Part shown: in pieces, positions 1 through 64,000 of the stretch
Layout of the letters: each line of letters starts with the position of its first letter
Position numbering within the stretch: position 1 is the first letter of the stretch
Source: a candidate division Zixibacteria bacterium SM23_81
GTDB taxonomy: Bacteria > SM23-81
NCBI GenBank assembly: GCA_001304015.1
Contig: LJUY01000008.1
Span: forward strand, 1 to 64,000
Length of the DNA: 64,000 bases
Direction: 5' to 3'
Notes under the pieces: generated by a model
Database searches by the model: none
What the model saw: only the letters and a program-made list of their open reading frames with translations
What the model was told of the DNA's origin: nothing
Made by a program: the position numbers and the translations under genes

Positions 1-432
1 GGAGTTGTCTGCAACCACGCAGTTTTTAATAACCGCTGTCATAGCCCAACATCGGATTCCCACAGTATTCTCGACGATGGTGCAGTTCTCCACCCTGCTG
101 TTGGAGGCGTACTCATAGTTGATGCCATAGGCACCTCCGCGAATGACACAGCCATCGATGTCCAGTTTGGACTGGCTGCCGCACCAGATGCTCGCGTTTT
201 CGTTCAGAACGATAAGCGCTCCGTTGCCATGAATGGCGCAGCTGAGCCCGGGATCGACCACCAGATACCCAGTATAGATTTCGGTGGGATCCAGAACGAG
301 AAGTTTATCGTAGCCCTCTCCCGGTCCGGCCTGATTGTATGCCTCTTGCAGGTCCATGGCGCTAGAAGATGCAGAGAACAGGATGCCTGCGAGGGCAATG
401 ATGGAGAAAAGCAGCTTTAGTCGAACGATCAT
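1..432 (-). CDS. secreted right-handed beta-helix protein, N-terminal part (runs off window)
   Basis: This reading frame is open from an ATG at 430-432 to the left edge of the window (144 codons), so only the N-terminus is present. The first ~25 residues form a typical signal peptide (MIVRLKLLFSIIALAGILF, then a small-residue cleavage region). The rest has short strand-like rungs with repeated N, G and C positions (NSRVENCTIVENTVGIRC, VIKNCVVADNS), the pattern of parallel beta-helix surface proteins. A purine-rich ribosome binding site (AAGGAG, complement of 441-446) sits 8 bases before the ATG, and a strong promoter lies upstream. The fold family is clear; the substrate or role is not. Confidence 0.8.
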   Translation of the reverse strand, partial: MIVRLKLLFSIIALAGILFSASSSAMDLQEAYNQAGPGEGYDKLLVLDPTEIYTGYLVVDPGLSCAIHGNGALIVLNENASIWCGSQSKLDIDGCVIRGGAYGINYEYASNSRVENCTIVENTVGIRCWAMTAVIKNCVVADNS

Positions 433-550
433 GGCCTTAGCTCCTTGAAATGTGATGTTGGCAACTTTTGCTGGTTTCAGAGGCCTGAGGATTTTCTCGT
501 TCAAGATGTTTCTCTGAGAGGAAAAGAGAGATAACAGAGGCCTCTCTAAT

Positions 551-579
551 ATCATATCAAACTTGTCGACAAATGTCAA
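551..579 (-). promoter_or_regulatory. sigma70-type promoter for the beta-helix gene
   Basis: On the minus strand, TTGACA (574-579) is separated by exactly 17 bases from TATGAT (551-556). Transcription would start near 544, giving a leader of about 110 bases before the ATG at 432. Confidence 0.7.
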
Positions 580-596
580 GAGTTTTTTCGTTGATC

Positions 597-618
597 GGTG
601 ATCGGTAATCGGTGATCG
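597..618 (+). repeat. left arm of a 22-bp perfect inverted repeat
   Basis: GGTGATCGGTAATCGGTGAT plus CG at 597-618 is the exact reverse complement of 1002-1023. The arms bracket the four-helix-bundle gene. The unit is itself built of near-repeats of GGTRATC, and a diverged relative is seen near 16515-16552. Confidence 0.85.
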
Positions 619-677
619 AAAAAATGAGAGTTGAAGAAAGGTTTGGAAGAGCACTTATAGGTTTCTGATTAATTTCA

Positions 678-956
678 TTAACATATATATTTCTGTCTAT
701 AGGCAATGGTCAGTTGCGTTTCAAGTTCAGCACAGGCTCCCAGGGCGAAGTGACAAAATCTCTGTAACTCTTTTCTTCGCCAGCGAGCGAATCCTTCAGC
801 GATATTGCTGGGAATTGAAACAGCGGCTCTTTGCATCTGCGATGCCAAACCGTATTTTTCCTCTTTTGGTAACTTCCTGGAGATAGTATAAATGCACTCA
901 ACTATATCAATCCCTTTTTTCCAAACATCAAGATCCTTAAAACTTGAAACAGACAT
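678..956 (-). CDS. four-helix-bundle protein (S23/IVS family), short at the C-terminus
   Basis: The 92-residue product carries the hallmarks of the small four-helix-bundle family first seen in 23S rRNA intervening sequences and related to the Avd protein of diversity-generating retroelements: SFKDLDVWKKGIDIVECIY at the start, then LASQMQRAAVSIPSNIAEG and a third helix ending in ELETQLTIAYR. Family members are usually about 115-120 residues with a fourth helix; here a stop follows soon after AYRQKY, so the last helix is missing or a frameshift has occurred. The ATG at 956 is chosen because homologues begin close to it; a TTG at 977 would add seven residues. It stands alone between inverted repeats, which suggests the whole unit moves or is copied. 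Function of such stand-alone copies is unknown. Confidence 0.75.
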   Translation of the reverse strand: MSVSSFKDLDVWKKGIDIVECIYTISRKLPKEEKYGLASQMQRAAVSIPSNIAEGFARWRRKELQRFCHFALGACAELETQLTIAYRQKYIC

Positions 957-1001
957 GATGCACCGCCCCGTTGTCAAATCCCGTTGTTTTTTGACGATTA
1001 A

Positions 1002-1023
1002 CGATCACCGATTACCGATCACC
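1002..1023 (-). repeat. right arm of the 22-bp inverted repeat
   Basis: CGATCACCGATTACCGATCA plus CC is the perfect reverse complement of 597-618, 384 bases away, lying just upstream of the four-helix-bundle start. Confidence 0.85.
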
Positions 1024-1071
1024 AGTTTAAAACCTTCTGATAACCATCAGGTATATTATCCTCCTAACAGG

Positions 1072-1103
1072 AAAAAACAGAAGCTCGAGGTTATCCCCGA
1101 GCT
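1072..1103 (-). terminator. Rho-independent terminator of the tRNA-Val/tRNA-Asp unit
   Basis: On the minus strand, AGCTCGGGG-ATAA-CCTCGAGCT forms a 9-bp stem (one G-U pair) with a 4-base loop, followed by TCTGTTTTTT. It starts 8 bases after the tRNA-Asp CCA end. Confidence 0.85.
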
Positions 1104-1110
1104 CCGCAAA

Positions 1111-1189
1111 TGGCGGGGCCGACCGGATTTGAACCGGCGATCTCTGGCTTGACAGGCCAGCGTGTTAGACCAGACTGCACCACGACCCC
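1111..1189 (-). tRNA. tRNA-Asp (anticodon GTC)
   Basis: The reverse complement folds into a standard cloverleaf: acceptor GGGGTCG pairs with CGGCCCC (one U-G pair), anticodon stem CTGGC/GCCAG with loop CTGTCAA, and T-arm CCGGTTCAAATCCGG. The discriminator is G and the CCA end is encoded (1111-1113). The D-loop is slightly long. It follows tRNA-Val by about 20 bases and shares its terminator. Confidence 0.95.
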
Positions 1190-1209
1190 GTATAATCCAC
1201 TATTTTTGA

Positions 1210-1284
1210 TGGGCGATACTAGATTCGAACTAGTGACCTCTTGCTTGTAAGGCAAGCGCTCTGGACCAACTGAGCTAATCGCCC
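1210..1284 (-). tRNA. tRNA-Val (anticodon TAC)
   Basis: Acceptor GGGCGAT/ATCGCCC, anticodon stem CTTGC/GCAAG with loop CTTACAA, and T-arm CTAGTTCGAATCTAG are all intact. The discriminator is A and the next bases are TCA, so unlike the neighbouring tRNA-Asp the CCA end is not encoded and must be added after transcription. Confidence 0.95.
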
Positions 1285-1336
1285 CCGCAAAGATCACAAG
1301 CAGCTAGACTGTCGATGAATCTTGAGGTCTCTTTTT

Positions 1337-1606
1337 TTATGGTTTCTGCAAGTTTTGCTTTTGAGCTTTGGGCTTCTTCTTCGGGCGCAAGAGAATGCCG
1401 ATGGGGATGATGACGCAATACCCCAAAACTAAGAGAAACGGAGCTAACGTGATGGAGCCCAACCGAAGGGTGATATACCCGAAGATGATGACCACCAGGC
1501 CAATGAATAGAGTCAGGTAATTGATCCTCGTGAAAAAGAACGAGTCCGTCGCTGGGGGGGTTACCTTCTTGGCCCCAGGTTTTGATGCCTTTTTTTTCGT
1601 TACCAT
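1337..1606 (-). CDS. small two-helix membrane protein
   Basis: The product has 89 residues: a basic, Lys/Pro-rich N-terminus (about 1-25), two hydrophobic segments (about 29-48 and 54-72), and a basic Lys-rich tail. The positive-inside rule puts both ends in the cytoplasm. It resembles the short two-TM proteins (DUF3098-like) common in FCB-type bacteria, but I cannot assign it firmly. It has its own promoter (1640-1668) and no close partner gene. Function unknown. Confidence 0.7.
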   Translation of the reverse strand: MVTKKKASKPGAKKVTPPATDSFFFTRINYLTLFIGLVVIIFGYITLRLGSITLAPFLLVLGYCVIIPIGILLRPKKKPKAQKQNLQKP

Positions 1607-1639
1607 GAACCCTCCGGCTATGTGAGAACTAACCTTTTA

Positions 1640-1668
1640 ATTTAACCATAAGGCTGAATCCCTGTCAA
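1640..1668 (-). promoter_or_regulatory. sigma70-type promoter for the 1337-1606 gene
   Basis: TTGACA (1663-1668, minus strand) lies 17 bases from TTAAAT (1640-1645). It sits in the 89-base gap between the small membrane gene and the end of the upstream operon. Confidence 0.55.
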
Positions 1669-1695
1669 GGGAAAACTCGCCCTTCGAAGGCCCTT

Positions 1696-2376
1696 TTATG
1701 AGAACCAGCCCGCGATCACGCCCAGCCACTCGCCCAGGAATGACATCCGTCCGATCAGCAGGGAGATACGGGCCATGACCGTGTAGCCGAAGGAGGCTCC
1801 GAAGGTGACCATCAGGATGTAAATGCCCACCCGGGAGGCGGCACCGAAGGCTCCCTTGTGTTCCTTTGAGAAGAAGAAGTAAATCAGGCCACAGACCACG
1901 CCAACTGTGAGCACGATATGGGAGAAAGTCATCCCGATGGAGAAGCCGCCGTCACCCACAGATATGATGGGGATGAGGGAGCTTTTGATTTGACCGATGA
2001 AGTCGGACTGCAGGTATCTACTGAAGCGCACACCCGCCGTGTAGCCGATGATGAAGGCCAGAGCCCAGCGACTTAACCAGGCGATGGGAGTGATCAACCG
2101 CGTGAGCAGCAGTATCCCGAGTATGCATGGGATGATATAATGAAACTCGGGTTCCGCCGTAGCCAGGGCCGGGAGAACATTCCTCACCAACGGGGGATGG
2201 ATTTTGGCCAGCATATTGGGGACCATAGTTCCCCAAACGCCTACCACCATCCAGTAGGCGGCGGAGACGCCCACGAAGAGGTGCTCGGCGAACTTGTAGA
2301 AAGGATTATCCTTGTAAAGGAAGCTGAAGATCATCAAGGTCAACAGAGCACCGATCCAGACCTGTAAACCGTACAT
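1696..2376 (-). CDS. polytopic membrane protein of unknown function, operon member 4
   Basis: The product is 226 residues with about six to seven hydrophobic helices; the N-terminal helix WIGALLTLMIFSFLYKDNP is followed by a conserved-looking FAEHLFVGVSAAYW segment. I chose the ATG at 2376, with GAGGG 8 bases upstream, over a GTG at 2385. It is the last gene of a four-gene block (5247 to 1696) that shares direction, short gaps (29 bases to the next gene) and membrane location, so the four products probably form one membrane complex. No catalytic motif is visible, and I do not recognise a named family. Confidence 0.75.
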   Translation of the reverse strand: MYGLQVWIGALLTLMIFSFLYKDNPFYKFAEHLFVGVSAAYWMVVGVWGTMVPNMLAKIHPPLVRNVLPALATAEPEFHYIIPCILGILLLTRLITPIAWLSRWALAFIIGYTAGVRFSRYLQSDFIGQIKSSLIPIISVGDGGFSIGMTFSHIVLTVGVVCGLIYFFFSKEHKGAFGAASRVGIYILMVTFGASFGYTVMARISLLIGRMSFLGEWLGVIAGWFS

Positions 2377-2405
2377 AGTGTCCACCCTCTGTTTATCGTT
2401 AAAAA

Positions 2406-3266
2406 TCAGTCGGATTTCTTTGCTCGTTTCTTCTCGATGAAGAAGGTGATGTTTCCGATGATGATGAAGATGATGATCACCAGATGGGCGATGGCCTGCG
2501 GGCCCATGATGGCAATGGCGCGCTGGTAGACCTTTTCATATTCAGGATATCCATGGACCAGAGCCGCCTCATATTCTGCTGCCCCTTTCAATCCGCCCAT
2601 TAGGCCCAGCATCTGGCGAGGATAATACGGATACAGCAGAGGTGCACTCACCGCCGTGGTGCCGCCGGCTACGGGGATATCGCCTGGATCACCAGCGAAC
2701 TGGACCCACTCCTTCAGGCCTGGGAAGCCAGCACTGAAGTTGCAGATGAAGGCGAAATCCCTCAGATTTTGTACATCGCTCATCATGCCGATCTCATCGA
2801 TGTGCGTGCCCTCCGCATCTGTGGTATACATCTTCTTTAAGTCGGCCAGGATGGTGTTGATCAGTCCGTATCCGCCCGCCTTATATCCGAGATGCACATA
2901 ATCGGTCCCGTACACTTTCTCGGGAAACTCCTCCTCGATGACATCCTCGATGACGCGCAGAGCCTGAGCCTGTCCGGTGGGCCACAGCGCCATGATGTAC
3001 ATCTTGTGATTTTTCTTGCAGCAATGTCGCGTTACCGCAGTGGCCATAGGCTCCAGCTCCGGGGCCGTGCTGGGGCCATAGTCGAAAGGCAGGAGGATCT
3101 TGGAGCCATTGGGCAGGCTCTCGATCTTGTCGAAGATGGTCTGAACGATGGGTGAGGGATGTTCCATGAAGGAAATATTAAAGACCAGTGGGATGATCAC
3201 CGCCAGGGCGATGAGGAGGAAGATGATGCGGCGATCAACATTCCCCAATTTTTCTACGACGCTCAT
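2406..3266 (-). CDS. membrane-anchored protein with large extracytoplasmic domain, operon member 3
   Basis: The product has 286 residues with one TM helix near the N-terminus (IIFLLIALAVIIPLVFNI, about 15-32) and another at the C-terminus (about 253-272), so roughly 220 residues face one side of the membrane. That domain includes LPNGSKILLPFDYGPSTAPE and ALWPTGQAQALRVIEDVIEE, which look like a Rossmann-like or periplasmic alpha/beta domain, but I cannot name the family. Start: ATG at 3266 with GGAG 6 bases upstream; an upstream in-frame start at 3302 is less likely. The gap to the next gene is 22 bases. Confidence 0.75.
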   Translation of the reverse strand: MSVVEKLGNVDRRIIFLLIALAVIIPLVFNISFMEHPSPIVQTIFDKIESLPNGSKILLPFDYGPSTAPELEPMATAVTRHCCKKNHKMYIMALWPTGQAQALRVIEDVIEEEFPEKVYGTDYVHLGYKAGGYGLINTILADLKKMYTTDAEGTHIDEIGMMSDVQNLRDFAFICNFSAGFPGLKEWVQFAGDPGDIPVAGGTTAVSAPLLYPYYPRQMLGLMGGLKGAAEYEAALVHGYPEYEKVYQRAIAIMGPQAIAHLVIIIFIIIGNITFFIEKKRAKKSD

Positions 3267-3288
3267 CAGACGCTCCTGTTGAAGGTTC

Positions 3289-3969
3289 TCACTTCTCAGC
3301 ACCCAGATAGGGCCGTTCGATGCCCAGGATGATCCTTAGAGAGGTGGCGATCACTCCCAGGGCGATGCCGATCATGATGGCCCTCTGGCCGGCGGTGTTT
3401 GGCCAGCCCATTATCCAACTGGCTAGAGTCGGTACGTGTAAAAAATCGAGTTGTTTTGGCAACCAGGAAGTAAAATAGTGTCCAATGGGGGTTCGACCCA
3501 CCAGGATGATGAAGGCGGCGATGAGCAGAATGGTGGCCTCTTTCGTTTTCGCCCGGAAAGCTCGGTAGGCCGCCGAGGCCACGAAGAAGGCCAGCAGGCT
3601 GAACATGGTGGCCTGAAGCGGATTAAAAACCGCCTCGAACATGAACCGAAACCACGATCCCTCGGCCAGGAAATCGCCGCTCAATCCAGGCGGACCGCCC
3701 ACTTTAAAAAATCCTATGATGAGCATGAACAGAAATCCCACCACGGTGACGATGCTGAACTGCCAGTCGCGTTTTTTCTTCTGGATCTTCTCCAGGTGAA
3801 CCCTGAGCAGGTTGCCGCCCCCCAGGATAAAGGCGAACACGGCGATGATGTCGAAATACACAGAGAGGTTTTCGTCCAAGGAGCTGAAGGGGGTATGGGG
3901 GATGAACATGGCCATAATCAAGGCCGTTCCCACGATAAAAGTGATGATGATAGGGATTCGTCGGCGCAT
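3289..3969 (-). CDS. polytopic membrane protein of unknown function, operon member 2
   Basis: The product has 226 residues and about six TM helices: IPIIITFIVGTALIMAMFI at the start, then a helix beginning YFDIIAVFAFILGGGNLLRVH, a cytoplasmic basic stretch EKIQKKKRDW, and a C-terminal helix with ALGVIATSLRIILGIERPYLG. The start ATG at 3969 is preceded by GGGAGGAGG. It lies 15 bases after the FN3 protein gene, so the two are surely cotranscribed. The motif RIILGIERPYLG at the C-terminus looks conserved. Function unknown. Confidence 0.75.
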   Translation of the reverse strand: MRRRIPIIITFIVGTALIMAMFIPHTPFSSLDENLSVYFDIIAVFAFILGGGNLLRVHLEKIQKKKRDWQFSIVTVVGFLFMLIIGFFKVGGPPGLSGDFLAEGSWFRFMFEAVFNPLQATMFSLLAFFVASAAYRAFRAKTKEATILLIAAFIILVGRTPIGHYFTSWLPKQLDFLHVPTLASWIMGWPNTAGQRAIMIGIALGVIATSLRIILGIERPYLGAEK

Positions 3970-3984
3970 ATCCTCCTCCCGATC

Positions 3985-5247
3985 CTAAAATCTAAGGGAA
4001 ACCAGCCGAATGATGAAATCGCTGGCTTTGGCGATGGCCGGGCTGCCGGTGAGCACGCGCAGTGTTTCAAGGGTCACTCCCAAGCCGATGAACATCAGGG
4101 CGATAACCTTGCCCGCATCCGCCCCCTTGAGGCTTCCCAGCGCGCGGGGTTCCTTTGAAAGGTAGGCGCTGGCGGCGAAGAGCTCCTCGCCGATGAGGGT
4201 GTAGTCGCAGGCAGCCACGAAGAACGGCAGCTGGGCCGGCTGGGCCGTTCCGGCCACTTGGATGGCCCCGATGGAATTGCCCGTCTCGGCCAGGATGAGG
4301 GACTCGGCGAAGAAGGATCCTAGATAGAAGCAGGCCGCTGGTTTATTTCTGACCATGGTCCCATCGAGGAAGGCCACGTAACCGAACTGCTCGTCGGTGA
4401 CATAGTGGACGATATCGTCGCTATACGCATCAGGCCGGCCAGCGCTGAGGTATGATTGCTTCACCGTCTCTCTGGCAGCAGCCAGCACCATAGACCGGGA
4501 GACCGGGACGTCCAATTTAGTGTCGTACTTAGCGATGGTCTTGGCCAGGGAGCCCAGAATGGTGATCCCGGCCACGGTCTGCACGTCGTCCAGATCCTGG
4601 ATGCCGGGAACGTATAGTATCGGCTTGCCCATCTCGGTGGCACGGCCAACGGCCTCGTCCACTGCCTCCAGACCGGCGATGCGCCGGATGAAGAGCTTCT
4701 TGCCCCTCTTAGCTCTTGAGATGTACAGGATGATGAAAAAAGACAGGATGACAGCAATAGCCAACAGGTTGCTTCTCTCGGGATTGTACCATTGTTGCTT
4801 CGATTGGACGGCCTCCGAGGGGGATGAGTCGGCGAAGAATTCGCTGGCTCGGGCTCGAACTCGGTAGTAATAGTCAACTTTGTCCTTGGTGGAGGTGTCC
4901 ACATACTCCTTGACGCCTTTGGTCACTGAGCTGATCAGCTGGTACTCGCCATCCCTGGTCTCGCTCCGCAGAATGTCATAACCGGTGACGTGGTTCTTGC
5001 CGGCTCCATCGTCGGAGGAAAGCTCCCACTGAATGGTGATGCTCTCGCCAGAATCGTAGGGCGTGTCGTGAACAGCCGGGGGACCGGGTGGGGCGGGTGT
5101 CTCCTCGGAGCGCAGGAGTATGTCGAAGGTCTCCTCTTGAGCTTCTGGGAAATGGCAATATCCTAGAATGAATATCAACGACAGGATGGAGACTGGAAAA
5201 ATTAGAATCCTGGAATTGAAGTACCAGCCACACCTTTTGTGGCGCAT
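3985..5247 (-). CDS. signal peptide - FN3 - TM - DUF6754-like protein, operon member 1
   Basis: The product has 420 residues. A signal peptide (about 1-38) is followed by a fibronectin type III domain (about 48-140; PPAVHDTPYDSGESITIQW at its start, YYYRVRARASEF near its end), one TM helix (about 162-180, NLLAIAVILSFFIILYISR) and a cytoplasmic domain of about 225 residues. The last contains KPILYVPGIQDLDDVQTVAG and GDxAYSDDIV-type segments, which I associate with the DUF6754 family. Topology is therefore FN3 outside, DUF6754 inside. Start: ATG at 5247 behind AAGGGGTGA; the longer form from 5286 lacks a site. First gene of the four-gene membrane operon, 93 bases downstream of a strong promoter. 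Confidence 0.8.
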   Translation of the reverse strand: MRHKRCGWYFNSRILIFPVSILSLIFILGYCHFPEAQEETFDILLRSEETPAPPGPPAVHDTPYDSGESITIQWELSSDDGAGKNHVTGYDILRSETRDGEYQLISSVTKGVKEYVDTSTKDKVDYYYRVRARASEFFADSSPSEAVQSKQQWYNPERSNLLAIAVILSFFIILYISRAKRGKKLFIRRIAGLEAVDEAVGRATEMGKPILYVPGIQDLDDVQTVAGITILGSLAKTIAKYDTKLDVPVSRSMVLAAARETVKQSYLSAGRPDAYSDDIVHYVTDEQFGYVAFLDGTMVRNKPAACFYLGSFFAESLILAETGNSIGAIQVAGTAQPAQLPFFVAACDYTLIGEELFAASAYLSKEPRALGSLKGADAGKVIALMFIGLGVTLETLRVLTGSPAIAKASDFIIRLVSLRF

Positions 5248-5339
5248 GCGATCACCCCTTTCTGATAGGAACAAACTAATGGACAAGAGGAATCAAATAA
5301 AAGACCTTCTATCGAGCAATATTGCCTTTTTGTGAACTT

Positions 5340-5368
5340 AGATTACCACATTTCTAGGAAAATGTCAA
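5340..5368 (-). promoter_or_regulatory. sigma70-type promoter of the four-gene membrane operon
   Basis: Minus strand TTGACA (5363-5368), 17-base spacer, TAATCT (5340-5345). It directs transcription into the FN3 protein gene and the three following membrane genes. Confidence 0.7.
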
Positions 5369-5384
5369 GTATTTAAATGAAAAG

Positions 5385-5540
5385 TCAAGGAAATTTTCGT
5401 TTTCCAGAAACTCTCTTCAGATATTCGTCACTGTTGGAGAAGTCGTAAACTCTGGGTGGATTAAGGTTACATTTTGGACATCTGCCGTGTTTTGATTCAA
5501 AGTGGACGGCCATACATTTTGGGCAGATGAATTTGGCCAT
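5385..5540 (-). CDS. small zinc-ribbon protein
   Basis: The product is 51 residues and begins AKFICPKCMAVHFES, with a second pair in GRCPKCNLNPP: two CPKC knuckles 17 residues apart, the layout of a rubredoxin-like zinc ribbon. The tail is basic (LKRVSGKRKFP). The ATG at 5540 has GGAGG 6 bases upstream; the longer in-frame form starting at 5648 overlaps the neighbouring gene and has no such site. It lies directly downstream of the glycosylase gene. Role unknown; such ribbons often act as nucleic-acid or protein-binding adaptors. Confidence 0.75.
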   Translation of the reverse strand: MAKFICPKCMAVHFESKHGRCPKCNLNPPRVYDFSNSDEYLKRVSGKRKFP

Positions 5541-5586
5541 TTTGAACCTCCATAATTGGCCAATATGTTCAGTCCTGAAAGAAAAG

Positions 5587-6015
5587 TCACGTTCTTTCCC
5601 ATTTCTCAACATCGCCCCCGACAACGGTGAAGATGGGATGGGGATCAATATTGTGTGCGGAAAACAGCTGCTGGTATCTTTCAGGATCGCGCATTTTCAA
5701 TCTTTCGCAGAGCAAGTTAAATTCGTGTTTAAGTTGCCCCTGGGTTATGGGAATCTTTTTCGTTGATGCCCCGGTTGCGATTTTTCTTCGATTGAAATTG
5801 TATCCTCGCCTTCTGGATTCTCGCCATATTTCCGTTAAATAGCCAGCGATGCAATTCTGCGGCTGTTGATGCTTCTTGAACCTATCCAATTGGGGATGGT
5901 TCCTGTAGCCTTTTGTCTCCCCTTGTAAAACCTTTTGAGCCAGCAAGGACTCTCGCCAAAGCGCCACGAGGCCAACCCGATCCAGATATTTTGGATGTAT
6001 GCTCCACAATCGCAA
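5587..6015 (-). CDS. pyrimidine dimer DNA glycosylase (T4 endonuclease V-like)
   Basis: The 142-residue product starts RLWSIHPKYLDRVGLVALWR and continues with LLAQKVLQGETKGYRNHPQL, the signature of the Pyr_excise family, which excises UV-induced cyclobutane dimers and nicks the abasic site. The start is TTG at 6015, fixed by family homologues (which begin MRLWS) and by GGAG 8 bases upstream. In the T4 enzyme the N-terminal Thr amine is the nucleophile; here the residue after Met is Arg, as in the wider bacterial branch, so lyase chemistry should not be assumed. The neighbours are a zinc ribbon and a DUF523/DUF1722 gene, the latter often found near photolyase genes. Confidence 0.85.
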   Translation of the reverse strand: MRLWSIHPKYLDRVGLVALWRESLLAQKVLQGETKGYRNHPQLDRFKKHQQPQNCIAGYLTEIWRESRRRGYNFNRRKIATGASTKKIPITQGQLKHEFNLLCERLKMRDPERYQQLFSAHNIDPHPIFTVVGGDVEKWERT

Positions 6016-6061
6016 AGAAAAACTCCAAGTGCAAGTGGCATTTAGATAGTTGTCATATGAT

Positions 6062-7030
6062 CTAGAGTTTCCTACCCTTCCCAGAGTCGCTGATCTCCAA
6101 GAGAGCCTCGGGATAGGGATCGAAGAAGGTTTGCTGACCCAGATATTCCTGCTCGAAACGGACCACCCAGGCTCGAGTCAGGTTCAGAGGAACGCTAAAG
6201 GGAACCTTCTCGTTCCGATATCTTTCCAGAGCGTCCAGAAAAAATGCTTTCTCCTTAGCTGAGAGTTCTTTGGAGAAAAATCCAAGGGCGTGCATGAGGA
6301 CGTTGATGTTGGACAGATATCTGGGAGGGCGGGCTAGGGCGCAGGCCAGATGTTTTTCATAGTCCTCCAAGATTTCGGCAACAGGCCGTTTCTCGAGATT
6401 GGCCACCAAGCGGCCCAGATTCCTGAGTTCCTTCTGATTATAGGCCATCAACAGGAGCTTGTTCTGAGCCTGGAACTGGATCAGTTCGCGCATGGCACCC
6501 GAGCTTTGGATCTTCCGGAAATCCGCCATGAGGAACAGCTTGGTCAGGAAATGCTCCCGCAGGCGGAAGTTTCGAAGGCGGCCCTCCTCCTCGATGGCCC
6601 ATCCGGGGAACTTCTCCAGCACGGCGCCTCCGAAAAAACCAGGACCAAGAATAGAGGCGGTACCTTTCTCCGGTCCAGCGTAAATCTTGACGCCCTTCAT
6701 GCCACAGGAAGGAGACCGGAACTTAAGGATAAATCCGTCAACATCAACAAGAGAGCTTAGAAATGTCTCTGTGAAGCGGCGCATCTTCTCGCTGACATCT
6801 TTTCCCGTGGCCGGCTGGACCAGTCGTGGGCCCTCACTTGTATCCACGATACGAATGGGATCTCGCGGCACTCCTAGGCCGATCTCCAACTCCGGGCAGA
6901 CGGGTTTGTAGCTGACGTGAGGCTTCAGGGACTCGACGAATTCATCCGGGATGACGGCTCCGTTCCAGCGACAGTTGTCAAATCCAAGACACTTGCTGAT
7001 CCCCACGTTGGGTTTGGCCAAGGCACGCAT
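6062..7030 (-). CDS. DUF523-DUF1722 (YbgA-type) fusion protein
   Basis: The product has 322 residues. The N-terminal half (about 8-160) is a DUF523 domain: VGISKCLGFDNCRWNG, PVCPELEIGLGVPRDPIRI and FRSPSCGMKGVKIY carry the conserved cysteines that bind an iron-sulfur cluster in the related thiouracil desulfurase TudS. The C-terminal half (about 185-310) is DUF1722 (YbgA): FLTKLFLMADF, HLACALARPPRYLSNINVLMHALGF. This two-domain layout is well known, often beside photolyase genes. The start is the ATG at 7030, 7 bases after CAGAGG. It lies about 20 bases downstream of tspO, so the two are likely cotranscribed. The reaction is not established. Confidence 0.85.
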   Translation of the reverse strand: MRALAKPNVGISKCLGFDNCRWNGAVIPDEFVESLKPHVSYKPVCPELEIGLGVPRDPIRIVDTSEGPRLVQPATGKDVSEKMRRFTETFLSSLVDVDGFILKFRSPSCGMKGVKIYAGPEKGTASILGPGFFGGAVLEKFPGWAIEEEGRLRNFRLREHFLTKLFLMADFRKIQSSGAMRELIQFQAQNKLLLMAYNQKELRNLGRLVANLEKRPVAEILEDYEKHLACALARPPRYLSNINVLMHALGFFSKELSAKEKAFFLDALERYRNEKVPFSVPLNLTRAWVVRFEQEYLGQQTFFDPYPEALLEISDSGKGRKL

Positions 7031-7050
7031 ATCGGACCTCTGCGGGTTGG

Positions 7051-7539
7051 TTAAGGGTTGAGGACAAAAAAGGAGGCGTTTAATATAACGGCGAAACTGA
7101 CCCACAAAAGGTACGGAGCGAGCAACCAGACGGCCATCCTGGAGATGCGGGCAAAGAGGTGGATGGTTAGCCATATTGCCGTCCAGAGACAGATGATGAT
7201 CACCAGGCCGGCCAGGGGTGATCGTAGTCCGAAGAACAGGACGGACCAGAGGGTATTGAGGGCCAGCTGAAGGATGAAGACAGCCAGTGCCTTTCTGCGT
7301 TGCTGCAGATCCCCGTCGGTTCGCCAGATCAGGAAGAGGGAGATTCCCATCAACACATAGAGAGTCGTCCAGACCGGACCAAACACGCCGCTGGGCGGCG
7401 TGAAAGGTGGCTTATTCAGGGTGGCGTACCAGGTGGGCACTGCGGCTCGGGTAAAAACAGAGCCGATGAAACCGGCCATCAGACAGAGGATGATGCTGCT
7501 GATCAACTTGAAGACAACGAACCCTTTTCGTTTTTCCAT
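7051..7539 (-). CDS. tspO: TspO/MBR family tryptophan-rich sensory protein
   Basis: The 162-residue, five-TM product shows the family landmarks: WYATLNKPPFTPPSGVFGPV after the first helix, WTTLYVLMGISLFLIWR, LNTLWSVLFFGLRSP, and the closing WVSFAVILNASFF. These line the porphyrin/cholesterol binding pocket in TspO proteins, which bind or degrade porphyrins and answer light or oxygen stress. The start ATG at 7539 follows GAGAG; the 30-residue upstream extension from 7629 is very basic and not part of the fold. It precedes the DUF523/DUF1722 gene closely. Confidence 0.9.
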   Translation of the reverse strand: MEKRKGFVVFKLISSIILCLMAGFIGSVFTRAAVPTWYATLNKPPFTPPSGVFGPVWTTLYVLMGISLFLIWRTDGDLQQRRKALAVFILQLALNTLWSVLFFGLRSPLAGLVIIICLWTAIWLTIHLFARISRMAVWLLAPYLLWVSFAVILNASFFVLNP

Positions 7540-7656
7540 ATGTAATTCTCTCAAGGCGCCGTTGCGAGTGAATTCATTTTTTTCTCTGCTGATCCGTACC
7601 GTTCTTCGCTCTCGGCTTTGTGACATCAAAGGCGAACATGTTTCTCTTTGAGCTTC

Positions 7657-8091
7657 TTATTTCCCAAGAGCTTGTTGAAGGGATCTGTTTAATGCTTCGG
7701 GATCATCTGTGCCAATACGGAATTTCTTCCCATTCTTCAACAGAAGCTCAATGGCATCTAAGCCGGAGACATTCCAAAGCCAACCATGGGGGATCCGTCT
7801 GATTCCCCATCCATAATACCAGCGGTTTTTCACCTCCTGATGAGACTCGATATCTTGCAGTGGAAATTTCTTGCTAATAGCGCCGGGACCGAATCGAATG
7901 CGGAGGTGCTGCTCATCGATTTCCACTGTGAGGGTGGCAAACAGCACCAAACAAATTGCCAGGATGGCCAAGACGATCAGCGGGATCCAATTGAATTCAT
8001 AGAGATCCATGAGCAAAAGGATGAGCACCATGGCGCCGCCTATCGTGGCGAATATCACATAGCCGATTTGAGTGTGACGATACTGGGTCAT
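7657..8091 (-). CDS. membrane protein with PH-like domain, unknown function
   Basis: The product has 144 residues: two TM helices (about 10-28 and 35-53), then about 85 soluble residues beginning LTVEIDEQHLRIRFGPGAIS and containing FPLQDIESHQEVKNRWYYGW. The strand pattern and the GPG-turn resemble small bacterial PH-domain membrane proteins. ATG at 8091 with GAGG 9 bases upstream. It appears to be a single-gene unit. Function unknown. Confidence 0.7.
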   Translation of the reverse strand: MTQYRHTQIGYVIFATIGGAMVLILLLMDLYEFNWIPLIVLAILAICLVLFATLTVEIDEQHLRIRFGPGAISKKFPLQDIESHQEVKNRWYYGWGIRRIPHGWLWNVSGLDAIELLLKNGKKFRIGTDDPEALNRSLQQALGK

Positions 8092-8121
8092 AATCGTCTA
8101 CCTCAATAGTTTGGTCAAAAG

Positions 8122-8730
8122 TTATATTTTCTTAGTGAAGAGAATGGAAAGACTGTCCAGGTAATATGTGCGGGGCGTCTCCCATGTCCCCCAGATGCCA
8201 ACTATGACATATACCTCATCCTCTGCGGCTGTGGTCACATTACATGTATAGCTCTTCTTCAGCCACCGGTAGCCCACATCCGTGCTGGAACCATTACCAG
8301 TGTGATCCTGATAGACGAGATCGTCTCTAGTTTCAGGTCTTTGGGGTACAACGCCGGTGATGATGGTCCACAAGTTGGCCATGCCGAAGTCCGCGCTGGC
8401 AAAGGCATAGCTGATGTTCACGTCATAGGAGCAATTGGATTGGACCGCAAAGGGATGCTCTATCCAGATTTTTCCAGCGTCGTTCCAATTCTCCAGGTAG
8501 AACTTTACAGCGGTGCTCCCAGCTTTGGCCATCTCTTGGGTGCGTCGAATTGACCATGTCAAAAGCGTGTCGCCCAGCTCTAGATCTATACCCCGCGCCT
8601 GCCATTGCTCCATGCCGTCTTCAAAGGAAAAGAGATGGGCGTCTGTCGCTGGCGGGGATTCAGTCGATTTGTCCTCACAACCGCAAAAAAGTACTAGCGT
8701 CCCGAGCACGAGATAGAGAAAGGGTCTCAT
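8122..8730 (-). CDS. lipoprotein with beta-rich (CBM-like) body
   Basis: The product has 202 residues. The first 18 form a lipoprotein signal with lipobox LFCGC, so it should be lipid-anchored in the envelope. The body opens FSFEDGMEQWQARG and ends TYYLDSLSILFTKK, with alternating strand segments such as AVKFYLENWNDAGKIWIEHP; this is the look of a carbohydrate-binding-type jelly roll, although I cannot name a family. ATG at 8730, GGAG 8 bases upstream. No obvious partner. Confidence 0.75.
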   Translation of the reverse strand: MRPFLYLVLGTLVLFCGCEDKSTESPPATDAHLFSFEDGMEQWQARGIDLELGDTLLTWSIRRTQEMAKAGSTAVKFYLENWNDAGKIWIEHPFAVQSNCSYDVNISYAFASADFGMANLWTIITGVVPQRPETRDDLVYQDHTGNGSSTDVGYRWLKKSYTCNVTTAAEDEVYVIVGIWGTWETPRTYYLDSLSILFTKKI

Positions 8731-8774
8731 GATGAAAGCTCCAGAGAAAATTGGAGAATCGTATGGGGGTGGCG

Positions 8775-9548
8775 CTACCGATTCTGTTGTCTTTTATGCG
8801 CCCTCACCTGAACACTGGTGATTTTTCCGGCCAACCTGTGGTCCAGCCCCGGCTCTACGTATTTGTGTTCGGCCACGATGGTCACATCCCGGAAGCCTGC
8901 TTTCCGGATGGTGTCTAGATATTCTTTTTTCTCTAGGGCTCCGGCGATGCAGCAGGCCCAAGCCTCAAAACTCTGCCGGATATCTTCGGGAAGCTTTCCC
9001 TCGGTGACCAGGTCGGATATCAGCATCCTTCCTTGGGGCTTTAAAACCCGAAACGCCTCTTTGAAGGTGGCTAACTTGTCGGGGGAGAGGTTGATGACGC
9101 AGTTGCTGATGATGATGTCGACACTGTTGTCTTCCACGGGTAAATTCTCTATTTCGCCCAGACGGAACTCGACATTCTGATAGTTGTCCTGTTTGGCATT
9201 TTCTTGGGCCCTGTCGATCATCTCCGGTGTCATGTCCACACCGATGACTTTTCCCCTTTGGCCAACTTTTGGGGACGCCAGGAAAGCGTCCAGTCCTGTG
9301 CCGCAACCCAGGTCCAATACGGTCTGACCCTCTTTCAGCTCGGCCAGTGCCGTGGGATTACCGCACCCCAGCCCCATGACCACGTCCGGCGGAAGTGAGC
9401 AGATTTCTTTCTCAGAATACCCCATGGACTTCGCTTGCTCGATGATCTCCGGAGAGCAACAACTGGTCGGACAACAGGGCTCTTTTTTAGATGCGATCTT
9501 CCCATAACGATCCTGGACGAATTTCTTGACCTCTTTTTCGTTCTTCAT
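8775..9548 (-). CDS. arsM: arsenite S-adenosylmethionine methyltransferase ArsM
   Basis: The 257-residue product has a class I methyltransferase core ([34 protein letters not shown]) and the ArsM cysteines: CCPTSCC near residue 25-31 in the N-terminal region, [12 protein letters not shown] in the middle and [11 protein letters not shown] later. These bind As(III), which is methylated to volatile or less charged products. Length fits the family. No arsR or other ars gene lies next to it here, so its regulation is not visible. ATG at 9548 behind AGAGG. Confidence 0.9.
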
Positions 9549-9619
9549 AATACCTCTCCAGCTTTTAACAGATCGTGTCTGACCCTTTTGGCTTTCTTCA
9601 ATGACTTAAGTCGGCAATG

Positions 9620-10129
9620 TCACCTTCGCCCAATCCTGTCGGAAACATGCTGTTCCAGTGGCTTCCACATTTTCCGACTTGCCGTCTGGTAACCGAGCTT
9701 TTTGTAGAAAGCAAACGCCTCTTTATTGAAATCGCAGACATTCAGCTTAACGTGACGCACCTTTTTGTCCAGCGCCCATCGATGAGCGTGCTCCATGAGG
9801 GATCGACCAACTCCATGCCGGCGAAATCTCTTCCGCACCACGAGATTGTCGACGACGGCATAACGTCGTGGTACCATGATGGGAATGTCAGAGGCCTCTG
9901 GTATGAGAACGTGGACGAAGCCCATAATGTGACCCTCGCATTCGGCGACGAGCAGAGCGGCATTCTCGTCCGCCAGGATACTGGTAAAATGGACTTTTCT
10001 CCAAGCATCGCCAGCGGTATTCTGAAACACGTGGGGGAGAACCTGGCGATGTAGAATCTCCACTTCTTGGAAAGCTTTGGACAGTTCCTAGCAATCCCTC
10101 TGGGTTGACTCACGAATTGAAAAGTCCAT
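9620..10129 (-). pseudogene. GNAT acetyltransferase interrupted by an in-frame amber codon
   Basis: From an ATG at 10129 the frame reads MDFSIRESTQRDC, then TAG (10088-10090), then ELSKAFQEVEILHRQVLPHV and on to a stop at 9620, 168 residues in all if the TAG is ignored. The part before the TAG matches the usual opening of GNAT proteins (an IR-x-A-T-x-x-D motif, then EL), so the gene was full length and a nonsense change sits at codon 14. The body is otherwise intact, with the acetyl-CoA motif VRKRFRRHGVGRSLMEHA and the closing KLGYQTASRKMWKPL. Translation could still begin at the GTG at 10063 (147 residues), but that form lacks the first strand of the fold. It is therefore a recent pseudogene, a readthrough gene or a 5'-truncated gene. 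Confidence 0.65.
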
Positions 10130-10203
10130 ATGTTTTGTCTTTCTCTGGATCGTTCCTGCCCAATGTTTTGGATTTTGCCAAACGAGAGGGATCTTATTGC
10201 CCG

Positions 10204-10761
10204 CTAAAGGAGATGTTCAAGGAGTATCTTTATTCCCATGGCGATCAAGATGAAACCGCCGACGAGCTCGATCTTGTTCTCGAAAAAGTGACCTAACCTA
10301 TTGCCGATAAAGGCTCCAAGGAAGGATAATAAAAAGGTCACGAGTCCGATGAGTATGGCCGGCGTGATGATGGCAATGTTGATAAATGCGAAGCTGACGC
10401 CGACGGCTAAAGCATCGATGCTTGTGGCCACAGATAAGATGAGCAAAACATAAACATCCAGGGGATTCATCTCCTTTTTCTGCGACTCCATCTGCAACGA
10501 CTCGTAAGCCATCTTGCCGCCTATCAGACTCAGCAGTCCGAATGCGACCCAATGGTCCACGCCGGAGATGAAATCTTTCAGGCTCATTCCCGCCAGCCAA
10601 CCGATCACGGGCATGGCCGCCTGAAATGATCCGAAAAAGAGGCCAATTCTCAAAGCATGTCCGATTCTGAGCCGCTTTATGGCGATGCCGCTGGTGATGG
10701 ACACGGCCAAGGCATCCATAGCCAAGCCAAATGCGATGAATAGAATGGTGATGGTGTTCAT
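10204..10761 (-). CDS. mntP: MntP-type manganese efflux pump
   Basis: The product has 185 residues and six TM helices in two repeats of three. The first repeat begins ITILFIAFGLAMDALAVSI and the second SVATSIDALAVGVSFAFIN; the paired MDA-A and IDA-A acidic motifs mark the transport path of the MntP family, which exports Mn(II). ATG at 10761 with GGAG 7 bases upstream. It lies 3 bases from the next methyltransferase gene, so the two are cotranscribed. No upstream yybP-like manganese riboswitch was recognised. Confidence 0.88.
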   Translation of the reverse strand: MNTITILFIAFGLAMDALAVSITSGIAIKRLRIGHALRIGLFFGSFQAAMPVIGWLAGMSLKDFISGVDHWVAFGLLSLIGGKMAYESLQMESQKKEMNPLDVYVLLILSVATSIDALAVGVSFAFINIAIITPAILIGLVTFLLSFLGAFIGNRLGHFFENKIELVGGFILIAMGIKILLEHLL

Positions 10762-10764
10762 AAA

Positions 10765-11412
10765 CTATCTCCGGAAAACGCCCTCGACCTCTGCGTGTCG
10801 TTCGAATGGACCATCACCGTGCCTGTGCCTGGGCCCCAGGCCTTCCCAGTGGTCGACCACCTTGAAGTCGCAGAAGAGAGAAAGGATTTCCCCTTCTTCC
10901 AGGTGGGTTCGGAAGTGCCCCCGCTCATCTGTAAATGAGTTCTTTCCGCTGGATTTCCATTCCCGAGAACGTCGGTTGCGAGCAAAGGACGGGTCCTTGG
11001 TGGTGAATGCTCTGGCAAATACGAGGCTTCCTGTCCGTGTCCACAACAGAATCTTTTCCAGAAGCAGCTCGATGGACGCCCAGGATAAGATTTGAATCAG
11101 TCCGAATATCAGAATGCCCGAGAAGAAGTCAGTTTCAGGTTCGAAGGTTTCGAAGCTCGATTGGTATGTTCTTATGTCGAGATTCTCCTTCGCTGCCATG
11201 GCCGATACCGTCTCGATGGCCACTTTTGACGAATCGATGGCGTCCACCTTAAAGCCCTCTCTGGCCAGAAACAATGCATGTCGTCCCTGGCCAGCTCCGA
11301 TATCTAAGATTCTGTGAGACTTATCAAGCAAATGGCGATGATGTTTGAGGAGCGGCTCCGGCTCGGCGCCGAAGTAGCTTTTTGTTTTGCAATATACCTC
11401 ATCGTACCGCAT
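10765..11412 (-). CDS. class I SAM-dependent methyltransferase (TehB-like)
   Basis: The product has 215 residues. Motif I is RILDIGAGQGRHALFLAREG, motif II KVDAIDSSKVAIE, and the region LIFGLIQILSWASIELLLEK corresponds to motif IV-V. The opening (RYDEVYCKTKSYFGAEPEP) and length fit the tellurite-resistance/TehB-like group, but the substrate cannot be told. Directly upstream of mntP (3-base gap), suggesting an operon. Confidence 0.82.
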   Translation of the reverse strand: MRYDEVYCKTKSYFGAEPEPLLKHHRHLLDKSHRILDIGAGQGRHALFLAREGFKVDAIDSSKVAIETVSAMAAKENLDIRTYQSSFETFEPETDFFSGILIFGLIQILSWASIELLLEKILLWTRTGSLVFARAFTTKDPSFARNRRSREWKSSGKNSFTDERGHFRTHLEEGEILSLFCDFKVVDHWEGLGPRHRHGDGPFERHAEVEGVFRR

Positions 11413-11435
11413 CCTGAAGAGTCCTCAACCTTTCC

Positions 11436-12038
11436 CTATTTGCCTTTGCGCTGTTTTAAAAGTGATGGCAGATGCATCCTCTTATGAAAAGGTCTTCTGT
11501 ATGGATATATCTCTTTGCTGACAGATCTAATATCTTCTATCGAATAAAACGCTTTTGGGTTAAATCTTCTGATGATTCCAACGACCCTTTGAAGGTCACC
11601 GCGATTTATCATAGTATAAATGACATTGACGTGTCCAGTTGCACCATGAGCGTCAACACTGGTGACTCCAAAACTGGCGGATTTAAGAAAGTCAATCAAT
11701 TCAGATGAATCTTTTCCGGTAATAATTCGTACCAGCAGGACTCCCATGGCTAATTTCTCTTCCAGGTACATTCCTACATAAGTTCCTGTAGCAAAGCCGC
11801 CGGCATAGGCAATATAACAGGCAATATTGGATAAATTCCTCATGATCTGTCCGATGGCCAGAAGCCAGATGAGCAATTCAAAAAATCCGACCAACGGAGC
11901 AAGATACTTTGTGCCTCTGGAAACAAAAATAATGCGGATAGTTCCTAGGCTGACGTCAAAGACCCGAGCTATAAAGATAAGCAGCGGTAAGATAAGCCAC
12001 GTGTATATATCGGTACCGGTCAGTGCTAAAAAGGCCAT
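11436..12038 (-). CDS. DUF2179/DUF5698 membrane protein (UPF0316)
   Basis: The product has about 200 residues. Three TM helices in the first half (LILPLLIFIARVFDVSLGTI carries the family's RVxDVSLGT motif) are followed by a soluble domain with GVTSVDAHGATGHVNVIY and RRFNPKAFYSIEDI, the DUF2179 (YitT C-terminal-like) ligand-binding-type fold. I prefer the ATG at 12038, with GGGAG 9 bases upstream, to the ATG at 12047 that overlaps the site. Function unknown; the family may sense or move a small molecule. Confidence 0.82.
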   Translation of the reverse strand: MAFLALTGTDIYTWLILPLLIFIARVFDVSLGTIRIIFVSRGTKYLAPLVGFFELLIWLLAIGQIMRNLSNIACYIAYAGGFATGTYVGMYLEEKLAMGVLLVRIITGKDSSELIDFLKSASFGVTSVDAHGATGHVNVIYTMINRGDLQRVVGIIRRFNPKAFYSIEDIRSVSKEIYPYRRPFHKRMHLPSLLKQRKGK

Positions 12039-12105
12039 GGTGATCATCTCCCTTATGGCGGTTAACTGTTATGTGAAATCGTAGGTTAGGGGGCGTTTAC
12101 ATCGA

Positions 12106-12696
12106 TTATTCTCTAATGAAGTAGCGCATAATTGGCCGCGTTTCCGATCTCCGGGCCACCTCTGTAAATCCTACCTTGCGGAATGTAGAAGCAAGACCGT
12201 GATATGCAAAGACGTCGGGCATATTAGCTTTTTTGGGCTCCACTGGATATCCCTCGACAATTCTAGCCCCCTGTTCTTGGGCATAAGCCACCGCAGCCTC
12301 CAGAAGTGCCATTGAAACACCTTTATGGCGATAGGATTTGGCCACCACGAAACACACCACTGACCAGACCGGTTTGTGGTCGACTCTCTTCAATATCCGC
12401 GATCGCTCCAAAACCGGATATGATTCTCGAGGGCCAACTGAACACCACGCGATGGGCTGTCCATCCGCATAGGCGAGGAGTCCGGGCACTTCACCGGAAT
12501 CGACGAGTTTCTTGAGAGCTTTTCTATTCCCCTCGCCCTTTTGCTTCTCAAACTCGGAGCGTTTCAGTCGCCACCACATGCACCAGCAGCCGCCACAAGC
12601 CCCTCGCGGTCCAAACAGCGTTTCCAGATCTGGCCAGCGCTCAGGAGTAAGGGGGTGGAAATCCAGATGAGGGAGAGGTTCTGTTTGAGAGGGCAT
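12106..12696 (-). CDS. GNAT family N-acetyltransferase
   Basis: The product has 196 residues. ACGGCWCMWWRLKRSEFE near the N-terminus and QPIAWCSVGPRESYP in the centre match a known GNAT subgroup; the CoA-binding stretch is SYRHKGVSMALLEAAVAYAQ. ATG at 12696 with GGGAGG upstream. Substrate not predictable. Confidence 0.85.
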   Translation of the reverse strand: MPSQTEPLPHLDFHPLTPERWPDLETLFGPRGACGGCWCMWWRLKRSEFEKQKGEGNRKALKKLVDSGEVPGLLAYADGQPIAWCSVGPRESYPVLERSRILKRVDHKPVWSVVCFVVAKSYRHKGVSMALLEAAVAYAQEQGARIVEGYPVEPKKANMPDVFAYHGLASTFRKVGFTEVARRSETRPIMRYFIRE

Positions 12697-12760
12697 CGGT
12701 TTTTTCCTCCCAAGAAAGGAGTCCGAAATTTGTGTAGAGATGCAAAATATGACAGTAATA

Positions 12761-13142
12761 CCTGCGCTTGCAGACAGCTCACAAAAGTGGGTTCTTATAG
12801 ATTCTGATTAGGACGAGGTCCCTACCTCCTACTTTCGTAAGAATAAGCTTCGTGTGAATGACAGTACGTAAGAAAAGCCATGATTGTTTAGAAATCCAGG
12901 ATACGAGCATCAAGAACGACAGACGAGTTTCGTAACGAGCTCCGAAACCGATAAACGACTAACTATATTTTTGGTCATGCCTGCGCATGCAGGCATCTCA
13001 TAAAACAGGAGTCTTTACAGATTTTGGCAAGAACAAGAATCCTGCTCCCCGCTCCCCGCATACGCGGGGATAGGCTTCGCGGGGATAAGTTCCCACTTTC
13101 GTGGGGATAAACTTTGCAGGAATGACAGAAAGAAAAACGGCC
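12761..13142. repeat. gene-free stretch with two diverged copies of an intergenic repeat
   Basis: The gap 12697-13213 has no gene. One copy starts at 12761 (CCTGCGCTTGCAG) and another at 12980 (CCTGCGCATGCAGG, a hairpin with a GCAT loop); both continue with CTCA-AAA-GGG-TCTTA-AGA-like sequence and end in AATGACAG. The second copy also holds three tandem CGGGGATA units (about 13071-13111). This is the style of dispersed, hairpin-forming intergenic repeats. Confidence 0.6.
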
Positions 13143-13213
13143 ATGTTATTCGCATGAATATATTGGGTGCTTCCTAGAGCTCTTATAATACCCAAATTTG
13201 AGGCCATGAAATT

Positions 13214-13747
13214 TTACTCTTTCCGTGTGAAGTGATTCTCAATGTACAACTCAAACTCTTTCTCAGGGGCGGCCAGATCAAAAATCTCGGCAAATTCATC
13301 GTCGTTGAGAATGTGACAGGTTATTCTCCCTCGCCAACCTGGAGGAATATTTTCTATGCTCTCCGTCAAAAAGATGAAAGTCTTGCCATCGCTGGCCAGG
13401 GTATCGAGGACATACTGGTTAACAAAGCCCTCCACATGGAATTGTCGCCAGACGAACGTATCTCTGATGCCATCGTGGCTGATAAAACCCAAATCCTGGT
13501 GCACCTCTCCCTTCGGGTTTTGCTCCTGAGGTTCATAGATGGCCCTGTTTGTCACCTGGAGAAAATTTTCCTCCAGAACAAATTGATACTCTCGATCCCC
13601 AGTGGAGATGCCAGAACATCCCTTTCCCGTGCTCGTCCACGCCCCGGCGAAAAACCTAAAAGGCTCCCAGGGATCTTGTTTATCGTCTGTTTGTGCAAAG
13701 AGGATGCTGGGTAATAGAACTAAGAAGATAAGAAACTTTTTATTCAT
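13214..13747 (-). CDS. secreted DUF1579/nitrobindin-like beta-barrel protein
   Basis: The product has 177 residues. A signal peptide (KKFLIFLVLLPSILFAQ) precedes a domain that opens DPWEPFRFFAGAWTSTGKG, a motif shared by lipocalin-like DUF1579 and nitrobindin-type barrels (F-x-G-x-W), followed by regularly spaced strands (EYQFVLEENFLQVTNRAIYE, FIFLTESIENIPPGWRGRIT). ATG at 13747 with GGGAGG 7 bases upstream. Ligand unknown. Confidence 0.75.
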   Translation of the reverse strand: MNKKFLIFLVLLPSILFAQTDDKQDPWEPFRFFAGAWTSTGKGCSGISTGDREYQFVLEENFLQVTNRAIYEPQEQNPKGEVHQDLGFISHDGIRDTFVWRQFHVEGFVNQYVLDTLASDGKTFIFLTESIENIPPGWRGRITCHILNDDEFAEIFDLAAPEKEFELYIENHFTRKE

Positions 13748-13844
13748 GGGGAATCCTCCCTGTGATTATTACCAGGCCCGTAAGTTTTAAAAACCTGGCA
13801 AGTGGTAGAGAGATATAAGATCCATGGGGATAAACGTTTTAATG

Positions 13845-14912
13845 TCACTGCGATAACAATCTGTCAGGGTATTTCAAGCGAATTTTCTGGGCACGCCTTT
13901 TTAATTTTCTGGCCTCTTCTATTCTCCCAAATTTCTGGAACAGCGCTGCCAAATTCTCTAAAACAACCGCCACCTCAAGATGGTCAGGCCCCAAGGTTTT
14001 CTCAAATATCGTCAAAGCCCACTCAAGAATCGGCTCTATTTCCTCATACTTACCCTGAGCATAGTATGATGCTGCCAAAAAATTGAGCGCGGTTGCCACG
14101 CTAGCATGATTAATCCCATGTACTTTCTTGACTATCGTCAGTACCCGTAGGTATAGCGCTTCACATTGTGCGTATTTGCCTTGGACTCTATAGAGCGCTG
14201 CCAGCTTGTAAAGTTGCGTGACCATATCGGTATGATACTTCCGCAGGTTCTTCTGGCATATTTTCAGTGTTCGTTTGAGAATAGATTCCGACTCTTCATA
14301 TTCGCCCCAAGATTTGTAGAGTCCTGACAGATTGTTTAGGGTAGTTATAAGGCTTAAATCATCTGGTCCAGTAATCTTTTCACGTATTGTCAATGCTTGT
14401 TTATAGAGGTGCTCGGCCTGTTCAAATTTATTCTGAGCACCATATATTACCGCCAGGTTGTTCAAGATAGTGGCCAAATATGGATGCTCTGATCCCAGGG
14501 CTTTTTGACAAATTGACAGTGCCCGTTTGTAGAGCGATTCAGCTTCTTCATGTTTACCAAGGTCTATAAGGATTCTAGCGAGATAGTTGAGGGAAGTTAA
14601 TATCTTAAGATCTTCTGGCCCAAAGGTTCGTTCGGCAACTTGCAGTGCCTCTTCGTAGATCTCAACTGCTTCTGAAGGTCGCCTCTGTTTGTTAAGCGCT
14701 TCGGCCTGATGCATCAATTTCTCCCAACGTTTGGTCATTTTGTATTCATATCGCGATTCATAAAGCGTCGTCGAGGGCAGCAGACCAAATGCAGTGCAGG
14801 TCTCAAGGAAAAGCTCTCCCAGTATTTTGAATACCCAGCCCATTAAGAAGAAAAAACCTTCAATAACCTTTCTTGAGCTGAATTTTTCTATGTTGGCGAT
14901 GTGGGTTTGCAT
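13845..14912 (-). CDS. tetratricopeptide-repeat protein (kinesin-light-chain type)
   Basis: The product has 355 residues. After a hydrophobic stretch (about 17-45, VIEGFFFLMGWVFKILGELF) come about six 42-residue TPRs of the kinesin-light-chain type, each with the form A-x-x-Y-x-x-A-L-x-I-x-E-K-x-x-G-x-x-H-x-x-x-A-x-x-L-x-x-L-A (for example YKRALSICQKALGSEHPYLA). Such repeats mediate protein binding. The start is the ATG at 14912, with no clear ribosome binding site. The binding partner is unknown. Confidence 0.82.
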   Translation of the reverse strand: MQTHIANIEKFSSRKVIEGFFFLMGWVFKILGELFLETCTAFGLLPSTTLYESRYEYKMTKRWEKLMHQAEALNKQRRPSEAVEIYEEALQVAERTFGPEDLKILTSLNYLARILIDLGKHEEAESLYKRALSICQKALGSEHPYLATILNNLAVIYGAQNKFEQAEHLYKQALTIREKITGPDDLSLITTLNNLSGLYKSWGEYEESESILKRTLKICQKNLRKYHTDMVTQLYKLAALYRVQGKYAQCEALYLRVLTIVKKVHGINHASVATALNFLAASYYAQGKYEEIEPILEWALTIFEKTLGPDHLEVAVVLENLAALFQKFGRIEEARKLKRRAQKIRLKYPDRLLSQ

Positions 14913-14966
14913 TATGGGTCCAGAACATTCAAAGACATAAGGTTTATGAACTTTCTTCTCAGCTCG

Positions 14967-15128
14967 TCACGCCACTTTCTCCTTTGCCAGTACCCGCACA
15001 TCCATGGGCGTGCCTTTCCGTCCATCTCGGATCAAGGAGATGGCTTCCTTTGGACACTGGCCGATGCAGGCCCCGCAGGGGGATATCTTGGTTGAGGGTG
15101 ATGACGGGCAGGCCGAGAGCGTTTTCAT
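14967..15128 (-). pseudogene. ferredoxin-like remnant
   Basis: This 53-codon frame contains CGACIGQCPKEAISLIRDG, half of a classical 4Fe-4S motif (C-x2-C-x3-C-P, with the first cysteine of the quartet absent), followed by a basic tail. Nothing resembling the first half of a ferredoxin is fused to it. It is most simply the 3' piece of a decayed ferredoxin gene; a very short real gene cannot be excluded. Confidence 0.45.
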
Positions 15129-15212
15129 AAAGTGCTTATCTCCGCCTGATGAGAGGTTCGGCAACTATGCGCGGCATAATAAAACTTTTACCAACTGCTC
15201 AGGGCAACTGTT

Positions 15213-15250
15213 ACAAAAACAAAAAGACGGCCCATCCGCTGGACCGCCGT
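15213..15250 (-). terminator. terminator of the GlmL-type operon
   Basis: On the minus strand ACGGC...GCCGT closes a hairpin of about 24 bases (15227-15250), followed by CTTTTTGTTTTTG. It lies about 65 bases after the stop of the last gene of the operon that starts at 21323. Confidence 0.75.
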
Positions 15251-15312
15251 TCCATCGCAATGCGCAGTCACGTATACCTTTCCTGAGATTCTCCATCATC
15301 CCCCCCGCACCC

Positions 15313-16440
15313 CTACTTCTCGATGAGCTCCACGTTGGCCCGGGGCAGAATCACCTTCTCCCCATTCTCCAGCTCCACCTCCGCAACTCTCACTTTGGCC
15401 TCTGTGGGCAGCTTCTGGAGGGCAGCAGGAAGATCGGTCACCGTGGCCAATATGCCGAAGTAGGGCTGGCGGATGATGCGGATCTGGCTGCCGATAACCA
15501 TTCCCTCGCTCTCCTTTTTCTTCTCGGTCTCTTTTTTGACGGTGGTCTCATCCAGGGGAATGACTACCTCAGGACGGATGACTCCAGCCCGGATCTGGGT
15601 GGCGCCGTTAATGGAGGCTTTCTTGCCCTCTAGGTTCTTCAAGAGCTGGAACGTCCTCTGGGCCATACGGATTTTGCCGAAGCCCTCGGTGATCACCAAG
15701 GTGGTGCCCAGCTCCTCGTGGCCGGTGATGGCCACGCCGAGATCGTACCCCAGAATCTCCTTGACATCCTGGTCGCTGAACCCGCCCACCACCACTCCTT
15801 TAGCCCGCAGCTTGATGGCTTTACGCAGCGCCGGCAGCTCGATCAAAGAACCACCCACCAGCACTTTTCCTCGGAACCCCTCATTGATCTCGGATTCGGT
15901 GAGGACCTCATCGGGTCCGGAGGAAGCCATGGCCAGCTCGCCATAAGCCTCTCCACCGAGCCCAAAAATTCCCTGAATGAAAGAGGCCGTTGTCTCCACC
16001 GCTACGCCCTCCTTGGGGAAGACCTCGGTCACCATCCCGTCGATGTAGGCTTTCACCTCCACGGGGATGGGCGCTTCCCGGATCAGCACCTGACCGGTCA
16101 CTTGCGACACACTTTCCACTGTGCCCGCCACCGGCGATTTATAGGTGTTCTTGAACAGGCCGAAGAGTCCGCCACTTCGCGCCAGAGGTTCAACTTTCTC
16201 GATCTCATCTCCCTCTTTCTTGAGCATGAACTCCTTGATGTCCGCGGGCTCGATGCTCAGGAGGTTGGCCACGTTGATGGGTTGCACATTGCCGGGCAGG
16301 TCGGTTTTGGCCACTACTTGGTCCGCGCTGACCGCGTCACCCTCTGTGACCAGCACCTCTCCGGGAAGAGGCAAACGGCGTTCCTTGCGCAGCATAGTCC
16401 TTTCGGCAACCCTCAATCCTGGCGTATAGGCATGGGCCAC
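15313..16440 (-). CDS. barrel-sandwich (lipoyl-like) protein paired with GlmL, unknown function
   Basis: The product has 375 residues. The N-terminal part has two lipoyl/RnfC-like sandwich stretches: LPLPGEVLVTEGDAVSADQV with VQPINVANLLSI, then YKSPVAGTVESVSQVTGQVL with VEVKAYIDGMVTEVFPKEG. The biotin/lipoate lysine motif is absent, so it is probably not lipoylated. The middle (KGVVVGGFSDQDVKEILGYD, AITGHEELGTTLVITEGFG) looks like an alpha/beta domain. The C-terminus (IGSQIRIIRQPYFGILATV ... EKVILPRANVELIEK) has a KOW/SH3-like feel. Start GTG at 16440 behind AGGAGG, 6 bases away. It follows glmL by about 380 bases, and a terminator follows it. I do not recognise an assigned function. Confidence 0.8.
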   Translation of the reverse strand: MAHAYTPGLRVAERTMLRKERRLPLPGEVLVTEGDAVSADQVVAKTDLPGNVQPINVANLLSIEPADIKEFMLKKEGDEIEKVEPLARSGGLFGLFKNTYKSPVAGTVESVSQVTGQVLIREAPIPVEVKAYIDGMVTEVFPKEGVAVETTASFIQGIFGLGGEAYGELAMASSGPDEVLTESEINEGFRGKVLVGGSLIELPALRKAIKLRAKGVVVGGFSDQDVKEILGYDLGVAITGHEELGTTLVITEGFGKIRMAQRTFQLLKNLEGKKASINGATQIRAGVIRPEVVIPLDETTVKKETEKKKESEGMVIGSQIRIIRQPYFGILATVTDLPAALQKLPTEAKVRVAEVELENGEKVILPRANVELIEK

Positions 16441-16819
16441 AGGTGGCCTCCTTTCCGTAAAAATACCATTGCAAAATGCAAATTGTAAAGTTTAAATTGG
16501 AAATTTGAAAATCGTGATCGGCGTATTCGGTAATCGTTAATCGGTGATCGTTAAAAAAGCCGGGATCCGAGAATCGGGGTCCGCTAAAACATCATAGCAA
16601 ATTTTAAATTTTAAATTGACCCCACTCCACCACGGCCGACTGCCAACTGCTAACATTTCTTTTATTGCCATTACTATTCTTCTTTTGCTATCTCCGGCTT
16701 ACTGCCACCCAACACAATCTTCAACCAGGGCAAGGGAACCTCGCCCCTACAATTTTATTATATCTATTGCTTATTGCCATTGCAATTGCCATTTTCCCCA
16801 GCTCTCTCAACTCTCTCAA
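16441..16819. repeat. gene-free gap with AT-rich repeat-like sequence
   Basis: Between the GlmL-type gene and its partner lies about 380 bases without a gene. It contains TTTAAATTGGAAATTTGAAA-like runs, a diverged relative of the 597-618 repeat (CGGTAATCGTTAATCGGTGA at 16527-16546), and TTGCCATT / CTCTCAACTCTCTCAAC direct repeats. A repeat insertion inside the operon is the likely explanation. Confidence 0.55.
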
Positions 16820-18625
16820 CTATTCCGGATATGAATCCATTGCCTTGTTCCAGGCGCGGAGCTTTGTGACCCTCTCGTTCCGATCGGCTGGAAGCTCAAA
16901 GGGCTGGCGTCCCCTGGCGTCTATGATGATGCCCGTGACACCGCCGGGAGCCTTCGTTTCCACGTTCTTGCCACGGCCAGCGCCGATATCGAAGCCGCGA
17001 GCCGGCTCGATGTTGACGGCCACAGGCTGACCATACGGAGCGGGTAGAACGAAAAAGTCCCCGTACATCACCTCTCGCTCCGTCGTCTCTCCACCGGGAA
17101 CGGAGATGGAGATCTTCATGCAGGGCTTGCCGGGTTTGCCGGTTCCCACCGGGGCGATGCAGGTCCCTAGGCGGATGAGGCAATCCTTGGTGAACACTTC
17201 CGTGGCCGCTTTCTTGTGAACCGTCGCCAGAACACCCAGTTGAGGCATCATGAAGATGCTGTCCACGGCTAACTGGGTGATGCCTTCCGGCAGGAAGGCA
17301 TCGATCAGCATGTGGGCGGCCTGCTGCCGGCGCGGCGCGTGGGAGAGCGCCCCACCGCTGCCCACCAGCATATCTAGGCTCATCATGTTCACCAGGGTCT
17401 GGCCGCTGGCTTTCTGGTCGAAAGTGTCCGAGACGGTGCGCTGCTGCTGGATGCCCTTCAGGCCAACGGCAAAGGATTTATGCTGGATGAAAGCCAACCG
17501 GAGAGCCTCCCGGGCGATGGCCTGTTCCACCATCAGCTCCTCCAGGGATTGGGGAATGGTGGTGGGGCGGATCATCTTGTTACCGATCCGGTTGCGCAAA
17601 TCGGCCTCATCCATATCGAACGGTACCCAGCGCATGATGTTTGCCATCCCGGCCTCGGCCAGAACGTTGGAAACGCTGTAGCTCATTCCTAAATTAGCGC
17701 TGACGGTGCGGTTAAATTTCTTTTGAAAGACGGAGAAAATATCCGTGGTGGCTCCGCCAATATCCACGCCGACCACCTCGATATTCTCCATCTCAGCGAT
17801 GGTCTGGATGATACTCCCCACGGCGCCCGGGGTGGGCATGATGGGCACGTCGGTCCAGGACATCAATTTGTTGTAACCAGGAGCCTGTGCCATGACGTGC
17901 TCCATGAACAGATCATGGATCTTCTCGCGAGCCGGACCAAGATTTTCCCGCTCTAAAACCGGGCGTAAGTTCTCCACCACATCCAGGGAGGTCTTCTCCT
18001 GCAGGATAGTCTCGATGTTCTGTGTGGCGTCTTTGTTGCCAGCATAGATGACGGGAAGCTGGTAGCCTATGCCCAAACGTGGCCGAGGATTGGCTGCCTC
18101 AACGAGCTCTGCCAGCTCCACCACATGAGATATGGTACCTCCGTCGATACCGCCCGAGAGAAGGATCATATCCGGACGCAGGTGCCGGATGCGCTCGATT
18201 CTCTCGTGGGGCAAACGTCCGTCGTTGGAGGCCAAGACATCCATAACGATAGCTCCAGCGCCTAGCGCCGCCCTCTCGGCGCTCTCAGCGGTCATGCTCT
18301 TGACCACACCGGTGACCATCATCTGGAGGCCGCCGCCGGCGCTGCTGGTGGATAGGAACAAATCGGCACCTCGCTTGCCCTCCTGGGGGGTGATGATTTT
18401 CTCCCCTTCCAGCAGGGTTCGACCGGACAACTCCTCCACCTCCCGGATGGCGTTCAAAGCCCCTTTGGTCACGTCTTCCACGGGGGCCTCCACTGTGGTG
18501 GGTGCCTCTCCGCGAACGATGAGGCGATACTCGCCATCTCGTTTTTCTATGAGGATTGCCTTGGTGGTGGTGCTTCCGCAATCGGTGGCCAGTACGGACT
18601 GAACGTTTTGTAAGTCCTTGCTCAT
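16820..18625 (-). CDS. GlmL/MutL-family ASKHA ATPase without glutamate mutase partners
   Basis: The product has 601 residues. The N-terminus carries the phosphate-1 motif of the actin/HSP70/sugar-kinase fold (VLATDCGSTTTKAILIE); later come LFLSTSSAGGGLQMMVTGVV, DMILLSGGIDGGTISHVVEL and VVGVDIGGATTDIFSVF (phosphate-2), all typical of the MutL/GlmL family. That family was named for its place beside the cobalamin-dependent glutamate mutase genes, where it is thought to protect or reactivate the enzyme. Neither mutase subunit is present here; the partners are instead two uncharacterised proteins. Start ATG at 18625 overlaps the stop of the small upstream gene by 4 bases, so translation is coupled. 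Confidence 0.88.
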   Translation of the reverse strand: MSKDLQNVQSVLATDCGSTTTKAILIEKRDGEYRLIVRGEAPTTVEAPVEDVTKGALNAIREVEELSGRTLLEGEKIITPQEGKRGADLFLSTSSAGGGLQMMVTGVVKSMTAESAERAALGAGAIVMDVLASNDGRLPHERIERIRHLRPDMILLSGGIDGGTISHVVELAELVEAANPRPRLGIGYQLPVIYAGNKDATQNIETILQEKTSLDVVENLRPVLERENLGPAREKIHDLFMEHVMAQAPGYNKLMSWTDVPIMPTPGAVGSIIQTIAEMENIEVVGVDIGGATTDIFSVFQKKFNRTVSANLGMSYSVSNVLAEAGMANIMRWVPFDMDEADLRNRIGNKMIRPTTIPQSLEELMVEQAIAREALRLAFIQHKSFAVGLKGIQQQRTVSDTFDQKASGQTLVNMMSLDMLVGSGGALSHAPRRQQAAHMLIDAFLPEGITQLAVDSIFMMPQLGVLATVHKKAATEVFTKDCLIRLGTCIAPVGTGKPGKPCMKISISVPGGETTEREVMYGDFFVLPAPYGQPVAVNIEPARGFDIGAGRGKNVETKAPGGVTGIIIDARGRQPFELPADRNERVTKLRAWNKAMDSYPE

Positions 18626-18951
18626 CGCCGCCCCCTTTTGCGCTCTTTCTTCGCTCTTTTTATCTCCTGATCTCTCAAGATCTGTTCCTCCTGGAGCCTC
18701 TCGATTCTCTGTATGAGAAACTCGATGTTGTCGCGGTTCTCTATCATATCAGTAACTTCTTCATAATCTTTGAAGTTGAAGATGGGTTGGATGATGGGAT
18801 TAAAGAAGACCAGCAGCTGGCTGCCAAGAAAGCTGAGCGGCTTGGTCGACTCCAACAGGAAGATGGCCATGGCTGAGACGCGCAGGTCCACAATGCGTCG
18901 TGCTACCTTCTCCAACAGCTCCGCCTGCCGTGTGTTTAGATCAACAGCCAC
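18622..18951 (-). CDS. small conserved helical protein coupled to GlmL
   Basis: The product has 109 residues from a GTG at 18951, preceded by GGGGAG about 8 bases upstream; the start overlaps the end of the membrane-protein gene (stop at 18941). It begins VDLNTRQAELLEKVARRIVD, has the motif FLLESTKPLSFLGSQLLVFF and ends in a long charged helix (ENRDNIEFLIQRIERLQEEQ) with a very basic tail. The middle stretch is moderately hydrophobic and could lie on or in the membrane. Its 4-bp ATGA overlap with the GlmL gene is strong evidence that the two act together. No function assigned. Confidence 0.8.
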   Translation of the reverse strand: MAVDLNTRQAELLEKVARRIVDLRVSAMAIFLLESTKPLSFLGSQLLVFFNPIIQPIFNFKDYEEVTDMIENRDNIEFLIQRIERLQEEQILRDQEIKRAKKERKRGRR

Positions 18952-19504
18952 AGTCCATTTTCTCCCCGATGAAGTTGAGGATCTCCTCTCTTTTTCCGCC
19001 GAAGGGGAGATAGACTCCACGGAAGCTCTCCAGCCTCGAGGGTCTCGGATATGGGCTTAGGTGAACCCCCTTTTGGCCCACGTAATGTTTCTTCAGCACG
19101 GACCAATTGCGCTTCTTGCTGGAGAGGAGTCCACGAACTGAGACACTCTCAGGGCCCAGCCGATAGTGCGTGGGAAAGAAAAAGCTGGCCAGCGATCCCA
19201 AAAGGATGAGAGCCGACAGTGAGGCCCATGCGATCCCCAACCATGAGGAGATGGCCCAGACGACCACGACGAGAAGGAGAATCACGGCCGCTGAGCGCCA
19301 AAAGCTTTGGCTTAGGGGCCAGACGGTCCAGCTCAGAGATGGGTTTATTTCGGTCCCATGAGTGGCATCTCCGTTCTGTTTCCGGATGCCCTCCGAAGAT
19401 TTAGCCTGTGTTGATGAAAAAGTCGCTCCCATGTTTCGTTGAGTGCTAGCGCCCACCGTTCGTTCTTTTCCTTGACCCCGCAAAAGCTTATTCAAGCTTG
19501 ACAA
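18941..19504 (-). CDS. membrane protein with PH-like C-terminal domain
   Basis: The product has 187 residues from a TTG at 19504 (AAGG 6 bases upstream; overlaps the preceding stop by 17 bases); an ATG at 19432 would drop 24 low-complexity residues. Two TM helices (about 72-88 and 91-109; SAAVILLLVVVVWAISSWLG) are followed by HYRLGPESVSVRGLLSSKKR and a predicted small beta-domain of the bacterial PH type. It ends GEKMDCGC, within the start region of the next gene. Part of the five-gene GlmL-type operon. Function unknown. Confidence 0.72.
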   Translation of the reverse strand: MSSLNKLLRGQGKERTVGASTQRNMGATFSSTQAKSSEGIRKQNGDATHGTEINPSLSWTVWPLSQSFWRSAAVILLLVVVVWAISSWLGIAWASLSALILLGSLASFFFPTHYRLGPESVSVRGLLSSKKRNWSVLKKHYVGQKGVHLSPYPRPSRLESFRGVYLPFGGKREEILNFIGEKMDCGC

Positions 19505-21323
19505 CTTGACCTTCTTGCACGGTTAATATCGAGGCCTCATCATTGGCACCGTTGTTCTTGGCGAAGGTAATTTTGCCGGTCAGGCCAGGAAAACGTTCGG
19601 TGTGAGAGAGAAACTGACGCATCCCCTCTCGATCCAGGATTTTCTGTTGCACACCTTGGAGGACAAGCCGGGCACAATCGTAACTGAAAACGGCTACCTT
19701 GCCCGGTTTTTTGCCATGGCGAATTTCATAGTCAGCGGCAAAGCGCGAATATTCTTTGGTGAAAAGCTCCTCGGAGAAGTCGGTGGCAAAGACAACTCCC
19801 TCTAGATAGTGACCTCCAATGCGCATTGCCTCCTGGCTTCCCCAACCGCTGGTGCCCAGGATGCGAGTCTCGATGCGGTGAAAGGCGATTTGGGGGGCTA
19901 TCATGCCAGCCTCCTCGGGGTAAGCCGGGATGAAGATACCGTCGATGAAGACCCTCCTCTCCTCGGGAGGAATTGAGTCGGGCTCTTCGGGATTCAGTGT
20001 CGTGGGCAATTGGTCCAGACCCATCACGCTATCGTCTTGAGCTTGCCTGAGGAGCCGGATTCGGGTTAACTGGTTTTTAAAATCGGTGGCCCCAACCTGA
20101 TACCACGCTACTGTCAGAATCTCAGCCCCACGTTCTTGAGCCTCTCGGGAGAATCCCTCTACGGCGGCATTGCCGTATTCGTCCCTGGGGGCCAACAAGG
20201 CAAACTGTCGCATGCCTAGCGCATCTGTTGCGTAAGCTGCCATCTTCTCGCCCAGTACATGAGCAGCCACACTCCGCTGAAATGTGAACTTGCCGATGGT
20301 CGAGATCTCTCCCTCCGAGGCAGTTGGCGTAATGAGTGGCACTCTGTGACAGTCGCTGACGGCTCCTGCGCCAACGGCGGTCGCGCTGAGCAGGGGGCCG
20401 ATGATAGCCAGGGCACCTTCCTGATTAATAAGAGCCCTGGTGACCAGCAGAGCTTCCACTGCGGAGGCCTTGGAGTCTTTCACCTTTAGCCTGACTTTTG
20501 TGTCCCAGAGAGTGTTGTGCTCCTCGACAGCCTGCTGGACACCGCGGTGCAACTCCTCCCCATAGCTGGCTAACGGGCCGGATAAAGGACAGACGACGCC
20601 GATGTTCACAGTCTGTAGAGGTTTCTGAGCCGCAGCTGTCCTGATCTTGTCCGCCTCAGAAACGAGATCACTGTTTGGAAAGAGGGTGAGGATCCGCTCC
20701 GCCGCCGCCACCGCTTCTTCTCTATGGTCAGCGGCGAGCTCCCGTTGTGCTATTTCCAATAGAATCCTCGGGCTCAAGGCATCATTTGGTAAGCCGTCAT
20801 AGAGTTTAGACAGCTGCGATAATGAGAGCTCAGAGGAGATGAGGACGCGAAGACAATCCCTGGCCAGATTCCCTAAGGCGGGAACGTCTGTGTTCCTGAT
20901 AACCTGGCGGAACTGATCGGCGGCGCGCCAGAAGTTCCCCTGGCGATAGTAACAGTTTCCTAGAACGTAATGGGCGTTATCCAGATAGGTGCTGTGTCCA
21001 AATTTCTTAAGAAGGGTCTGCAGGTTTTCAATGGCCTGATTATAATTTTGCAGCCAATAATAGCATTTGGCCTGCATGAGCAGTGACGCTGTGAACCGTC
21101 TGTGGCTCGGAAAATCCCGAAGTAATCCACGAAAGCCGATAAGCGCCCGGTAGTAGTCTGCATCCCGATAGCTTTCAACAGCCTTTTGAAACAGCCTTTC
21201 GGGATCCTCTCCAGAAATTATTTCCTCTCCTGCGGGAGATTTTCCCATGAGGCACAAGGCTATTAGCAAAATGGCCAATGCCAAACGGCAGGGTATCGAA
21301 AAACAAAAGCAGTTTTTTCTCAT
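19488..21323 (-). CDS. TPR plus periplasmic-binding-protein (Peripla_BP_6) secreted protein
   Basis: The product has 611 residues (ATG at 21323; a longer form from 21371 is possible). A signal peptide (RLALAILLIALCLMGKSP) is followed by TPR/Sel1-like helices (about 35-220, with LFQKAVESYRDADYYRALIG and YVLGNCYYRQGNFWRAADQF) and then a type-I periplasmic binding domain (about 238-600: VNIGVVCPLSGPLASYGEEL, ALAIIGPLLSATAVGAGAVS, QFALLAPRDEYGNAAVEGFS). The TPR-plus-binding-domain layout recalls LpoA-type and other envelope regulators, but no ABC transporter genes are nearby. First gene of the GlmL-type operon, overlapping the next start by 17 bases. Confidence 0.83.
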   Translation of the reverse strand: MRKNCFCFSIPCRLALAILLIALCLMGKSPAGEEIISGEDPERLFQKAVESYRDADYYRALIGFRGLLRDFPSHRRFTASLLMQAKCYYWLQNYNQAIENLQTLLKKFGHSTYLDNAHYVLGNCYYRQGNFWRAADQFRQVIRNTDVPALGNLARDCLRVLISSELSLSQLSKLYDGLPNDALSPRILLEIAQRELAADHREEAVAAAERILTLFPNSDLVSEADKIRTAAAQKPLQTVNIGVVCPLSGPLASYGEELHRGVQQAVEEHNTLWDTKVRLKVKDSKASAVEALLVTRALINQEGALAIIGPLLSATAVGAGAVSDCHRVPLITPTASEGEISTIGKFTFQRSVAAHVLGEKMAAYATDALGMRQFALLAPRDEYGNAAVEGFSREAQERGAEILTVAWYQVGATDFKNQLTRIRLLRQAQDDSVMGLDQLPTTLNPEEPDSIPPEERRVFIDGIFIPAYPEEAGMIAPQIAFHRIETRILGTSGWGSQEAMRIGGHYLEGVVFATDFSEELFTKEYSRFAADYEIRHGKKPGKVAVFSYDCARLVLQGVQQKILDREGMRQFLSHTERFPGLTGKITFAKNNGANDEASILTVQEGQVVKLE

Positions 21324-21450
21324 GGCTCCACAAAAAAAATCGAGGTGGAAATGCCCTGTCCCTCTTCGCATTAGAAAACGGACAGCACCTCGATAATCCT
21401 CGCGTTCATGTGGTCACCGACGTGCCTGGCCGAAGCACAAACCGAGGGCG

Positions 21451-21951
21451 TCACTCATTAAACGAAAACTTGCCGAAATCCTCTGGATTAATTTTCTTCA
21501 GGCGCTCTCGTAAACTTTGAGCTCTATCTTCCTCGCTGAGCCCCGTTTTTTTCCGATCAGCCTCCAAGACGTGGTTGGCCACATATATAGGCGCGTCACA
21601 GCGAAGGGCGAGGGCGATAGAATCGCTGGGGCGCGCGTCGATAGTGAGCAGAGAATTTTCCCGCTCTACGTAAATTTGGGCGTAAAAGGTCTGATCCCGC
21701 AAATCGTTGATAACCACCTTAATGACTTTGCCGTCGAACCCATCGATGATCAATTTCATAAGATCATGAGTCAAAGGGCGCTTAATGCTGAGATCGGCCA
21801 ATTTCATGGCGATGGCTGCGGCTTCTGCATGACCAATCCAGATGGGCAAAACGCGTTTTCCTTCGTCTTGAGTTTCTGCAAGAACCACAACAGGGGAATT
21901 AGTTCCCATATCGATGGCTAATCCGCTGACATACATCTGTCGCATAATCAT
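21451..21951 (-). CDS. bifunctional nuclease family protein (DUF151)
   Basis: The product has 166 residues. It opens MYVSGLAIDMGTNSPVVVLA and continues with RVLPIWIGHAEAAAIAMKL, LTHDLMKLIIDGFDGKVIKV and SLLTIDARPSDSIALALRCD, the full set of DUF151 motifs; family members show DNase and RNase activity in plants and are widespread in bacteria. The C-terminal 30 residues are a charged extension. Start ATG at 21951 (an ATG at 21945 is also possible). It stands between the DUF3307 gene and the GlmL-type operon. Confidence 0.9.
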   Translation of the reverse strand: MIMRQMYVSGLAIDMGTNSPVVVLAETQDEGKRVLPIWIGHAEAAAIAMKLADLSIKRPLTHDLMKLIIDGFDGKVIKVVINDLRDQTFYAQIYVERENSLLTIDARPSDSIALALRCDAPIYVANHVLEADRKKTGLSEEDRAQSLRERLKKINPEDFGKFSFNE

Positions 21952-21984
21952 GAACTCTCTTTCTGGTCGCAGAAGTTGACGAGT

Positions 21985-22698
21985 CTATTTCGCTCCGAAG
22001 ATGGCGGCCCAAGCCCCGGCGATAATGGCGATGATGGAGCCCAGGCCGAACTCCCATCGTGAGAAAGTTCTCTTGCTGGCGAACAATGAAAAACCAACTC
22101 GGGGCAAAAAGATCAGGGGGCTCAGGAGAAAGAGCCTTCCCCCCCCGGCCACAATTGTTGTGAGCATCCATCTCTCAGCATAAGCCAACATTCGCCAGGG
22201 GGATGATTGATCAGCTGCAAATTCCAACTTCTCCGGAGAGATGGCCTTGTGAATGTAAAAACAGATCAGTGGACTTCCCCACACGGAGATGACGTATGCG
22301 ATGCCCAGCTTAACCAGGGGAACACTGGCCGCGAGGTCCTGAGCTATGGCCCTTATCTGAGGGATTCGGTTCAGCAAGAAGCCGATTAGGACCACTGAGC
22401 CGATATGAAGCGCTTGGTCTAGAAGAAAATAAGCTAGGCGATCTTTACGTCCGCCACCGACGAGGATAAGCTTGCCCTTGTCAATAGCGATGTGGGAGAG
22501 CCACAAAATGAACAGGCCACCCCATACTGCCGCCATCTTCAAGAAAGGTTTGGCCAACAATATGGCCACCAGTCCGAAGATTGTGCCGTGGAGGAAAACG
22601 CCCCAACCTTTTTCTTTCTTGACCGCGAAGACCGAGTCCGTCTGGAGAGGGAAGTCGGCGATAAGATGGGCCAGCAATAACCTCCACAAGAGGGCCAT
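21985..22698 (-). CDS. DUF3307 membrane protein
   Basis: The product has 237 residues and about seven hydrophobic segments. The family's opening motif is clear: LLLAHLIADFPLQTDSVFAV, followed by HGTIFGLVAILL and LSHIAIDKGKLILVGGGRKD. Its histidines and aspartates (HLIADF, SHIAID) are the conserved features. The ATG at 22698 has GGGAG upstream and matches the family start; the longer frame from 22746 would begin at or before the transcription start. Function unknown. Confidence 0.85.
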   Translation of the reverse strand: MALLWRLLLAHLIADFPLQTDSVFAVKKEKGWGVFLHGTIFGLVAILLAKPFLKMAAVWGGLFILWLSHIAIDKGKLILVGGGRKDRLAYFLLDQALHIGSVVLIGFLLNRIPQIRAIAQDLAASVPLVKLGIAYVISVWGSPLICFYIHKAISPEKLEFAADQSSPWRMLAYAERWMLTTIVAGGGRLFLLSPLIFLPRVGFSLFASKRTFSRWEFGLGSIIAIIAGAWAAIFGAK

Positions 22699-22751
22699 AT
22701 GTGCATCTCCCAACCAAAACAGACCAGACCTGAGCCCTCGGCACAAAGCAA

Positions 22752-22780
22752 AATATACAAAGTCGGTAAAAATAGGTCAA
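22752..22780 (-). promoter_or_regulatory. promoter for the DUF3307 gene
   Basis: Minus-strand TTGACC (22775-22780), 17-base spacer, TATATT (22752-22757). It is divergent from the promoter at 22814-22842, so 22750-22845 is a bidirectional control region. Confidence 0.65.
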
Positions 22781-22813
22781 GGACTTTTTCATCGCCGAGG
22801 TCTCAAAATCTCC

Positions 22814-22842
22814 TTGACAAGGCCAAATTTATGGACTACTGT
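22814..22842 (+). promoter_or_regulatory. promoter for the three-repeat secreted protein
   Basis: TTGACA (22814-22819), 17-base spacer, TACTGT (22837-22842; a weak -10). It would give a leader of about 170 bases before the start at 23020. The rest of the 22699-23019 gap shows no other feature apart from the strong GGAGGTGA ribosome binding site at 23005-23012. Confidence 0.5.
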
Positions 22843-23019
22843 GAGAAGAAAGAGGGATGTAGGGGGGGCTGAGGTAAAAAATGGTGGACATACCAGGCAA
22901 ATCTCTCTGGCTGTGAAACTTTTTTACCTTTTCTGGCGTAAGGGCAACAGAGGACTTGTTCGAGTAAGATGTTTATTTTGGCTAGCTCACGATTTTTTCT
23001 TTTTTGGAGGTGAACACCT

Positions 23020-24261
23020 ATGAAGGCAAAACCAGCCTATATCGTCATCACCGCGGTGGCGATCCCTTTTGCAGGTGCTCAGACACATGAGGCGAGCTGC
23101 CGAATTTATGGACAGGTCTATACCCGAGATGACCAGGTTTTCGAAGGACAGATTCGTTGGGACGATCACGAGACATTTTGGGACGATATTCTTGACGCTG
23201 CGAAATACGGCTCGACGCGTGACTTTGATGAAAGTCGTGGGGTGCAAAGGCGCATTGAAATCTTAGGCATCAAGATATCGTGGACCGAGACCGAAGAGGT
23301 GGAGAGCGACAATCGTTTTGGGATTCGCATGGGCCGATTGAGCTCCATCAAGCGCCGTAACAGGAACTCGGCAGTTCTTGAGCTCAAAGACGGAACCCGG
23401 ATTCGGGTGGGCAGCTCTGGAACGGACATCGGGTTGTCCAACCGCGGCATCGTGGTCATCGATGGGAATGTGGGCCGCACGAGCATTCAATGGTCTGATT
23501 TCGAAAAGGTGGTTTTCTCTCCGGAGCCCAGTGGGAAAGTGCAGGTCCCGAGTCAGGAAGCCTGGCGTCTTTATGGCACCGTGACCACCTGGGATGGCCA
23601 GCAATTCCGTGGGTTCATCATGTGGGACAATGACGAGTGTCTCTCCTCTGATTTCCTGGATGGGGAATACGGAGGCAATGACATGGAGATACCCTTCTCC
23701 AAAATCAAGGCCATTGAGCGGAAATCCAGCAGTTCAGCCATAGTGGAGTTAACCAGTGGGAAACAGCTCCGTCTTGAGAACTCCAACGACGTAAACGACG
23801 AAAACCGAGGTATCGTGGTGAAGATCCCCCACTATGGCAGGTTAATCTTGGATTGGGACGACTTCGATCGGGCGGTATTCGAGAAGCCCCCCCAGGTAGA
23901 CTTACAGGGGTATAACTATTATGATGTGGGGGAGGCTCTTTACGGCAGGGTATGGGACGATCAGGGCAGGGAGTATCAGGGGCTGATTCGCTGGGACGAT
24001 GATGAAACCATGACCTACGAGTTTCTGGACGGGGAGCTGGAGGACATTTCCGTGATGATCGAGTTTGGGGATATCGAGTCCATCCAGAAACGTTCCAACA
24101 GCTCTGCGAAAGTGGGGTTGAAGAGTGGACGATCTCTGGAGCTCACCGGCACCTGCGACGTCAACGACAAGAACCGGGGCATCTTCATAGAGGAGGGCAC
24201 TGGCCAGGTCATCGAGTTGGATTGGGACGAGTTCGATCGAGTGGTTTTCGGGAGGCCGTAA
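23020..24261 (+). CDS. secreted protein with three tandem domain repeats, unknown function
   Basis: The product has 413 residues. After a short signal peptide come three copies of a domain of about 110-140 residues, at about 28-167, 181-289 and 305-413. Each opens with a YG-x-V-x(4-7)-G-x-x-F/Y-x-G-x-I-x-W-D-D motif (VFEGQIRWDDHETFWDDI; QFRGFIMWDNDECLSSDFLD; YQGLIRWDDDETMTYEFLDG), has a central IxxIxRxSxSSAxVxLxSG strand pair, and closes NRGIxx...IxWDDFDRxVF. The first copy has an insert of about 35 residues. The strand-rich, aspartate-rich repeats suggest a surface or periplasmic binding protein. ATG at 23020 with GGAGG. Family unassigned. Confidence 0.78.
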   Translation: MKAKPAYIVITAVAIPFAGAQTHEASCRIYGQVYTRDDQVFEGQIRWDDHETFWDDILDAAKYGSTRDFDESRGVQRRIEILGIKISWTETEEVESDNRFGIRMGRLSSIKRRNRNSAVLELKDGTRIRVGSSGTDIGLSNRGIVVIDGNVGRTSIQWSDFEKVVFSPEPSGKVQVPSQEAWRLYGTVTTWDGQQFRGFIMWDNDECLSSDFLDGEYGGNDMEIPFSKIKAIERKSSSSAIVELTSGKQLRLENSNDVNDENRGIVVKIPHYGRLILDWDDFDRAVFEKPPQVDLQGYNYYDVGEALYGRVWDDQGREYQGLIRWDDDETMTYEFLDGELEDISVMIEFGDIESIQKRSNSSAKVGLKSGRSLELTGTCDVNDKNRGIFIEEGTGQVIELDWDEFDRVVFGRP

Positions 24262-24351
24262 TGCCTTTGCTCAAGGGAGCAGCTCGCCATTTCGTTACTC
24301 TAGAAAGAGAACACCACTTAGCAAATAGGCATCGCCTCAAAGAGGTTTAGT

Positions 24352-25035
24352 GTGTCAGAGGAGCAAGACAACTACCAGCAGCTTAAGACGTTCGCGCTTA
24401 GCCAGGGCGTCTGTCTTTTCGGTGTGGCGGATGTCACGCCCATTCAGGACAGTTTTCACATAGAACCCCAGGAGAGCATCGCCCATCTGAAATGGGGCAT
24501 CTCCATGGCCGTCCGGCTTTCCGATGCCGTCTTGGAGGGCATCGAAGACCGCCCGACTCTGTTGTACAAGCACCACTACCGGGAGGCCAATGAGTTGCTG
24601 GACGCCGTGGCCTTCCGGATCGCATCGCTCATCCAGGAAATGGGGTATCGAGCAATGGCCATCGCCGCCTCACAGACCATCGACTGGAGGCGCCAGGTGG
24701 GGCATCTTTCCCACAAGAAGGTGGCAGTTCTGGCCGGATTGGGGTGGCTCGGGCGCCACAACCTGGTGGTCAATCCCAGCCATGGTGCCAGGATCCGCCT
24801 GGTGACGGTGCTCACCGATCTGCCCCTGGAGGTTGACCAGCCTGTCCAGGAGGACTGCGGTAAATGTCGGGATTGCATCCCCGTCTGCCCCGCCGGGGCG
24901 ATCCATGATCGCCGGGAGGAATTCGAGCATCAGTCTTGCTTTGAGCAGCTTCAGTATTTCGCTAAAAAGGAGAACATCGGGTATTACATCTGTGGGGTCT
25001 GTCAGAAAGCGTGTCGGGAAGGTCGTGGGAAGTAG
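24352..25035 (+). CDS. 4Fe-4S reductase related to epoxyqueuosine reductase (QueG-like)
   Basis: The product has 227 residues from a GTG at 24352. The C-terminal region has one classical cluster motif (CGKCRDCIPVCPAGAI) and remaining cysteines in CFEQLQYF and YYICGVCQKAC for a second cluster, the two-cluster layout of QueG-like proteins. Upstream, VAVLAGLGWLGRHNLVVNPS corresponds to the cobalamin-proximal region of QueG. It is shorter than QueG (about 310-380 residues) and lacks the C-terminal HEAT-like domain, so it belongs to the stand-alone iron-sulfur group of uncertain substrate. The next gene follows about 200 bases later. Confidence 0.82.
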   Translation: MSEEQDNYQQLKTFALSQGVCLFGVADVTPIQDSFHIEPQESIAHLKWGISMAVRLSDAVLEGIEDRPTLLYKHHYREANELLDAVAFRIASLIQEMGYRAMAIAASQTIDWRRQVGHLSHKKVAVLAGLGWLGRHNLVVNPSHGARIRLVTVLTDLPLEVDQPVQEDCGKCRDCIPVCPAGAIHDRREEFEHQSCFEQLQYFAKKENIGYYICGVCQKACREGRGK

Positions 25036-25133
25036 AATCGCACTCGTTGTCAAGGGTCGAGGATTGGGGGGAGAGTATTTAGGGGAGAGGGACTCCATCT
25101 CGTGTTCCGATCTCTAAAACAGTGTGACCAGAT

Positions 25134-25162
25134 TTGATATATTTTTCCCTCAATCCTAATTC
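25134..25162 (+). promoter_or_regulatory. possible promoter for the PLP enzyme gene
   Basis: TTGATA (25134-25139), 17-base spacer, TAATTC (25157-25162), about 74 bases before the ATG at 25236. The match is moderate. Confidence 0.4.
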
Positions 25163-25235
25163 CTCTATCCGAAAATCTGAGATAGGGAGTTGGGAGGGGG
25201 AAGACGCTACTTCTCAAACAGTAAGGATTCAAGTC

Positions 25236-26243
25236 ATGTTTTCCAACGAACCCAAACGAATCTCCTTGGCTCGTTTGCCTACTCCCATCCAGAAGCTGGA
25301 GAAGCTGATCGCCCTGTTTGGCGGGCCGGAGCTGTATATCAAAAGAGACGACCTGACGGGCATCGGGTTGTCAGGGAACAAGGTGCGCAAGCTGGAGTAT
25401 CTTCTGGCCGATGCCAAAGACCAAGGCGCCGACACATTGATTACCTGCGGTGGCATCCAGTCCAATCACAGCCGGGCCACAGCCATCGCCGCCACTCAGA
25501 ACGGCATGGATTCAGTTCTCGTCCTGCGAGGCAAGAGAGAGACCCCTTACGATGGCAACGTCCTTTTGGACAAGCTGGTGGGTGCTGAGATCCGGCTGGT
25601 CACCCCCGAACAGTATGCCCAGCGGATCGACCAGATCATGGAGCAGGTGGGCCAAGAGCTCAGAGACCAGGGGCGTCGACCATACGTCATCCCCGAAGGT
25701 GGGTCCAATCCCATCGGGGTCTGGGGCTATATCCGAGCAAGCGGCGAGATCAAGGACCAGCTGGAGGAGATGAACCTGAAGGTCGATGCGGTGGTCACCG
25801 CCGTGGGCTCCGGGGGGACCCAGGCTGGACTGTTAATCGGTGGGAAGCTGAGTGACTTAGGAGCTCGCGTTGTGGGATTCAACGTCTGCGATACCGCGAA
25901 GCACTTTCAAGCTCGCATCGGCCGTCTGGTGGCTGAGACTATTGAGAAATACGCCCTGCCATGCCAGATCTTCCCAGATGAGATTCTCCTGGTGGATGGA
26001 TACGTCGGCCGAGGATACGCTTTAAGTCGGCCCCAGGAGCTGAAGCTCATCAAGACGGTAGCCCGCCAGGAGGGCGTCTTCCTGGATCCAGTTTACACGG
26101 GCAAAGCCCTCTTCGGCCTGGCCGATCAGATTCGCCGGGGACGTTTTAAAAAAGGGGAGAAGATTCTTTTCCTGCACACTGGAGGCATCTTCGGACTTTT
26201 CGTCCAGGAGAAGAGAGAGGGGTTATTCCCCGGAAAGGCTTGA
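25236..26243 (+). CDS. D-cysteine desulfhydrase / ACC deaminase family PLP enzyme
   Basis: The product has 335 residues. DLTGIGLSGNKVRKLEYLLA holds the PLP lysine (GNKVRKLE), TLITCGGIQSNHSRATAIAA the conserved serine and asparagine, YVIPEGGSNPIGVWGYIRAS the substrate pocket, and AVGSGGTQAGLLIGGKL the phosphate-binding loop. Fold-type II enzymes of this group release sulfide, ammonia and pyruvate from D-cysteine or open 1-aminocyclopropane-1-carboxylate; the sequence alone does not choose. The ATG at 25236 is taken as start, since the upstream 34 codons are not part of the fold. A hairpin terminator follows. Confidence 0.9.
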   Translation: MFSNEPKRISLARLPTPIQKLEKLIALFGGPELYIKRDDLTGIGLSGNKVRKLEYLLADAKDQGADTLITCGGIQSNHSRATAIAATQNGMDSVLVLRGKRETPYDGNVLLDKLVGAEIRLVTPEQYAQRIDQIMEQVGQELRDQGRRPYVIPEGGSNPIGVWGYIRASGEIKDQLEEMNLKVDAVVTAVGSGGTQAGLLIGGKLSDLGARVVGFNVCDTAKHFQARIGRLVAETIEKYALPCQIFPDEILLVDGYVGRGYALSRPQELKLIKTVARQEGVFLDPVYTGKALFGLADQIRRGRFKKGEKILFLHTGGIFGLFVQEKREGLFPGKA

Positions 26244-26283
26244 AACTCGAAGGGGAGTAGAGCTGTTCTATCCAAGTATTTTT

Positions 26284-26320
26284 AAAACCTCCTGTGTTCT
26301 TTTTCCCAGGAGGTTTTCTT
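26284..26320 (+). terminator. terminator after the PLP enzyme gene
   Basis: AAAACCTCCT (26284-26293) and AGGAGGTTTT (26308-26317) form a perfect 10-bp stem around a 14-base loop; TTTTCTT follows. It lies 41 bases after the stop codon. Confidence 0.75.
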
Positions 26321-26529
26321 ATGAAAATTGGGTACGCTGTACTCAATTGAGATGTTCCCCGTGACCGAGTCTAACAGCGCTGGTGTTCGCGAATTGGCGA
26401 CAGTGCCATGAGCAGTTTGTCCTAAGTGCTAAGTGGCAGAGTGAGCCGAGGGTCGAGATCTTGATTTTTAGTTAAAGCTAATTGATTGATATACTAGTAG
26501 TTATCTTTGTTTTCGGCGCGCCGCCCGGA

Positions 26530-26546
26530 TTGGCACGCAGCTTGCA
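26530..26546 (+). promoter_or_regulatory. near-perfect sigma54 (-24/-12) promoter
   Basis: TTGGCACGCAGCTTGCA matches the RpoN consensus (TTGGCACG-N4-TTGCA) in every conserved position, with GG and GC spaced as required. Transcription would begin near 26557. No protein gene starts just downstream; a long hairpin does. Confidence 0.75.
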
Positions 26547-26566
26547 CCTTGAGCTTCACACATCCG

Positions 26567-26655
26567 GAAACTGAACGGGGGGAGATGTTGGTGCCCCTGT
26601 CACGCATCTGTGATCTGACATCTCGCTACCGCCCAGGTCTTCCCCCGTCAGTTTC
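26567..26655 (+). ncRNA. candidate structured RNA behind the sigma54 promoter
   Basis: Bases 26567-26586 pair with 26637-26655: GAAACTG with CAGTTTC, one bulged A, then ACGGGGGGAGAT with GTCTTCCCCCGT, 19 pairs in all around a 50-base loop. A second hairpin follows at 26662-26682 (CTCGTAT/ATGCGAG). The start of pairing lies about 10 bases after the predicted transcription start. I see no convincing reading frame over it. It may be a regulatory RNA; an alternative is a small inverted-repeat mobile element. No U-rich terminator is obvious. Confidence 0.5.
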
Positions 26656-26750
26656 ATCATGCTCGTATGGTGAGGATGCGAGATCTGCCGGTGAGGGGAG
26701 GAATGCGTGATTCGAGTGCCTCAATGAGAGAGCTTGGTCTTATCAGTCTG

Positions 26751-26816
26751 TTGTCATTGCGAGCCCCTTCACGAAGTGAAGCATCTAGGGCAGGCTCCGG
26801 CGAAGCAATCTTCGGG
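26751..26816 (+). repeat. dispersed intergenic repeat (TTGTCATTGCGAG type)
   Basis: TTGTCATTGCGAGCCCC ... GGCGAAGCAATC is the form of a repeat found in many copies between genes in diverse bacteria. It includes a TTCAC-GAA-GTGAA hairpin. The rest of the gap 26817-27091 shows nothing I can support. Confidence 0.6.
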
Positions 26817-27091
26817 AAAAAGATGGTAGGTATTCGGCATACTATGCCCTGTGCTGAGAAATGCCGGATGCGATCTGTACACATGGTAAATGTTGGGTTT
26901 CGTTTATAGGGGGGAATGGTTGTTCGCTTCTGCGTGGGATGATAGCGCCCCACAAGCATGACGTCTAAAGGTACAGCGATTGGGATAAGACTGTGAAGGT
27001 GTACTTTCATATGCCCTTGCTGCTGTATTGGCAGTATGAAGCTTGGTGAGGGCTCGGAGTCTTTTGTTAATATTGGTCTTCACATTTAAAT

Positions 27092-27118
27092 TTCCCGAAA
27101 GTTTCAAACTTTCGGGAA
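27092..27118. repeat. perfect palindrome / hairpin
   Basis: TTCCCGAAAGTTT-C-AAACTTTCGGGAA: a 13-bp perfect inverted repeat with a single central base. No gene ends here on either strand within 250 bases, so a terminator role is not evident. Confidence 0.8.
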
Positions 27119-27164
27119 GTTACACCTTCATCTGCTCTTCATCTATCAGCACTACCACTTATAA

Positions 27165-27203
27165 ACTCCAAACTCCGCCTAAAAGAGCGGCGGAGGCTGG
27201 AGT
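27165..27203. repeat. hairpin with 13 paired bases
   Basis: ACTCCA-aa-CTCCGCC, 9-base loop, GGCGGAG-gc-TGGAGT: two perfect stem blocks with a symmetric 2x2 internal loop. It lies 47 bases from the palindrome above in the same gene-free stretch. Confidence 0.7.
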
Positions 27204-27371
27204 CTAAGGTATGCCAACTGGAGCGAGAGGGAAAAATCTCCCTCGTAAGAAGCATTTAAAGATTTAAGGGAGAAAAGTCACAACGTATGCAGGGGCGATT
27301 CGCGAACCGTTCCAACAATATTACGTAGAAATTGCTTGGGAATTTTAAGGCAAAGCTGTCCCAAAGAAGAC

Positions 27372-27563
27372 CTACCGGATCAGCAATCCCAAGATGAGCA
27401 GAATTGCGCCTATGTAGGCCTTGTGGATGTGAATGCCGAAAGGTCTGATGGTATACTTGGCCGGAATGTGGCCCACGGGGCTGTGATGTCTCCACATCCA
27501 GAAGTGTTCGTAGAGATCGGTTAGGATGAGCAGCATTCCTAGAGCTAGCAGGACCTTTGTCAT
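27372..27563 (-). CDS. small two-helix membrane protein
   Basis: The product has 63 residues: a TM helix at about 3-20, a His/Trp-rich loop (YEHFWMWRHHSPVGHIPAKY), and a second helix at about 46-62. The composition and two clean helices speak for a real gene; the ribosome binding site is weak. The histidine-rich loop could bind metal. It lies downstream of rplI beyond a hairpin terminator. Family not recognised. Confidence 0.5.
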   Translation of the reverse strand: MTKVLLALGMLLILTDLYEHFWMWRHHSPVGHIPAKYTIRPFGIHIHKAYIGAILLILGLLIR

Positions 27564-27617
27564 GGCCAGGGCTCAGAGGTTCGGCTAAATGGCTAGGTGT
27601 GATTGTCTGTCAAGACG

Positions 27618-27648
27618 AAGGCCCTCCCGGATCTCAAGAGGGCCTTTT
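27618..27648 (-). terminator. terminator at the end of the ribosomal-protein operon
   Basis: AAGGCCCTC / GAGGGCCTT form a perfect 9-bp stem around an 11-base loop about 140 bases beyond the rplI stop. T residues flank it on both sides in the respective directions, so it may work both ways. Confidence 0.6.
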
Positions 27649-27787
27649 CGACCTTGTAATTCGAAATCGTCACGACATTTCATGCAATAACCACGATTCA
27701 TTACTAGGGTGGAAGGGAGGGTCTCGAATCCCGAATACCTAAATCCGGACCCCTGACCCCTGGAAGGGTAGAGGTATGGGGCGGCCC

Positions 27788-28231
27788 CTATTCCTTCACC
27801 ACCCAGACCTTCACTTTTCCTTCCACATCGTGGTGGAGCTTGAGGGGAACGGTATAGACGCCCAGAGCCTTAATGGGTTCCTCCAAGAGAATTTTCTTCT
27901 TATCGATCTCGTAGCCCTTCTCTTTCAACAGACCTGAGATGGTCTGAGCCGTGACCGAGCCGAAGACGCGGTCCTCTTCTCCCACTGCCACAGTAGCCGT
28001 GATGGAGACCGATTTCAGCTTTTTGGCTAACTGTTCGGCCAAACGACGATCCTTGTTTTCTCGCACGTCGAGCTGTTTTTTCTCCTCCTGGAAAGCCCTC
28101 AAATTGCCTGGTGTGGCCACTAAAGCCAGTTTCCGCGGAATAAGGTAATTTCGCGCAAAGCCGTCCTTTACCGTGACGATGTCTCCCCTCTGCCCGAGGC
28201 GCTCCACATTTTGCCTGAGAATGATCTTCAT
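27788..28231 (-). CDS. rplI: 50S ribosomal protein L9
   Basis: The product has 147 residues, normal for L9. The N-terminal RNA-binding domain has the signature GQRGDIVTVKDGFARNYLIP plus RKLA; the C-terminal domain ends HHDVEGKVKVWVVKE. It binds helix 76 of 23S rRNA at the base of the L1 stalk. Last gene of rpsF-rpsR-rplI, 15 bases after rpsR. Confidence 0.97.
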   Translation of the reverse strand: MKIILRQNVERLGQRGDIVTVKDGFARNYLIPRKLALVATPGNLRAFQEEKKQLDVRENKDRRLAEQLAKKLKSVSITATVAVGEEDRVFGSVTAQTISGLLKEKGYEIDKKKILLEEPIKALGVYTVPLKLHHDVEGKVKVWVVKE

Positions 28232-28246
28232 GAGGAAGCTCCAGAA

Positions 28247-28489
28247 TCATCGATAAATTTCTGAGGTAAACGGTAATAATGCTAGGTGTCGAGCTCTTTT
28301 GATGGCGGTGGTCAGCTGTCGTTGATGCCGCGCACAGGTTCCCGAGATCCTTCGGGGCACGATTTTTCCTCTCTCGGTCTGAAACCTCTGAAGACGTCTC
28401 TCGTCCTTGTAGTCGATCTGGTCGATTTTGGCCTCACAAAACCGGCAGACCTTCCTCCTTCTCCCTCTGCCCAATCTCGTTGGAGTCAT
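28247..28489 (-). CDS. rpsR: 30S ribosomal protein S18
   Basis: The product has 80 residues with the S18 core ([40 protein letters not shown]). VCRFCEAK and TCARH supply cysteines of the zinc-binding (C+) form. S18 pairs with S6 on the platform of the small subunit. The ATG at 28489 follows GAGG. The ssb gene that often lies between rpsF and rpsR is missing here. Confidence 0.97.
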
Positions 28490-28533
28490 TCTCGTAACCT
28501 CCCTATGACACGTGTGGATCTCAAACCAAAATT

Positions 28534-29211
28534 TTAATCACTGGATGATTCAGGAGTTTTATCCTCTTCCTTCTTTTTCGTGTCCTTCTCCTGCTCCGCT
28601 TCCTCCGAAGGTTCCATTTCTGCTGCTGTATCGCCAACAGACTCTGCTAGCTGGGCTGGCTTCCTCTTTTCGTCAGCCTCGGCTTGGGAAGGCATCTCCT
28701 CGGTTTTTTCAACCGTGGCCTCTGTTTTTTCGTCTCCCTCAAGAGCCTCCTCGGTTTGCTCCGCTGGCAGCTCAGTTGTCTCAGCCCTCTCCTCGGGGGA
28801 TTCTTCTGCTTTTTCCTTTTCGGGGACCGTTTTCTCCTCAGCCCTTTCGGCAGCCGGCTTTGGCGCGGCAGCTGCTTTTGTTGCGGGCCGTGCCTCGACC
28901 TTCTCGGCCCGAGCAGCGATCTCTTCCGGTGTATGAATGGAGACCACGGTGAGATAACGCAGGCAGGATTCATTCAGCTTGTAGTAACTTTCCAGATGAG
29001 CAGGCAGGTTCTTATCGCCTTTGAAGTACACACAGGTATAATAGCCTTGCTCCTTTTTCCGGATCTCATAAGCAAATTTCTTCATGCCCCAACGATCGAC
29101 GTGGACTACCTGTCCTTTGTTGGTGGTGATCAGGTCCACCACTTTCTGAATCTCAGCATCGATGGCATCTGGTGCAGAGCCCAGAATAAAGATGGTTTCA
29201 TAAAATTCCAT
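28534..29211 (-). CDS. rpsF: 30S ribosomal protein S6 with long acidic C-terminal tail
   Basis: The product has 225 residues. The first about 95 are a normal S6 domain: [71 protein letters not shown]. The remaining about 125 residues are low-complexity, made mostly of Glu, Ala, Lys and Thr ([20 protein letters not shown] and so on). Canonical S6 ends near residue 95-135, with at most a short glutamate tail in E. coli. The tail here is probably disordered. First gene of the S6 operon. Confidence 0.96.
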
Positions 29212-29351
29212 GGCGTCGCAACCTCCCTTTGGACGTCAGACGAACGGCCCCAGCTCGTGGCTGGAGCAGGGATTGTTTTGGCGCACGCCTCATGGCGCAC
29301 ACCGTGCTATTCTCATTTGCGGTGACCTAGCTCTTTAACCCTCAGCGGTGG

Positions 29352-30446
29352 TCATCCCGTGTGAAACTTCACCGTCAGTACATCGCCGTCCTGGACGACG
29401 TAATCTTTGCCCTCAACTGCCCAGTGCCCGTGTTCGCGAGCGGCATGTTCGCTTCCGTACTTCTCCAGATCTTCGAATTTTATCACCTCTGCCTTGATGA
29501 ATCCCTTTTCCATGTCGGAGTGAACCTTACCAGCTGCTGTTGGAGCTTTTTGACCACGGCTTAAGGTCCAGGCACGGACCTCGTTTTCACCAGCGATGGT
29601 GTAGAAGGTAATCAAGTCCAGCAGTCGGTAGCCCACTTTGATGACCTTCGCTAGGCTGGATTCTGTGACACTGTAGCTCAGTAGAAATTCCTTGGCCTCC
29701 TCGGGAGAGAGATCTGTCAGCTCGCTTTCCAGCTTTGAGGAGACGTTAACCACTTCACTGTGGACGGCAGCGGCGTGTTCGGCCACCGCTCGGGAGTAAT
29801 CATTGCCGTCGGTGATGGCTTGCTCGTCGATGTTGGCCACATAAAGCTGGGGTTTGATGGTCAGCAGGGGGGTATCGGTGATATGCTCTAGATCACTCTG
29901 CTTGAGCGACAGGCTTTGGGCTGCTTTTCCGCCCTCCAGGGTTTCTTTAATACGCCCTAGCAATTCTCCTTCCTTTTCAGCCTCGGCTGTCCCGGCTCTG
30001 CTCAGCTTTTGCATCTTGGACAGACGGCGCTCAACCATCTCCAGGTCGGCCAACATCAGCTCCGTCTCCACCACCTCGATGTCACGAAGAGGATTGATGG
30101 TGGCATCCACGTGGGCGACGTTTTGATCTTCGAAGCAGCGCACTACATGAACGATGGCATCAACGTTTCGGATGTGGCTCAGGAACTGATTGCCCAGACC
30201 CTCCCCATGACTCGCGCCTTTGACCAATCCGGCGATGTCCACGAAATCGATGTGCGTAGGAGTCAGCTTCGGTGGTCGAAGGATTTCGCCAAGCTTCTTC
30301 AGCCGCTCGTCGGGGACGATGGCCACCCCCACGTTCTGGTCTATAGTGCAAAAGGGGTAGTTGCTGGCCGGGGCGTGTCCCCCAGTCAGAGCGTTGAACA
30401 GCGTGGACTTGCCTACATTGGGCAGGCCGATAATCCCCAACTTCAT
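29352..30446 (-). CDS. ychF: ribosome-associated ATPase YchF
   Basis: The product has 364 residues, the family length. P-loop [17 protein letters not shown], switch region [20 protein letters not shown], the altered specificity motif (YVANIDE, giving ATP preference) and the C-terminal TGS domain ([34 protein letters not shown]) are all present. It binds ribosomes and modulates translation under stress. It lies about 50 bases after hppA. Confidence 0.97.
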
Positions 30447-30497
30447 GGGAATACCGCTTGTTAGAGACCAAATGTCAAGGTCGTCGAGGAAATCCTT

Positions 30498-32537
30498 TTA
30501 TCGAATGAAAAGGGGTGCCAGGACCAGAGAGATGACCGTCATCAGCTTGATCAGGATGTTAATGGAGGGCCCCACCGTATCCTTCAGGGGATCGCCGACG
30601 GTATCTCCCACCACAGCCGCCTTATGAGTGTCGGATCCCTTGCCGCCCAAGTTCCCCTCTTCGATGTATTTTTTGGCGTTGTCCAGAGCCCCGCCGCTGT
30701 TGGCCGTTTGAATGCCCAGCATCACCCCGGTGACGATGGCTCCCACCAAAACGCCGCTGAGGGCCACGGGCCCCAGGGTGAAGCCAACCACCACCGGAAC
30801 CAGAACGGCCATCAGGCCCGGGAGCATCATGCCTCGCAAAGCCCCCGCGGTGCTGATGTCCACGCACTTGGTGGAATCGGGCATGGCTTTTCCCTCCATC
30901 AGCCCTGGGATTTCTTTGAACTGCCTGCGCACCTCTGCGATGAGCCGGAAGGCCGATTGGCCCACTGCTCTGAACAGCATGGAGGAGAAGAGGAAAGGTA
31001 GCATGCCCCCGATGAGGAGACCAGCCATCACCTTCGGCTCCGTGAGGGAGAGTCTGGCAGGCTGCACCAGGGAGGTCTTCATGTAGGCCGAGAGAAGGCC
31101 GATGGCGGCGAAAGCCGCCGAGCCAATGGCAAAGCCCTTGCCGATGGCCGCTGTGGTGTTGCCCACTGCGTCCAAGTGATCGGTGATCTTGCGAACCTCG
31201 GAGGGCAGCTTGGCCATCTCCGCGATGCCGCCAGCGTTATCGGCGATTGGACCGTATGAGTCTACGGCCACCACCATGCCTGTAGTGGCCAGCATTCCCA
31301 CTGCAGCCATGGCCACCCCGTACATGCCGGCCAGATGGTGTGAGACCAGAACGGCCGCGGCCAGCACCAGAATGGGCAGGGCGGTGCTCCGCATGCCCAA
31401 GGCCAGCCCGCCAGTGACGGTGACTGCTGGTCCGGTTTCAGCGCTCTGAGCCAGGGCGCGGACGGGGCGATATTTTGCTGAGGTGAAGTACTCACTGGTC
31501 AAGCCGACAAAGATGCCGGAAATCAGCCCGGCCAAGATGGCCCAGAAGGGCCCCAGTTTGCCATGGCCGGCGAACTCGATGCCCAGACGGTTGATGATTA
31601 AGAATGAGGCCAAGGCGGTCAAAACCGCGCTGACATAAGTGCCCCCCATAAGTGCCGATTGGGGATTGGATCGACCGATAACTCTGACGAAGGCCACCCC
31701 CAGGATGGAAGCGATGACGCCTGCGCTGGCCACGTAGATGGGCAAAAAGATGAGCGTTTGGGAGATCAGGGCGGCGTTCGGTGTCGCCAAGGTGGCAAAG
31801 GTGGCCGCGATGGCCATGGAGGCGATGATGGATTCCACGTATGACTCCAGAAGATCGGAACCCAATCCAGCCACGTCTCCCACGTTGTCGCCCACATTAT
31901 CTGCGATCACCGCTGGGTTGCGAGGATCGTCCTCCGGGATCCCGGCCTCCACCTTTCCCACCAGGTCAGCCCCCATGTCAGCCCCCTTGGTGTAGATTCC
32001 GCCCCCAGAACGAGCGAACAGGGCCATAAGGCTAGCGCCCATAGCGTAACCGTTAATGATCACGGCTTTATCAGGGGTGATGCCCGCTGGGGCGAAAACC
32101 GAGATGACAGCCACTAAACCCAGAAGAGCTAATCCTACCACGCTGAGTCCCATCACCGCCCCGCCGGAGACGGCCACCGCCAGCGCTTTGCTCAAACCGC
32201 TTTGAGCGGCGTTGGTAGTGCGGGCGTTGGATTGGGTGGCGATGCGCATTCCTATATACCCAGCCAGAGCGGAGACCAGGGCGCCAAAGGCAAAGCTAAT
32301 CCCCGTGTTCCAACCTAAATTAGTGAAGGAGATGGCCACGGCTATGACCACCACCACCAGAAAAACGGTCTTATACTCCCGAAACAGAAAGGCCTTTGCT
32401 CCATCCTGGATGGCTCGAGAGAGGGCCTTCATTTTGTCGGTGCCCTGGTTTTTCCGCAAGGTCCAGATGGCCAGATAGAGCACGAAGATCATGGCTGCAA
32501 GCCCAGCCACCAAAGGTATCCAGAGACCTTTGGTCAT
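30498..32537 (-). CDS. hppA: membrane-bound, K+-dependent ion-pumping pyrophosphatase
   Basis: The product has 679 residues and about 16 TM helices. The catalytic signature [20 protein letters not shown] and the second acidic motif [20 protein letters not shown] coordinate Mg-pyrophosphate. The site that separates the two classes reads [18 protein letters not shown]: Ala and Gly rather than Lys and Thr indicate the K+-dependent class. Whether it pumps H+ or Na+ cannot be told with confidence by eye. Start ATG at 32537 behind AGGAGG; the longer frame has no site. It lies between pth and ychF, so part of the same long transcript. Confidence 0.96.
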
Positions 32538-32602
32538 ACGCGCCTCCTGAGGTGTGTTTTTTTCCGTTAACGGCGCCAACAGGTCTTGGTTGTCACGCAG
32601 TG

Positions 32603-33163
32603 TCAGGCGTTGAATCTGTTCATGGCAACCTCTATGCCATGCTGAAAAAAACAAATGGCCGCCTCAGCCGCCAACGTGATCATCTCGGTCACCATTTTCT
32701 TCTCTTCGGGTTCAAAATCGGCCAGAACAAAAGCGACCATATCTTGATTCATTGGCAGGGGGCCGATGCCCATTCTCAGACGGGGAAATTCTTCACAGGC
32801 CAAGTAAGCAATGATCGACTCCAATCCTCGGTGGCCGCCCTCAGATCCGCTCCGTCGAAGGCGAATCTTCCCCAAGGGCAAATTCGTATCATCACAGATA
32901 ACGAGCAGCTTGCTAAGCTCTATCTGATAGTATTCTAATAGTTGGCTAGCTGCCCGTCCACTCTCGTTCATATAGGTGAGGGGCTTTACCAGGGCGATAC
33001 TGACTTCATCCAGGAAACCCTGCCCGATGAGATAGAGATCCTCATGAGGTTGAAAGGAGATATGCAACCGCTCGCCCAGAAGATCCAGGACTCGAAATCC
33101 CAAGTTATGTCGGGTGAAGGTGTATTTCTCTCCCGGATTGCCCAGGCCCATTGTGAGCTGCAA
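32603..33163 (-). CDS. pth: peptidyl-tRNA hydrolase
   Basis: The product has 186 residues from a TTG at 33163, one base after the rplY stop and 12 bases after AGGAGG. An ATG at 33151 is possible but would remove the first strand (homologues begin M-K-L-I-V-G-L-G-N-P-G). Catalytic and binding residues are clear: MGLGNPGEKYTFTRHNLGFR (Asn and His), KPLTYMNESG, VICDDTNLPLGKIRLRRSGS and EGGHRGLESI. It frees tRNA from stalled peptidyl-tRNA. The much longer upstream basic frame is only the shadow of the acidic tail of L25. Confidence 0.95.
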   Translation of the reverse strand: MQLTMGLGNPGEKYTFTRHNLGFRVLDLLGERLHISFQPHEDLYLIGQGFLDEVSIALVKPLTYMNESGRAASQLLEYYQIELSKLLVICDDTNLPLGKIRLRRSGSEGGHRGLESIIAYLACEEFPRLRMGIGPLPMNQDMVAFVLADFEPEEKKMVTEMITLAAEAAICFFQHGIEVAMNRFNA

Positions 33164-33164
33164 T

Positions 33165-33863
33165 TTATTTCTGTTCCTCCTCTTTTTTCTCTTCTTCTTC
33201 TTGCTCCTCCTCCTTTTCCTTACGTTCCTTCTCGACCAGTTCTGGTTCCTCCACCGCTTCCTCCTCAGCAAGCACCTCTTCCTCCTCAACGGGAACCTTG
33301 ATCACGGTGGGAGGAACGACAGTGGCCACTGAGCGCTGGGATTCGGTGAGGATCTTCACTTTCTCCACGGGCAGGTCTTGTATATGAATGGAATCGCCCA
33401 CGTCCAATTCGGTGACATCTACCTCAATATGCTCGGGGATATCCGCGGGAAGACATTCGATCTCCACTTCGTGGAGGATGTGTTGGAGGATGCCGCCTTT
33501 GGTCCTGACTCCAAGGGGGGATCCGATGAGAACCACCGGAATCCGAACGGTGATTTTCTCCTTCATGGAGATGTGCTGAAGATCCAGGTGGAGAATATCG
33601 CCTCGCACCGGATCATGCTGAACCTCGCGGATAATGGCCTTCACGGCCTTCTTGTGCCCGGGCACTTTGATGTCGAAAATGACGCTTTCGCCAATATGTG
33701 CGTGTAAGATGGCGTGTAGGTTTTTGGCGTCTAAGGTCAAAGGGACGGACTCCTCTCCACGTCCGTATAAGACGGCTGGGATTTTCCCCTCAGCACGAAG
33801 TTTCTTTGCCGGCCCTTTTCCCCTCGACTCCCGCTTCTCTACTTCCAACGTGACTTCTGCCAT
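33165..33863 (-). CDS. rplY: 50S ribosomal protein L25 / general stress protein Ctc, acidic tail
   Basis: The product has 232 residues. The N-terminal L25 domain (LEVEKRESRGKGPAKKLRAE, GKIPAVLYGRG) binds 5S rRNA; the TL5/Ctc C-terminal beta-domain follows (VPVVLIGSPLGVRTKGGILQ-like region, ECLPADIPEHIEVDVTELDV). After about residue 188 comes a Glu/Lys run of about 45 residues. Ctc proteins often have a short acidic end; this one is long. ATG at 33863 with AGGAGG. Between prs and pth, the usual order. Confidence 0.95.
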   Translation of the reverse strand: MAEVTLEVEKRESRGKGPAKKLRAEGKIPAVLYGRGEESVPLTLDAKNLHAILHAHIGESVIFDIKVPGHKKAVKAIIREVQHDPVRGDILHLDLQHISMKEKITVRIPVVLIGSPLGVRTKGGILQHILHEVEIECLPADIPEHIEVDVTELDVGDSIHIQDLPVEKVKILTESQRSVATVVPPTVIKVPVEEEEVLAEEEAVEEPELVEKERKEKEEEQEEEEKKEEEQK

Positions 33864-33896
33864 CTTGAAATCCTCCTGCCTGCAAGGGATGGGCCT

Positions 33897-34832
33897 CTAA
33901 TCGAAAAGCGAGCTCACGGATTCCTCTCGATGTATGCGATCTATAGCCTCTCCAAAGAGCTCTGCCACCGAGACGACTTCAAATTTACCGTTTAGAGCGT
34001 CTTCCCGGAGCGGGATGGTGTCGGTAACGACGACCTGGGTGAGGGAGGAGTCAGTCACATTTTTAATGGCCTCGCCGGAGAGCACAGGATGGGTGCAGTA
34101 GGCGAAAATTTCCCTGGCTCCCCTCTGGTCAAGAGCCATCGCTCCCTTGGCCAGGGTGCTGGCGGTACTGATCATGTCGTCCTGAATAACGACGTTGTGG
34201 CCAGCCACCTCGCCGACGACGTGCATCACCATGGTTTTGTCCTTTTCGAATCGGCGTTTGTCGATGAAGGCCAGGGAGGTCTTCAGTTTTTGAGCAAAAT
34301 ATCGAGTCATGGGGATGCTGCCAGGATCGGGGGCTACCAGGGTTAGATCTGAGAGATTGCGCCGCTGGATGTGTCTGATAAACACAGGGGCTGCGAACAG
34401 ATGGTCCAGGGGAATATCGAAAAAGCCCTGAATCTGAGCGGCATGCAGGTCCATGGTTAACACTCGGTTGGCTCCAGAGACCGAGAGAAGGTCGGCCACA
34501 AGCTTAGCGGTGATGGGCACTCGAGGCTGATCTTTTCTGTCTTGGCGAGCATATCCAAAGTACGGGATGACCGCTGTAATCCTACGGGCTGAGGCACGTT
34601 TGGCCGCATCCAGCATAATCAGAAGCTCCAGCAAGTGCTCGGCGGGGGCGTGGGTGGACTGAATGATGAAGATATCCGTGCCCCGTACGTTTTCCTCGAT
34701 TTTCACAGAGATCTCTCCGTCGGAAAACCGAGATACATCGGCTCGAGAGAGGGGCACCTTGAGATAGGCGCTGATTCTCTCTGCCAGTGGGCGGTTGGAA
34801 TTGCCGCAGAATAGTTTCAGCTCATCCTTCAT
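33897..34832 (-). CDS. prs: ribose-phosphate pyrophosphokinase
   Basis: The product has 311 residues, the standard length. KLFCGNSNRPLAERISAYL opens it; RQDRKDQPRVPITAKLVADL and VLTMDLHAAQIQGFFDIPLD are the ATP/catalytic region; TLVAPDPGSIPMTRYFAQKL follows; the PRPP loop reads VVIQDDMISTASTLAKGA, with Ser-Thr-Ala-Ser where many enzymes have Asp-Thr-Ala-Gly. It makes PRPP for nucleotide, His, Trp and NAD synthesis. Start ATG at 34832 with GGAG; a strong hairpin lies just upstream. Confidence 0.96.
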   Translation of the reverse strand: MKDELKLFCGNSNRPLAERISAYLKVPLSRADVSRFSDGEISVKIEENVRGTDIFIIQSTHAPAEHLLELLIMLDAAKRASARRITAVIPYFGYARQDRKDQPRVPITAKLVADLLSVSGANRVLTMDLHAAQIQGFFDIPLDHLFAAPVFIRHIQRRNLSDLTLVAPDPGSIPMTRYFAQKLKTSLAFIDKRRFEKDKTMVMHVVGEVAGHNVVIQDDMISTASTLAKGAMALDQRGAREIFAYCTHPVLSGEAIKNVTDSSLTQVVVTDTIPLREDALNGKFEVVSVAELFGEAIDRIHREESVSSLFD

Positions 34833-34851
34833 GGGATGTCTCCAATAAAGG

Positions 34852-34876
34852 TCCACCCAGCTCAGCACTGGGTGGA
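34852..34876 (-). promoter_or_regulatory. hairpin in the leader of prs
   Basis: TCCACCCAG-7-base loop-CTGGGTGGA is a perfect 9-bp stem lying 19 bases before the prs ATG and just upstream of its GGAG. No U-run follows, so it is more likely a processing or translation-control element between tRNA-Gln and prs than a terminator. Confidence 0.5.
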
Positions 34877-34972
34877 ATTGTCTCGCACCTCTTCTCTCAG
34901 CGAGGGGATTTTCAACTGTAGACTGCGGCTCAGAATCTCAGCCAGTGATCTCTCTTTTTCCCCATCCCTACG

Positions 34973-35046
34973 TGGCTGGGGCGGGAGGATTCGAACCTCC
35001 GATGCAGGATCCAAAGTCCTGAGTCTTACCACTTGACGACGCCCCA
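34973..35046 (-). tRNA. tRNA-Gln (anticodon TTG)
   Basis: Acceptor TGGGGCG/CGCCCCA, anticodon stem CAGGA/TCCTG with loop CTTTGGA, T-arm GGAGGTTCGAATCCTCC, discriminator G, and an encoded CCA end (34973-34975). Its 5' end lies only 5 bases after the spoVG stop, so it is read within the spoVG-prs transcript. The U1 start is typical of tRNA-Gln. Confidence 0.95.
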
Positions 35047-35051
35047 ACTCC

Positions 35052-35456
35052 TCACGTCTCCTTTTTGGGCTCCAGTCCCTCTTCCTCTGCTTCCTCTTCT
35101 AGAGCTTCCTCCGTTGTCTCCTCTGGGGCTTCTTCTTCGGCTTCCTCAACGGTCTCCTCTGGTTCCTTAGTCGGCGCAGCCTTATCCTGAAGAGAGGCGC
35201 TGGCTTGCCGCTCGTTTTCATAGGCGCCGAGCACGGCGTCCTCAATCATTCGTCTCATCTCATTGTTGATGGGATGAGCGATGTCTTGATAGGTGCCGTC
35301 CGGCCGTTTTCTGCTGGGCATGGAAACGAAGTAACCATTGGTACCATTGATAACTTTTAATCCGCGCACCACAAAGGCGTCGTCAAACGTCACATTGGCG
35401 AAGGCCTTCAGTTTCTCTTCGTCTCTCAGTGTGATTCTAACCTCGGTGATCTCCAC
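35052..35456 (-). CDS. spoVG: SpoVG family regulator with acidic tail
   Basis: The product has 134 residues from a GTG at 35456 behind AAAGGAGG (7 bases). The SpoVG core is EITEVRITLRDEEKLKAFAN, TFDDAFVVRGLKVINGTNGY, FVSMPSRKRPDGTYQDIAHP, INNEMRRMIEDAVL, the site-specific DNA/RNA-binding fold that ends near residue 85. About 45 residues follow that are almost wholly Glu, Ala and Thr. Its position between ispE and prs matches Firmicutes and many deep-branching phyla. Confidence 0.94.
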   Translation of the reverse strand: MEITEVRITLRDEEKLKAFANVTFDDAFVVRGLKVINGTNGYFVSMPSRKRPDGTYQDIAHPINNEMRRMIEDAVLGAYENERQASASLQDKAAPTKEPEETVEEAEEEAPEETTEEALEEEAEEEGLEPKKET

Positions 35457-35548
35457 TCTAGGTCCTCCTTTACAAAATGATGTGGTGAAACGCCCCTGAA
35501 AAGCATGTGCTCGCTTTTGCTCGAGAGCACCGATTTTCGATGATCAAG

Positions 35549-36421
35549 TTACCCCAGACCTTCACACCTCCTTACAGGCCGAACGACGAAAATTTGCCAT
35601 TTGGGACGACTCATGCCCTCGGCCAACCTCTCAGCGGCCATTTTGGTTTTCACCAAACCGAACACCGCCGAGCCGCTCCCCGACATAGTCGCCCCCATGG
35701 CGCCCTTTGATAAAAGCTCAGCTTTAATATTGGCAATGGAGGGATAAACTTCCCCTACTGCCTTTTCCAAGTCGTTGTCCAAGAAACTGAGGAGCTGCTC
35801 TAAGTTTGATATTTCTTGTAAGCCTTCTAATTTAACATCTAAAGAATTTGATGTCAAGGGAATTTTGACTTGTCGATACGCCCATTCCGTGGCGATGGAG
35901 AGCTCGGGTTTGATCAAAACCATCCAAAAATCTGGAATGAGTCGCAGGGGAATCAGCTGCTCTCCTCGTCCTCTTGCCAGGGCTGTTCCGCCTTGTATGA
36001 AGAAGGGCACATCCGATCCCAATTTTGCCGACAGGGACAAGATCCTCTTGGTGGGAAGTTTCAACTTCCACAAGCTATTGAGTCCCAACAATGTAGTCGC
36101 AGCGTTGCTGCTGCCACCTCCGAGTCCTGCGCCGGGCGGAATTCTCTTGTTGATCTCAATGCGGCAACCTCGCCGAACCTCGCACTCCTCTTGGAGCAAT
36201 TGAGCAGCCTTATAGGCCAGGTTCTCTGGACCTGATGGCACGTCCTGATGGTCGCACTGAAGCAGGATCTTCCCGTCCTGGACAGGCGATATAGTTACTG
36301 TATCCCGAAGATCGATGGTCTGCAGAACTGTCTCGATGTCGTGGAACCCATCGGACCGTTTACGCAGAATGCGCAGCCCGAAATTTACCTTTGCATAGGA
36401 TATGAAAGAAGAAGTTTCCAC
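35549..36421 (-). CDS. ispE: 4-diphosphocytidyl-2-C-methyl-D-erythritol kinase
   Basis: The product has 290 residues. SYAKVNFGLRILRKRSDGFH (with the catalytic Lys), the GHMP glycine loop IPPGAGLGGGSSNAATTLLG, and KLGSDVPFFIQGGTALARGR (with the catalytic Asp) are intact, as is the C-terminal GAMGATMSGSGSAVFGLV. It carries out the ATP-dependent step of the MEP isoprenoid pathway. Start GTG at 36421 (homologues begin near here). It leads the spoVG-prs block. Confidence 0.95.
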   Translation of the reverse strand: METSSFISYAKVNFGLRILRKRSDGFHDIETVLQTIDLRDTVTISPVQDGKILLQCDHQDVPSGPENLAYKAAQLLQEECEVRRGCRIEINKRIPPGAGLGGGSSNAATTLLGLNSLWKLKLPTKRILSLSAKLGSDVPFFIQGGTALARGRGEQLIPLRLIPDFWMVLIKPELSIATEWAYRQVKIPLTSNSLDVKLEGLQEISNLEQLLSFLDNDLEKAVGEVYPSIANIKAELLSKGAMGATMSGSGSAVFGLVKTKMAAERLAEGMSRPKWQIFVVRPVRRCEGLG

Positions 36422-36472
36422 GGGGGGCCTTGCGGTGGCTTCGAGAAAGAGAGCTTTTCGTAATGTGGGGGC

Positions 36473-37159
36473 TCAGGCCTGGTATGGGGCCCAGAGGTAG
36501 GGTCTCTCGAAAAAGCCCGGTGGACATGTCAGGTCCTGAACGCGCTTGATGACCTTTGCGGGATTGCCCACCACAACGGCATCGTTGGGAACGTCCTCCA
36601 CCACTACGGATCCGGCTCCAACCAGGGCGTTTCTGCCAATGATCACGCCAGGTAGGATTGTCACGTTGGCTCCGATACGGGCTAGATCTTCCACCACCGC
36701 GCCCCCCAAGCACTGCTTGTAGTGTGGGCAATTCATGGGATGGGGGTCATCGGTAAAGACGGCATTAGGGCCTATGAAAACGTTGTCTCCCAACGTGACC
36801 ATTTCTAAAAAGCAACCGCTATGAACACGCACGTTATTGCCGATTTTGTTGTCGAACTCAAGGATGGCGTTGGTGCCGATGCTGACTCCATCTCCCAGCA
36901 CATTTTTTTCCCGAATAGAAGTTCCCTGGCCGGTTTGGAAATCCTTGCCAATCTGGTTGCCGGCATAAATGGTGGTGAAAGGGCGAACCACAGCTCCTTC
37001 GCCGATGACCACCGGCAGCTCGCCAGCTTTTTTACCCCGAGGAGGTTGACCGATAATGGATGGCCCATAGATGACGGAACCCCGCCCGATCTTCACGTTA
37101 GGAAAGATGCGGCAGCCCTCATCGATTTGCACTTCGGGGAATTCTTCGTGTATTCTCAC
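36473..37159 (-). CDS. left-handed beta-helix acetyltransferase (WlbB/WbpD-like)
   Basis: The product has 228 residues with hexapeptide turns throughout (VIYGPSIIGQPPRGKKAGEL, VVRPFTTIYAGNQIGKDFQT, NVTILPGVIIGRNALVGAGS), the acetyl-CoA-dependent O/N-acetyltransferase fold. With the dehydrogenase and aminotransferase next to it, it most likely acetylates the 3-amino group of a UDP-2-acetamido-3-amino-glucuronate-type sugar. Start GTG at 37159 overlaps the dehydrogenase stop by 4 bases (GTGA), so the two are coupled. Confidence 0.85.
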   Translation of the reverse strand: MRIHEEFPEVQIDEGCRIFPNVKIGRGSVIYGPSIIGQPPRGKKAGELPVVIGEGAVVRPFTTIYAGNQIGKDFQTGQGTSIREKNVLGDGVSIGTNAILEFDNKIGNNVRVHSGCFLEMVTLGDNVFIGPNAVFTDDPHPMNCPHYKQCLGGAVVEDLARIGANVTILPGVIIGRNALVGAGSVVVEDVPNDAVVVGNPAKVIKRVQDLTCPPGFFERPYLWAPYQA

Positions 37160-38181
37160 TCTATTCTCTCCACGTGTCCGTTGTTTTCCAGCGATTTCTG
37201 AGTGGCCTCCAGAGCTTGGACTACCCGTAAGCCGCTATACCCATCTGTTCTCGGCTTTTTCCCGTTCCTGATGCAGTCGAAGAAATGGGCCACTTCTACA
37301 CCCAAAGGCTCGTAACTATCTAACTTGGGGGAGACGATGTCACCAGCTCGATAGCTCAGTTGAAATTCCCCAAAGGAATACGGTTCTTTGTAATCCACTC
37401 CCTTGTCGTAAATTTTGACCTTTTCCATGACCTCGGTGTCGTCGTATACCAGCATCTTCTCACTACCGATAACCGCTGTCCGGCGCAACTTGCTGGGTGC
37501 CAACCAACTCACCTCAACGTGAGCGACGCAACCCGATGGGAACTCCATGTTGATGAAAGCCACATCCGGAATGCCGCGTTGGACATAATCCTTGCCCAGG
37601 GCGGATATTCTTAGTGGGGCTGCTTTGAGCCAGTAAAAGAGGATGGCGAAGTCATGGGAAGCTAAATCCCATATTACACTGACATCCTTTCGGTGCAGAC
37701 CCAGGTTTACCCGTGAGGAGCTGATGAAGTAGATTTCGCCCAACGCCCCTTGAGAAATGAGCTCTCCGATCTTCACAACTGGAGGGCTATATTCAAAGGT
37801 GTGGCCTACCATGAGGGTTAATCCTTCCTTCTCTGCCAGCTGGATGAGCTCAAGAGCCTCGGCAGTACTAGCGGTAAAGGGTTTTTCCACAAAAACGTGC
37901 TTGCCCGCCTTGAGAGCATCTCGAGTGAGATTGAAATGGGTATTCACAGGGGTTGCGATGGCCACGGCGTCGACCTCGTTTGAATCCATGAGATCCTCAT
38001 AATGTGATGTGACCTTCAGGGAAGGGTACCGCCCCTGAATGCGATCCAATTTGGACTTGTCCAGATCGCAAGCGATAACTTGCTGGCACGTTTTGTTGTT
38101 CAGAAAGTTTCTGATCAGATTAGGCCCCCAGTACCCACATCCCACGACGCCCACGGCGATCTTTTCCTTTGTTTTGTACAT
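37156..38181 (-). CDS. Gfo/Idh/MocA NAD-dependent sugar dehydrogenase (WlbA-like)
   Basis: The product has 341 residues. Rossmann motif AVGVVGCGYWGPNLIRNFLN, then VDAVAIATPVNTHFNLTRDA and the catalytic KHVFVEKPFTAS (EKP motif). C-terminal beta-sheet domain with MVGHTFEYSPPVVKIGELI. In the WlbA/WbpB route the enzyme oxidises C3 of UDP-GlcNAc-uronate before transamination; the surrounding genes fit this. ATG at 38181. Confidence 0.85.
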   Translation of the reverse strand: MYKTKEKIAVGVVGCGYWGPNLIRNFLNNKTCQQVIACDLDKSKLDRIQGRYPSLKVTSHYEDLMDSNEVDAVAIATPVNTHFNLTRDALKAGKHVFVEKPFTASTAEALELIQLAEKEGLTLMVGHTFEYSPPVVKIGELISQGALGEIYFISSSRVNLGLHRKDVSVIWDLASHDFAILFYWLKAAPLRISALGKDYVQRGIPDVAFINMEFPSGCVAHVEVSWLAPSKLRRTAVIGSEKMLVYDDTEVMEKVKIYDKGVDYKEPYSFGEFQLSYRAGDIVSPKLDSYEPLGVEVAHFFDCIRNGKKPRTDGYSGLRVVQALEATQKSLENNGHVERIE

Positions 38182-38188
38182 ATCACCC

Positions 38189-39664
38189 TCACAGTGCGCC
38201 TTTCCCCGAGAGTGCTACGGGGATGGTTTTTAATAAGAGTTGAAGGTCGAAAAGCAGAGACCAATGCTCGACGTAGTACAAATCCAGCATCACCATGTCG
38301 TCGAAGCCCACCGCACTCCGAGCGCTGACCTGCCATAAGCCGGTGATGCCCGGTTTCACCTGGAGGCGCTTGGTATGCCAGTCCTTATACAGCTTCACCT
38401 CATAAGGCAGTGGTGGACGAGGTCCCACCAAGCTCATCTCTCCTCGGATGACGTTGATGAGTTGGGGAAGCTCGTCCAGACTCAGCCTGCGTAGAAATTT
38501 TCCCACTCTGGTGATGCGAGGGTCGTTGGCCAGCTTAAACAACTTCTCTCCCTGTTTGTTTTCCCCCGCCGTTTGGCTATTTGAGATGAAATCTTTTAGA
38601 TATTTACGGTGGACGGCGTCACCCGGGTCACTGACCATAGTGCGTAGCTTATAAATGGTAAAAGGATGCCCATTTTTACCGAGCCTGGTCTGCTTAAAGA
38701 AAACCGGTCCCGGCGAACTTACCTTAATCACTATACCTGTGAGGACTAAAACCGGTAAGGCTGTGAGCAATCCCAGGCTGGACAGGATTAAGTCCATAAC
38801 ACGCTTGATGAATTGGCCCACCTCCAAAAACCTGTTAGGTTGAATGGTAACAGCTGGAATGCCGTTGATCTTATCTACGGAGGAGTACTGACTCACCACA
38901 TTTAGAAGTTCGGAGGTTAAGGTCAGCGGAAGTTGGGTGGCTTTGCATTTATCGATGAGAGTCAGCAACTCTGCATAGCTCAGCGAGGGGATACCTAGGA
39001 AGATCTCCCCCACGTCGTACTTTTGAACTACCTCTGTGATGTCCGAGGTTGTGCCCAAAACAGCCAAATTACCCACTTTGGCGCCAGGCAGGGCCAATTT
39101 GTCGTCGACGAAACCGACGATGTCCAGACCAAGAGAGGGGCATTCTGTGATATATCTTGCCAGATGGCAGCCCCGTTGTCCCGCCCCAACGATGAGAGCT
39201 CTTCTGCCAGCCCCTTTCTTTCCAAGCAGTCCACAAACAAGCTTGCTGAATAGGAAACCGCGCCACAAGAAGAGAAATACCAAACTGGTGAGAAAGCTGA
39301 AACCCACGAAGAGTCGGCTTTGAAGGTGCGAATCGGCCTTGAGCAGAAAGGTCAAGACCAATAGAAGGATGGTACCTGCCACCACTGCTTTAAACAATCG
39401 GAAAAGCTGGTCCAGGACCGGAAAAAAGTTTCTTTCCCGATACAGCCCCAAGATTGCAAAGAGGACCAGCCATCCCGCTGAGATAGCCAGCAAGAAGAAC
39501 ACGTTCTGGCCGCGCAAGCCAGCAGCTTCCCCAAAAAGTCCAGAGCCGAAGCGCAACCACTGTGCGAAGAGAAAGGAAGACAAGATGGCGACGAAATCGG
39601 CTACTGCCAGCAAGGTCACCATGGTGTTTCGCTTCTCATAATGTTCCCTGTTCACCGCAGCCAT
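38189..39664 (-). CDS. polyprenyl-phosphate sugar-1-phosphotransferase (WcaJ/WbaP type)
   Basis: The product has 491 residues. Four or five N-terminal TM helices, a CoA-binding-like Rossmann domain ([37 protein letters not shown]), a further TM helix (about 285-305), then the catalytic bacterial sugar-transferase domain: [79 protein letters not shown]. It starts glycan synthesis by moving a sugar phosphate from a UDP-sugar to undecaprenyl phosphate. 7 bases upstream of the dehydrogenase gene. Confidence 0.93.
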
Positions 39665-39724
39665 ACAAGCTCACCGATTTTCCAAAGTTCGGAAAATGCT
39701 GGTCAGAGATTCTTCATTGTTTAT

Positions 39725-40822
39725 TTACACGAACTTCTTGATCCCTTGAATCACATGCTGAATTTGCTCTTCGCTTAATTCGGCAAACATAGGCAGAGAT
39801 AGAACCTGAGCAGCACACTGCTCGGCGACGGGGAATGCGCCTGGCTGAAATCCCAAGTGAGCATATGCCTCTTGAAGATGGAGTGCGATGGGGTAATGAA
39901 ACCCCACAGCTACCCCATGGGCCTGCAGGTGTTCTGCCAGCGCGTCACGATCTTTCAGTCGGATAATATATAGATGAAAAACGTGTTTCGCAAATTTTTT
40001 TTCGATAGGGGTGATAATATCTACATCCTGGAGTAACTCACTATAACGCTGAGCGTTGTTGCGCCGCCGGCGTGTCCAATCCTCCAAATGCCTGAGTTTT
40101 ACGGTGAGAACAGCGGCCTGAATGCCATCTAATCGGTAGTTGAAGCCCTCACGAGTGTGTTTGTTTTTCTCCGCCTGGCCATGATTACATAGAATTCGGA
40201 TCTTATCAGCCAACTGGGAGTCATTGGTCAGCACCATACCCCCATCTCCGTAAGCGCCCAGGTTTTTCCCTGGGTAAAAACTTATACAGCCCACCCTGCC
40301 GAGGGCTCCCACCTTCCTCCCCTTATACTCCGCCCCATGAGCCTGGCAGGCATCCTCGATGACGGTGAGGCCGTGGCGGCTGGCGATCTCCAGGATGGGG
40401 TCCATGTCCGCTGGTTGACCATAAAGATGGACCGGCATGATGGCCTTTGTCCTGGGAGTAATGGCCCCCTCTATCTTGGAGACGTCGATGTTGTAACTTT
40501 CTAGGTCCACGTCCACAAAGACCGGGCTGGCACCGGATAAGGTGATGGCTTCGGTTGTAGCGATAAATGTGTTGGGAACGGTGATCACTTCATCGCCGGG
40601 TCCGATGTCGCAGGCCACAAGGCTGACGTGAAGGGCAGCGGTCCCGGAGCTGACTCCAATGGCGTGTTTTGCCTCACAAAAAGCGGCAAATTTGTCTTCA
40701 AATACCTTTAGGTGGGGCCCACCTACGAAACTGCACTTGTCGATGACCTCCTGAATGGCGAGGTTGATCTCATCGCGAATCTGTGAAAGCTGGGCCTTCA
40801 GGTCTACGAAGGGTACGTTCAT
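39725..40822 (-). CDS. DegT/DnrJ/EryC1/StrS sugar aminotransferase (WbpE/WlbC-like)
   Basis: The product has 365 residues. FVDLKAQLSQIRDEI opens it; IGVSSGTAALHVSLVACDIG is the PLP phosphate site, VIEDACQAHGAEYKGRKVGA carries the aspartate that contacts the PLP nitrogen, and CISFYPGKNLGAYGDGGMVL holds the PLP lysine. These enzymes aminate nucleotide-bound keto-sugars with glutamate. With the two genes downstream it would make a UDP-3-amino-uronic acid. Confidence 0.92.
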   Translation of the reverse strand: MNVPFVDLKAQLSQIRDEINLAIQEVIDKCSFVGGPHLKVFEDKFAAFCEAKHAIGVSSGTAALHVSLVACDIGPGDEVITVPNTFIATTEAITLSGASPVFVDVDLESYNIDVSKIEGAITPRTKAIMPVHLYGQPADMDPILEIASRHGLTVIEDACQAHGAEYKGRKVGALGRVGCISFYPGKNLGAYGDGGMVLTNDSQLADKIRILCNHGQAEKNKHTREGFNYRLDGIQAAVLTVKLRHLEDWTRRRRNNAQRYSELLQDVDIITPIEKKFAKHVFHLYIIRLKDRDALAEHLQAHGVAVGFHYPIALHLQEAYAHLGFQPGAFPVAEQCAAQVLSLPMFAELSEEQIQHVIQGIKKFV

Positions 40823-41059
40823 TGAAGATCCTTTCTAGTGTTGTAGTCTTTACCCGTGCAGATAAAAATCAAGTTGCGATCGTGTGCAACGGTAAAAATA
40901 TGCTTCGGTGTGGATGAAAAAACTTACTTCGTCAATATGTTTTGGATCTTTACAAACGCTGATAAAACAGCATTTTCCTCCCTGCTGTAGCAAGATTTCA
41001 AAATCTCCGAGTAAAACAGACGACATCATGTGCTGCTTTTACGGTCATAAATTGATAGA

Positions 41060-42247
41060 TCAGCTTCTTCCAACTCTCGGTGAATGCACCGTATAGGCAC
41101 CCAAAGCTTTCTTAAACACTGTGATCATATTTGATATGTTTATATCCATTGTATAAAACTGTTCATACCTCCTCCTTCCGGTTAACCCCATTTTCCTTCG
41201 GAGCTCTGGATGTTCTATGAGCCTCTTTAATGCTCTGGCAAGTTCTTCCACATTTTCTTTTTCCACCAAGATTCCCGTTTCACCATGAATGACCGTTTCA
41301 GGGATGGCTGCATGCCAGGTGGAGATAACCGGGCATCCCGCAGCCATTGCTTCGATAATGCTGTGTGGATGAGCTTCAACTGGATAGAAGGTAGGCAATA
41401 CAAATATATCTGTTTCTTTTAATAATTCTTCCTTCGTTTTGCCCGCCACAATTCCAGCGAAACGAACGACTTCTCTCAATGAGCTTTGATTGATAAAGCC
41501 CTCAACCTTTTTTTTAACTTCCAGACCACTCGATGTCCAAGCTCCTGCGATTGTTAATTGAAAAGGTTGAGTATGATCAAAGATGTTTTTTATAGCTTCT
41601 AATAAAATCAACACCCCTTTTGTAGGATCAATATTGCTCATATAAGTTAATTGTACTGGATTATTGTGATCAAAGGATTTTATAACCTTTCCTCCGGGAT
41701 AAGGATCAAATGCTGTGCCGTTTGGAATAACATCGACTCTGTCCACTGGAAACCAAGGTTCTACCATTGGTCGTAAGCACTCCCCTAGGACAATCGCTCG
41801 GTTCGTCCTTTTGAGAAAAAAATCGATAAAGCGCCTATAAATCCACTTGCTATGATAATAAAAGTTCTTAAAATAACTTGTGCGGAAATGGCTAATAATA
41901 ATAGAGTTGCCCAGGAGTTTTGTCAGAATAATAAACAGACCCTCTCTCAAACATGACCCTGTATTTGTACCTGGAAGGACGTAGATGGCATCGGGTTTTT
42001 TGAAAATACAAGTAAAGGCAAGTTGCAGCAAATTTTTTAAAGCCAGTGATATATTTATTAAATCAAATTTTCCTAGATTTTTAAAATCTCTGTGATCTGA
42101 AGTATCTAAATGGAGGAGATCAAATTCCTCCTTTATACGTGAGTTCAATAAATTCTGTATCGCAATTGTGCAGCCGTGGTAGGGAGGAGGTATAGAACCG
42201 ATAATCATTATTTTAGGCTTACGCTTTGCCGAGGATTCTTTTAACAT
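41060..42247 (-). CDS. glycosyltransferase, GT4 type
   Basis: The product has 395 residues with a GT-B fold. IMIIGSIPPPYHGCTIAIQN opens it; the C-terminal half has QLTYMSNIDPTKGVLILLEA, the E-x7-E motif region VLPTFYPVEAHPHSIIEAMA and PVISTWHAAIPETVIHGETG. It resembles the second GT4 gene at 59381-60511, which also opens with a PPPHHG motif. Lower GC than the flanking housekeeping genes. Acceptor and donor unknown. Confidence 0.88.
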   Translation of the reverse strand: MLKESSAKRKPKIMIIGSIPPPYHGCTIAIQNLLNSRIKEEFDLLHLDTSDHRDFKNLGKFDLINISLALKNLLQLAFTCIFKKPDAIYVLPGTNTGSCLREGLFIILTKLLGNSIIISHFRTSYFKNFYYHSKWIYRRFIDFFLKRTNRAIVLGECLRPMVEPWFPVDRVDVIPNGTAFDPYPGGKVIKSFDHNNPVQLTYMSNIDPTKGVLILLEAIKNIFDHTQPFQLTIAGAWTSSGLEVKKKVEGFINQSSLREVVRFAGIVAGKTKEELLKETDIFVLPTFYPVEAHPHSIIEAMAAGCPVISTWHAAIPETVIHGETGILVEKENVEELARALKRLIEHPELRRKMGLTGRRRYEQFYTMDINISNMITVFKKALGAYTVHSPRVGRS

Positions 42248-42345
42248 CGATCATACTCTTGATATGAAAATCGTTTTAGAAGAAAACCAACTCTTCAATA
42301 ATTTAATATTCGAATACAATACAAACCAAATACGCGAAACAGTGT

Positions 42346-43767
42346 TCACTGCACGCTGGCATTTCTCGCTTTTTCCATGGACCTTTTCACAATCAGTGCA
42401 GCCAGTATGAGCAGATATGCCCCGCTCACGTGGGTGTAGTCAAATACATGTGATACAAAAGACCAAGAAAATAGAGCGACTGTAAATCCACAAAGTGATA
42501 AGCCAAGACTCTTCAAAATTTCGTCGTCAGAATTTCTGAATTTCCAGCCCAACCTAAATAAAGACAGCCACATAAATAAGTATAGAGCAAATCCTAAATA
42601 CCCTGTTTCGATGAGATATTGCAGCATGTCATTGTGTAGTTCATTATACTCACCAAAGGCCGTTTTTAGATAAACTGGTGTTGTTCCAAAGCCCTCGCCC
42701 AAAAGAGATTGCTGAAGCTCCCGAGCAACCTGCCACAGTTCCAGCCTTCCCTTAAATCGCACCAAATGCAGCGCTGAGCCAATATCCCCCTGGAATAGAT
42801 GCGTAAAAAATTGACTTGGCCCGTATGTGGATTTGAACATGCTTTCTTGAAACCCTGTCGTATAGAAAAGAACATATATTCCCAGGATAACAAGTCCTAA
42901 TGACAATATTCCCTTAGCAACCATGGAGAGAGAAATCTTTTTAATTGATAGCAGAACAACTGAAAGACCACCTAACACCAGAGCGAGTATGGCCGCCCGT
43001 TGCACTATAAACAAGAGGATGATGAAGCTATGAATCATAATGAAAATAGGTAGTTTTTTTGTTTTATTTACCAACCACAAACTCAATGCAAGAAGAGCCA
43101 CAAAGACTATGTAGAACTTTGAAGGGTGTCGTCCTGAATAGCCTTCAAAATAAAGCGTTGAAGTTCCTGGCCAAAGAGTTTGCGCAAAAGGAGCTGCAAT
43201 AGTTGAAACTATTAAAAAGATTATAGCTCCAATTATGAGCATTTTAACACATCGTTCGGAGGAAATACGATTGTCCAACATCAGAGATAGCGCTAAAAAT
43301 GCTGCCATAAGAAACTTTGGATAGTACCTCATAGAATCCATGGGCGAGATAGCCCAAATAATGGTTATTCCTAGATAGCCTATCCATGGGAATATGCCGA
43401 GCAGCAACCTCCTCCCCTCCCAGGTCTTAGCGACGGCATGCATATTTTTTACCAAAAACAAACTATACAACAAGTAAATAACAGCTAAGAAGGTCGTTCT
43501 TGCCCAATTTAAAGTGACTAACCCTCCTAGGCGGTCCAAGGCTCCAGGAAAAGTTAATGCGCCGAGAACAAGATAATAATATAGCACATACTCAGTACGA
43601 GATATCAAGATCGCCAATACGATGGAACAGAATAGGACCATAACGAGCACTGAGTAATAGCCCCATCCGGCTATTAAGCCTACGACACATGAGAAAAGTG
43701 CTATAAACAGAACGGGAATAATGTTGGGAGATTTTAAATATGCTATTGAGTTACGGTAGTTTGTCAC
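42346..43767 (-). CDS. O-antigen polymerase/ligase family membrane protein, copy 1
   Basis: The product has 473 residues and about 12 TM helices, from a GTG at 43767. A large periplasmic loop contains FKGRLELWQVARELQQSLLG and GEGFGTTPVYLKTAFGEYNE, with LHNDMLQYLIETGYLGFALY: the H-N-x3-Q-x3-E-x-G motif of the Wzy_C/O-antigen ligase family. Such proteins polymerise lipid-linked repeat units or attach them to lipid A. It is strikingly like the gene at 46652-48142 over the full length. Confidence 0.9.
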   Translation of the reverse strand: MTNYRNSIAYLKSPNIIPVLFIALFSCVVGLIAGWGYYSVLVMVLFCSIVLAILISRTEYVLYYYLVLGALTFPGALDRLGGLVTLNWARTTFLAVIYLLYSLFLVKNMHAVAKTWEGRRLLLGIFPWIGYLGITIIWAISPMDSMRYYPKFLMAAFLALSLMLDNRISSERCVKMLIIGAIIFLIVSTIAAPFAQTLWPGTSTLYFEGYSGRHPSKFYIVFVALLALSLWLVNKTKKLPIFIMIHSFIILLFIVQRAAILALVLGGLSVVLLSIKKISLSMVAKGILSLGLVILGIYVLFYTTGFQESMFKSTYGPSQFFTHLFQGDIGSALHLVRFKGRLELWQVARELQQSLLGEGFGTTPVYLKTAFGEYNELHNDMLQYLIETGYLGFALYLFMWLSLFRLGWKFRNSDDEILKSLGLSLCGFTVALFSWSFVSHVFDYTHVSGAYLLILAALIVKRSMEKARNASVQ

Positions 43768-44209
43768 TTCTTTTGTCCAGCTTGGCGGTTTTCAAATTTC
43801 GGCGATGCGATAGATATATGCAACGTGTAAAGTTAAAAACCTCTGAACTGAGGGAGTTTGAAATGAAATCACATAAGTATTGACCAATGGTAGAGTAGAA
43901 TCTGTGCATCTATGGTTATACGTGAACTCAGGTACTTTAAGCTAAACGAAAAGGGTTCCTGGCAGAGATATCGTGAAGCTATAGCGACGGCTCCTTATAC
44001 CTGCTTTAAGGGCTCTCAAGATCGCTGGTGAAACTCAACTCCCCACCGTCCAGGATGCCAATTCGTATGTGGCGGGTTTGGTCATTTTTCCCGATTATAT
44101 TCCTTTCTCGGCGACCACGGACAAAAAAGGTTCCGACTAAGAAGAACAACTAGGGGATAAAGTACCCCACCATGGAGCAAAGGAGGCCGCCATTGGAGTT
44201 CGATATAAT
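43768..44209. other. gene-free stretch
   Basis: About 440 bases. A plus-strand frame near 43918-44029 (RELRYFKLNEKGSWQRYREA and following) is interrupted by stops and matches nothing I recognise; it may be a decayed gene or transposase. No RNA gene or clear repeat seen. Confidence 0.4.
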
Positions 44210-45040
44210 TTAGATTTTTTCCCCAATGCAGTAAATTGAAGGTCTTAAACTTGGCAGTAGAATATGCGAAATATATATGCCATATAAACCCATGGTTATT
44301 GGAGTAAAAAGACCGTGTTTACAATTACGATACCTATTAAGAGCACGCGTCTTCGAATGTTCTAGAGACATTATTGTCTGAATATGTTTAAAGCCAGAGA
44401 GCTCGAGGAGCCTGCGGTACTCCTTCCGGTTGTATTCTCGATAGTGTGAATAATACTTATCTGCAATCCAAAGATCAAACGGTATATAAGGATGTTTACC
44501 GAAAAACAATTTAACTTTCTTAACTAGAGATACTGAATTTGGGCCACCGAGAATGAGTTTACCATTGTGTTTTAGAACTCGCCCAATTTCTCTGAGTAAC
44601 CTTAATGGATGCCCTGGCAGATGCTCGATAACCGCGAAGATAGTAACAACATCAAAAAAATCTGATTTGAATGGTAACTTTGCGTTAAGCCAAAAGTCTT
44701 GAGTAATAACAGAAATCTTCGCTTCACCCATGAGTTTCAAGCCCCTATCACTTGGCCCCATCCTGTTCTCTTCCGTGTATTCTTCGAATCTGTCTACTAG
44801 GTGAAGTTTAAGATCTTGGTTTACTAGTCTTTGAATACAGAGGAGATTTACACCCATCCCTCCTCCTACATCGAGTATCCGCGTTCCATCTTCAAGATTT
44901 TTAAGGATTAATTGTATTTCAAACAAGTATTTTCCATAGTTCTCAAATAAGATTTTGTTTTTTGCTGGTAGCCCAAAAGCTTCAGCTACTTCAAGTAGCC
45001 TGGCTGCAATATTATTGGCTGTAAATTTAAACTTATTCAT
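44210..45040 (-). CDS. class I SAM-dependent methyltransferase
   Basis: The product has about 276 residues. Motif I is RILDVGGGMGVNLLCIQRLV; motif IV FDVVTIFAVIEHLPGHPLRL; then LREIGRVLKHNGKLILGGPN. The start is uncertain: ATG at 45040 or TTG at 45061. It lies in the AT-rich part of the glycan locus and probably methylates a sugar of the surface polymer. Confidence 0.82.
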   Translation of the reverse strand: MNKFKFTANNIAARLLEVAEAFGLPAKNKILFENYGKYLFEIQLILKNLEDGTRILDVGGGMGVNLLCIQRLVNQDLKLHLVDRFEEYTEENRMGPSDRGLKLMGEAKISVITQDFWLNAKLPFKSDFFDVVTIFAVIEHLPGHPLRLLREIGRVLKHNGKLILGGPNSVSLVKKVKLFFGKHPYIPFDLWIADKYYSHYREYNRKEYRRLLELSGFKHIQTIMSLEHSKTRALNRYRNCKHGLFTPITMGLYGIYISHILLPSLRPSIYCIGEKI

Positions 45041-45687
45041 TTTGTTTATTTGATTCTTCAAATATATATTCTCAAAACATTACGTGAAACGAATTGCTAC
45101 TTTTATATCTAAATCTTGCCGAAGGATGTTAACCTCCCTTTTCCCAATTAAAGGGACTTTGTTGTTTTCACAAACAATGACTTCCGATGTTGCGGTATCC
45201 TAGTAAAGATAGATAGTTGACTACAGTCTGGCAAGAAATCTCAGAGACCAAACGGAAAATTCATAGAAGAAATGCCGAAATACTTGATAAAGACTCCTTT
45301 TGCCCATCCTCTAAGATCATCAGGATCGTCTACTCAAACTCAGCCTTTCGTACCATGGTACAGAAGCTTGGACACTTAGCTGCCGGACCGCAGTTTCGAT
45401 TCATTTTGGTTCTACCACAGACTGGAACTCAACGGCCTCAATTCCATCTTGTGGGGAGCTTCAGGATTTAATTCTGTGAACGACGAATAGTATGCAACTA
45501 ATCGTAATTAACTTACGGACCGGATTGTGAGGAATCCGCATCCGAACGGTGATTTTCCCCTCATGAAGAAAATAAAACACCTCTTCGCAAGCCAACTGCT
45601 TCAAGGTCATAATTGCTAACTAGGAATTATAACTCATTAAAATCGATAAAGACACGCCTCGATTTCTTCATAGCAGGTGTTGTGGAT
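45041..45687. other. gene-free stretch
   Basis: About 650 bases with no supportable gene. A plus-strand frame at 45217-45471 has no recognisable domain. Around 45537-45575 there is a 17-base match (ATCCGAACGGTGATTTT) to part of the rplY gene in the same window, possibly chance. Confidence 0.4.
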
Positions 45688-46638
45688 TTACTCCAATGCA
45701 GGATGTCTAGGTGCCAAAGCATACCTATATCTCATCAGTAATGGCCAAGTAATCAGTGTAGTTAAAATCTTATATCGTAATTTCAACTGAGAGTGCCATT
45801 CTGTATCTGGAAGAATCTGAATTTTCCCTTGATGAAAACGTGTCGGATTTCCGGAAAAAGCGTGAGCATGCGCTAGATCAACATGGTTTTTAGAAATGAA
45901 GGGGAGGTCCGAAGGACTCTCGCCGACAAATCTAACGATGTTTTCTATAATAACCTTAGGTTGGGTAACAAAATCCTGGTAGTGAACTTGCATGTATTTA
46001 GCGCTTTGGTCGGAATTATTCCACAAAAGTTCAATAATTACATTCCAAGCTAACCATGATAAGGAGCTTTTTAAAGGACTTAATGTGGGCATGAATATCC
46101 CAGTGCCAGGATCGAACTTTTTTCGCTGCCACGAATAGGTAATCGCTCGGGGATCCCGGATGAGGTGAATAACATATAGGTCGATGACAGATAACATTTT
46201 AAGTAGATACGCATGTGAGGGAAATTTTGAAGAGTCGATGATAATCTTGCTACCGGTTATAGATTGAACTGCTTGATACAGCCGCTGAAATTCATTGGGG
46301 TATTTTCCCAATCGGGCAGATAGAAATCGCTTTCCCCGGGGCAACAAACCTAGCAGAGTGTGACGCGTACGAATCTTCTCCCTAAAGGCTTGCATCTTCT
46401 GGGCGTCAATTCGATCCAAGGCGCCAAATGCTTCACATAACACCTCTTTCCACATTTTGCATTCTCTAAATGGCACACCGCATGCACAAACTCTGTTTTC
46501 TATTAAGCCTCGATCCCATATATAGTTCATCTCACCTACTGAGAAGAAGCCATCAATTTCGCCTAGGATTTTGTCTAGAATTGTACTTCCACTTCGACCC
46601 AAGCCAGCAATATATAAAACCTTGATTTTTTTGCTCAT
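45688..46638 (-). CDS. sulfotransferase family protein
   Basis: The product has 316 residues. The 5'-phosphosulfate loop is VLYIAGLGRSGSTILDKILG; the 3'-phosphate site is VIHLIRDPRAITYSWQR, preceded by KIIIDSSKFPSHAYLLKML. These bind PAPS and transfer sulfate to a hydroxyl or amine. ATG at 46638 with AGGAG 5 bases upstream is preferred to the GTG at 46644. Thirteen bases after the second polymerase gene. Its place in the locus suggests sulfation of the surface glycan. No PAPS-synthesis genes are nearby. Confidence 0.9.
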   Translation of the reverse strand: MSKKIKVLYIAGLGRSGSTILDKILGEIDGFFSVGEMNYIWDRGLIENRVCACGVPFRECKMWKEVLCEAFGALDRIDAQKMQAFREKIRTRHTLLGLLPRGKRFLSARLGKYPNEFQRLYQAVQSITGSKIIIDSSKFPSHAYLLKMLSVIDLYVIHLIRDPRAITYSWQRKKFDPGTGIFMPTLSPLKSSLSWLAWNVIIELLWNNSDQSAKYMQVHYQDFVTQPKVIIENIVRFVGESPSDLPFISKNHVDLAHAHAFSGNPTRFHQGKIQILPDTEWHSQLKLRYKILTTLITWPLLMRYRYALAPRHPALE

Positions 46639-46651
46639 TTCCACTCCTGGA

Positions 46652-48142
46652 TCAAAGTTGTTTAAAGGCTAGCATGATTGCAGTCGATGTAGTTGAGGTC
46701 CAAACACCATCATCAGGTGTTTGTTTCACCCCAGCACTTCTTGTATTTTCCATGACCCTTTTTACGACAAGCGCCGCCAATATAAACATGTAAGCTCCAC
46801 TCATGTGAGAATAATCAAACACGTGTTCCACGAAAGACCAAGAAAACAGAGCTACTGTATACCCACACAGTGCTAAACAAAGGATTCTTAAAATTTTATC
46901 GTCTGAATGCCTGAATTTCCAGCCTAAGCTAAATATAGATATCCACATAAATAAGTAGAGCACAAATCCTATATACCCTGTTTCAATGCGATATTGAAGG
47001 ACGTCATTGTGCAGTTCAAAGTATTGACCTGAAATCCTTTTTATATAAACTGGCGTAGTTCCAAAACCCTTACCCAGAAAAGATTCTTGTAACTCCTTGG
47101 CAACTTCCCACTGCTCAAATCGACCCTTAAAATCGATTGAATGTACCGCTGAGCTTACATCGCCTTTGAGCATATACCCAAAGAATTGATTCGGACCGTA
47201 GTGAGGTTTGAACATGCTTTCTTGGAAGCTCGGTGTGTAGAAAAGTACATATATCCCTAGGATGATGAGACCCAAAGAAAGCATGCCCTTAGTTATCAAG
47301 GAGAAAGGCGCTTTTCTGATTGTTAATAAAAAGACCGTAAGTCCACCGAGAACGAGGGCGAGAATAGCTCCCCTTTGTAATATCCAAATGAGCATGATGA
47401 AACTGTAAATTAACATAAATATTGAAAGTTTTTTTCTTTTGTTCACTAGCCACATGCTTAATGCCAGAATAGCGATAAAAAGAACATAAAACTTAGATGC
47501 ATGCCGTCCTGAATATCCTCTGAAGTAATCCGGTGGATTGCCTGGCCAGAGAGCTTTCGCAAAAGGAATTGCAATAGTCGAAACCACCAAGAAAATTATG
47601 GCTCCAATTATGAGCATCTTGAAACACTTTGTAGATGGAATACGCCTGTCCAGCAGCAGAGATAGTGCTAAAAATGCCGCCATGAGTAATTTTGGATAGT
47701 ACCTCATTGAATCAACCGGTGAGATGGCCCATAAAATGGTTATTCCTAAATAGCCTATCCATGGAAATATGGCCAAAAGGAATCTTTTGGATTCTCGAGA
47801 TTTGACGACCTCGCGTATATTTTGAGCGAAAACCAAGCTATATAGTAAATAAAGGATCGCCAAAAAAGCCGTCCTCACCCAATTTAAAGTGACTAAACCT
47901 CCTATGCGGTCCAAAGCTCCAGGAAAAGTTAATGCCCCCAGAACGAGATAATAGTACAACAGGTACTCAGCCCGAAACATGAAGATAGCAAATACGATTG
48001 AACAAAATAGGAGAATAACAAGTATTGAATAGTAGCCCAATCCAGTTATCAAGCCTATTGCACAAGTGAAGAGCATTATTAATAGGATTAGAGTAACTTT
48101 AGAGGATTTTATATTATCTATTGGAGTACGATAACTAATCAC
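46652..48142 (-). CDS. O-antigen polymerase/ligase family membrane protein, copy 2
   Basis: The product has 496 residues from a GTG at 48142 (VISYRTPIDNIKSSK aligns with the GTG start of copy 1, TNYRNSIAYLKSPN); a TTG at 48202 would add 20 residues. About 12 TM helices and the same motifs as copy 1: YYYLVLGALTFPGALDRIGG, GKGFGTTPVYIKRISGQYFE and LHNDVLQYRIETGYIGFVLY. Nearly the whole chain aligns with copy 1 without gaps, so the two arose by duplication. The C-terminus is longer by about 20 residues. Confidence 0.9.
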   Translation of the reverse strand: MISYRTPIDNIKSSKVTLILLIMLFTCAIGLITGLGYYSILVILLFCSIVFAIFMFRAEYLLYYYLVLGALTFPGALDRIGGLVTLNWVRTAFLAILYLLYSLVFAQNIREVVKSRESKRFLLAIFPWIGYLGITILWAISPVDSMRYYPKLLMAAFLALSLLLDRRIPSTKCFKMLIIGAIIFLVVSTIAIPFAKALWPGNPPDYFRGYSGRHASKFYVLFIAILALSMWLVNKRKKLSIFMLIYSFIMLIWILQRGAILALVLGGLTVFLLTIRKAPFSLITKGMLSLGLIILGIYVLFYTPSFQESMFKPHYGPNQFFGYMLKGDVSSAVHSIDFKGRFEQWEVAKELQESFLGKGFGTTPVYIKRISGQYFELHNDVLQYRIETGYIGFVLYLFMWISIFSLGWKFRHSDDKILRILCLALCGYTVALFSWSFVEHVFDYSHMSGAYMFILAALVVKRVMENTRSAGVKQTPDDGVWTSTTSTAIMLAFKQL

Positions 48143-48195
48143 TGTCTCCACTCTATGGCAGCGGTTATGACAATTATCTACTATGCTGCAAATAT

Positions 48196-49335
48196 TTAGC
48201 AATTTCCTGACACATAAGAGATCGCGTCATGAAATCCTGTTATCATTTTTTCAAGAGAACAGTCTTTGACCGCTGTCTCAAAAGCGGCTTTAGACATACT
48301 GATATGTACTGCCTCATCCCCCAACAGTTTTTTTATTGATGTCGAAATAGACTCGACAGATGGATCGCATAGAAGTCCATTTTTTCCGTGCTTTAAATAT
48401 TCAATCTCCGGGCCATGAAAGGGGCCTTGCGGCGTTGCTGGGCAAGTAATCACTGGTGTCGCAAAACAAAAAGCATGAACGATAGATAAGCCGATATGAC
48501 CTGGATTTATAAAGAGATCTGACGCATACAGATATTTACCAGTCACCTTGCTATCAAAAATTGCTCCGTGGTAATATAACGACGGAAGTTTATGACAATG
48601 CTCTTTAATAACTTCGACTTCAGGACCTGTTCCAATGACATGCAAGGCTATATCAAACTTCGACTGCAATTTTTCAAACACAGATAGCAGAAGGTCAATT
48701 CTTTTTCCCTTTACAAGGCGTCCTATGAATATGAGATGATACCGTTCCTTAAACTGTAATTGGCTCCGAATTTTTTCTCTGCCTATCTTTAGAAATCTAT
48801 GATATAAGGGAATCAATTCAGAGGTGTCCATCGTATTTTGTGCCACGAATAATTTGGCATCATCGCCCAAGAACTTTGAAACTAACTGTTTCCGAAAATA
48901 AGAGTAAAGTATCACGCCGTCTAATTTTTTGTAGCACATGAGCAGTATCTTGGTTTTGATTGAGAAGGCAGGGTTTATGAATTCTTTGTTGCTGAATCCA
49001 TGTGTCCAGGCAACGAATTTGTATCTAAAGAGCGATTTCAAAAAAAACAGAGCCCAAAAGGACAGGTAGCCTAAGGAAAATTCGGAAATCACAATTTCAG
49101 GTTTTTTTTTGAGCAAAGGATTCAGCACGTTTTGAATTACAAGGTTTTCCTTTTTAGGAAAATAAATTCTGTTCATACAAAAATTTGGATAATCCATCAT
49201 TTTATAATTTGATGCCAGGTTAGATCGGAACTTCTCTTTACTGTGGCAGACGATAACACCGTATTTCTTAAATAGCTTCCGGAATATCGGAACGCGATAA
49301 TGCGGGACAATTCGCTGATAAAGGAGAATATTCAT
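48196..49335 (-). CDS. glycosyltransferase, GT4-like
   Basis: The product has 379 residues: NILLYQRIVPHYRVPIFRKL opens it, with KRYHLIFIGRLVKGKRIDLLL-like donor-domain start (RLVKGKRIDLLLSVFEKLQS), HVIGTGPEVEVIKEHCHKLP and VHAFCFATPVITCPATPQGP. The family's second glutamate region is weaker than usual. AT-rich gene. Linkage unknown. Confidence 0.85.
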   Translation of the reverse strand: MNILLYQRIVPHYRVPIFRKLFKKYGVIVCHSKEKFRSNLASNYKMMDYPNFCMNRIYFPKKENLVIQNVLNPLLKKKPEIVISEFSLGYLSFWALFFLKSLFRYKFVAWTHGFSNKEFINPAFSIKTKILLMCYKKLDGVILYSYFRKQLVSKFLGDDAKLFVAQNTMDTSELIPLYHRFLKIGREKIRSQLQFKERYHLIFIGRLVKGKRIDLLLSVFEKLQSKFDIALHVIGTGPEVEVIKEHCHKLPSLYYHGAIFDSKVTGKYLYASDLFINPGHIGLSIVHAFCFATPVITCPATPQGPFHGPEIEYLKHGKNGLLCDPSVESISTSIKKLLGDEAVHISMSKAAFETAVKDCSLEKMITGFHDAISYVSGNC

Positions 49336-49384
49336 ACACTTTAGCAGGTTCTGAAAACAGGTTCTTACATAGAATATTGCTCTT

Positions 49385-50092
49385 TCACAATGATGTTTTC
49401 TTCAATACTATGGTATATCCATCTGGCTGCCAGTATTTCTTGGCGCCAAGAGCGTACAAGATGTCAGATAATACTGTAAAAGCAAATCTCACTTTTGCCT
49501 TGCACATTAAAACTGACCTTGGAATAAGCGGTCGGTACAGTCTGGCATACCGAAAGAAGAATTCAATTACTTCGTAGTTGCTCGAAATTTTTTGAAATGT
49601 ATGCTGATGGCTATCGATACCAGTGAGATGAGTAATCAAAATGTTTGGTGGATACGCTCGTTGGTGTGTAAAATCATCATAAAAATGGTCCGACAACAGG
49701 GGAGATTGAAAAATAAGTGTTCCTCCAAATTTCAACACGCGGTCTAACTCAATGAGCAGCTTGTATGCTGCAGCAGGTTGAAAATGCTCAATAAGATGTG
49801 CACAAAAAATTGCGTCGTATGCTGTATCTCTGAAGGGGAGTCGAAGTGCATCGGCTTGAACTACTTTCCCCCCTTTGTCCATGGCAATCCGTAAATGCTC
49901 CATGTTTAGATCGATACCGATGACCTTTTGATCAAAGGGTGTCATGGAATTTTGTTTGCTAATCTCAATAAATGTACCGGCTCCGCATGGAACATCAAGG
50001 ATTACTCTGCGTTCTCTCAAGAATCGATGATAGATTTTGGAGTAGTCCTGCCGCGATAAAAAGAATTTTCGATATATATCGACGTATTTCAT
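49385..50092 (-). CDS. class I SAM-dependent methyltransferase
   Basis: The product has 235 residues. Motif I RVILDVPCGAGTFIEISKQN, motif II VIGIDLNMEHLRIAMDKGGK, motif III VVQADALRLPFRDTAYDAIF, then AHLIEHFQPAAAYKLLIELD. The set is complete, so it should be active. Substrate unknown, likely a glycan component. It lies next to the IS481-type element. Confidence 0.85.
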   Translation of the reverse strand: MKYVDIYRKFFLSRQDYSKIYHRFLRERRVILDVPCGAGTFIEISKQNSMTPFDQKVIGIDLNMEHLRIAMDKGGKVVQADALRLPFRDTAYDAIFCAHLIEHFQPAAAYKLLIELDRVLKFGGTLIFQSPLLSDHFYDDFTHQRAYPPNILITHLTGIDSHQHTFQKISSNYEVIEFFFRYARLYRPLIPRSVLMCKAKVRFAFTVLSDILYALGAKKYWQPDGYTIVLKKTSL

Positions 50093-50252
50093 GGTTAGTC
50101 AACAGAGAAGCTGCACAGATGATTCTCTTGCAGTGTTCATTTGACAAAGTTACGGTTTCTTCTGGGGCTCTGCGCAGAGCATTTCCATCATCTGCAACGA
50201 TAAGCAAAACTAGACTCAAGGTATGTAACCGAATAAGATGTGAGTAAGTCAC

Positions 50253-51139
50253 GCGTTGTTTACAGATCTTCGGGATAAAAGTATTCCAGCAACTTCTCCA
50301 GTGGAGTCATGTTCCCGATGGATTTATGAGGCTTGACTGTGTTATAGTAGTTCACGAAGCGTTTGAGTTCCGTCTGGCGATGAGCTGAAGAGTTGAACTT
50401 GGTCTTCTGGTGCCACATGTGCATGATCGTCTTCAGCACTCGTTCGGCTTTGCCATTGGTCTTGGGATTGCGCACCTTGGTGAAGCGCTGCTCAATGTGA
50501 TGGTCTTGGCACAACAGCATAAAGGCATGATGCTCAGGATCGCCCTTGTACTCCTTGCCATTGTCGGTGTAATACTGCTCGATGGTGTAGGGACATTCAT
50601 CCAGGACCTGCTCTAAGAACTGCTTGGCGGCGTATTGGGTCTTATTGGGCAGGATGGCAGCATACAGCTCCCGGGAGAAATCGTCAAGGGCCACGAACAG
50701 ATACTCGTGGCGATCTAAGGACGATTGACCCTGGATCACCGGCAGCCGTTTGGTATCGCCATGCAGCATCTGGCCAGGATAGTCCTTGTTATAGCGCTTG
50801 GCCTGACGCTTGCGCTGTTCTTCTAAAGCCCGCTCGATCTTGGCCAGACGCTTGAGACCATGCTTCACACAGCGATACCGCTTATTGGTGCTGTTGTGAA
50901 TCGAGAAGTCCCGATCCCGACCACGCTGAATGATCTTATAGATCGTCGGCCGACTGACATGGTACTCCCGGGCCAGATCGGTGAGCCGACAACTCTCTTG
51001 ATAGTACCGTCGATAGATCTCTTTTCGCTGGAGCGGGGTCAACCGCGTCCTCTTGTGAATGACCATCTGGGATCTCCTTTTCTGAAAAACCACCTTCTGT
51101 TAAATCTAGTATAGGAAATCCCAAAACTGTAAACAACGC
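50253..51139 (-). mobile_element. complete IS481-type insertion sequence
   Basis: The element is bounded by perfect 13-bp inverted repeats, GCGTTGTTTACAG (50253-50265) and CTGTAAACAACGC (51127-51139), and is 887 bp long. It carries one intact transposase gene. No matching target-site duplication is visible directly outside the ends. Confidence 0.85.
50260..51066 (-). CDS. IS481 family transposase
   Basis: The product has 268 residues. An N-terminal helix-turn-helix (LTPLQRKEIYRRYYQESCRL, LAREYHVSRPTIYKIIQRGR) is followed by the DDE integrase core: D in MLHGDTKRLPVI, D in YYTDNGKEYKGD, E in VRNPKTNGKAERVLKTIMHM. The C-terminus NYYNTVKPHKSIGNMTPLEK is typical of the family. Start ATG at 51066, GGAG 7 bases upstream. 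It ends just inside the left inverted repeat and seems fully functional. Confidence 0.93.
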   Translation of the reverse strand: MVIHKRTRLTPLQRKEIYRRYYQESCRLTDLAREYHVSRPTIYKIIQRGRDRDFSIHNSTNKRYRCVKHGLKRLAKIERALEEQRKRQAKRYNKDYPGQMLHGDTKRLPVIQGQSSLDRHEYLFVALDDFSRELYAAILPNKTQYAAKQFLEQVLDECPYTIEQYYTDNGKEYKGDPEHHAFMLLCQDHHIEQRFTKVRNPKTNGKAERVLKTIMHMWHQKTKFNSSAHRQTELKRFVNYYNTVKPHKSIGNMTPLEKLLEYFYPEDL

Positions 51140-51452
51140 TAATATAAATCACAAATAAGAACTTTAAGAATGCCTGTGATAACAAACCAGCGTGGACTGT
51201 TAGATGGCTTCAAAATAACGCTAGAGAAATCTGGCCTGTGAACGGGAGGACATACGGATCACCTTTTCTTGTAAAGAGTCCCAAAGTTTAGGTCCGCCCA
51301 AGTTCGAGCCACCCAGTTCGGTATAAGATGAAATTAATTTACTGTTTAACCTCGATGGTGAAAACACCCTCAGAAATGGAAATGACTTTAGAGGTAAATG
51401 TCTGGATATAGGGATTTGATATGTGAAACAATGCATGAGCAGGCCAATTTGT
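51140..51452. other. gene-free stretch
   Basis: About 310 AT-rich bases between the insertion sequence and a methyltransferase gene. Short frames only, no motif recognised. Confidence 0.4.
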
Positions 51453-52112
51453 TCAAACAACAATCTTCTTGCATAAGTAGAATATTTGAGAATTATTATA
51501 TGCATACAACCACTCTTTTTGAATATCAAAATATCGTGTTATATTCCGCCTTATTCTTCGCTTTGAGAAACCCCTCTTACCTGGTTCCCAATAATGTCCG
51601 CCGGTAACAACATGAGATTTCCAAAACAAAGGCAACCTCTTGATGATGTTTAGCTGTCGTTCACCATACTTGCTTAGGTAAAGATGGACCTTAAACGTAA
51701 GGCCCGCGTATGGTAAAGACATAATTAAATAGCTACGCGTAATTGCTGCAATATTTTGTAAAGCATTGCCAAAGTCACTAAACTTCAAATGTTCCAGGAC
51801 TTCATAGCATAAAACAAGATCAAACTGTTGTTTCACTTTTCGCCGTAATTCTGTAACAGAACAGACGATATCAGGATTTAATTTGGGATTATAATCTATC
51901 GTGACAGGATAAAAGCCAAAATTTCTCAATAACGATGACGTCACCACATTTCCTATGCCGATCTCTGCGATCGTGTTAATGGGCTCAGCTCTAGCCAATT
52001 CCAAGACCGACATCAGTTGTTCACGATAGGTTAAAAATCGGCTAATTCCCAAGTAGGCGTCAGTAAAATATATGCCGGAATCCACTCGGGGCTTGTAAAT
52101 ATGTTTTCTCAT
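51453..52112 (-). CDS. class I SAM-dependent methyltransferase
   Basis: The product has 219 residues. Motif I is degenerate but present (TIAEIGIGNVVTSSLLRNFG), followed by VTIDYNPKLNPDIVCSVTEL and FDLVLCYEVLEHLKFSDFG. A C-terminal part with YWEPGKRGFSKRRIRRNI is seen in glycan-locus methyltransferases. Probably modifies the polymer. The gene stands alone between the IS element and the DUF354 module. Confidence 0.8.
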   Translation of the reverse strand: MRKHIYKPRVDSGIYFTDAYLGISRFLTYREQLMSVLELARAEPINTIAEIGIGNVVTSSLLRNFGFYPVTIDYNPKLNPDIVCSVTELRRKVKQQFDLVLCYEVLEHLKFSDFGNALQNIAAITRSYLIMSLPYAGLTFKVHLYLSKYGERQLNIIKRLPLFWKSHVVTGGHYWEPGKRGFSKRRIRRNITRYFDIQKEWLYAYNNSQIFYLCKKIVV

Positions 52113-52268
52113 GCTGATCGTCGCTAAGAGCCAGGCTATTTTTTAATACAATATTGGGGATTGTTCAAATAACCATGCTTAGGCTGGGAAATCAAACGTG
52201 TCAAATTCTCACAGGAGCGGCTGAAGTTTACGTTTTCTCCTCCATACTTTTGGAATAATCCTGTTATT

Positions 52269-53309
52269 TCAGTGCTCTGTGGCGGTTAAAATTTCCTTGA
52301 GAATTACGTCGATGATCCTCTTATTGCTCTGAGGTGACGGAAGACATACCTCTCTCTTTCGCGGAACGATGTGTTGAACATCTGCAATCGATTGGAGGAA
52401 ATGCAATTTGCCTTGCTCGACCAGAGTCTGATCAAGAATTCCTCGCTTACCGCTGAACACGCTGAAGACAGGCAGTCCCAGAAGAGCAGCCTCCCGGTTC
52501 ATGGTGCCCCCGCCGCTGATAACAAGATCTGAGTGCCACAGCAAGTTAAGCCCGTCAACGGGTTTTTCAGGAATCACCAAGCCCTGGTGAGAGGGATAGG
52601 AACGCAAAAGGTCTATTCTTTGGTCCTCGGTCCGGGGCAGCACCACAGCCACAGCTGCTTTTTGAGCCAGGATATGTTGCAGGGCTGCCTCAAAGAGCAA
52701 CTCGCTGCGAGGATTATGATAATGGGCCAATGTCGCGGGTGGACGCAGTGTCACCAACACTTGATCCTTGCCTATGCCCAATTGGCTGTATATCTCAGAA
52801 TCCGGTTGAAAATCTCCCAGATAGACCTCCTCTTTAAAACCAGGGTACCTGACCACCTTTGTGGCATCCAGACCAATAGATCCGAGAATATTATCTGGGA
52901 TGAGCTCAGGGAGAAGGACTTTCGTTGAAAACTTGTTAAAGATTCCTGTGAAGACGTGTTCGTAGTCATACAAAGTGACACACGGGATTCTCATCAAGTA
53001 AGAGGTCCATACCAATGATCGAGAGCCATGGCTGACAGCTACATCGATCTTCTGCCGGCGAACGAAACGGAGTAGCTGTAAGGAGCGAATACCCAATCCG
53101 GCTATCTTCGATAGTAACGCCTTCCCATAATGTCGCCCGATGGGGACGAAGGCAATCTGATGGAGCTCGAGAAGACCGTGGGTTTGGGCACATGCTCTTG
53201 CCGTGATAACCACTTCATGTCCGGCCTCCTGTAGCTGCTTCACGATGGGCGCAAAGAAGAGCACGTGGGGAGAATTGTCGATGTCGATCCAGATGCATTT
53301 TCTGGTCAT
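52269..53309 (-). CDS. DUF354 GT-B-fold protein
   Basis: The product has 346 residues. CIWIDIDNSPHVLFFAPIVK with EVVITARACAQTHGLLELH and ISGGGTMNREAALLGLPVFS are the family motifs; the fold is like UDP-GlcNAc 2-epimerase. DUF354 proteins occur in glycan loci of archaea and bacteria with no settled reaction. Start ATG at 53309 overlaps the upstream stop by 4 bases (ATGA). It ends the tightly packed module 58100-52269. Confidence 0.85.
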   Translation of the reverse strand: MTRKCIWIDIDNSPHVLFFAPIVKQLQEAGHEVVITARACAQTHGLLELHQIAFVPIGRHYGKALLSKIAGLGIRSLQLLRFVRRQKIDVAVSHGSRSLVWTSYLMRIPCVTLYDYEHVFTGIFNKFSTKVLLPELIPDNILGSIGLDATKVVRYPGFKEEVYLGDFQPDSEIYSQLGIGKDQVLVTLRPPATLAHYHNPRSELLFEAALQHILAQKAAVAVVLPRTEDQRIDLLRSYPSHQGLVIPEKPVDGLNLLWHSDLVISGGGTMNREAALLGLPVFSVFSGKRGILDQTLVEQGKLHFLQSIADVQHIVPRKREVCLPSPQSNKRIIDVILKEILTATEH

Positions 53310-54490
53310 GTCTTTTCTTTCCCCTCGTTCAAGGCCGATAAAAGCTCGCTTAGGGCATAGAACATCCATGCTTGACCCCAGCGCATGTAAGGGATTTTGT
53401 TAGTTAAAAACCGTCCTTTTCGGTAGTAAAAGTAGCCCTCCCGGTCCTGCAGATTCTGGATGGACCACCGGGCTATCTTTTGGGCAAAAGCCAAGCTGTT
53501 TTTGCTTCGTGCACGTAATCGCGTAAAGGTGATGACACCTTGAGTGGCGCAATGGATATCGATGGGGTAGAGGCTGTTATGGTAATACTTTGGTACCCCA
53601 TTCCGATGGAACAGATGTCGCCGATAAAAATCTAAACCGGCCTCCAGATGGGTCAACAGATCTGTGCTGCCAATGCTCGTCATGATGTTGTCGAGAGCCA
53701 CGAGGATAAAACCGGTGTGATGGCCATCCACCCAGTGCTGAGTCTCCTCTTTTCCGTAAAACCACGAACCGTCTTTGTTTTGGTGCCTGACCACGAAGTT
53801 GGTGGCCTTTTGTGCCGCATCGAGAAGAGGCTTATCCCTACACAGCCGGTGGACGCGACTCAGTATGTGGGCAGCGAGGATGTTTGCGTTGTAGACCTGA
53901 AGATGATCCAAGGGCGTGTAGCTGAAGCAGAGTTCGTCTTTCTGTTCCCAGCGGTGAAGGTCCTGAAGGAAGAAGTCGCAGGAGCTTCGGGCCATCTGTA
54001 GCACCTCTTCTTGTCCCAGAACCTCGTAGAGATTCAGAAGCGCATCGGCGACGAAAGCTGTGTTGACGGCAGTAGGAGTGCCTTGCGGTAAGAAAAAGAA
54101 ACGTGACTGCCAGTCGAAATTGTATCCCCAGCAATATCCACTATAACCTTGACAAGTAAGTTTTTTGAGAAGATTCAGGAAACGCTGACATAGCAAAAGA
54201 TATCTTTGCTCCCCAGAGAGGCGATGGAGGATCACGCAGCCGCTTAGAAAGAGACTGAGCCCTTTGGGATTCAAACCTTTCTTCGTTCCCAGGATGGGTC
54301 TTAGGTTAATGGGCGACCTCTTGGCAATTTGAGCAAAAGCCAATCTTGCCCACCAACTCTTGAGGGGCAACGCGTGGAAGAACTTGCTGTTTAAACCATC
54401 ATATGGATCGTATCCGCTCCATTCCTGCGATTGACAGTAGACAAACAGTCGCTGGAGCGCCACGCTATAATATCTGTCCGGTTCGCTCAT
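53306..54490 (-). CDS. alpha/alpha-toroid protein (glucuronyl C5-epimerase- or glycosidase-like)
   Basis: The product has 394 residues. Repeating helical pairs with aromatic-rich turns (GYCWGYNFDWQSRFFFLPQG, NKDGSWFYGKEETQHWVDGH, GQAWMFYALSELLSALNEG) make an (alpha/alpha)6 toroid as in D-glucuronyl C5-epimerases, glycoside hydrolases and polysaccharide lyases. No single catalytic signature is decisive. Start ATG at 54490 overlaps the upstream stop by 4 bases. In this setting, an epimerase or trimming enzyme acting on uronic-acid sugars is possible. Confidence 0.75.
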   Translation of the reverse strand: MSEPDRYYSVALQRLFVYCQSQEWSGYDPYDGLNSKFFHALPLKSWWARLAFAQIAKRSPINLRPILGTKKGLNPKGLSLFLSGCVILHRLSGEQRYLLLCQRFLNLLKKLTCQGYSGYCWGYNFDWQSRFFFLPQGTPTAVNTAFVADALLNLYEVLGQEEVLQMARSSCDFFLQDLHRWEQKDELCFSYTPLDHLQVYNANILAAHILSRVHRLCRDKPLLDAAQKATNFVVRHQNKDGSWFYGKEETQHWVDGHHTGFILVALDNIMTSIGSTDLLTHLEAGLDFYRRHLFHRNGVPKYYHNSLYPIDIHCATQGVITFTRLRARSKNSLAFAQKIARWSIQNLQDREGYFYYRKGRFLTNKIPYMRWGQAWMFYALSELLSALNEGKEKT

Positions 54491-56670
54491 TGATCTATAA
54501 TCTGGGAGAGATCTACCTTTACAGGCGCCCCTACCTTGAGAGCCTCCATGATCTGAAAGGTGACCAACGTAGCCCACAGGGCATCTTGGAACGATACTGG
54601 CAGCTGTGAGCCTCTCTTGAGGGCGGTTACAAAGGCTTTTAGCTCATTCCGGTGTCCCTTGTCCTGTCTGCGGTGTCGAATGTGTCTTCTTTTCCCGCCT
54701 CGCGACGTGGTCAGGGTCTTGAAATCGTCGATGACCACCACTGAGTTTTGGTCGAAGATCTCGATCCTTTCCTTGGGGAAAGAAGGGTCCCCCACGGACA
54801 GATACTGAATGGTTCCCAAAGACCCATCGGACAGCGCGATGGTCACCATCACGTTATCCGGTAAGGCCTGACGAGGATGTGCGTGGGGCATAGCCTGGGC
54901 GAATACTCTCTGAGGTGTTGCCTTGGCCAGAAAATGGATCAGGTCCACGAAATGACAAACCTCCCCGATAATCCGGCCTCCCCCCTCTTGGGGATCCTGA
55001 ATCCAATGGTCCCAAGGAATGGGTCCCGCGTTGACTCGATAGGTGATGCCCAGGGGCCCTGAGGAGGAGAGAAGAAAATCCTTGGCTTGTTGCACCAGGG
55101 GAGCAAACCGGCGATTGAAGCCCACCATAAGCCTCCCGCCTGTAGTTTTATAGGCGTTGGTCAGTTCTCTGAGCTCATTCATCTCCACGGCCAGCGGTTT
55201 CTCCAGGAAAACGGCTTTTCCATGCTCTAAGGCTTCCTGGGCTATAGTGGCGTGCAAATTGTGTCTAGTGGCGATGAACACACAATCCACGGCTGCATCC
55301 TGAAGGACCTCTCGGTAGTCGCTGGTGCAGTTGGCGAATCCGTATTTGTCGGCCACCCTTCTGGCTGTTGTCCCCACAGCGTCAGCCACAGCCTCCAGAT
55401 TAACTGTCGATATATGGGCTAAGTTGGGAAGCAAGATGCTTTGTGCGAAGCTTCCCGTGCCGATAAATCCGACGCCGAGAGTGTCTTTTTGCAAAGGCCT
55501 TTTCTGAGCCGCTGGTGCCAGTTTCGCCAGGGCTGGGGTCTCGCCGGGCTCATATTCAAGCAAAACCCCAAGAAAGAAATCTCCTTGCTGTCCCGAAATC
55601 AACTGGTAAGCCTCCAGGGCGTTCTCGATGGGAAATCGGTGGGTGATAATCTCTTCCAAGCGAATTTTGCCCCCGGATACTAGCCGCAGAAATTCCTCCA
55701 TGTTTCGCCTTTCCGTCCAGCGGACATACCCGATGGGATAATCAACTCCCTTTTCCTCGTAATAACTGTCATATCTTCCAGGTCCATAGGATCTAGAAAG
55801 TGTGAGAGAGAGTTCCTTTTCGTAGTAGTCCTTCCTAGGCACATCCATGCCCGTCATTCCCACCATGACCACGTTTCCTCGATCGCGAGCAAGCTGGCCG
55901 GCTAACCTCACCGGCTCGCTGCTGGAGGAAGCGGCTGTGATGATCACGGCATCGGCACCGCGTCCTTCGGTAAAACTCGTCGTCCTGTGGACAATCTGTT
56001 CCTCTCCTGCGAGGGCTCCATCGTGGGCTCCCAACTCCAAGGCCAGTTTCAAGAGCTCCGGCTTCAGGTCGACTCCGAACACACGGCAGCCCGCGGCGCT
56101 GAGCAGCTGGACGGTCAGCTGTCCCAAGAGGCCCAAACCGATGACCACCACGCTCTCGCCCAGAACCACTTTCGCCTGCCGTATTCCCTGCATAGCGATG
56201 GCGCCCAAAGTGCTGAAGGCGGCATGATTCAGAGGGAGCCCCTGGGGGACCTTAACGCACAAATTTTTAGGCACAAAAATGATCTCGGCATGATTCGCGT
56301 ACCCTCCCCCGGCGCATGCCACGCGGTCACCGGGCTGAAATTCCTCAGCCCCGTTGGCGACTCGAATCACTGTGCCCGCGCAGCTATATCCCAGGGGATT
56401 GAGGGTGTCCAGCTTGTTCATGGTTTTCTTATAGGTTTTCAACAGGCCTTCCCGTTTGACGTTCTGTATCACCTGCTTGAGCTGATCGGGCCGCGCCCGA
56501 GCCTTTGCCAATAGGTTCTTTTGGCCCAACTCAATTTTTCCCCTTTCGGTTCCAGCGCTGATCACAGAGAAGGCGTTGCGCACTAAAACGCCACCTGGCT
56601 TTAGAATGGGAGGGGGAACCTCTTCTATCTTCAGCTCACCGGTCTTGTAATTTTGGACGACTTGTCGCAT
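54487..56670 (-). CDS. fused zinc-type dehydrogenase and Gfo/Idh/MocA oxidoreductase
   Basis: The product has 727 residues. Residues about 1-355 are an MDR alcohol-dehydrogenase-like domain (PGGVLVRNAFSVISAGTERG, SVVVIGLGLLGQLTVQLLSA); about 380-727 are a Gfo/Idh/MocA domain (GVGFIGTGSFAQSILLPNLA, AVFLEKPLAVEMNELRE, LMVGFNRRFAPLVQQAKDFL). The zinc-binding residues seem incomplete, so the first half may not reduce alcohols. Such fusions recur beside PaaK-like and DUF354 genes in glycan loci and likely act in nucleotide-sugar oxidation-reduction. ATG at 56670; a GTG at 56682 would overlap the upstream stop by 4 bases. Confidence 0.88.
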   Translation of the reverse strand: MRQVVQNYKTGELKIEEVPPPILKPGGVLVRNAFSVISAGTERGKIELGQKNLLAKARARPDQLKQVIQNVKREGLLKTYKKTMNKLDTLNPLGYSCAGTVIRVANGAEEFQPGDRVACAGGGYANHAEIIFVPKNLCVKVPQGLPLNHAAFSTLGAIAMQGIRQAKVVLGESVVVIGLGLLGQLTVQLLSAAGCRVFGVDLKPELLKLALELGAHDGALAGEEQIVHRTTSFTEGRGADAVIITAASSSSEPVRLAGQLARDRGNVVMVGMTGMDVPRKDYYEKELSLTLSRSYGPGRYDSYYEEKGVDYPIGYVRWTERRNMEEFLRLVSGGKIRLEEIITHRFPIENALEAYQLISGQQGDFFLGVLLEYEPGETPALAKLAPAAQKRPLQKDTLGVGFIGTGSFAQSILLPNLAHISTVNLEAVADAVGTTARRVADKYGFANCTSDYREVLQDAAVDCVFIATRHNLHATIAQEALEHGKAVFLEKPLAVEMNELRELTNAYKTTGGRLMVGFNRRFAPLVQQAKDFLLSSSGPLGITYRVNAGPIPWDHWIQDPQEGGGRIIGEVCHFVDLIHFLAKATPQRVFAQAMPHAHPRQALPDNVMVTIALSDGSLGTIQYLSVGDPSFPKERIEIFDQNSVVVIDDFKTLTTSRGGKRRHIRHRRQDKGHRNELKAFVTALKRGSQLPVSFQDALWATLVTFQIMEALKVGAPVKVDLSQIIDQ

Positions 56671-56678
56671 GGTTTCTC

Positions 56679-58100
56679 TCACAATTCAAAGGGCACCTTG
56701 GATATGGTAAACCGGAATTTCCCAGTAGAGGTTCGAGGTATTTGATCCACTCTTTTAATCTCGATGTGCATCTGCGAACCCAATTTTTCCCTGAGTCCTC
56801 TCAAGAGAAGCGCTCCATCATCATCAGAGAAGCTGTCTTCGGCTACGATCTTTACCGTGACCCTGTCCACATTTTCTTGGATGATTTGCGATTCATGGAT
56901 GTGCGAGAGAGGTTTGAAGGCATAGGTGAGGTTAGAGGCCGAGATGAACCGGCCGTCTTCCGTGGTGATGATATCTTCAACTTTGGTTTGAACCGGCTCT
57001 ATCAGCACAAGTCCCCTGCCGCAGGGGCATGTTTCTGCTCTATATTCGCTGACATCGCCCGTTTTATATCGGAGAAGAGGCATCGCGTAATTCACTAGGG
57101 AAGTTCCCACAATCTCGCCCTTTGAGCCATCGGTATGCCTTCCCCCTTCAGAGATAATTTCCACGATGGTGTCCTCCATGGTCACGTGGAGGCCATCGTG
57201 GCGTTCGCACTCCCCGGCCGAGGCGACTTTCTCTGTCAACCCATAATAGTCGGAGACTCGGCATTGAAGAGCCTCTTCGATAACCTGGCGTTGATTGAAA
57301 TACAGTGGTTCGGCACCGGTGAAAATAGCCGCCATGGGCAGCCGTTCACCAGTACTTCTCAGGAATTTCGCCAGGATGAAGATGGTCGACGGGTAACCAT
57401 CGATGACACGAACTTTCTGTGCTTTCAGTTTTTCCACATAGACAGACAGGTTTGGCCTGGTCATGTGATACGTGGAGAAGTGAATTTGTTTGCCGGGAAA
57501 ATTGTATCGCCAAAAAGGCGGTTTCTTCTGCTCAAAAGGAACGATAGGGTGACCACCGAATGTGGCCCTCCAGCTCTTCGCTCTCCATGTCGTGCGCAGA
57601 TCATATCCGCCCCAGGTCCGATGTCTCCAAATCCAGGCCCACTCCGCCAAAAGCACCGAGTGGTTAAGAGCCAGTTTCAAGGGGGAACCCGTTGTGCCGC
57701 TTGTGGCCTGGTGTAGCACTTTCTTCTTGGGAAAGGCCGGAGCGCAGAGCAGGTCTCTATGGGACTTAACCTGTTCTTTGGATAACAGGGGTATCTTGGG
57801 CAGATCTGAGAGATCACGTATCTGGCCAGGCCTGAGCCCGTGTCTATCGAAAAGTCGCCGATAAAAAGGGATTTCTTCATAGGCGTATTTTACCAGCTTT
57901 CGGAGCTTTTGAGACTGGATCTTTTTCAAAGAAGCGGTGTCCAGCCATTGTGTTTCCAAAAGATCGGCCAGTCTGGTTTTGAGATCAGCCCGGCGCTCCA
58001 GGAAGCATCTTCTCAGGCCGAAGGTGGAGCTAAAAAGGTTCTGAATAGGAACGGAACTTTTCTCGTAGACGGAGAGGATGTATTTTCTGGCTATGGCCAT
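56679..58100 (-). CDS. PaaK/CapK-like adenylate-forming enzyme
   Basis: The product has 473 residues of the phenylacetate-CoA ligase family. The P-loop-like motif is VLHQATSGTTGSPLKLALNH; SDYYGLTEKVASAGECER is the A5 core; RYKTGDVSEYRAETCPCGRG is A7 with a CPCG zinc motif; RVDQIPRTSTGKFRFTIS has the A10 lysine. CapK-type members in capsule loci activate a carboxylate, perhaps an acyl or amino acid group to be attached to the glycan. The partner carrier is unknown. First gene of the overlapped module. Confidence 0.88.
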   Translation of the reverse strand: MAIARKYILSVYEKSSVPIQNLFSSTFGLRRCFLERRADLKTRLADLLETQWLDTASLKKIQSQKLRKLVKYAYEEIPFYRRLFDRHGLRPGQIRDLSDLPKIPLLSKEQVKSHRDLLCAPAFPKKKVLHQATSGTTGSPLKLALNHSVLLAEWAWIWRHRTWGGYDLRTTWRAKSWRATFGGHPIVPFEQKKPPFWRYNFPGKQIHFSTYHMTRPNLSVYVEKLKAQKVRVIDGYPSTIFILAKFLRSTGERLPMAAIFTGAEPLYFNQRQVIEEALQCRVSDYYGLTEKVASAGECERHDGLHVTMEDTIVEIISEGGRHTDGSKGEIVGTSLVNYAMPLLRYKTGDVSEYRAETCPCGRGLVLIEPVQTKVEDIITTEDGRFISASNLTYAFKPLSHIHESQIIQENVDRVTVKIVAEDSFSDDDGALLLRGLREKLGSQMHIEIKRVDQIPRTSTGKFRFTISKVPFEL

Positions 58101-58127
58101 GGCAAATTCTCAGATCGAGGCGAAAGC

Positions 58128-59270
58128 TTATCTTCTAGCATTGACAACCTTGGACCATAAAAATCTGGAGATGAGCTTTACGTATCTCCATTTGAAGTTT
58201 CGAAATCCCCTCAGCAGGCAACTCAAACCCTCTTTGTGCAAGAGGACCCAGTAGGTTCTCAGTTCCCTCCGCAGGATCCCCTCCACGCCCTCTCGGTAGA
58301 AAAAATCCCCGGCCTGATTTTGGGCGATGATTTTGGAAAGCTCTTTGATTCTGTCTAAAATTTCTTCTTTGACCTCTCCCTGGGCGGGGACAACATGGAG
58401 GTCCTCTGTGATCTGCGTGGGGACGATATCGTAATCAAAGACGTGATTCTTGCCTAAGCGGGCGCGCAAAAAAATTCCTTGGTGTCGTTTATCCCAGGAC
58501 TGCTGTGACACGATATGCCCAGCTCTATTATCGAAGATGAAGTTTCCCAGGCTGTAGGCAATCAATCCTCCGTTGCGCTCCTCGATGCCCTGTATAACGT
58601 GAGGATGATGGCCCAAGATGATGTCGGCACCAGCATCCATAAGTCTATGAGCTATTTTGATATCTTGGGGATATGGATGATCCGATAGCTCCAATCCCCA
58701 ATGAAGGGATACCACCAAAATGTCCACCTCTTCCCTGAGGGCGACGATATCTTTCACTATTTCCTGTGGGTCAAGCAGAGCCGAACCTGGTGTATTTCCG
58801 GTACTGCTGTATTCGCCTTTTTTGCAATAGCCCAGAAATCCAGCGCGCAGGTCTTTTGTCCTGATAATGGCGGGTTTTCGAGCCTCCCTTTCATTGCGGC
58901 CAGCGCCCACCGTTTCGATGCCCCGTTCACTTAACAGCGTCAAGGTCAGTTCAATGGCCTCTGGTCCCCAATCTAGGACGTGGTTGGTGGCCAAGTTCAC
59001 CACCTTCAAACGGAGAGCTTCAACTGCCTGGACGCAGGAGGGAGGAACGCGGTAACTGGGGTGTACCCCACCGAGGTACGGTTCATTGCTATTTGAAAAT
59101 GGCATTTCCAGGTTTCCAAAAATCAATGCTGAAGGTTCTGTATACCCTCGCATGCCGTCGAGGAGCTGACGGGCACCGGCTTTTTCTATGGCCGATGCCA
59201 CGCGACCGCCCAACATGATATCACCGAGGGCGATAAAAGGGACAGTTGATCTTTCCTGCGGAATTCTCAT
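58128..59270 (-). CDS. CapA family metallophosphoesterase-fold protein
   Basis: The product has 380 residues. The PGA_cap motifs are in order: ALGDIMLGGRVASAIEK, GNLEMPFSNSNEPY, VNLATNHVLDWGPEAIELTL, ILVVSLHWGLELSDHPYPQD, IILGHHPHVIQGIEERNGGL, YSLGNFIFDNRAG. His, Asp and Asn residues fit a dinuclear metal site. CapA is needed for poly-gamma-glutamate capsule in Bacillus; homologues occur in many polysaccharide loci with unclear roles. ATG at 59270. It is 27 bases from the PaaK-like gene. Confidence 0.9.
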   Translation of the reverse strand: MRIPQERSTVPFIALGDIMLGGRVASAIEKAGARQLLDGMRGYTEPSALIFGNLEMPFSNSNEPYLGGVHPSYRVPPSCVQAVEALRLKVVNLATNHVLDWGPEAIELTLTLLSERGIETVGAGRNEREARKPAIIRTKDLRAGFLGYCKKGEYSSTGNTPGSALLDPQEIVKDIVALREEVDILVVSLHWGLELSDHPYPQDIKIAHRLMDAGADIILGHHPHVIQGIEERNGGLIAYSLGNFIFDNRAGHIVSQQSWDKRHQGIFLRARLGKNHVFDYDIVPTQITEDLHVVPAQGEVKEEILDRIKELSKIIAQNQAGDFFYREGVEGILRRELRTYWVLLHKEGLSCLLRGFRNFKWRYVKLISRFLWSKVVNARR

Positions 59271-59380
59271 CTGCTTCGCAAAGGGTTGAAGAATTTTAGT
59301 GGGACGAGAGTCTCGTTTCAGTAAAGTAGGTGCTCGCTCTTCTACAGGTTAATTTAATGAATTTGAGTAAACGGCCTTCG

Positions 59381-60511
59381 TTAAACCTCGTGCAAAAGGG
59401 CCTCAAATATGCTCCGTAGCTTTTGCGCGCTCTGTTCTATGGTAAAGTGTTGTTTAACTCTTTTCCGCCCTGCTGTGCCCATTGATATTCGCAGATTTGG
59501 GTTTTCTATCAATCGGATAATAGCATGTGCTATTTGCCCAGGCCGTTTTTTTTCAACCAAAACGCCTGTTTTACCATCTAGCACTACTTCAGGTATAGCA
59601 CCGGTGTCTTTTGTTGATATGACCGGGCAACTGGCCGCCATCGCCTCTAAGATAGCCATTGGGAAACTATCTATCCATGAGGGAAATGTGAAGATATCGG
59701 TCTTCAGCAAAAAATCTTCTTTATCTTTCCCCTCAACTTTTCCAAGGAACTTGACGGAGCTCTCAAGCTTATGCTCCGCAATAAAATGCAGTGCTTCTGC
59801 TTGTGTCTCCGGTTCCCGTACTCGCCATTCTCCGGCAAAAAGAAATTGTGCCTGAGGATGTTTCTCTCGTACTATGGGAATGGCATAGAGAAGGTCGAGA
59901 ACGCCCTTCGCTCGACAGAGACGGCCTAAAAATGACACCTGGATCGTTTCAGGAACCGCTTGCCGGGAACTTCCTCTTAACGCGGGATTGAGAATTGTCC
60001 CATTATATACTACTTCGACAGAGTTGACATCTGATGCGAAAATATGTTTCAAACGTTCGCCCAGCACGATCAATATGTCTGTTCTTCTCAAGGTAACTGG
60101 TATCAGCCACCGCATGAAGCTATTCGTTTTCTCGCGAAAACTGATAAACGTTTCACTTCCATGATAATGAACGATGATTTTCGCTTTTGAGAACAGCTTG
60201 GCTATCCATATAAAACAAGCGTCTCGGAAAAATCCAAGGTTGTTCTGCGATAAAGGCAGATAGACAACTTTCAAATTTTTCAATAAGCAGTAGATGAAAA
60301 GACGGCCAATTCGTTTCACAGCAAGGGAGACATTTACGAAATCCAAAACCCCAAAGTTATCGAGGCCCCTTCTGTCGGAAGTGTCCAGATGAATGACATT
60401 GAAGTCTTTGACGAAGGAAGATCCAAGAATAGCTTGCGTGCTCACAGCAACACCATGATGTGGCGGAGGTACAGGTCCGATGAGTAGGATATAACCAGCT
60501 GAAAATTTCAT
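59381..60511 (-). CDS. glycosyltransferase, GT4 type
   Basis: The product has 376 residues; start ATG at 60511 with AAGGAT 6 bases upstream, where family homologues begin (YILLIGPVPPPHHGVAVSTQ). Donor-site region VSFLGRLCRAKGVLDLLYAI, E-x7-E motif FPSWIDSFPMAILEAMAASC, and PVISTKDTGAIPEVVLDGKT. Similar in plan to the gene at 41060-42247. Likely adds one sugar of the repeat unit. Confidence 0.9.
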   Translation of the reverse strand: MKFSAGYILLIGPVPPPHHGVAVSTQAILGSSFVKDFNVIHLDTSDRRGLDNFGVLDFVNVSLAVKRIGRLFIYCLLKNLKVVYLPLSQNNLGFFRDACFIWIAKLFSKAKIIVHYHGSETFISFREKTNSFMRWLIPVTLRRTDILIVLGERLKHIFASDVNSVEVVYNGTILNPALRGSSRQAVPETIQVSFLGRLCRAKGVLDLLYAIPIVREKHPQAQFLFAGEWRVREPETQAEALHFIAEHKLESSVKFLGKVEGKDKEDFLLKTDIFTFPSWIDSFPMAILEAMAASCPVISTKDTGAIPEVVLDGKTGVLVEKKRPGQIAHAIIRLIENPNLRISMGTAGRKRVKQHFTIEQSAQKLRSIFEALLHEV

Positions 60512-60658
60512 ATTACATCCTTGAGCCGGGAGCCACATTTCACATATCCGCTCCACTGACTATGAGCTTACCCTCTCGTGTACATCATCAAGGTCGTCTC
60601 CTCGTTAGATTGAGGAGTTTCATCGCTTGCGTCACGAGGACCTGCCCCATGATCATGT

Positions 60659-62167
60659 TTACCTTCTTGTTTTTAATTTGGCCATTAAGGTCCTTAATAC
60701 GAGTTTTTCCTCCTCCGGCAATTTGAGAAGGACTATCATCACGGTATAAGCGACAAAATGCATCAGGATCCCCGCGACAAGCATGAGTGAAGAAGGAGTT
60801 TGTGCGTTTCTCAGGAATAAAACGTATGTGCAAACGGCTGCTAATGTTCCGGCTAGGAGAGGCTTCAGAAAACTCCATTGATAGGGGTGGACTTTTAGAA
60901 TGTAGTGGACTTCGACGAGTCGCAGAAGATTGATGATCGCCATGGAGCTTGCCGCGGCGATTGCGGCGCCCATAATACCGAATTTCGGGATCAGGATAAC
61001 ATTCAAGCCGACATTCAAAAGAGCAAGGGCCAGAGAGTTGACTAAATTAAACTTAGGATGACCGGTCATCATGATCATAAAATTCACAGGACCAGTGGCC
61101 GCATTGACCAGCTGCCCCCCGGTCAGGATGACAAGGGCCTTACTTCCCTCGGTGAACTCAGCGCCAAAAAGTCTCAGCAGAGGGGCCGGAAACAGCAATA
61201 CTAAGAGGCACAGGGGGAAAACGAGAGAAAAGATCCATCTGGTGGCCACCTTGAAATTCCTGCGCAGGCTGATGAGATCTCCTCGGCCGTAGTATTCGGC
61301 GATCATAGGTGCGAAGATGGCGTTCACGGAAGCGAGCGGAATCGCTAGGAGCAAAGCCACCCGAACCGCCGCGTTGTATATCCCGACCTGTTGAGACATG
61401 AGAAAAATACCGATCATTATGATATCCACTCTTCTCATAATAAAATTCAAGGCGTCCACCAGAAAAAGAGGCGCAGAAAAACCAAGGAGCTCTCTCCGGT
61501 CGGGAGCCGCCTGGGTCTTTTCCCATTGTATTGGCAGAAGTCTTCTTAGGAAATAGAGACCCAAGCCCGCGGCCAACAAAGTGCTGGCCAATTCCGAGAA
61601 CACCAGGGAGTACAATTTTAAGCCAACGAGAAAAAGAAGAGATAAGAGCGCCAGGCATATTACCGGTCGAACGATTTTCCCCACCAGGACCGTGTATTTC
61701 AAGGCTCGGAACGCCCGAACTCCGCTCAGCCACAGCTTGCTAAAGGCCAGCCATGGGATCGAGAAAGCAAAAACCTTCAGCACAGCGGTCATACCGGGAG
61801 TATGAAAGGCATTCACGGCAATGTAATCCGCACACAGGTAAAGAAGAGCCGCAGTGCCAAAGCTGAAGAGGGCGGTGAGTTGCGTACTGGCTCGCAAGGT
61901 TCCTTTGGCGCGGCCCCAATTCTCCTTCCCTTTGTAAAAGGGAAGGAAGTGAAGCAATCCTTGATGAATGCCGAAATTGCCCAAGACGCCACCTACAATT
62001 GTTATGTTTTTGGCTAACACAAAGGTGCCGTAGATGGAGGCGCCCACCGTTCTGGTCATGACGATGTTTGTGCCGAAGATCATCGCCGCAGAAAAAATAT
62101 CGCCCAGGCCGCTGATCCCCGCATTACGGGCTATCGTTTTGATATCGGCTTGGTGTCCCTTGTCCAT
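60659..62167 (-). CDS. oligosaccharide flippase (Wzx/MATE-like)
   Basis: The product has 502 residues and about 14 TM helices. NAGISGLGDIFSAAMIFGTN opens it; characteristic polysaccharide-transport stretches are NIMRRVDIIMIGIFLMSQQV with GIYNAAVRVALLLAIPLAS, and SKALVILTGGQLVNAATGPV. It would flip undecaprenyl-linked repeat units to the periplasm before polymerisation. Start ATG at 62167; the frame upstream to 62242 overlaps the next gene and is unlikely. First gene of the glycan locus in reading direction. Confidence 0.92.
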   Translation of the reverse strand: MDKGHQADIKTIARNAGISGLGDIFSAAMIFGTNIVMTRTVGASIYGTFVLAKNITIVGGVLGNFGIHQGLLHFLPFYKGKENWGRAKGTLRASTQLTALFSFGTAALLYLCADYIAVNAFHTPGMTAVLKVFAFSIPWLAFSKLWLSGVRAFRALKYTVLVGKIVRPVICLALLSLLFLVGLKLYSLVFSELASTLLAAGLGLYFLRRLLPIQWEKTQAAPDRRELLGFSAPLFLVDALNFIMRRVDIIMIGIFLMSQQVGIYNAAVRVALLLAIPLASVNAIFAPMIAEYYGRGDLISLRRNFKVATRWIFSLVFPLCLLVLLFPAPLLRLFGAEFTEGSKALVILTGGQLVNAATGPVNFMIMMTGHPKFNLVNSLALALLNVGLNVILIPKFGIMGAAIAAASSMAIINLLRLVEVHYILKVHPYQWSFLKPLLAGTLAAVCTYVLFLRNAQTPSSLMLVAGILMHFVAYTVMIVLLKLPEEEKLVLRTLMAKLKTRR

Positions 62168-62225
62168 AGACGGCTCGTTCCCTGATAGAGAGGAAATGCT
62201 CGCTTTCGATCCTTTCGGCCAGTTC

Positions 62226-63677
62226 CTACAGCAGGCCAGCACTATCTATTTCGGCCGTTTCCATAGGGAGATAAAAGACCTGGGCCACGTAAGGAGCCAG
62301 GTCTGGTGTGGCGTCGCTCTTGTCGAGGATAAGTCTGTCGATCTCCTCGACGCTGAAGCCGCCCCAGAAGTTATTGGTGGCGTCTATATCCAGGTCATTG
62401 GGCGCCTGCGGCCCTCCGGTGACGCGGATCAAGATGGTCTGCTCCTCAAAGTTGCTATACCGGATCGTCGGCTGCGCTCGACTACCACGGGGTGGTATGA
62501 ATATATGAATTGCCCCCTGGGAGTTATCCGTAAAATTGCAGAGACGCAGCAGGGGCTTGGAATCTCCTCCACATGCCATGCCCCAATCGTTGTTCAGTAA
62601 AACATTGTTTCGGCATTGGGCATTCGAGTTATACACCAAGTACAGCCCATACTCGTTCGCCATACACAGGTTGTTTTTCAAGAGAGGAGAGCTTTGCTGG
62701 CACCCAATTCCTAACTCCTGGTTCTCGAAGGCGATGTTGTTCTCAATGGTGCCGTTCCCAACATCCTCCAACCAGAGGCCCTTGTTGCTGTTTATTATAA
62801 GATTGTTCTTCACCTCAACCGGCATAGTGAATGTGGAGAAGATCAAGATGCCGTTCTCCGTGCTGTTCCTGACCACATTGTGGCTGAGGCTAAGGGGAAC
62901 GGCTTTCCCATATATCCCGCTTGTGGCGTATTCAATTTTGCACCAGCACATCTCGCTCCCTTGGCCTGAAGAGGAGAACTCGATTCTTTTCCAGTCATCT
63001 TTGGATGGAACCTGTTTCTGAGATGTGAAGACGATCATGTCCTCCTCAGTTCCCACGGCTTCCATGCGGCCATTGATGAGCAGAGTGTAATAGCCGTCGA
63101 ATTTGATATGGACTCCGGGTTCAATGGTCAGGGTGATATACGAGGGGACAGTCACATCGCCGATGACGAGGTAATGTCTGTGTGCCTCAAGGGCCGTATT
63201 GGCTATCAGAGTGCCGGACAACTCTTTTTCTTCCAAGAGATTTATTTCGGGGATAGCGGTTTCGCTGCTGGCCTTAACGGTGACATCACATCTTTTTTGA
63301 TGACCGAATCCATCCTTTTCCGCGACGAGGACAAATCTCCCTATGGGGAGATTCTTAAGGGAGTACGAGCCATTCGCAGCGGTGTTGGCGGTGGCAATGA
63401 GATCGGCCAGCCTGTGGTCGAAAATGACTTTCTGGTTGAGGGTTATGCCAATATTGGGATGAAGACTCTGGAGGTCAGCCAGATCTGGGTCAATTTCTGC
63501 AGGAGCATAAAGCTTCACGGTCACCCCCGCGTTGTCAGTCTGGTTCTCCAGGACCACCGTACCAGTGACTGTGCCTGTGGATGGAGAGGAAGGATTTGAA
63601 CAGTGACAAAGAACCAATATGGCGCTTGCCAGCACAGTCACCATTGTCACAGCGCATCGATCAGACCTCATCTTCAC
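62226..63677 (-). CDS. lipoprotein with carboxypeptidase-regulatory-like and beta-helix domains
   Basis: The product has 483 residues. A lipoprotein signal (MVTVLASAILVLCHC, lipobox LCHC or LVLC) is followed by a CarboxypepD_reg-like beta-sandwich (about 36-150; GSYSLKNLPIGRFVLVAEKD) and a right-handed beta-helix (about 155-470) with stacked rungs such as NNLIINSNKGLWLEDVGNGT, IENNIAFENQELGIGC and CRNNVLLNNDWGMACGGD. Start GTG at 63677, or ATG at 63671; the GTG overlaps a small upstream frame by 4 bases. Likely a cell-surface carbohydrate-binding or -cleaving protein. Confidence 0.88.
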   Translation of the reverse strand: MKMRSDRCAVTMVTVLASAILVLCHCSNPSSPSTGTVTGTVVLENQTDNAGVTVKLYAPAEIDPDLADLQSLHPNIGITLNQKVIFDHRLADLIATANTAANGSYSLKNLPIGRFVLVAEKDGFGHQKRCDVTVKASSETAIPEINLLEEKELSGTLIANTALEAHRHYLVIGDVTVPSYITLTIEPGVHIKFDGYYTLLINGRMEAVGTEEDMIVFTSQKQVPSKDDWKRIEFSSSGQGSEMCWCKIEYATSGIYGKAVPLSLSHNVVRNSTENGILIFSTFTMPVEVKNNLIINSNKGLWLEDVGNGTIENNIAFENQELGIGCQQSSPLLKNNLCMANEYGLYLVYNSNAQCRNNVLLNNDWGMACGGDSKPLLRLCNFTDNSQGAIHIFIPPRGSRAQPTIRYSNFEEQTILIRVTGGPQAPNDLDIDATNNFWGGFSVEEIDRLILDKSDATPDLAPYVAQVFYLPMETAEIDSAGLL

Positions 63678-63823
63678 GATCCTCTCACCGCCGTGATCAC
63701 CAAGTAATCGTTGCCCAAACAGAAACCAAAGCCAAATTTTGCACCCGCGATACCTATGGCCTGCCCAGAGAAGGCCTCATCCAGACGCCGCCAGAGATGA
63801 GAGGAGATCAGGCGGTTGATCAT
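63674..63823 (-). CDS. possible very small protein upstream of the lipoprotein gene
   Basis: A 49-residue frame (ATG at 63823) reads INRLISSHLWRRLDEAFSGQ and ends VITAVRGS. Its stop overlaps the GTG of the lipoprotein gene by 4 bases (GTGA) and its ATG overlaps by 4 bases the stop of another short frame upstream (about 63820-63957, WVFAPEAIDFASLITLVRR). The two overlaps argue for coupled genes, but no ribosome binding site or homology is apparent. The remainder to 64000 shows nothing else. Confidence 0.35.
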   Translation of the reverse strand: MINRLISSHLWRRLDEAFSGQAIGIAGAKFGFGFCLGNDYLVITAVRGS

Positions 63824-64000
63824 CTCCTAACAAGGGTAATTAAAGATGCAAAGTCGATGGCCTCTGGGGCGAAAACCCACTCCCCGTAGCAGGCGCATCT
63901 TGCCCGATAACGTTTACACTTGGAGATGTTTGCGGAAATTTTACCTCCTCGTCTCATTTTCGTCAACTAACGGGAGATGGCCGCATTGAAGCTAGAGCTC

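Follow-up and report, generated by a model that had tools for sequence, protein, structure and literature searches.

The window, a stretch of 64,000 nucleotides from the candidate division Zixibacteria bacterium SM23_81, encodes a long MutL-family ATPase whose probable role is to drive a membrane machine not yet described, and not to serve a glutamate mutase. At the level of genome comparison, the ATPase is linked to a module of four membrane proteins, denoted here as c9, c8, c10 and c11. Physical contact with this module, a reactivase-like mode of action, the mechanism and the cargo are all inferred, without physical or genetic data. The evidence is comparative throughout, and nearly all of the genomes are metagenome bins.

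The ATPase gene lies in a row of genes on the minus strand which the original prediction had described as a five-gene operon. All five consecutive genes are present in the ORF list of the window, and their order and overlaps, as well as the terminator proposed after the last gene, are borne out by the ORF coordinates and by a hairpin:

19488–21371, minus strand: TPR/periplasmic-binding protein, 627 residues (the start used in the original prediction gives 21323)
18941–19504, minus strand: PH-like protein, 187 residues (ORF list)
18622–18951, minus strand: 109-residue protein (ORF list; an alternative start gives 132 residues)
16820–18625, minus strand: MutL/GlmL-family ATPase, 601 residues (ORF list and PF13941 match)
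16757–16785, minus strand: promoter-like match in the 379-bp gap 5' of the 375-residue protein gene (10 of 12 consensus positions; a consensus match only)
15313–16440, minus strand: 375-residue protein (ORF list)
15226–15248, minus strand: terminator-like hairpin 3' of the 375-residue protein gene, with a 9-pair stem followed by a T run, TTTTTGTTTT

The overlaps between the first four genes, calculated from the coordinates, are 17, 11 and 4 bases. Gene starts were taken from a mechanical ORF list; for the small protein, the 109-residue start preserves an 11-base overlap that is also found in the nearest relative (locus L034). The five genes are not chance reading frames, since they are conserved across phyla. 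The fourth and fifth genes, encoding the ATPase and the 375-residue protein, are separated by 379 bases that contain promoter-like matches, so that a single five-gene transcript has not been demonstrated.

The 601-residue ATPase is a full-length match to the MutL family PF13941 (428 bits, where the cut-off is 27, covering positions 1–450 of 450). It had been labelled a GlmL-family protein in the original prediction, and this label could not be kept: the protein scores 234.6 bits against the GlmL equivalog NF040745 (methylaspartate mutase accessory protein; curated cut-off 475), 162.8 bits against the wider GlmL family TIGR01319 (curated cut-off 204) and 220.9 bits against Or-4 of ornithine degradation (NF040744; cut-off 600). 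Going by these curated cut-offs, it is not a GlmL. It has in common with GlmL and Or-4 the PF13941 match over the full domain and the ATP motifs, but its C-terminus extends about 120 residues further, and it reaches less than half of their curated cut-off scores and falls in a separate clade. A maximum-likelihood tree separates the ten short members from the rest by a long branch (support 94/99); the ATPase of the window groups with the long and fused members, outside the clade of GlmL/Or-4 proteins of 445–510 residues. The tree program warns of long branches meeting at the split between short and long forms, and the exact position of the root is unsure. Among 93 homologues of at least 540 residues, the phosphate-1 and phosphate-2 motifs are kept in 91 and 92, respectively, and the ATP motifs overall in 86–92. 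A search by sequence found no relative of the ATPase with a solved structure.

The proposal that the ATPase serves a client other than glutamate mutase was to be refuted by a glutamate mutase elsewhere in the genome together with a lack of conserved linkage to the neighbouring genes. Both halves were checked and both favoured the proposal, with linkage to the 375- and 109-residue proteins conserved across many phyla. A glutamate mutase encoded outside the window was rejected as the client, as no match to the E subunit (PF06368) was found in the 3.07-Mb assembly, which is 92.6% complete. The ornithine/lysine aminomutase subunit PF09043 has no match in the genome, nor in any of the control genomes. 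It could still be that the ATPase is a reactivase for another B12-dependent mutase encoded elsewhere, such as methylmalonyl-CoA mutase, and that the membrane module is merely a frequent neighbour. The Pfam family is named after glutamate mutase, the SM23_81 genome contains several methylmalonyl-CoA mutase and B12-binding genes, and of the short members from other genomes, taken as controls, several lie between GlmS-like and GlmE-like genes and others beside OraS/OraE-like genes (neighbours named by eye from their sequences). Apart from the missing E subunit, two observations make this explanation quite unlikely. On the contigs with mutase genes, C99 and C45, a MeaB is encoded as well, which is the usual partner of methylmalonyl-CoA mutase. 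Furthermore, DUF6754, the domain characteristic of c9, is present in none of the seven genomes with the short MutL form only, as against 74 of the 76 with the long form. Long MutL proteins share a Pfam family with GlmL, yet their genomic context points away from a GlmL role.

Clustering of the neighbours over 94 loci identified four more conserved families downstream of the ATPase–375 pair. All four are found in the window at 1696–5286, in the conserved order c9–c8–c10–c11 and 10 kb downstream of the pair:

3985–5286, minus strand: c9, 433 residues, Fn3 and DUF6754 (profile match 1.7e-156; start codon uncertain)
4048–4800, minus strand: DUF6754 (PF20539) match within c9 (409 bits against a cut-off of 27)
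3289–3969, minus strand: c8, 226 residues, polytopic, about 5–6 TM segments (profile match 1.4e-90)
2406–3302, minus strand: c10, 298 residues, consisting of a TM segment, an extracytoplasmic Rossmann-like domain of about 225 residues and a TM segment (profile match 6.4e-108)
1696–2385, minus strand: c11, 229 residues, polytopic, about 4–6 TM segments (profile match 7.3e-86)

The c9 protein is a full match to DUF6754 (a homologue scores 410 bits), a family without assigned function. Its layout is an N-terminal TM segment or signal, an extracytoplasmic Fn3 domain, a TM segment, the cytoplasmic DUF6754 and a final TM segment. Searches of Pfam and NCBIfam assigned c8, c10 and c11 to no family. 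The topology of the module proteins is inferred; going by the distribution of charges, DUF6754 is cytoplasmic and the c10 domain extracytoplasmic. The model of the c10 domain is Rossmann-like (pLDDT 95), and a fold search gave no clear relative, the best match being MT0777 (Z 9.9). By sequence, no solved relatives were found for c8 or c11, and for c9 they were found for the Fn3 domain only.

Among the named genomes, the order PH-like protein, 109-residue protein, ATPase, 375-residue protein, c9, c8, c10, c11 repeats in Eisenbacteria, Fermentibacteria, Latescibacterota, Planctomycetota and Zixibacteria; Marinimicrobia, Nitrospirales, WOR-3 and Bacillota have variants of this eight-gene order. 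It is also found on long or chromosome-level contigs (loci L069, L114 and L116), which excludes mis-binning as its cause. Judged from these neighbourhoods, the true unit differs from the five-gene array, and comprises the ATPase, the 375- and 109-residue proteins, often the PH-like protein, and c9, c8, c10 and c11. The genes named in the original prediction are real; the five-gene unit was wrong, in that it took in the TPR gene, an add-on, and missed the four core genes at 1696–5286.

The two halves of the unit also co-occur across genomes. In a sample of 290 genomes, picked as relatives and mostly from different families, DUF6754 was found in 79 and a strong MutL match in 83. Leaving out the seven genomes with the short MutL form only, the long ATPase and DUF6754 occur together in 74 genomes, the ATPase alone in 2, DUF6754 alone in 5, and neither in 209 (Fisher p ~1e-60, a nominal value as the genomes are related). 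The two genomes with the ATPase only are fragmented and 85–90% complete. Two of the five with DUF6754 only appear complete: G010, which has the 375-residue protein, and G061, a single contig. They are either genuine exceptions or cases of assembly loss. At least two copies of DUF6754 are present in 36 of the 79 genomes, with up to seven copies, and the long ATPase is usually single, as it is in SM23_81; one ATPase may therefore serve several membrane modules. Where the module stands alone, c9–c8–c10–c11 usually stay together, and the neighbours at the 24 such loci that were read include no common extra gene of clear meaning. This linkage and co-occurrence support the envelope client that had been suggested for the ATPase, with contact and function inferred. 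No description of a fixed link between DUF6754, c8/c10/c11 and the long ATPase was found in the literature searched, which excluded most subscription journals and yielded no paper naming DUF6754 or PF13941.

Of the 70 named loci in which this could be tested, 57 have the gene for the 375-residue protein directly downstream of the ATPase gene, and two Bacillota loci have two ATPase–375 pairs adjoining a membrane module. In several genomes and families, ATPase paralogues of about 860–1015 residues carry regions of the 375-residue protein at the C-terminus. These natural fusions argue for joint action of the two proteins, and support the partnership put forward in the original prediction. In the loci read, the fusions have no adjoining membrane module, which suggests that the ATPase–375 pair may have further clients.

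The AlphaFold model of the 375-residue protein (mean pLDDT 88), together with fold matches, suggests an N-terminal barrel-sandwich region, a middle domain resembling a swivelling beta/beta/alpha fold (residues ~150–297) and a C-terminal KOW/SH3-like domain (residues 313–375). The middle region matches the swivelling folds of UPF0107, rifampin phosphotransferase and RraA with Z 8.2–8.8, with DdrA absent among the matches listed, and the C-terminal domain has matches with Z up to 9.4. The swivelling-fold matches are modest and scattered over unrelated enzymes. The domain names are to be taken as leads from a predicted model, since matches of this size can reflect common arrangements. A role as a lipoyl or biotin carrier was rejected: the Biotin_lipoyl match is below the cut-off of the family, and in a crude pattern test an MKM or DKA lysine motif was found in only 4 of 72 homologues.

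The general lack of a lipoyl/biotin-lysine motif in the 375-residue protein also bears on a further explanation, in which the system would be a metabolic accessory of glycine cleavage and lipoylation. In its favour, 18 named loci have a GcvP-type gene upstream, frequently together with gcvT and gcvH, and at several loci c11 is followed by an LplA-type gene. In other lineages these places are taken by cdsA, a bifunctional nuclease or nothing constant, and no gcv gene adjoins the cluster in the window, which leaves this explanation very improbable.

Homologues of the 109-residue protein adjoin the ATPase–375 pair in 44 of the 59 named loci that allowed the test. Their alignment shows a conserved hydrophobic stretch, LESxKPLSFxGSQ, which is possibly a membrane hairpin. 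The 187-residue protein has one or two TM segments and a C-terminal half resembling bacterial PH domains; homologues are found in 30 loci, with weak bPH Pfam matches in only a few members. On the strength of this gene linkage, the 109-residue protein, and often the PH-like protein too, is counted within the conserved ATPase set. The 627-residue protein is secreted and by Pfam contains TPRs and a Peripla_BP_6 (LppC/LpoA-like) domain. It resembles LpoA/LppC in these parts, but the cluster has no penicillin-binding protein. Outside the window's relatives, the gene is found at this position in only a few cases, and it was rejected as a core member in favour of a lineage-specific add-on.

The reading preferred here, which we hold at roughly even odds, is an ATP-driven, reactivase-like cytoplasmic machine of the ATPase and the 375-residue protein that acts on a c9/c8/c10/c11 membrane complex. 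Topology analysis found no TM segment in either the ATPase or the 375-residue protein, and DUF6754 is placed in the cytoplasm and the c10 domain outside; action through DUF6754 is proposed on this basis. The 109-residue and PH-like proteins would probably tether the two-part machine to the inner membrane. By hydrolysing ATP, the machine would act on DUF6754 to remodel, assemble or re-set the membrane complex, and the change would be passed on to the Fn3 and Rossmann-like domains outside the cytoplasm.

The working analogue is the diol/glycerol dehydratase reactivase (DdrAB/GdrAB), which, like the ATPase–375 pair, combines an ASKHA-type ATPase with a swivelling domain. The alpha subunit of the glycerol dehydratase reactivase consists of ATPase, insert, linker and swivelling domains, and a contact between subunits is loosened when ATP is hydrolysed (PMC7674605). 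In DdrAB/GdrAB these parts, including the insert and linker domains, form one polypeptide, accompanied by a small beta subunit, whereas here they are divided between two proteins, with added barrel-sandwich and KOW parts and a membrane-linked client. The swivelling domains may or may not be homologous, and the comparison is an analogy of parts which does not claim membership. From GlmL and Or-4 the system differs in its partners, a swivelling/KOW protein and a membrane module, and in the lack of a mutase E subunit in the genome.

Alternatively, the ATPase may have a structural role like that of PilM/FtsA, as a ring or scaffold on the cytoplasmic side of an envelope machine, without ATP cycling to remodel a client. 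The ASKHA fold, the small membrane-associated partners and the extracytoplasmic domains of the module are compatible with such a role. Over its full length the protein sequence matches the MutL family, not PilM/FtsA, and the phosphate-binding motifs are nearly invariant, which does not in itself exclude a structural role; a scaffold is considered unlikely, without being dismissed. As for the preferred reactivase-like machine, G010 and G061 have the module without the ATPase, and the two halves lie 10 kb apart in the window; both observations count against it, as do the modest, scattered swivelling-fold matches, the fusions that lie away from the module, the lack of physical or genetic data and the predominance of metagenome bins.

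Taken as a whole, a not-yet-described conserved membrane machine, in which a cytoplasmic ATPase of the MutL type and its swivelling/KOW partner would energise or re-set a transmembrane complex of four proteins in many bacterial phyla, remains a tentative proposal, somewhat short of an even chance. Of the four membrane proteins, one has only a DUF to its name and the others fall in no family of Pfam or NCBIfam. If the proposal is true, reactivase-type ATPases would have membrane complexes among their clients, and a set of seven or eight genes, conserved in many phyla that have been little studied, would become a defined target.

The gene cluster is split in the SM23_81 genome, with the membrane module c9-c8-c10-c11 (1696-5286, minus strand) separated from the half that carries the genes of the MutL-family ATPase and its 375-residue partner. 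The intervening and upstream genes are as follows.

5287-15225, minus strand: about ten unrelated-looking genes splitting the cluster into two halves; methyltransferase, acetyltransferase, MntP-like, TspO-like and TPR types
21451-22746: bifunctional-nuclease-domain gene and DUF3307 gene, upstream of the cluster

The latter two genes are conserved, accompanying the cluster in some relatives (loci L029 and L034). Glycine cleavage genes (gcvT, gcvH, gcvPA and gcvPB) lie immediately upstream of it at L041, L042, L060, L069, L094, L104, L108, L109 and 10 further loci; in several lineages an lplA-type gene lies downstream of c11, a polytopic membrane protein gene. In Zixibacteria-like genomes (L061, L071, L075, L077, L091-L093, L098, L099), a gene between those of the ATPase and its partner encodes an additional secreted protein (c28) of ~260 residues, for which no Pfam family was found.

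The DUF6754 domain of the membrane protein c9 (4048-4800) matches the eIF-2B-related/MtnA family weakly (E 0.084), around a QLPFFVAACDYT motif; this similarity offers a possible lead to its fold.

Two tandem ATPase-partner pairs adjoin a single c9-c8-c10-c11 module in Bacillota (L096 and L111). At L142-L147, L151, L158 and L159 ATPase and partner are fused into one protein of ~860-1015 residues, with no adjoining c9-c11 module. These fusion proteins may have a client other than that module.
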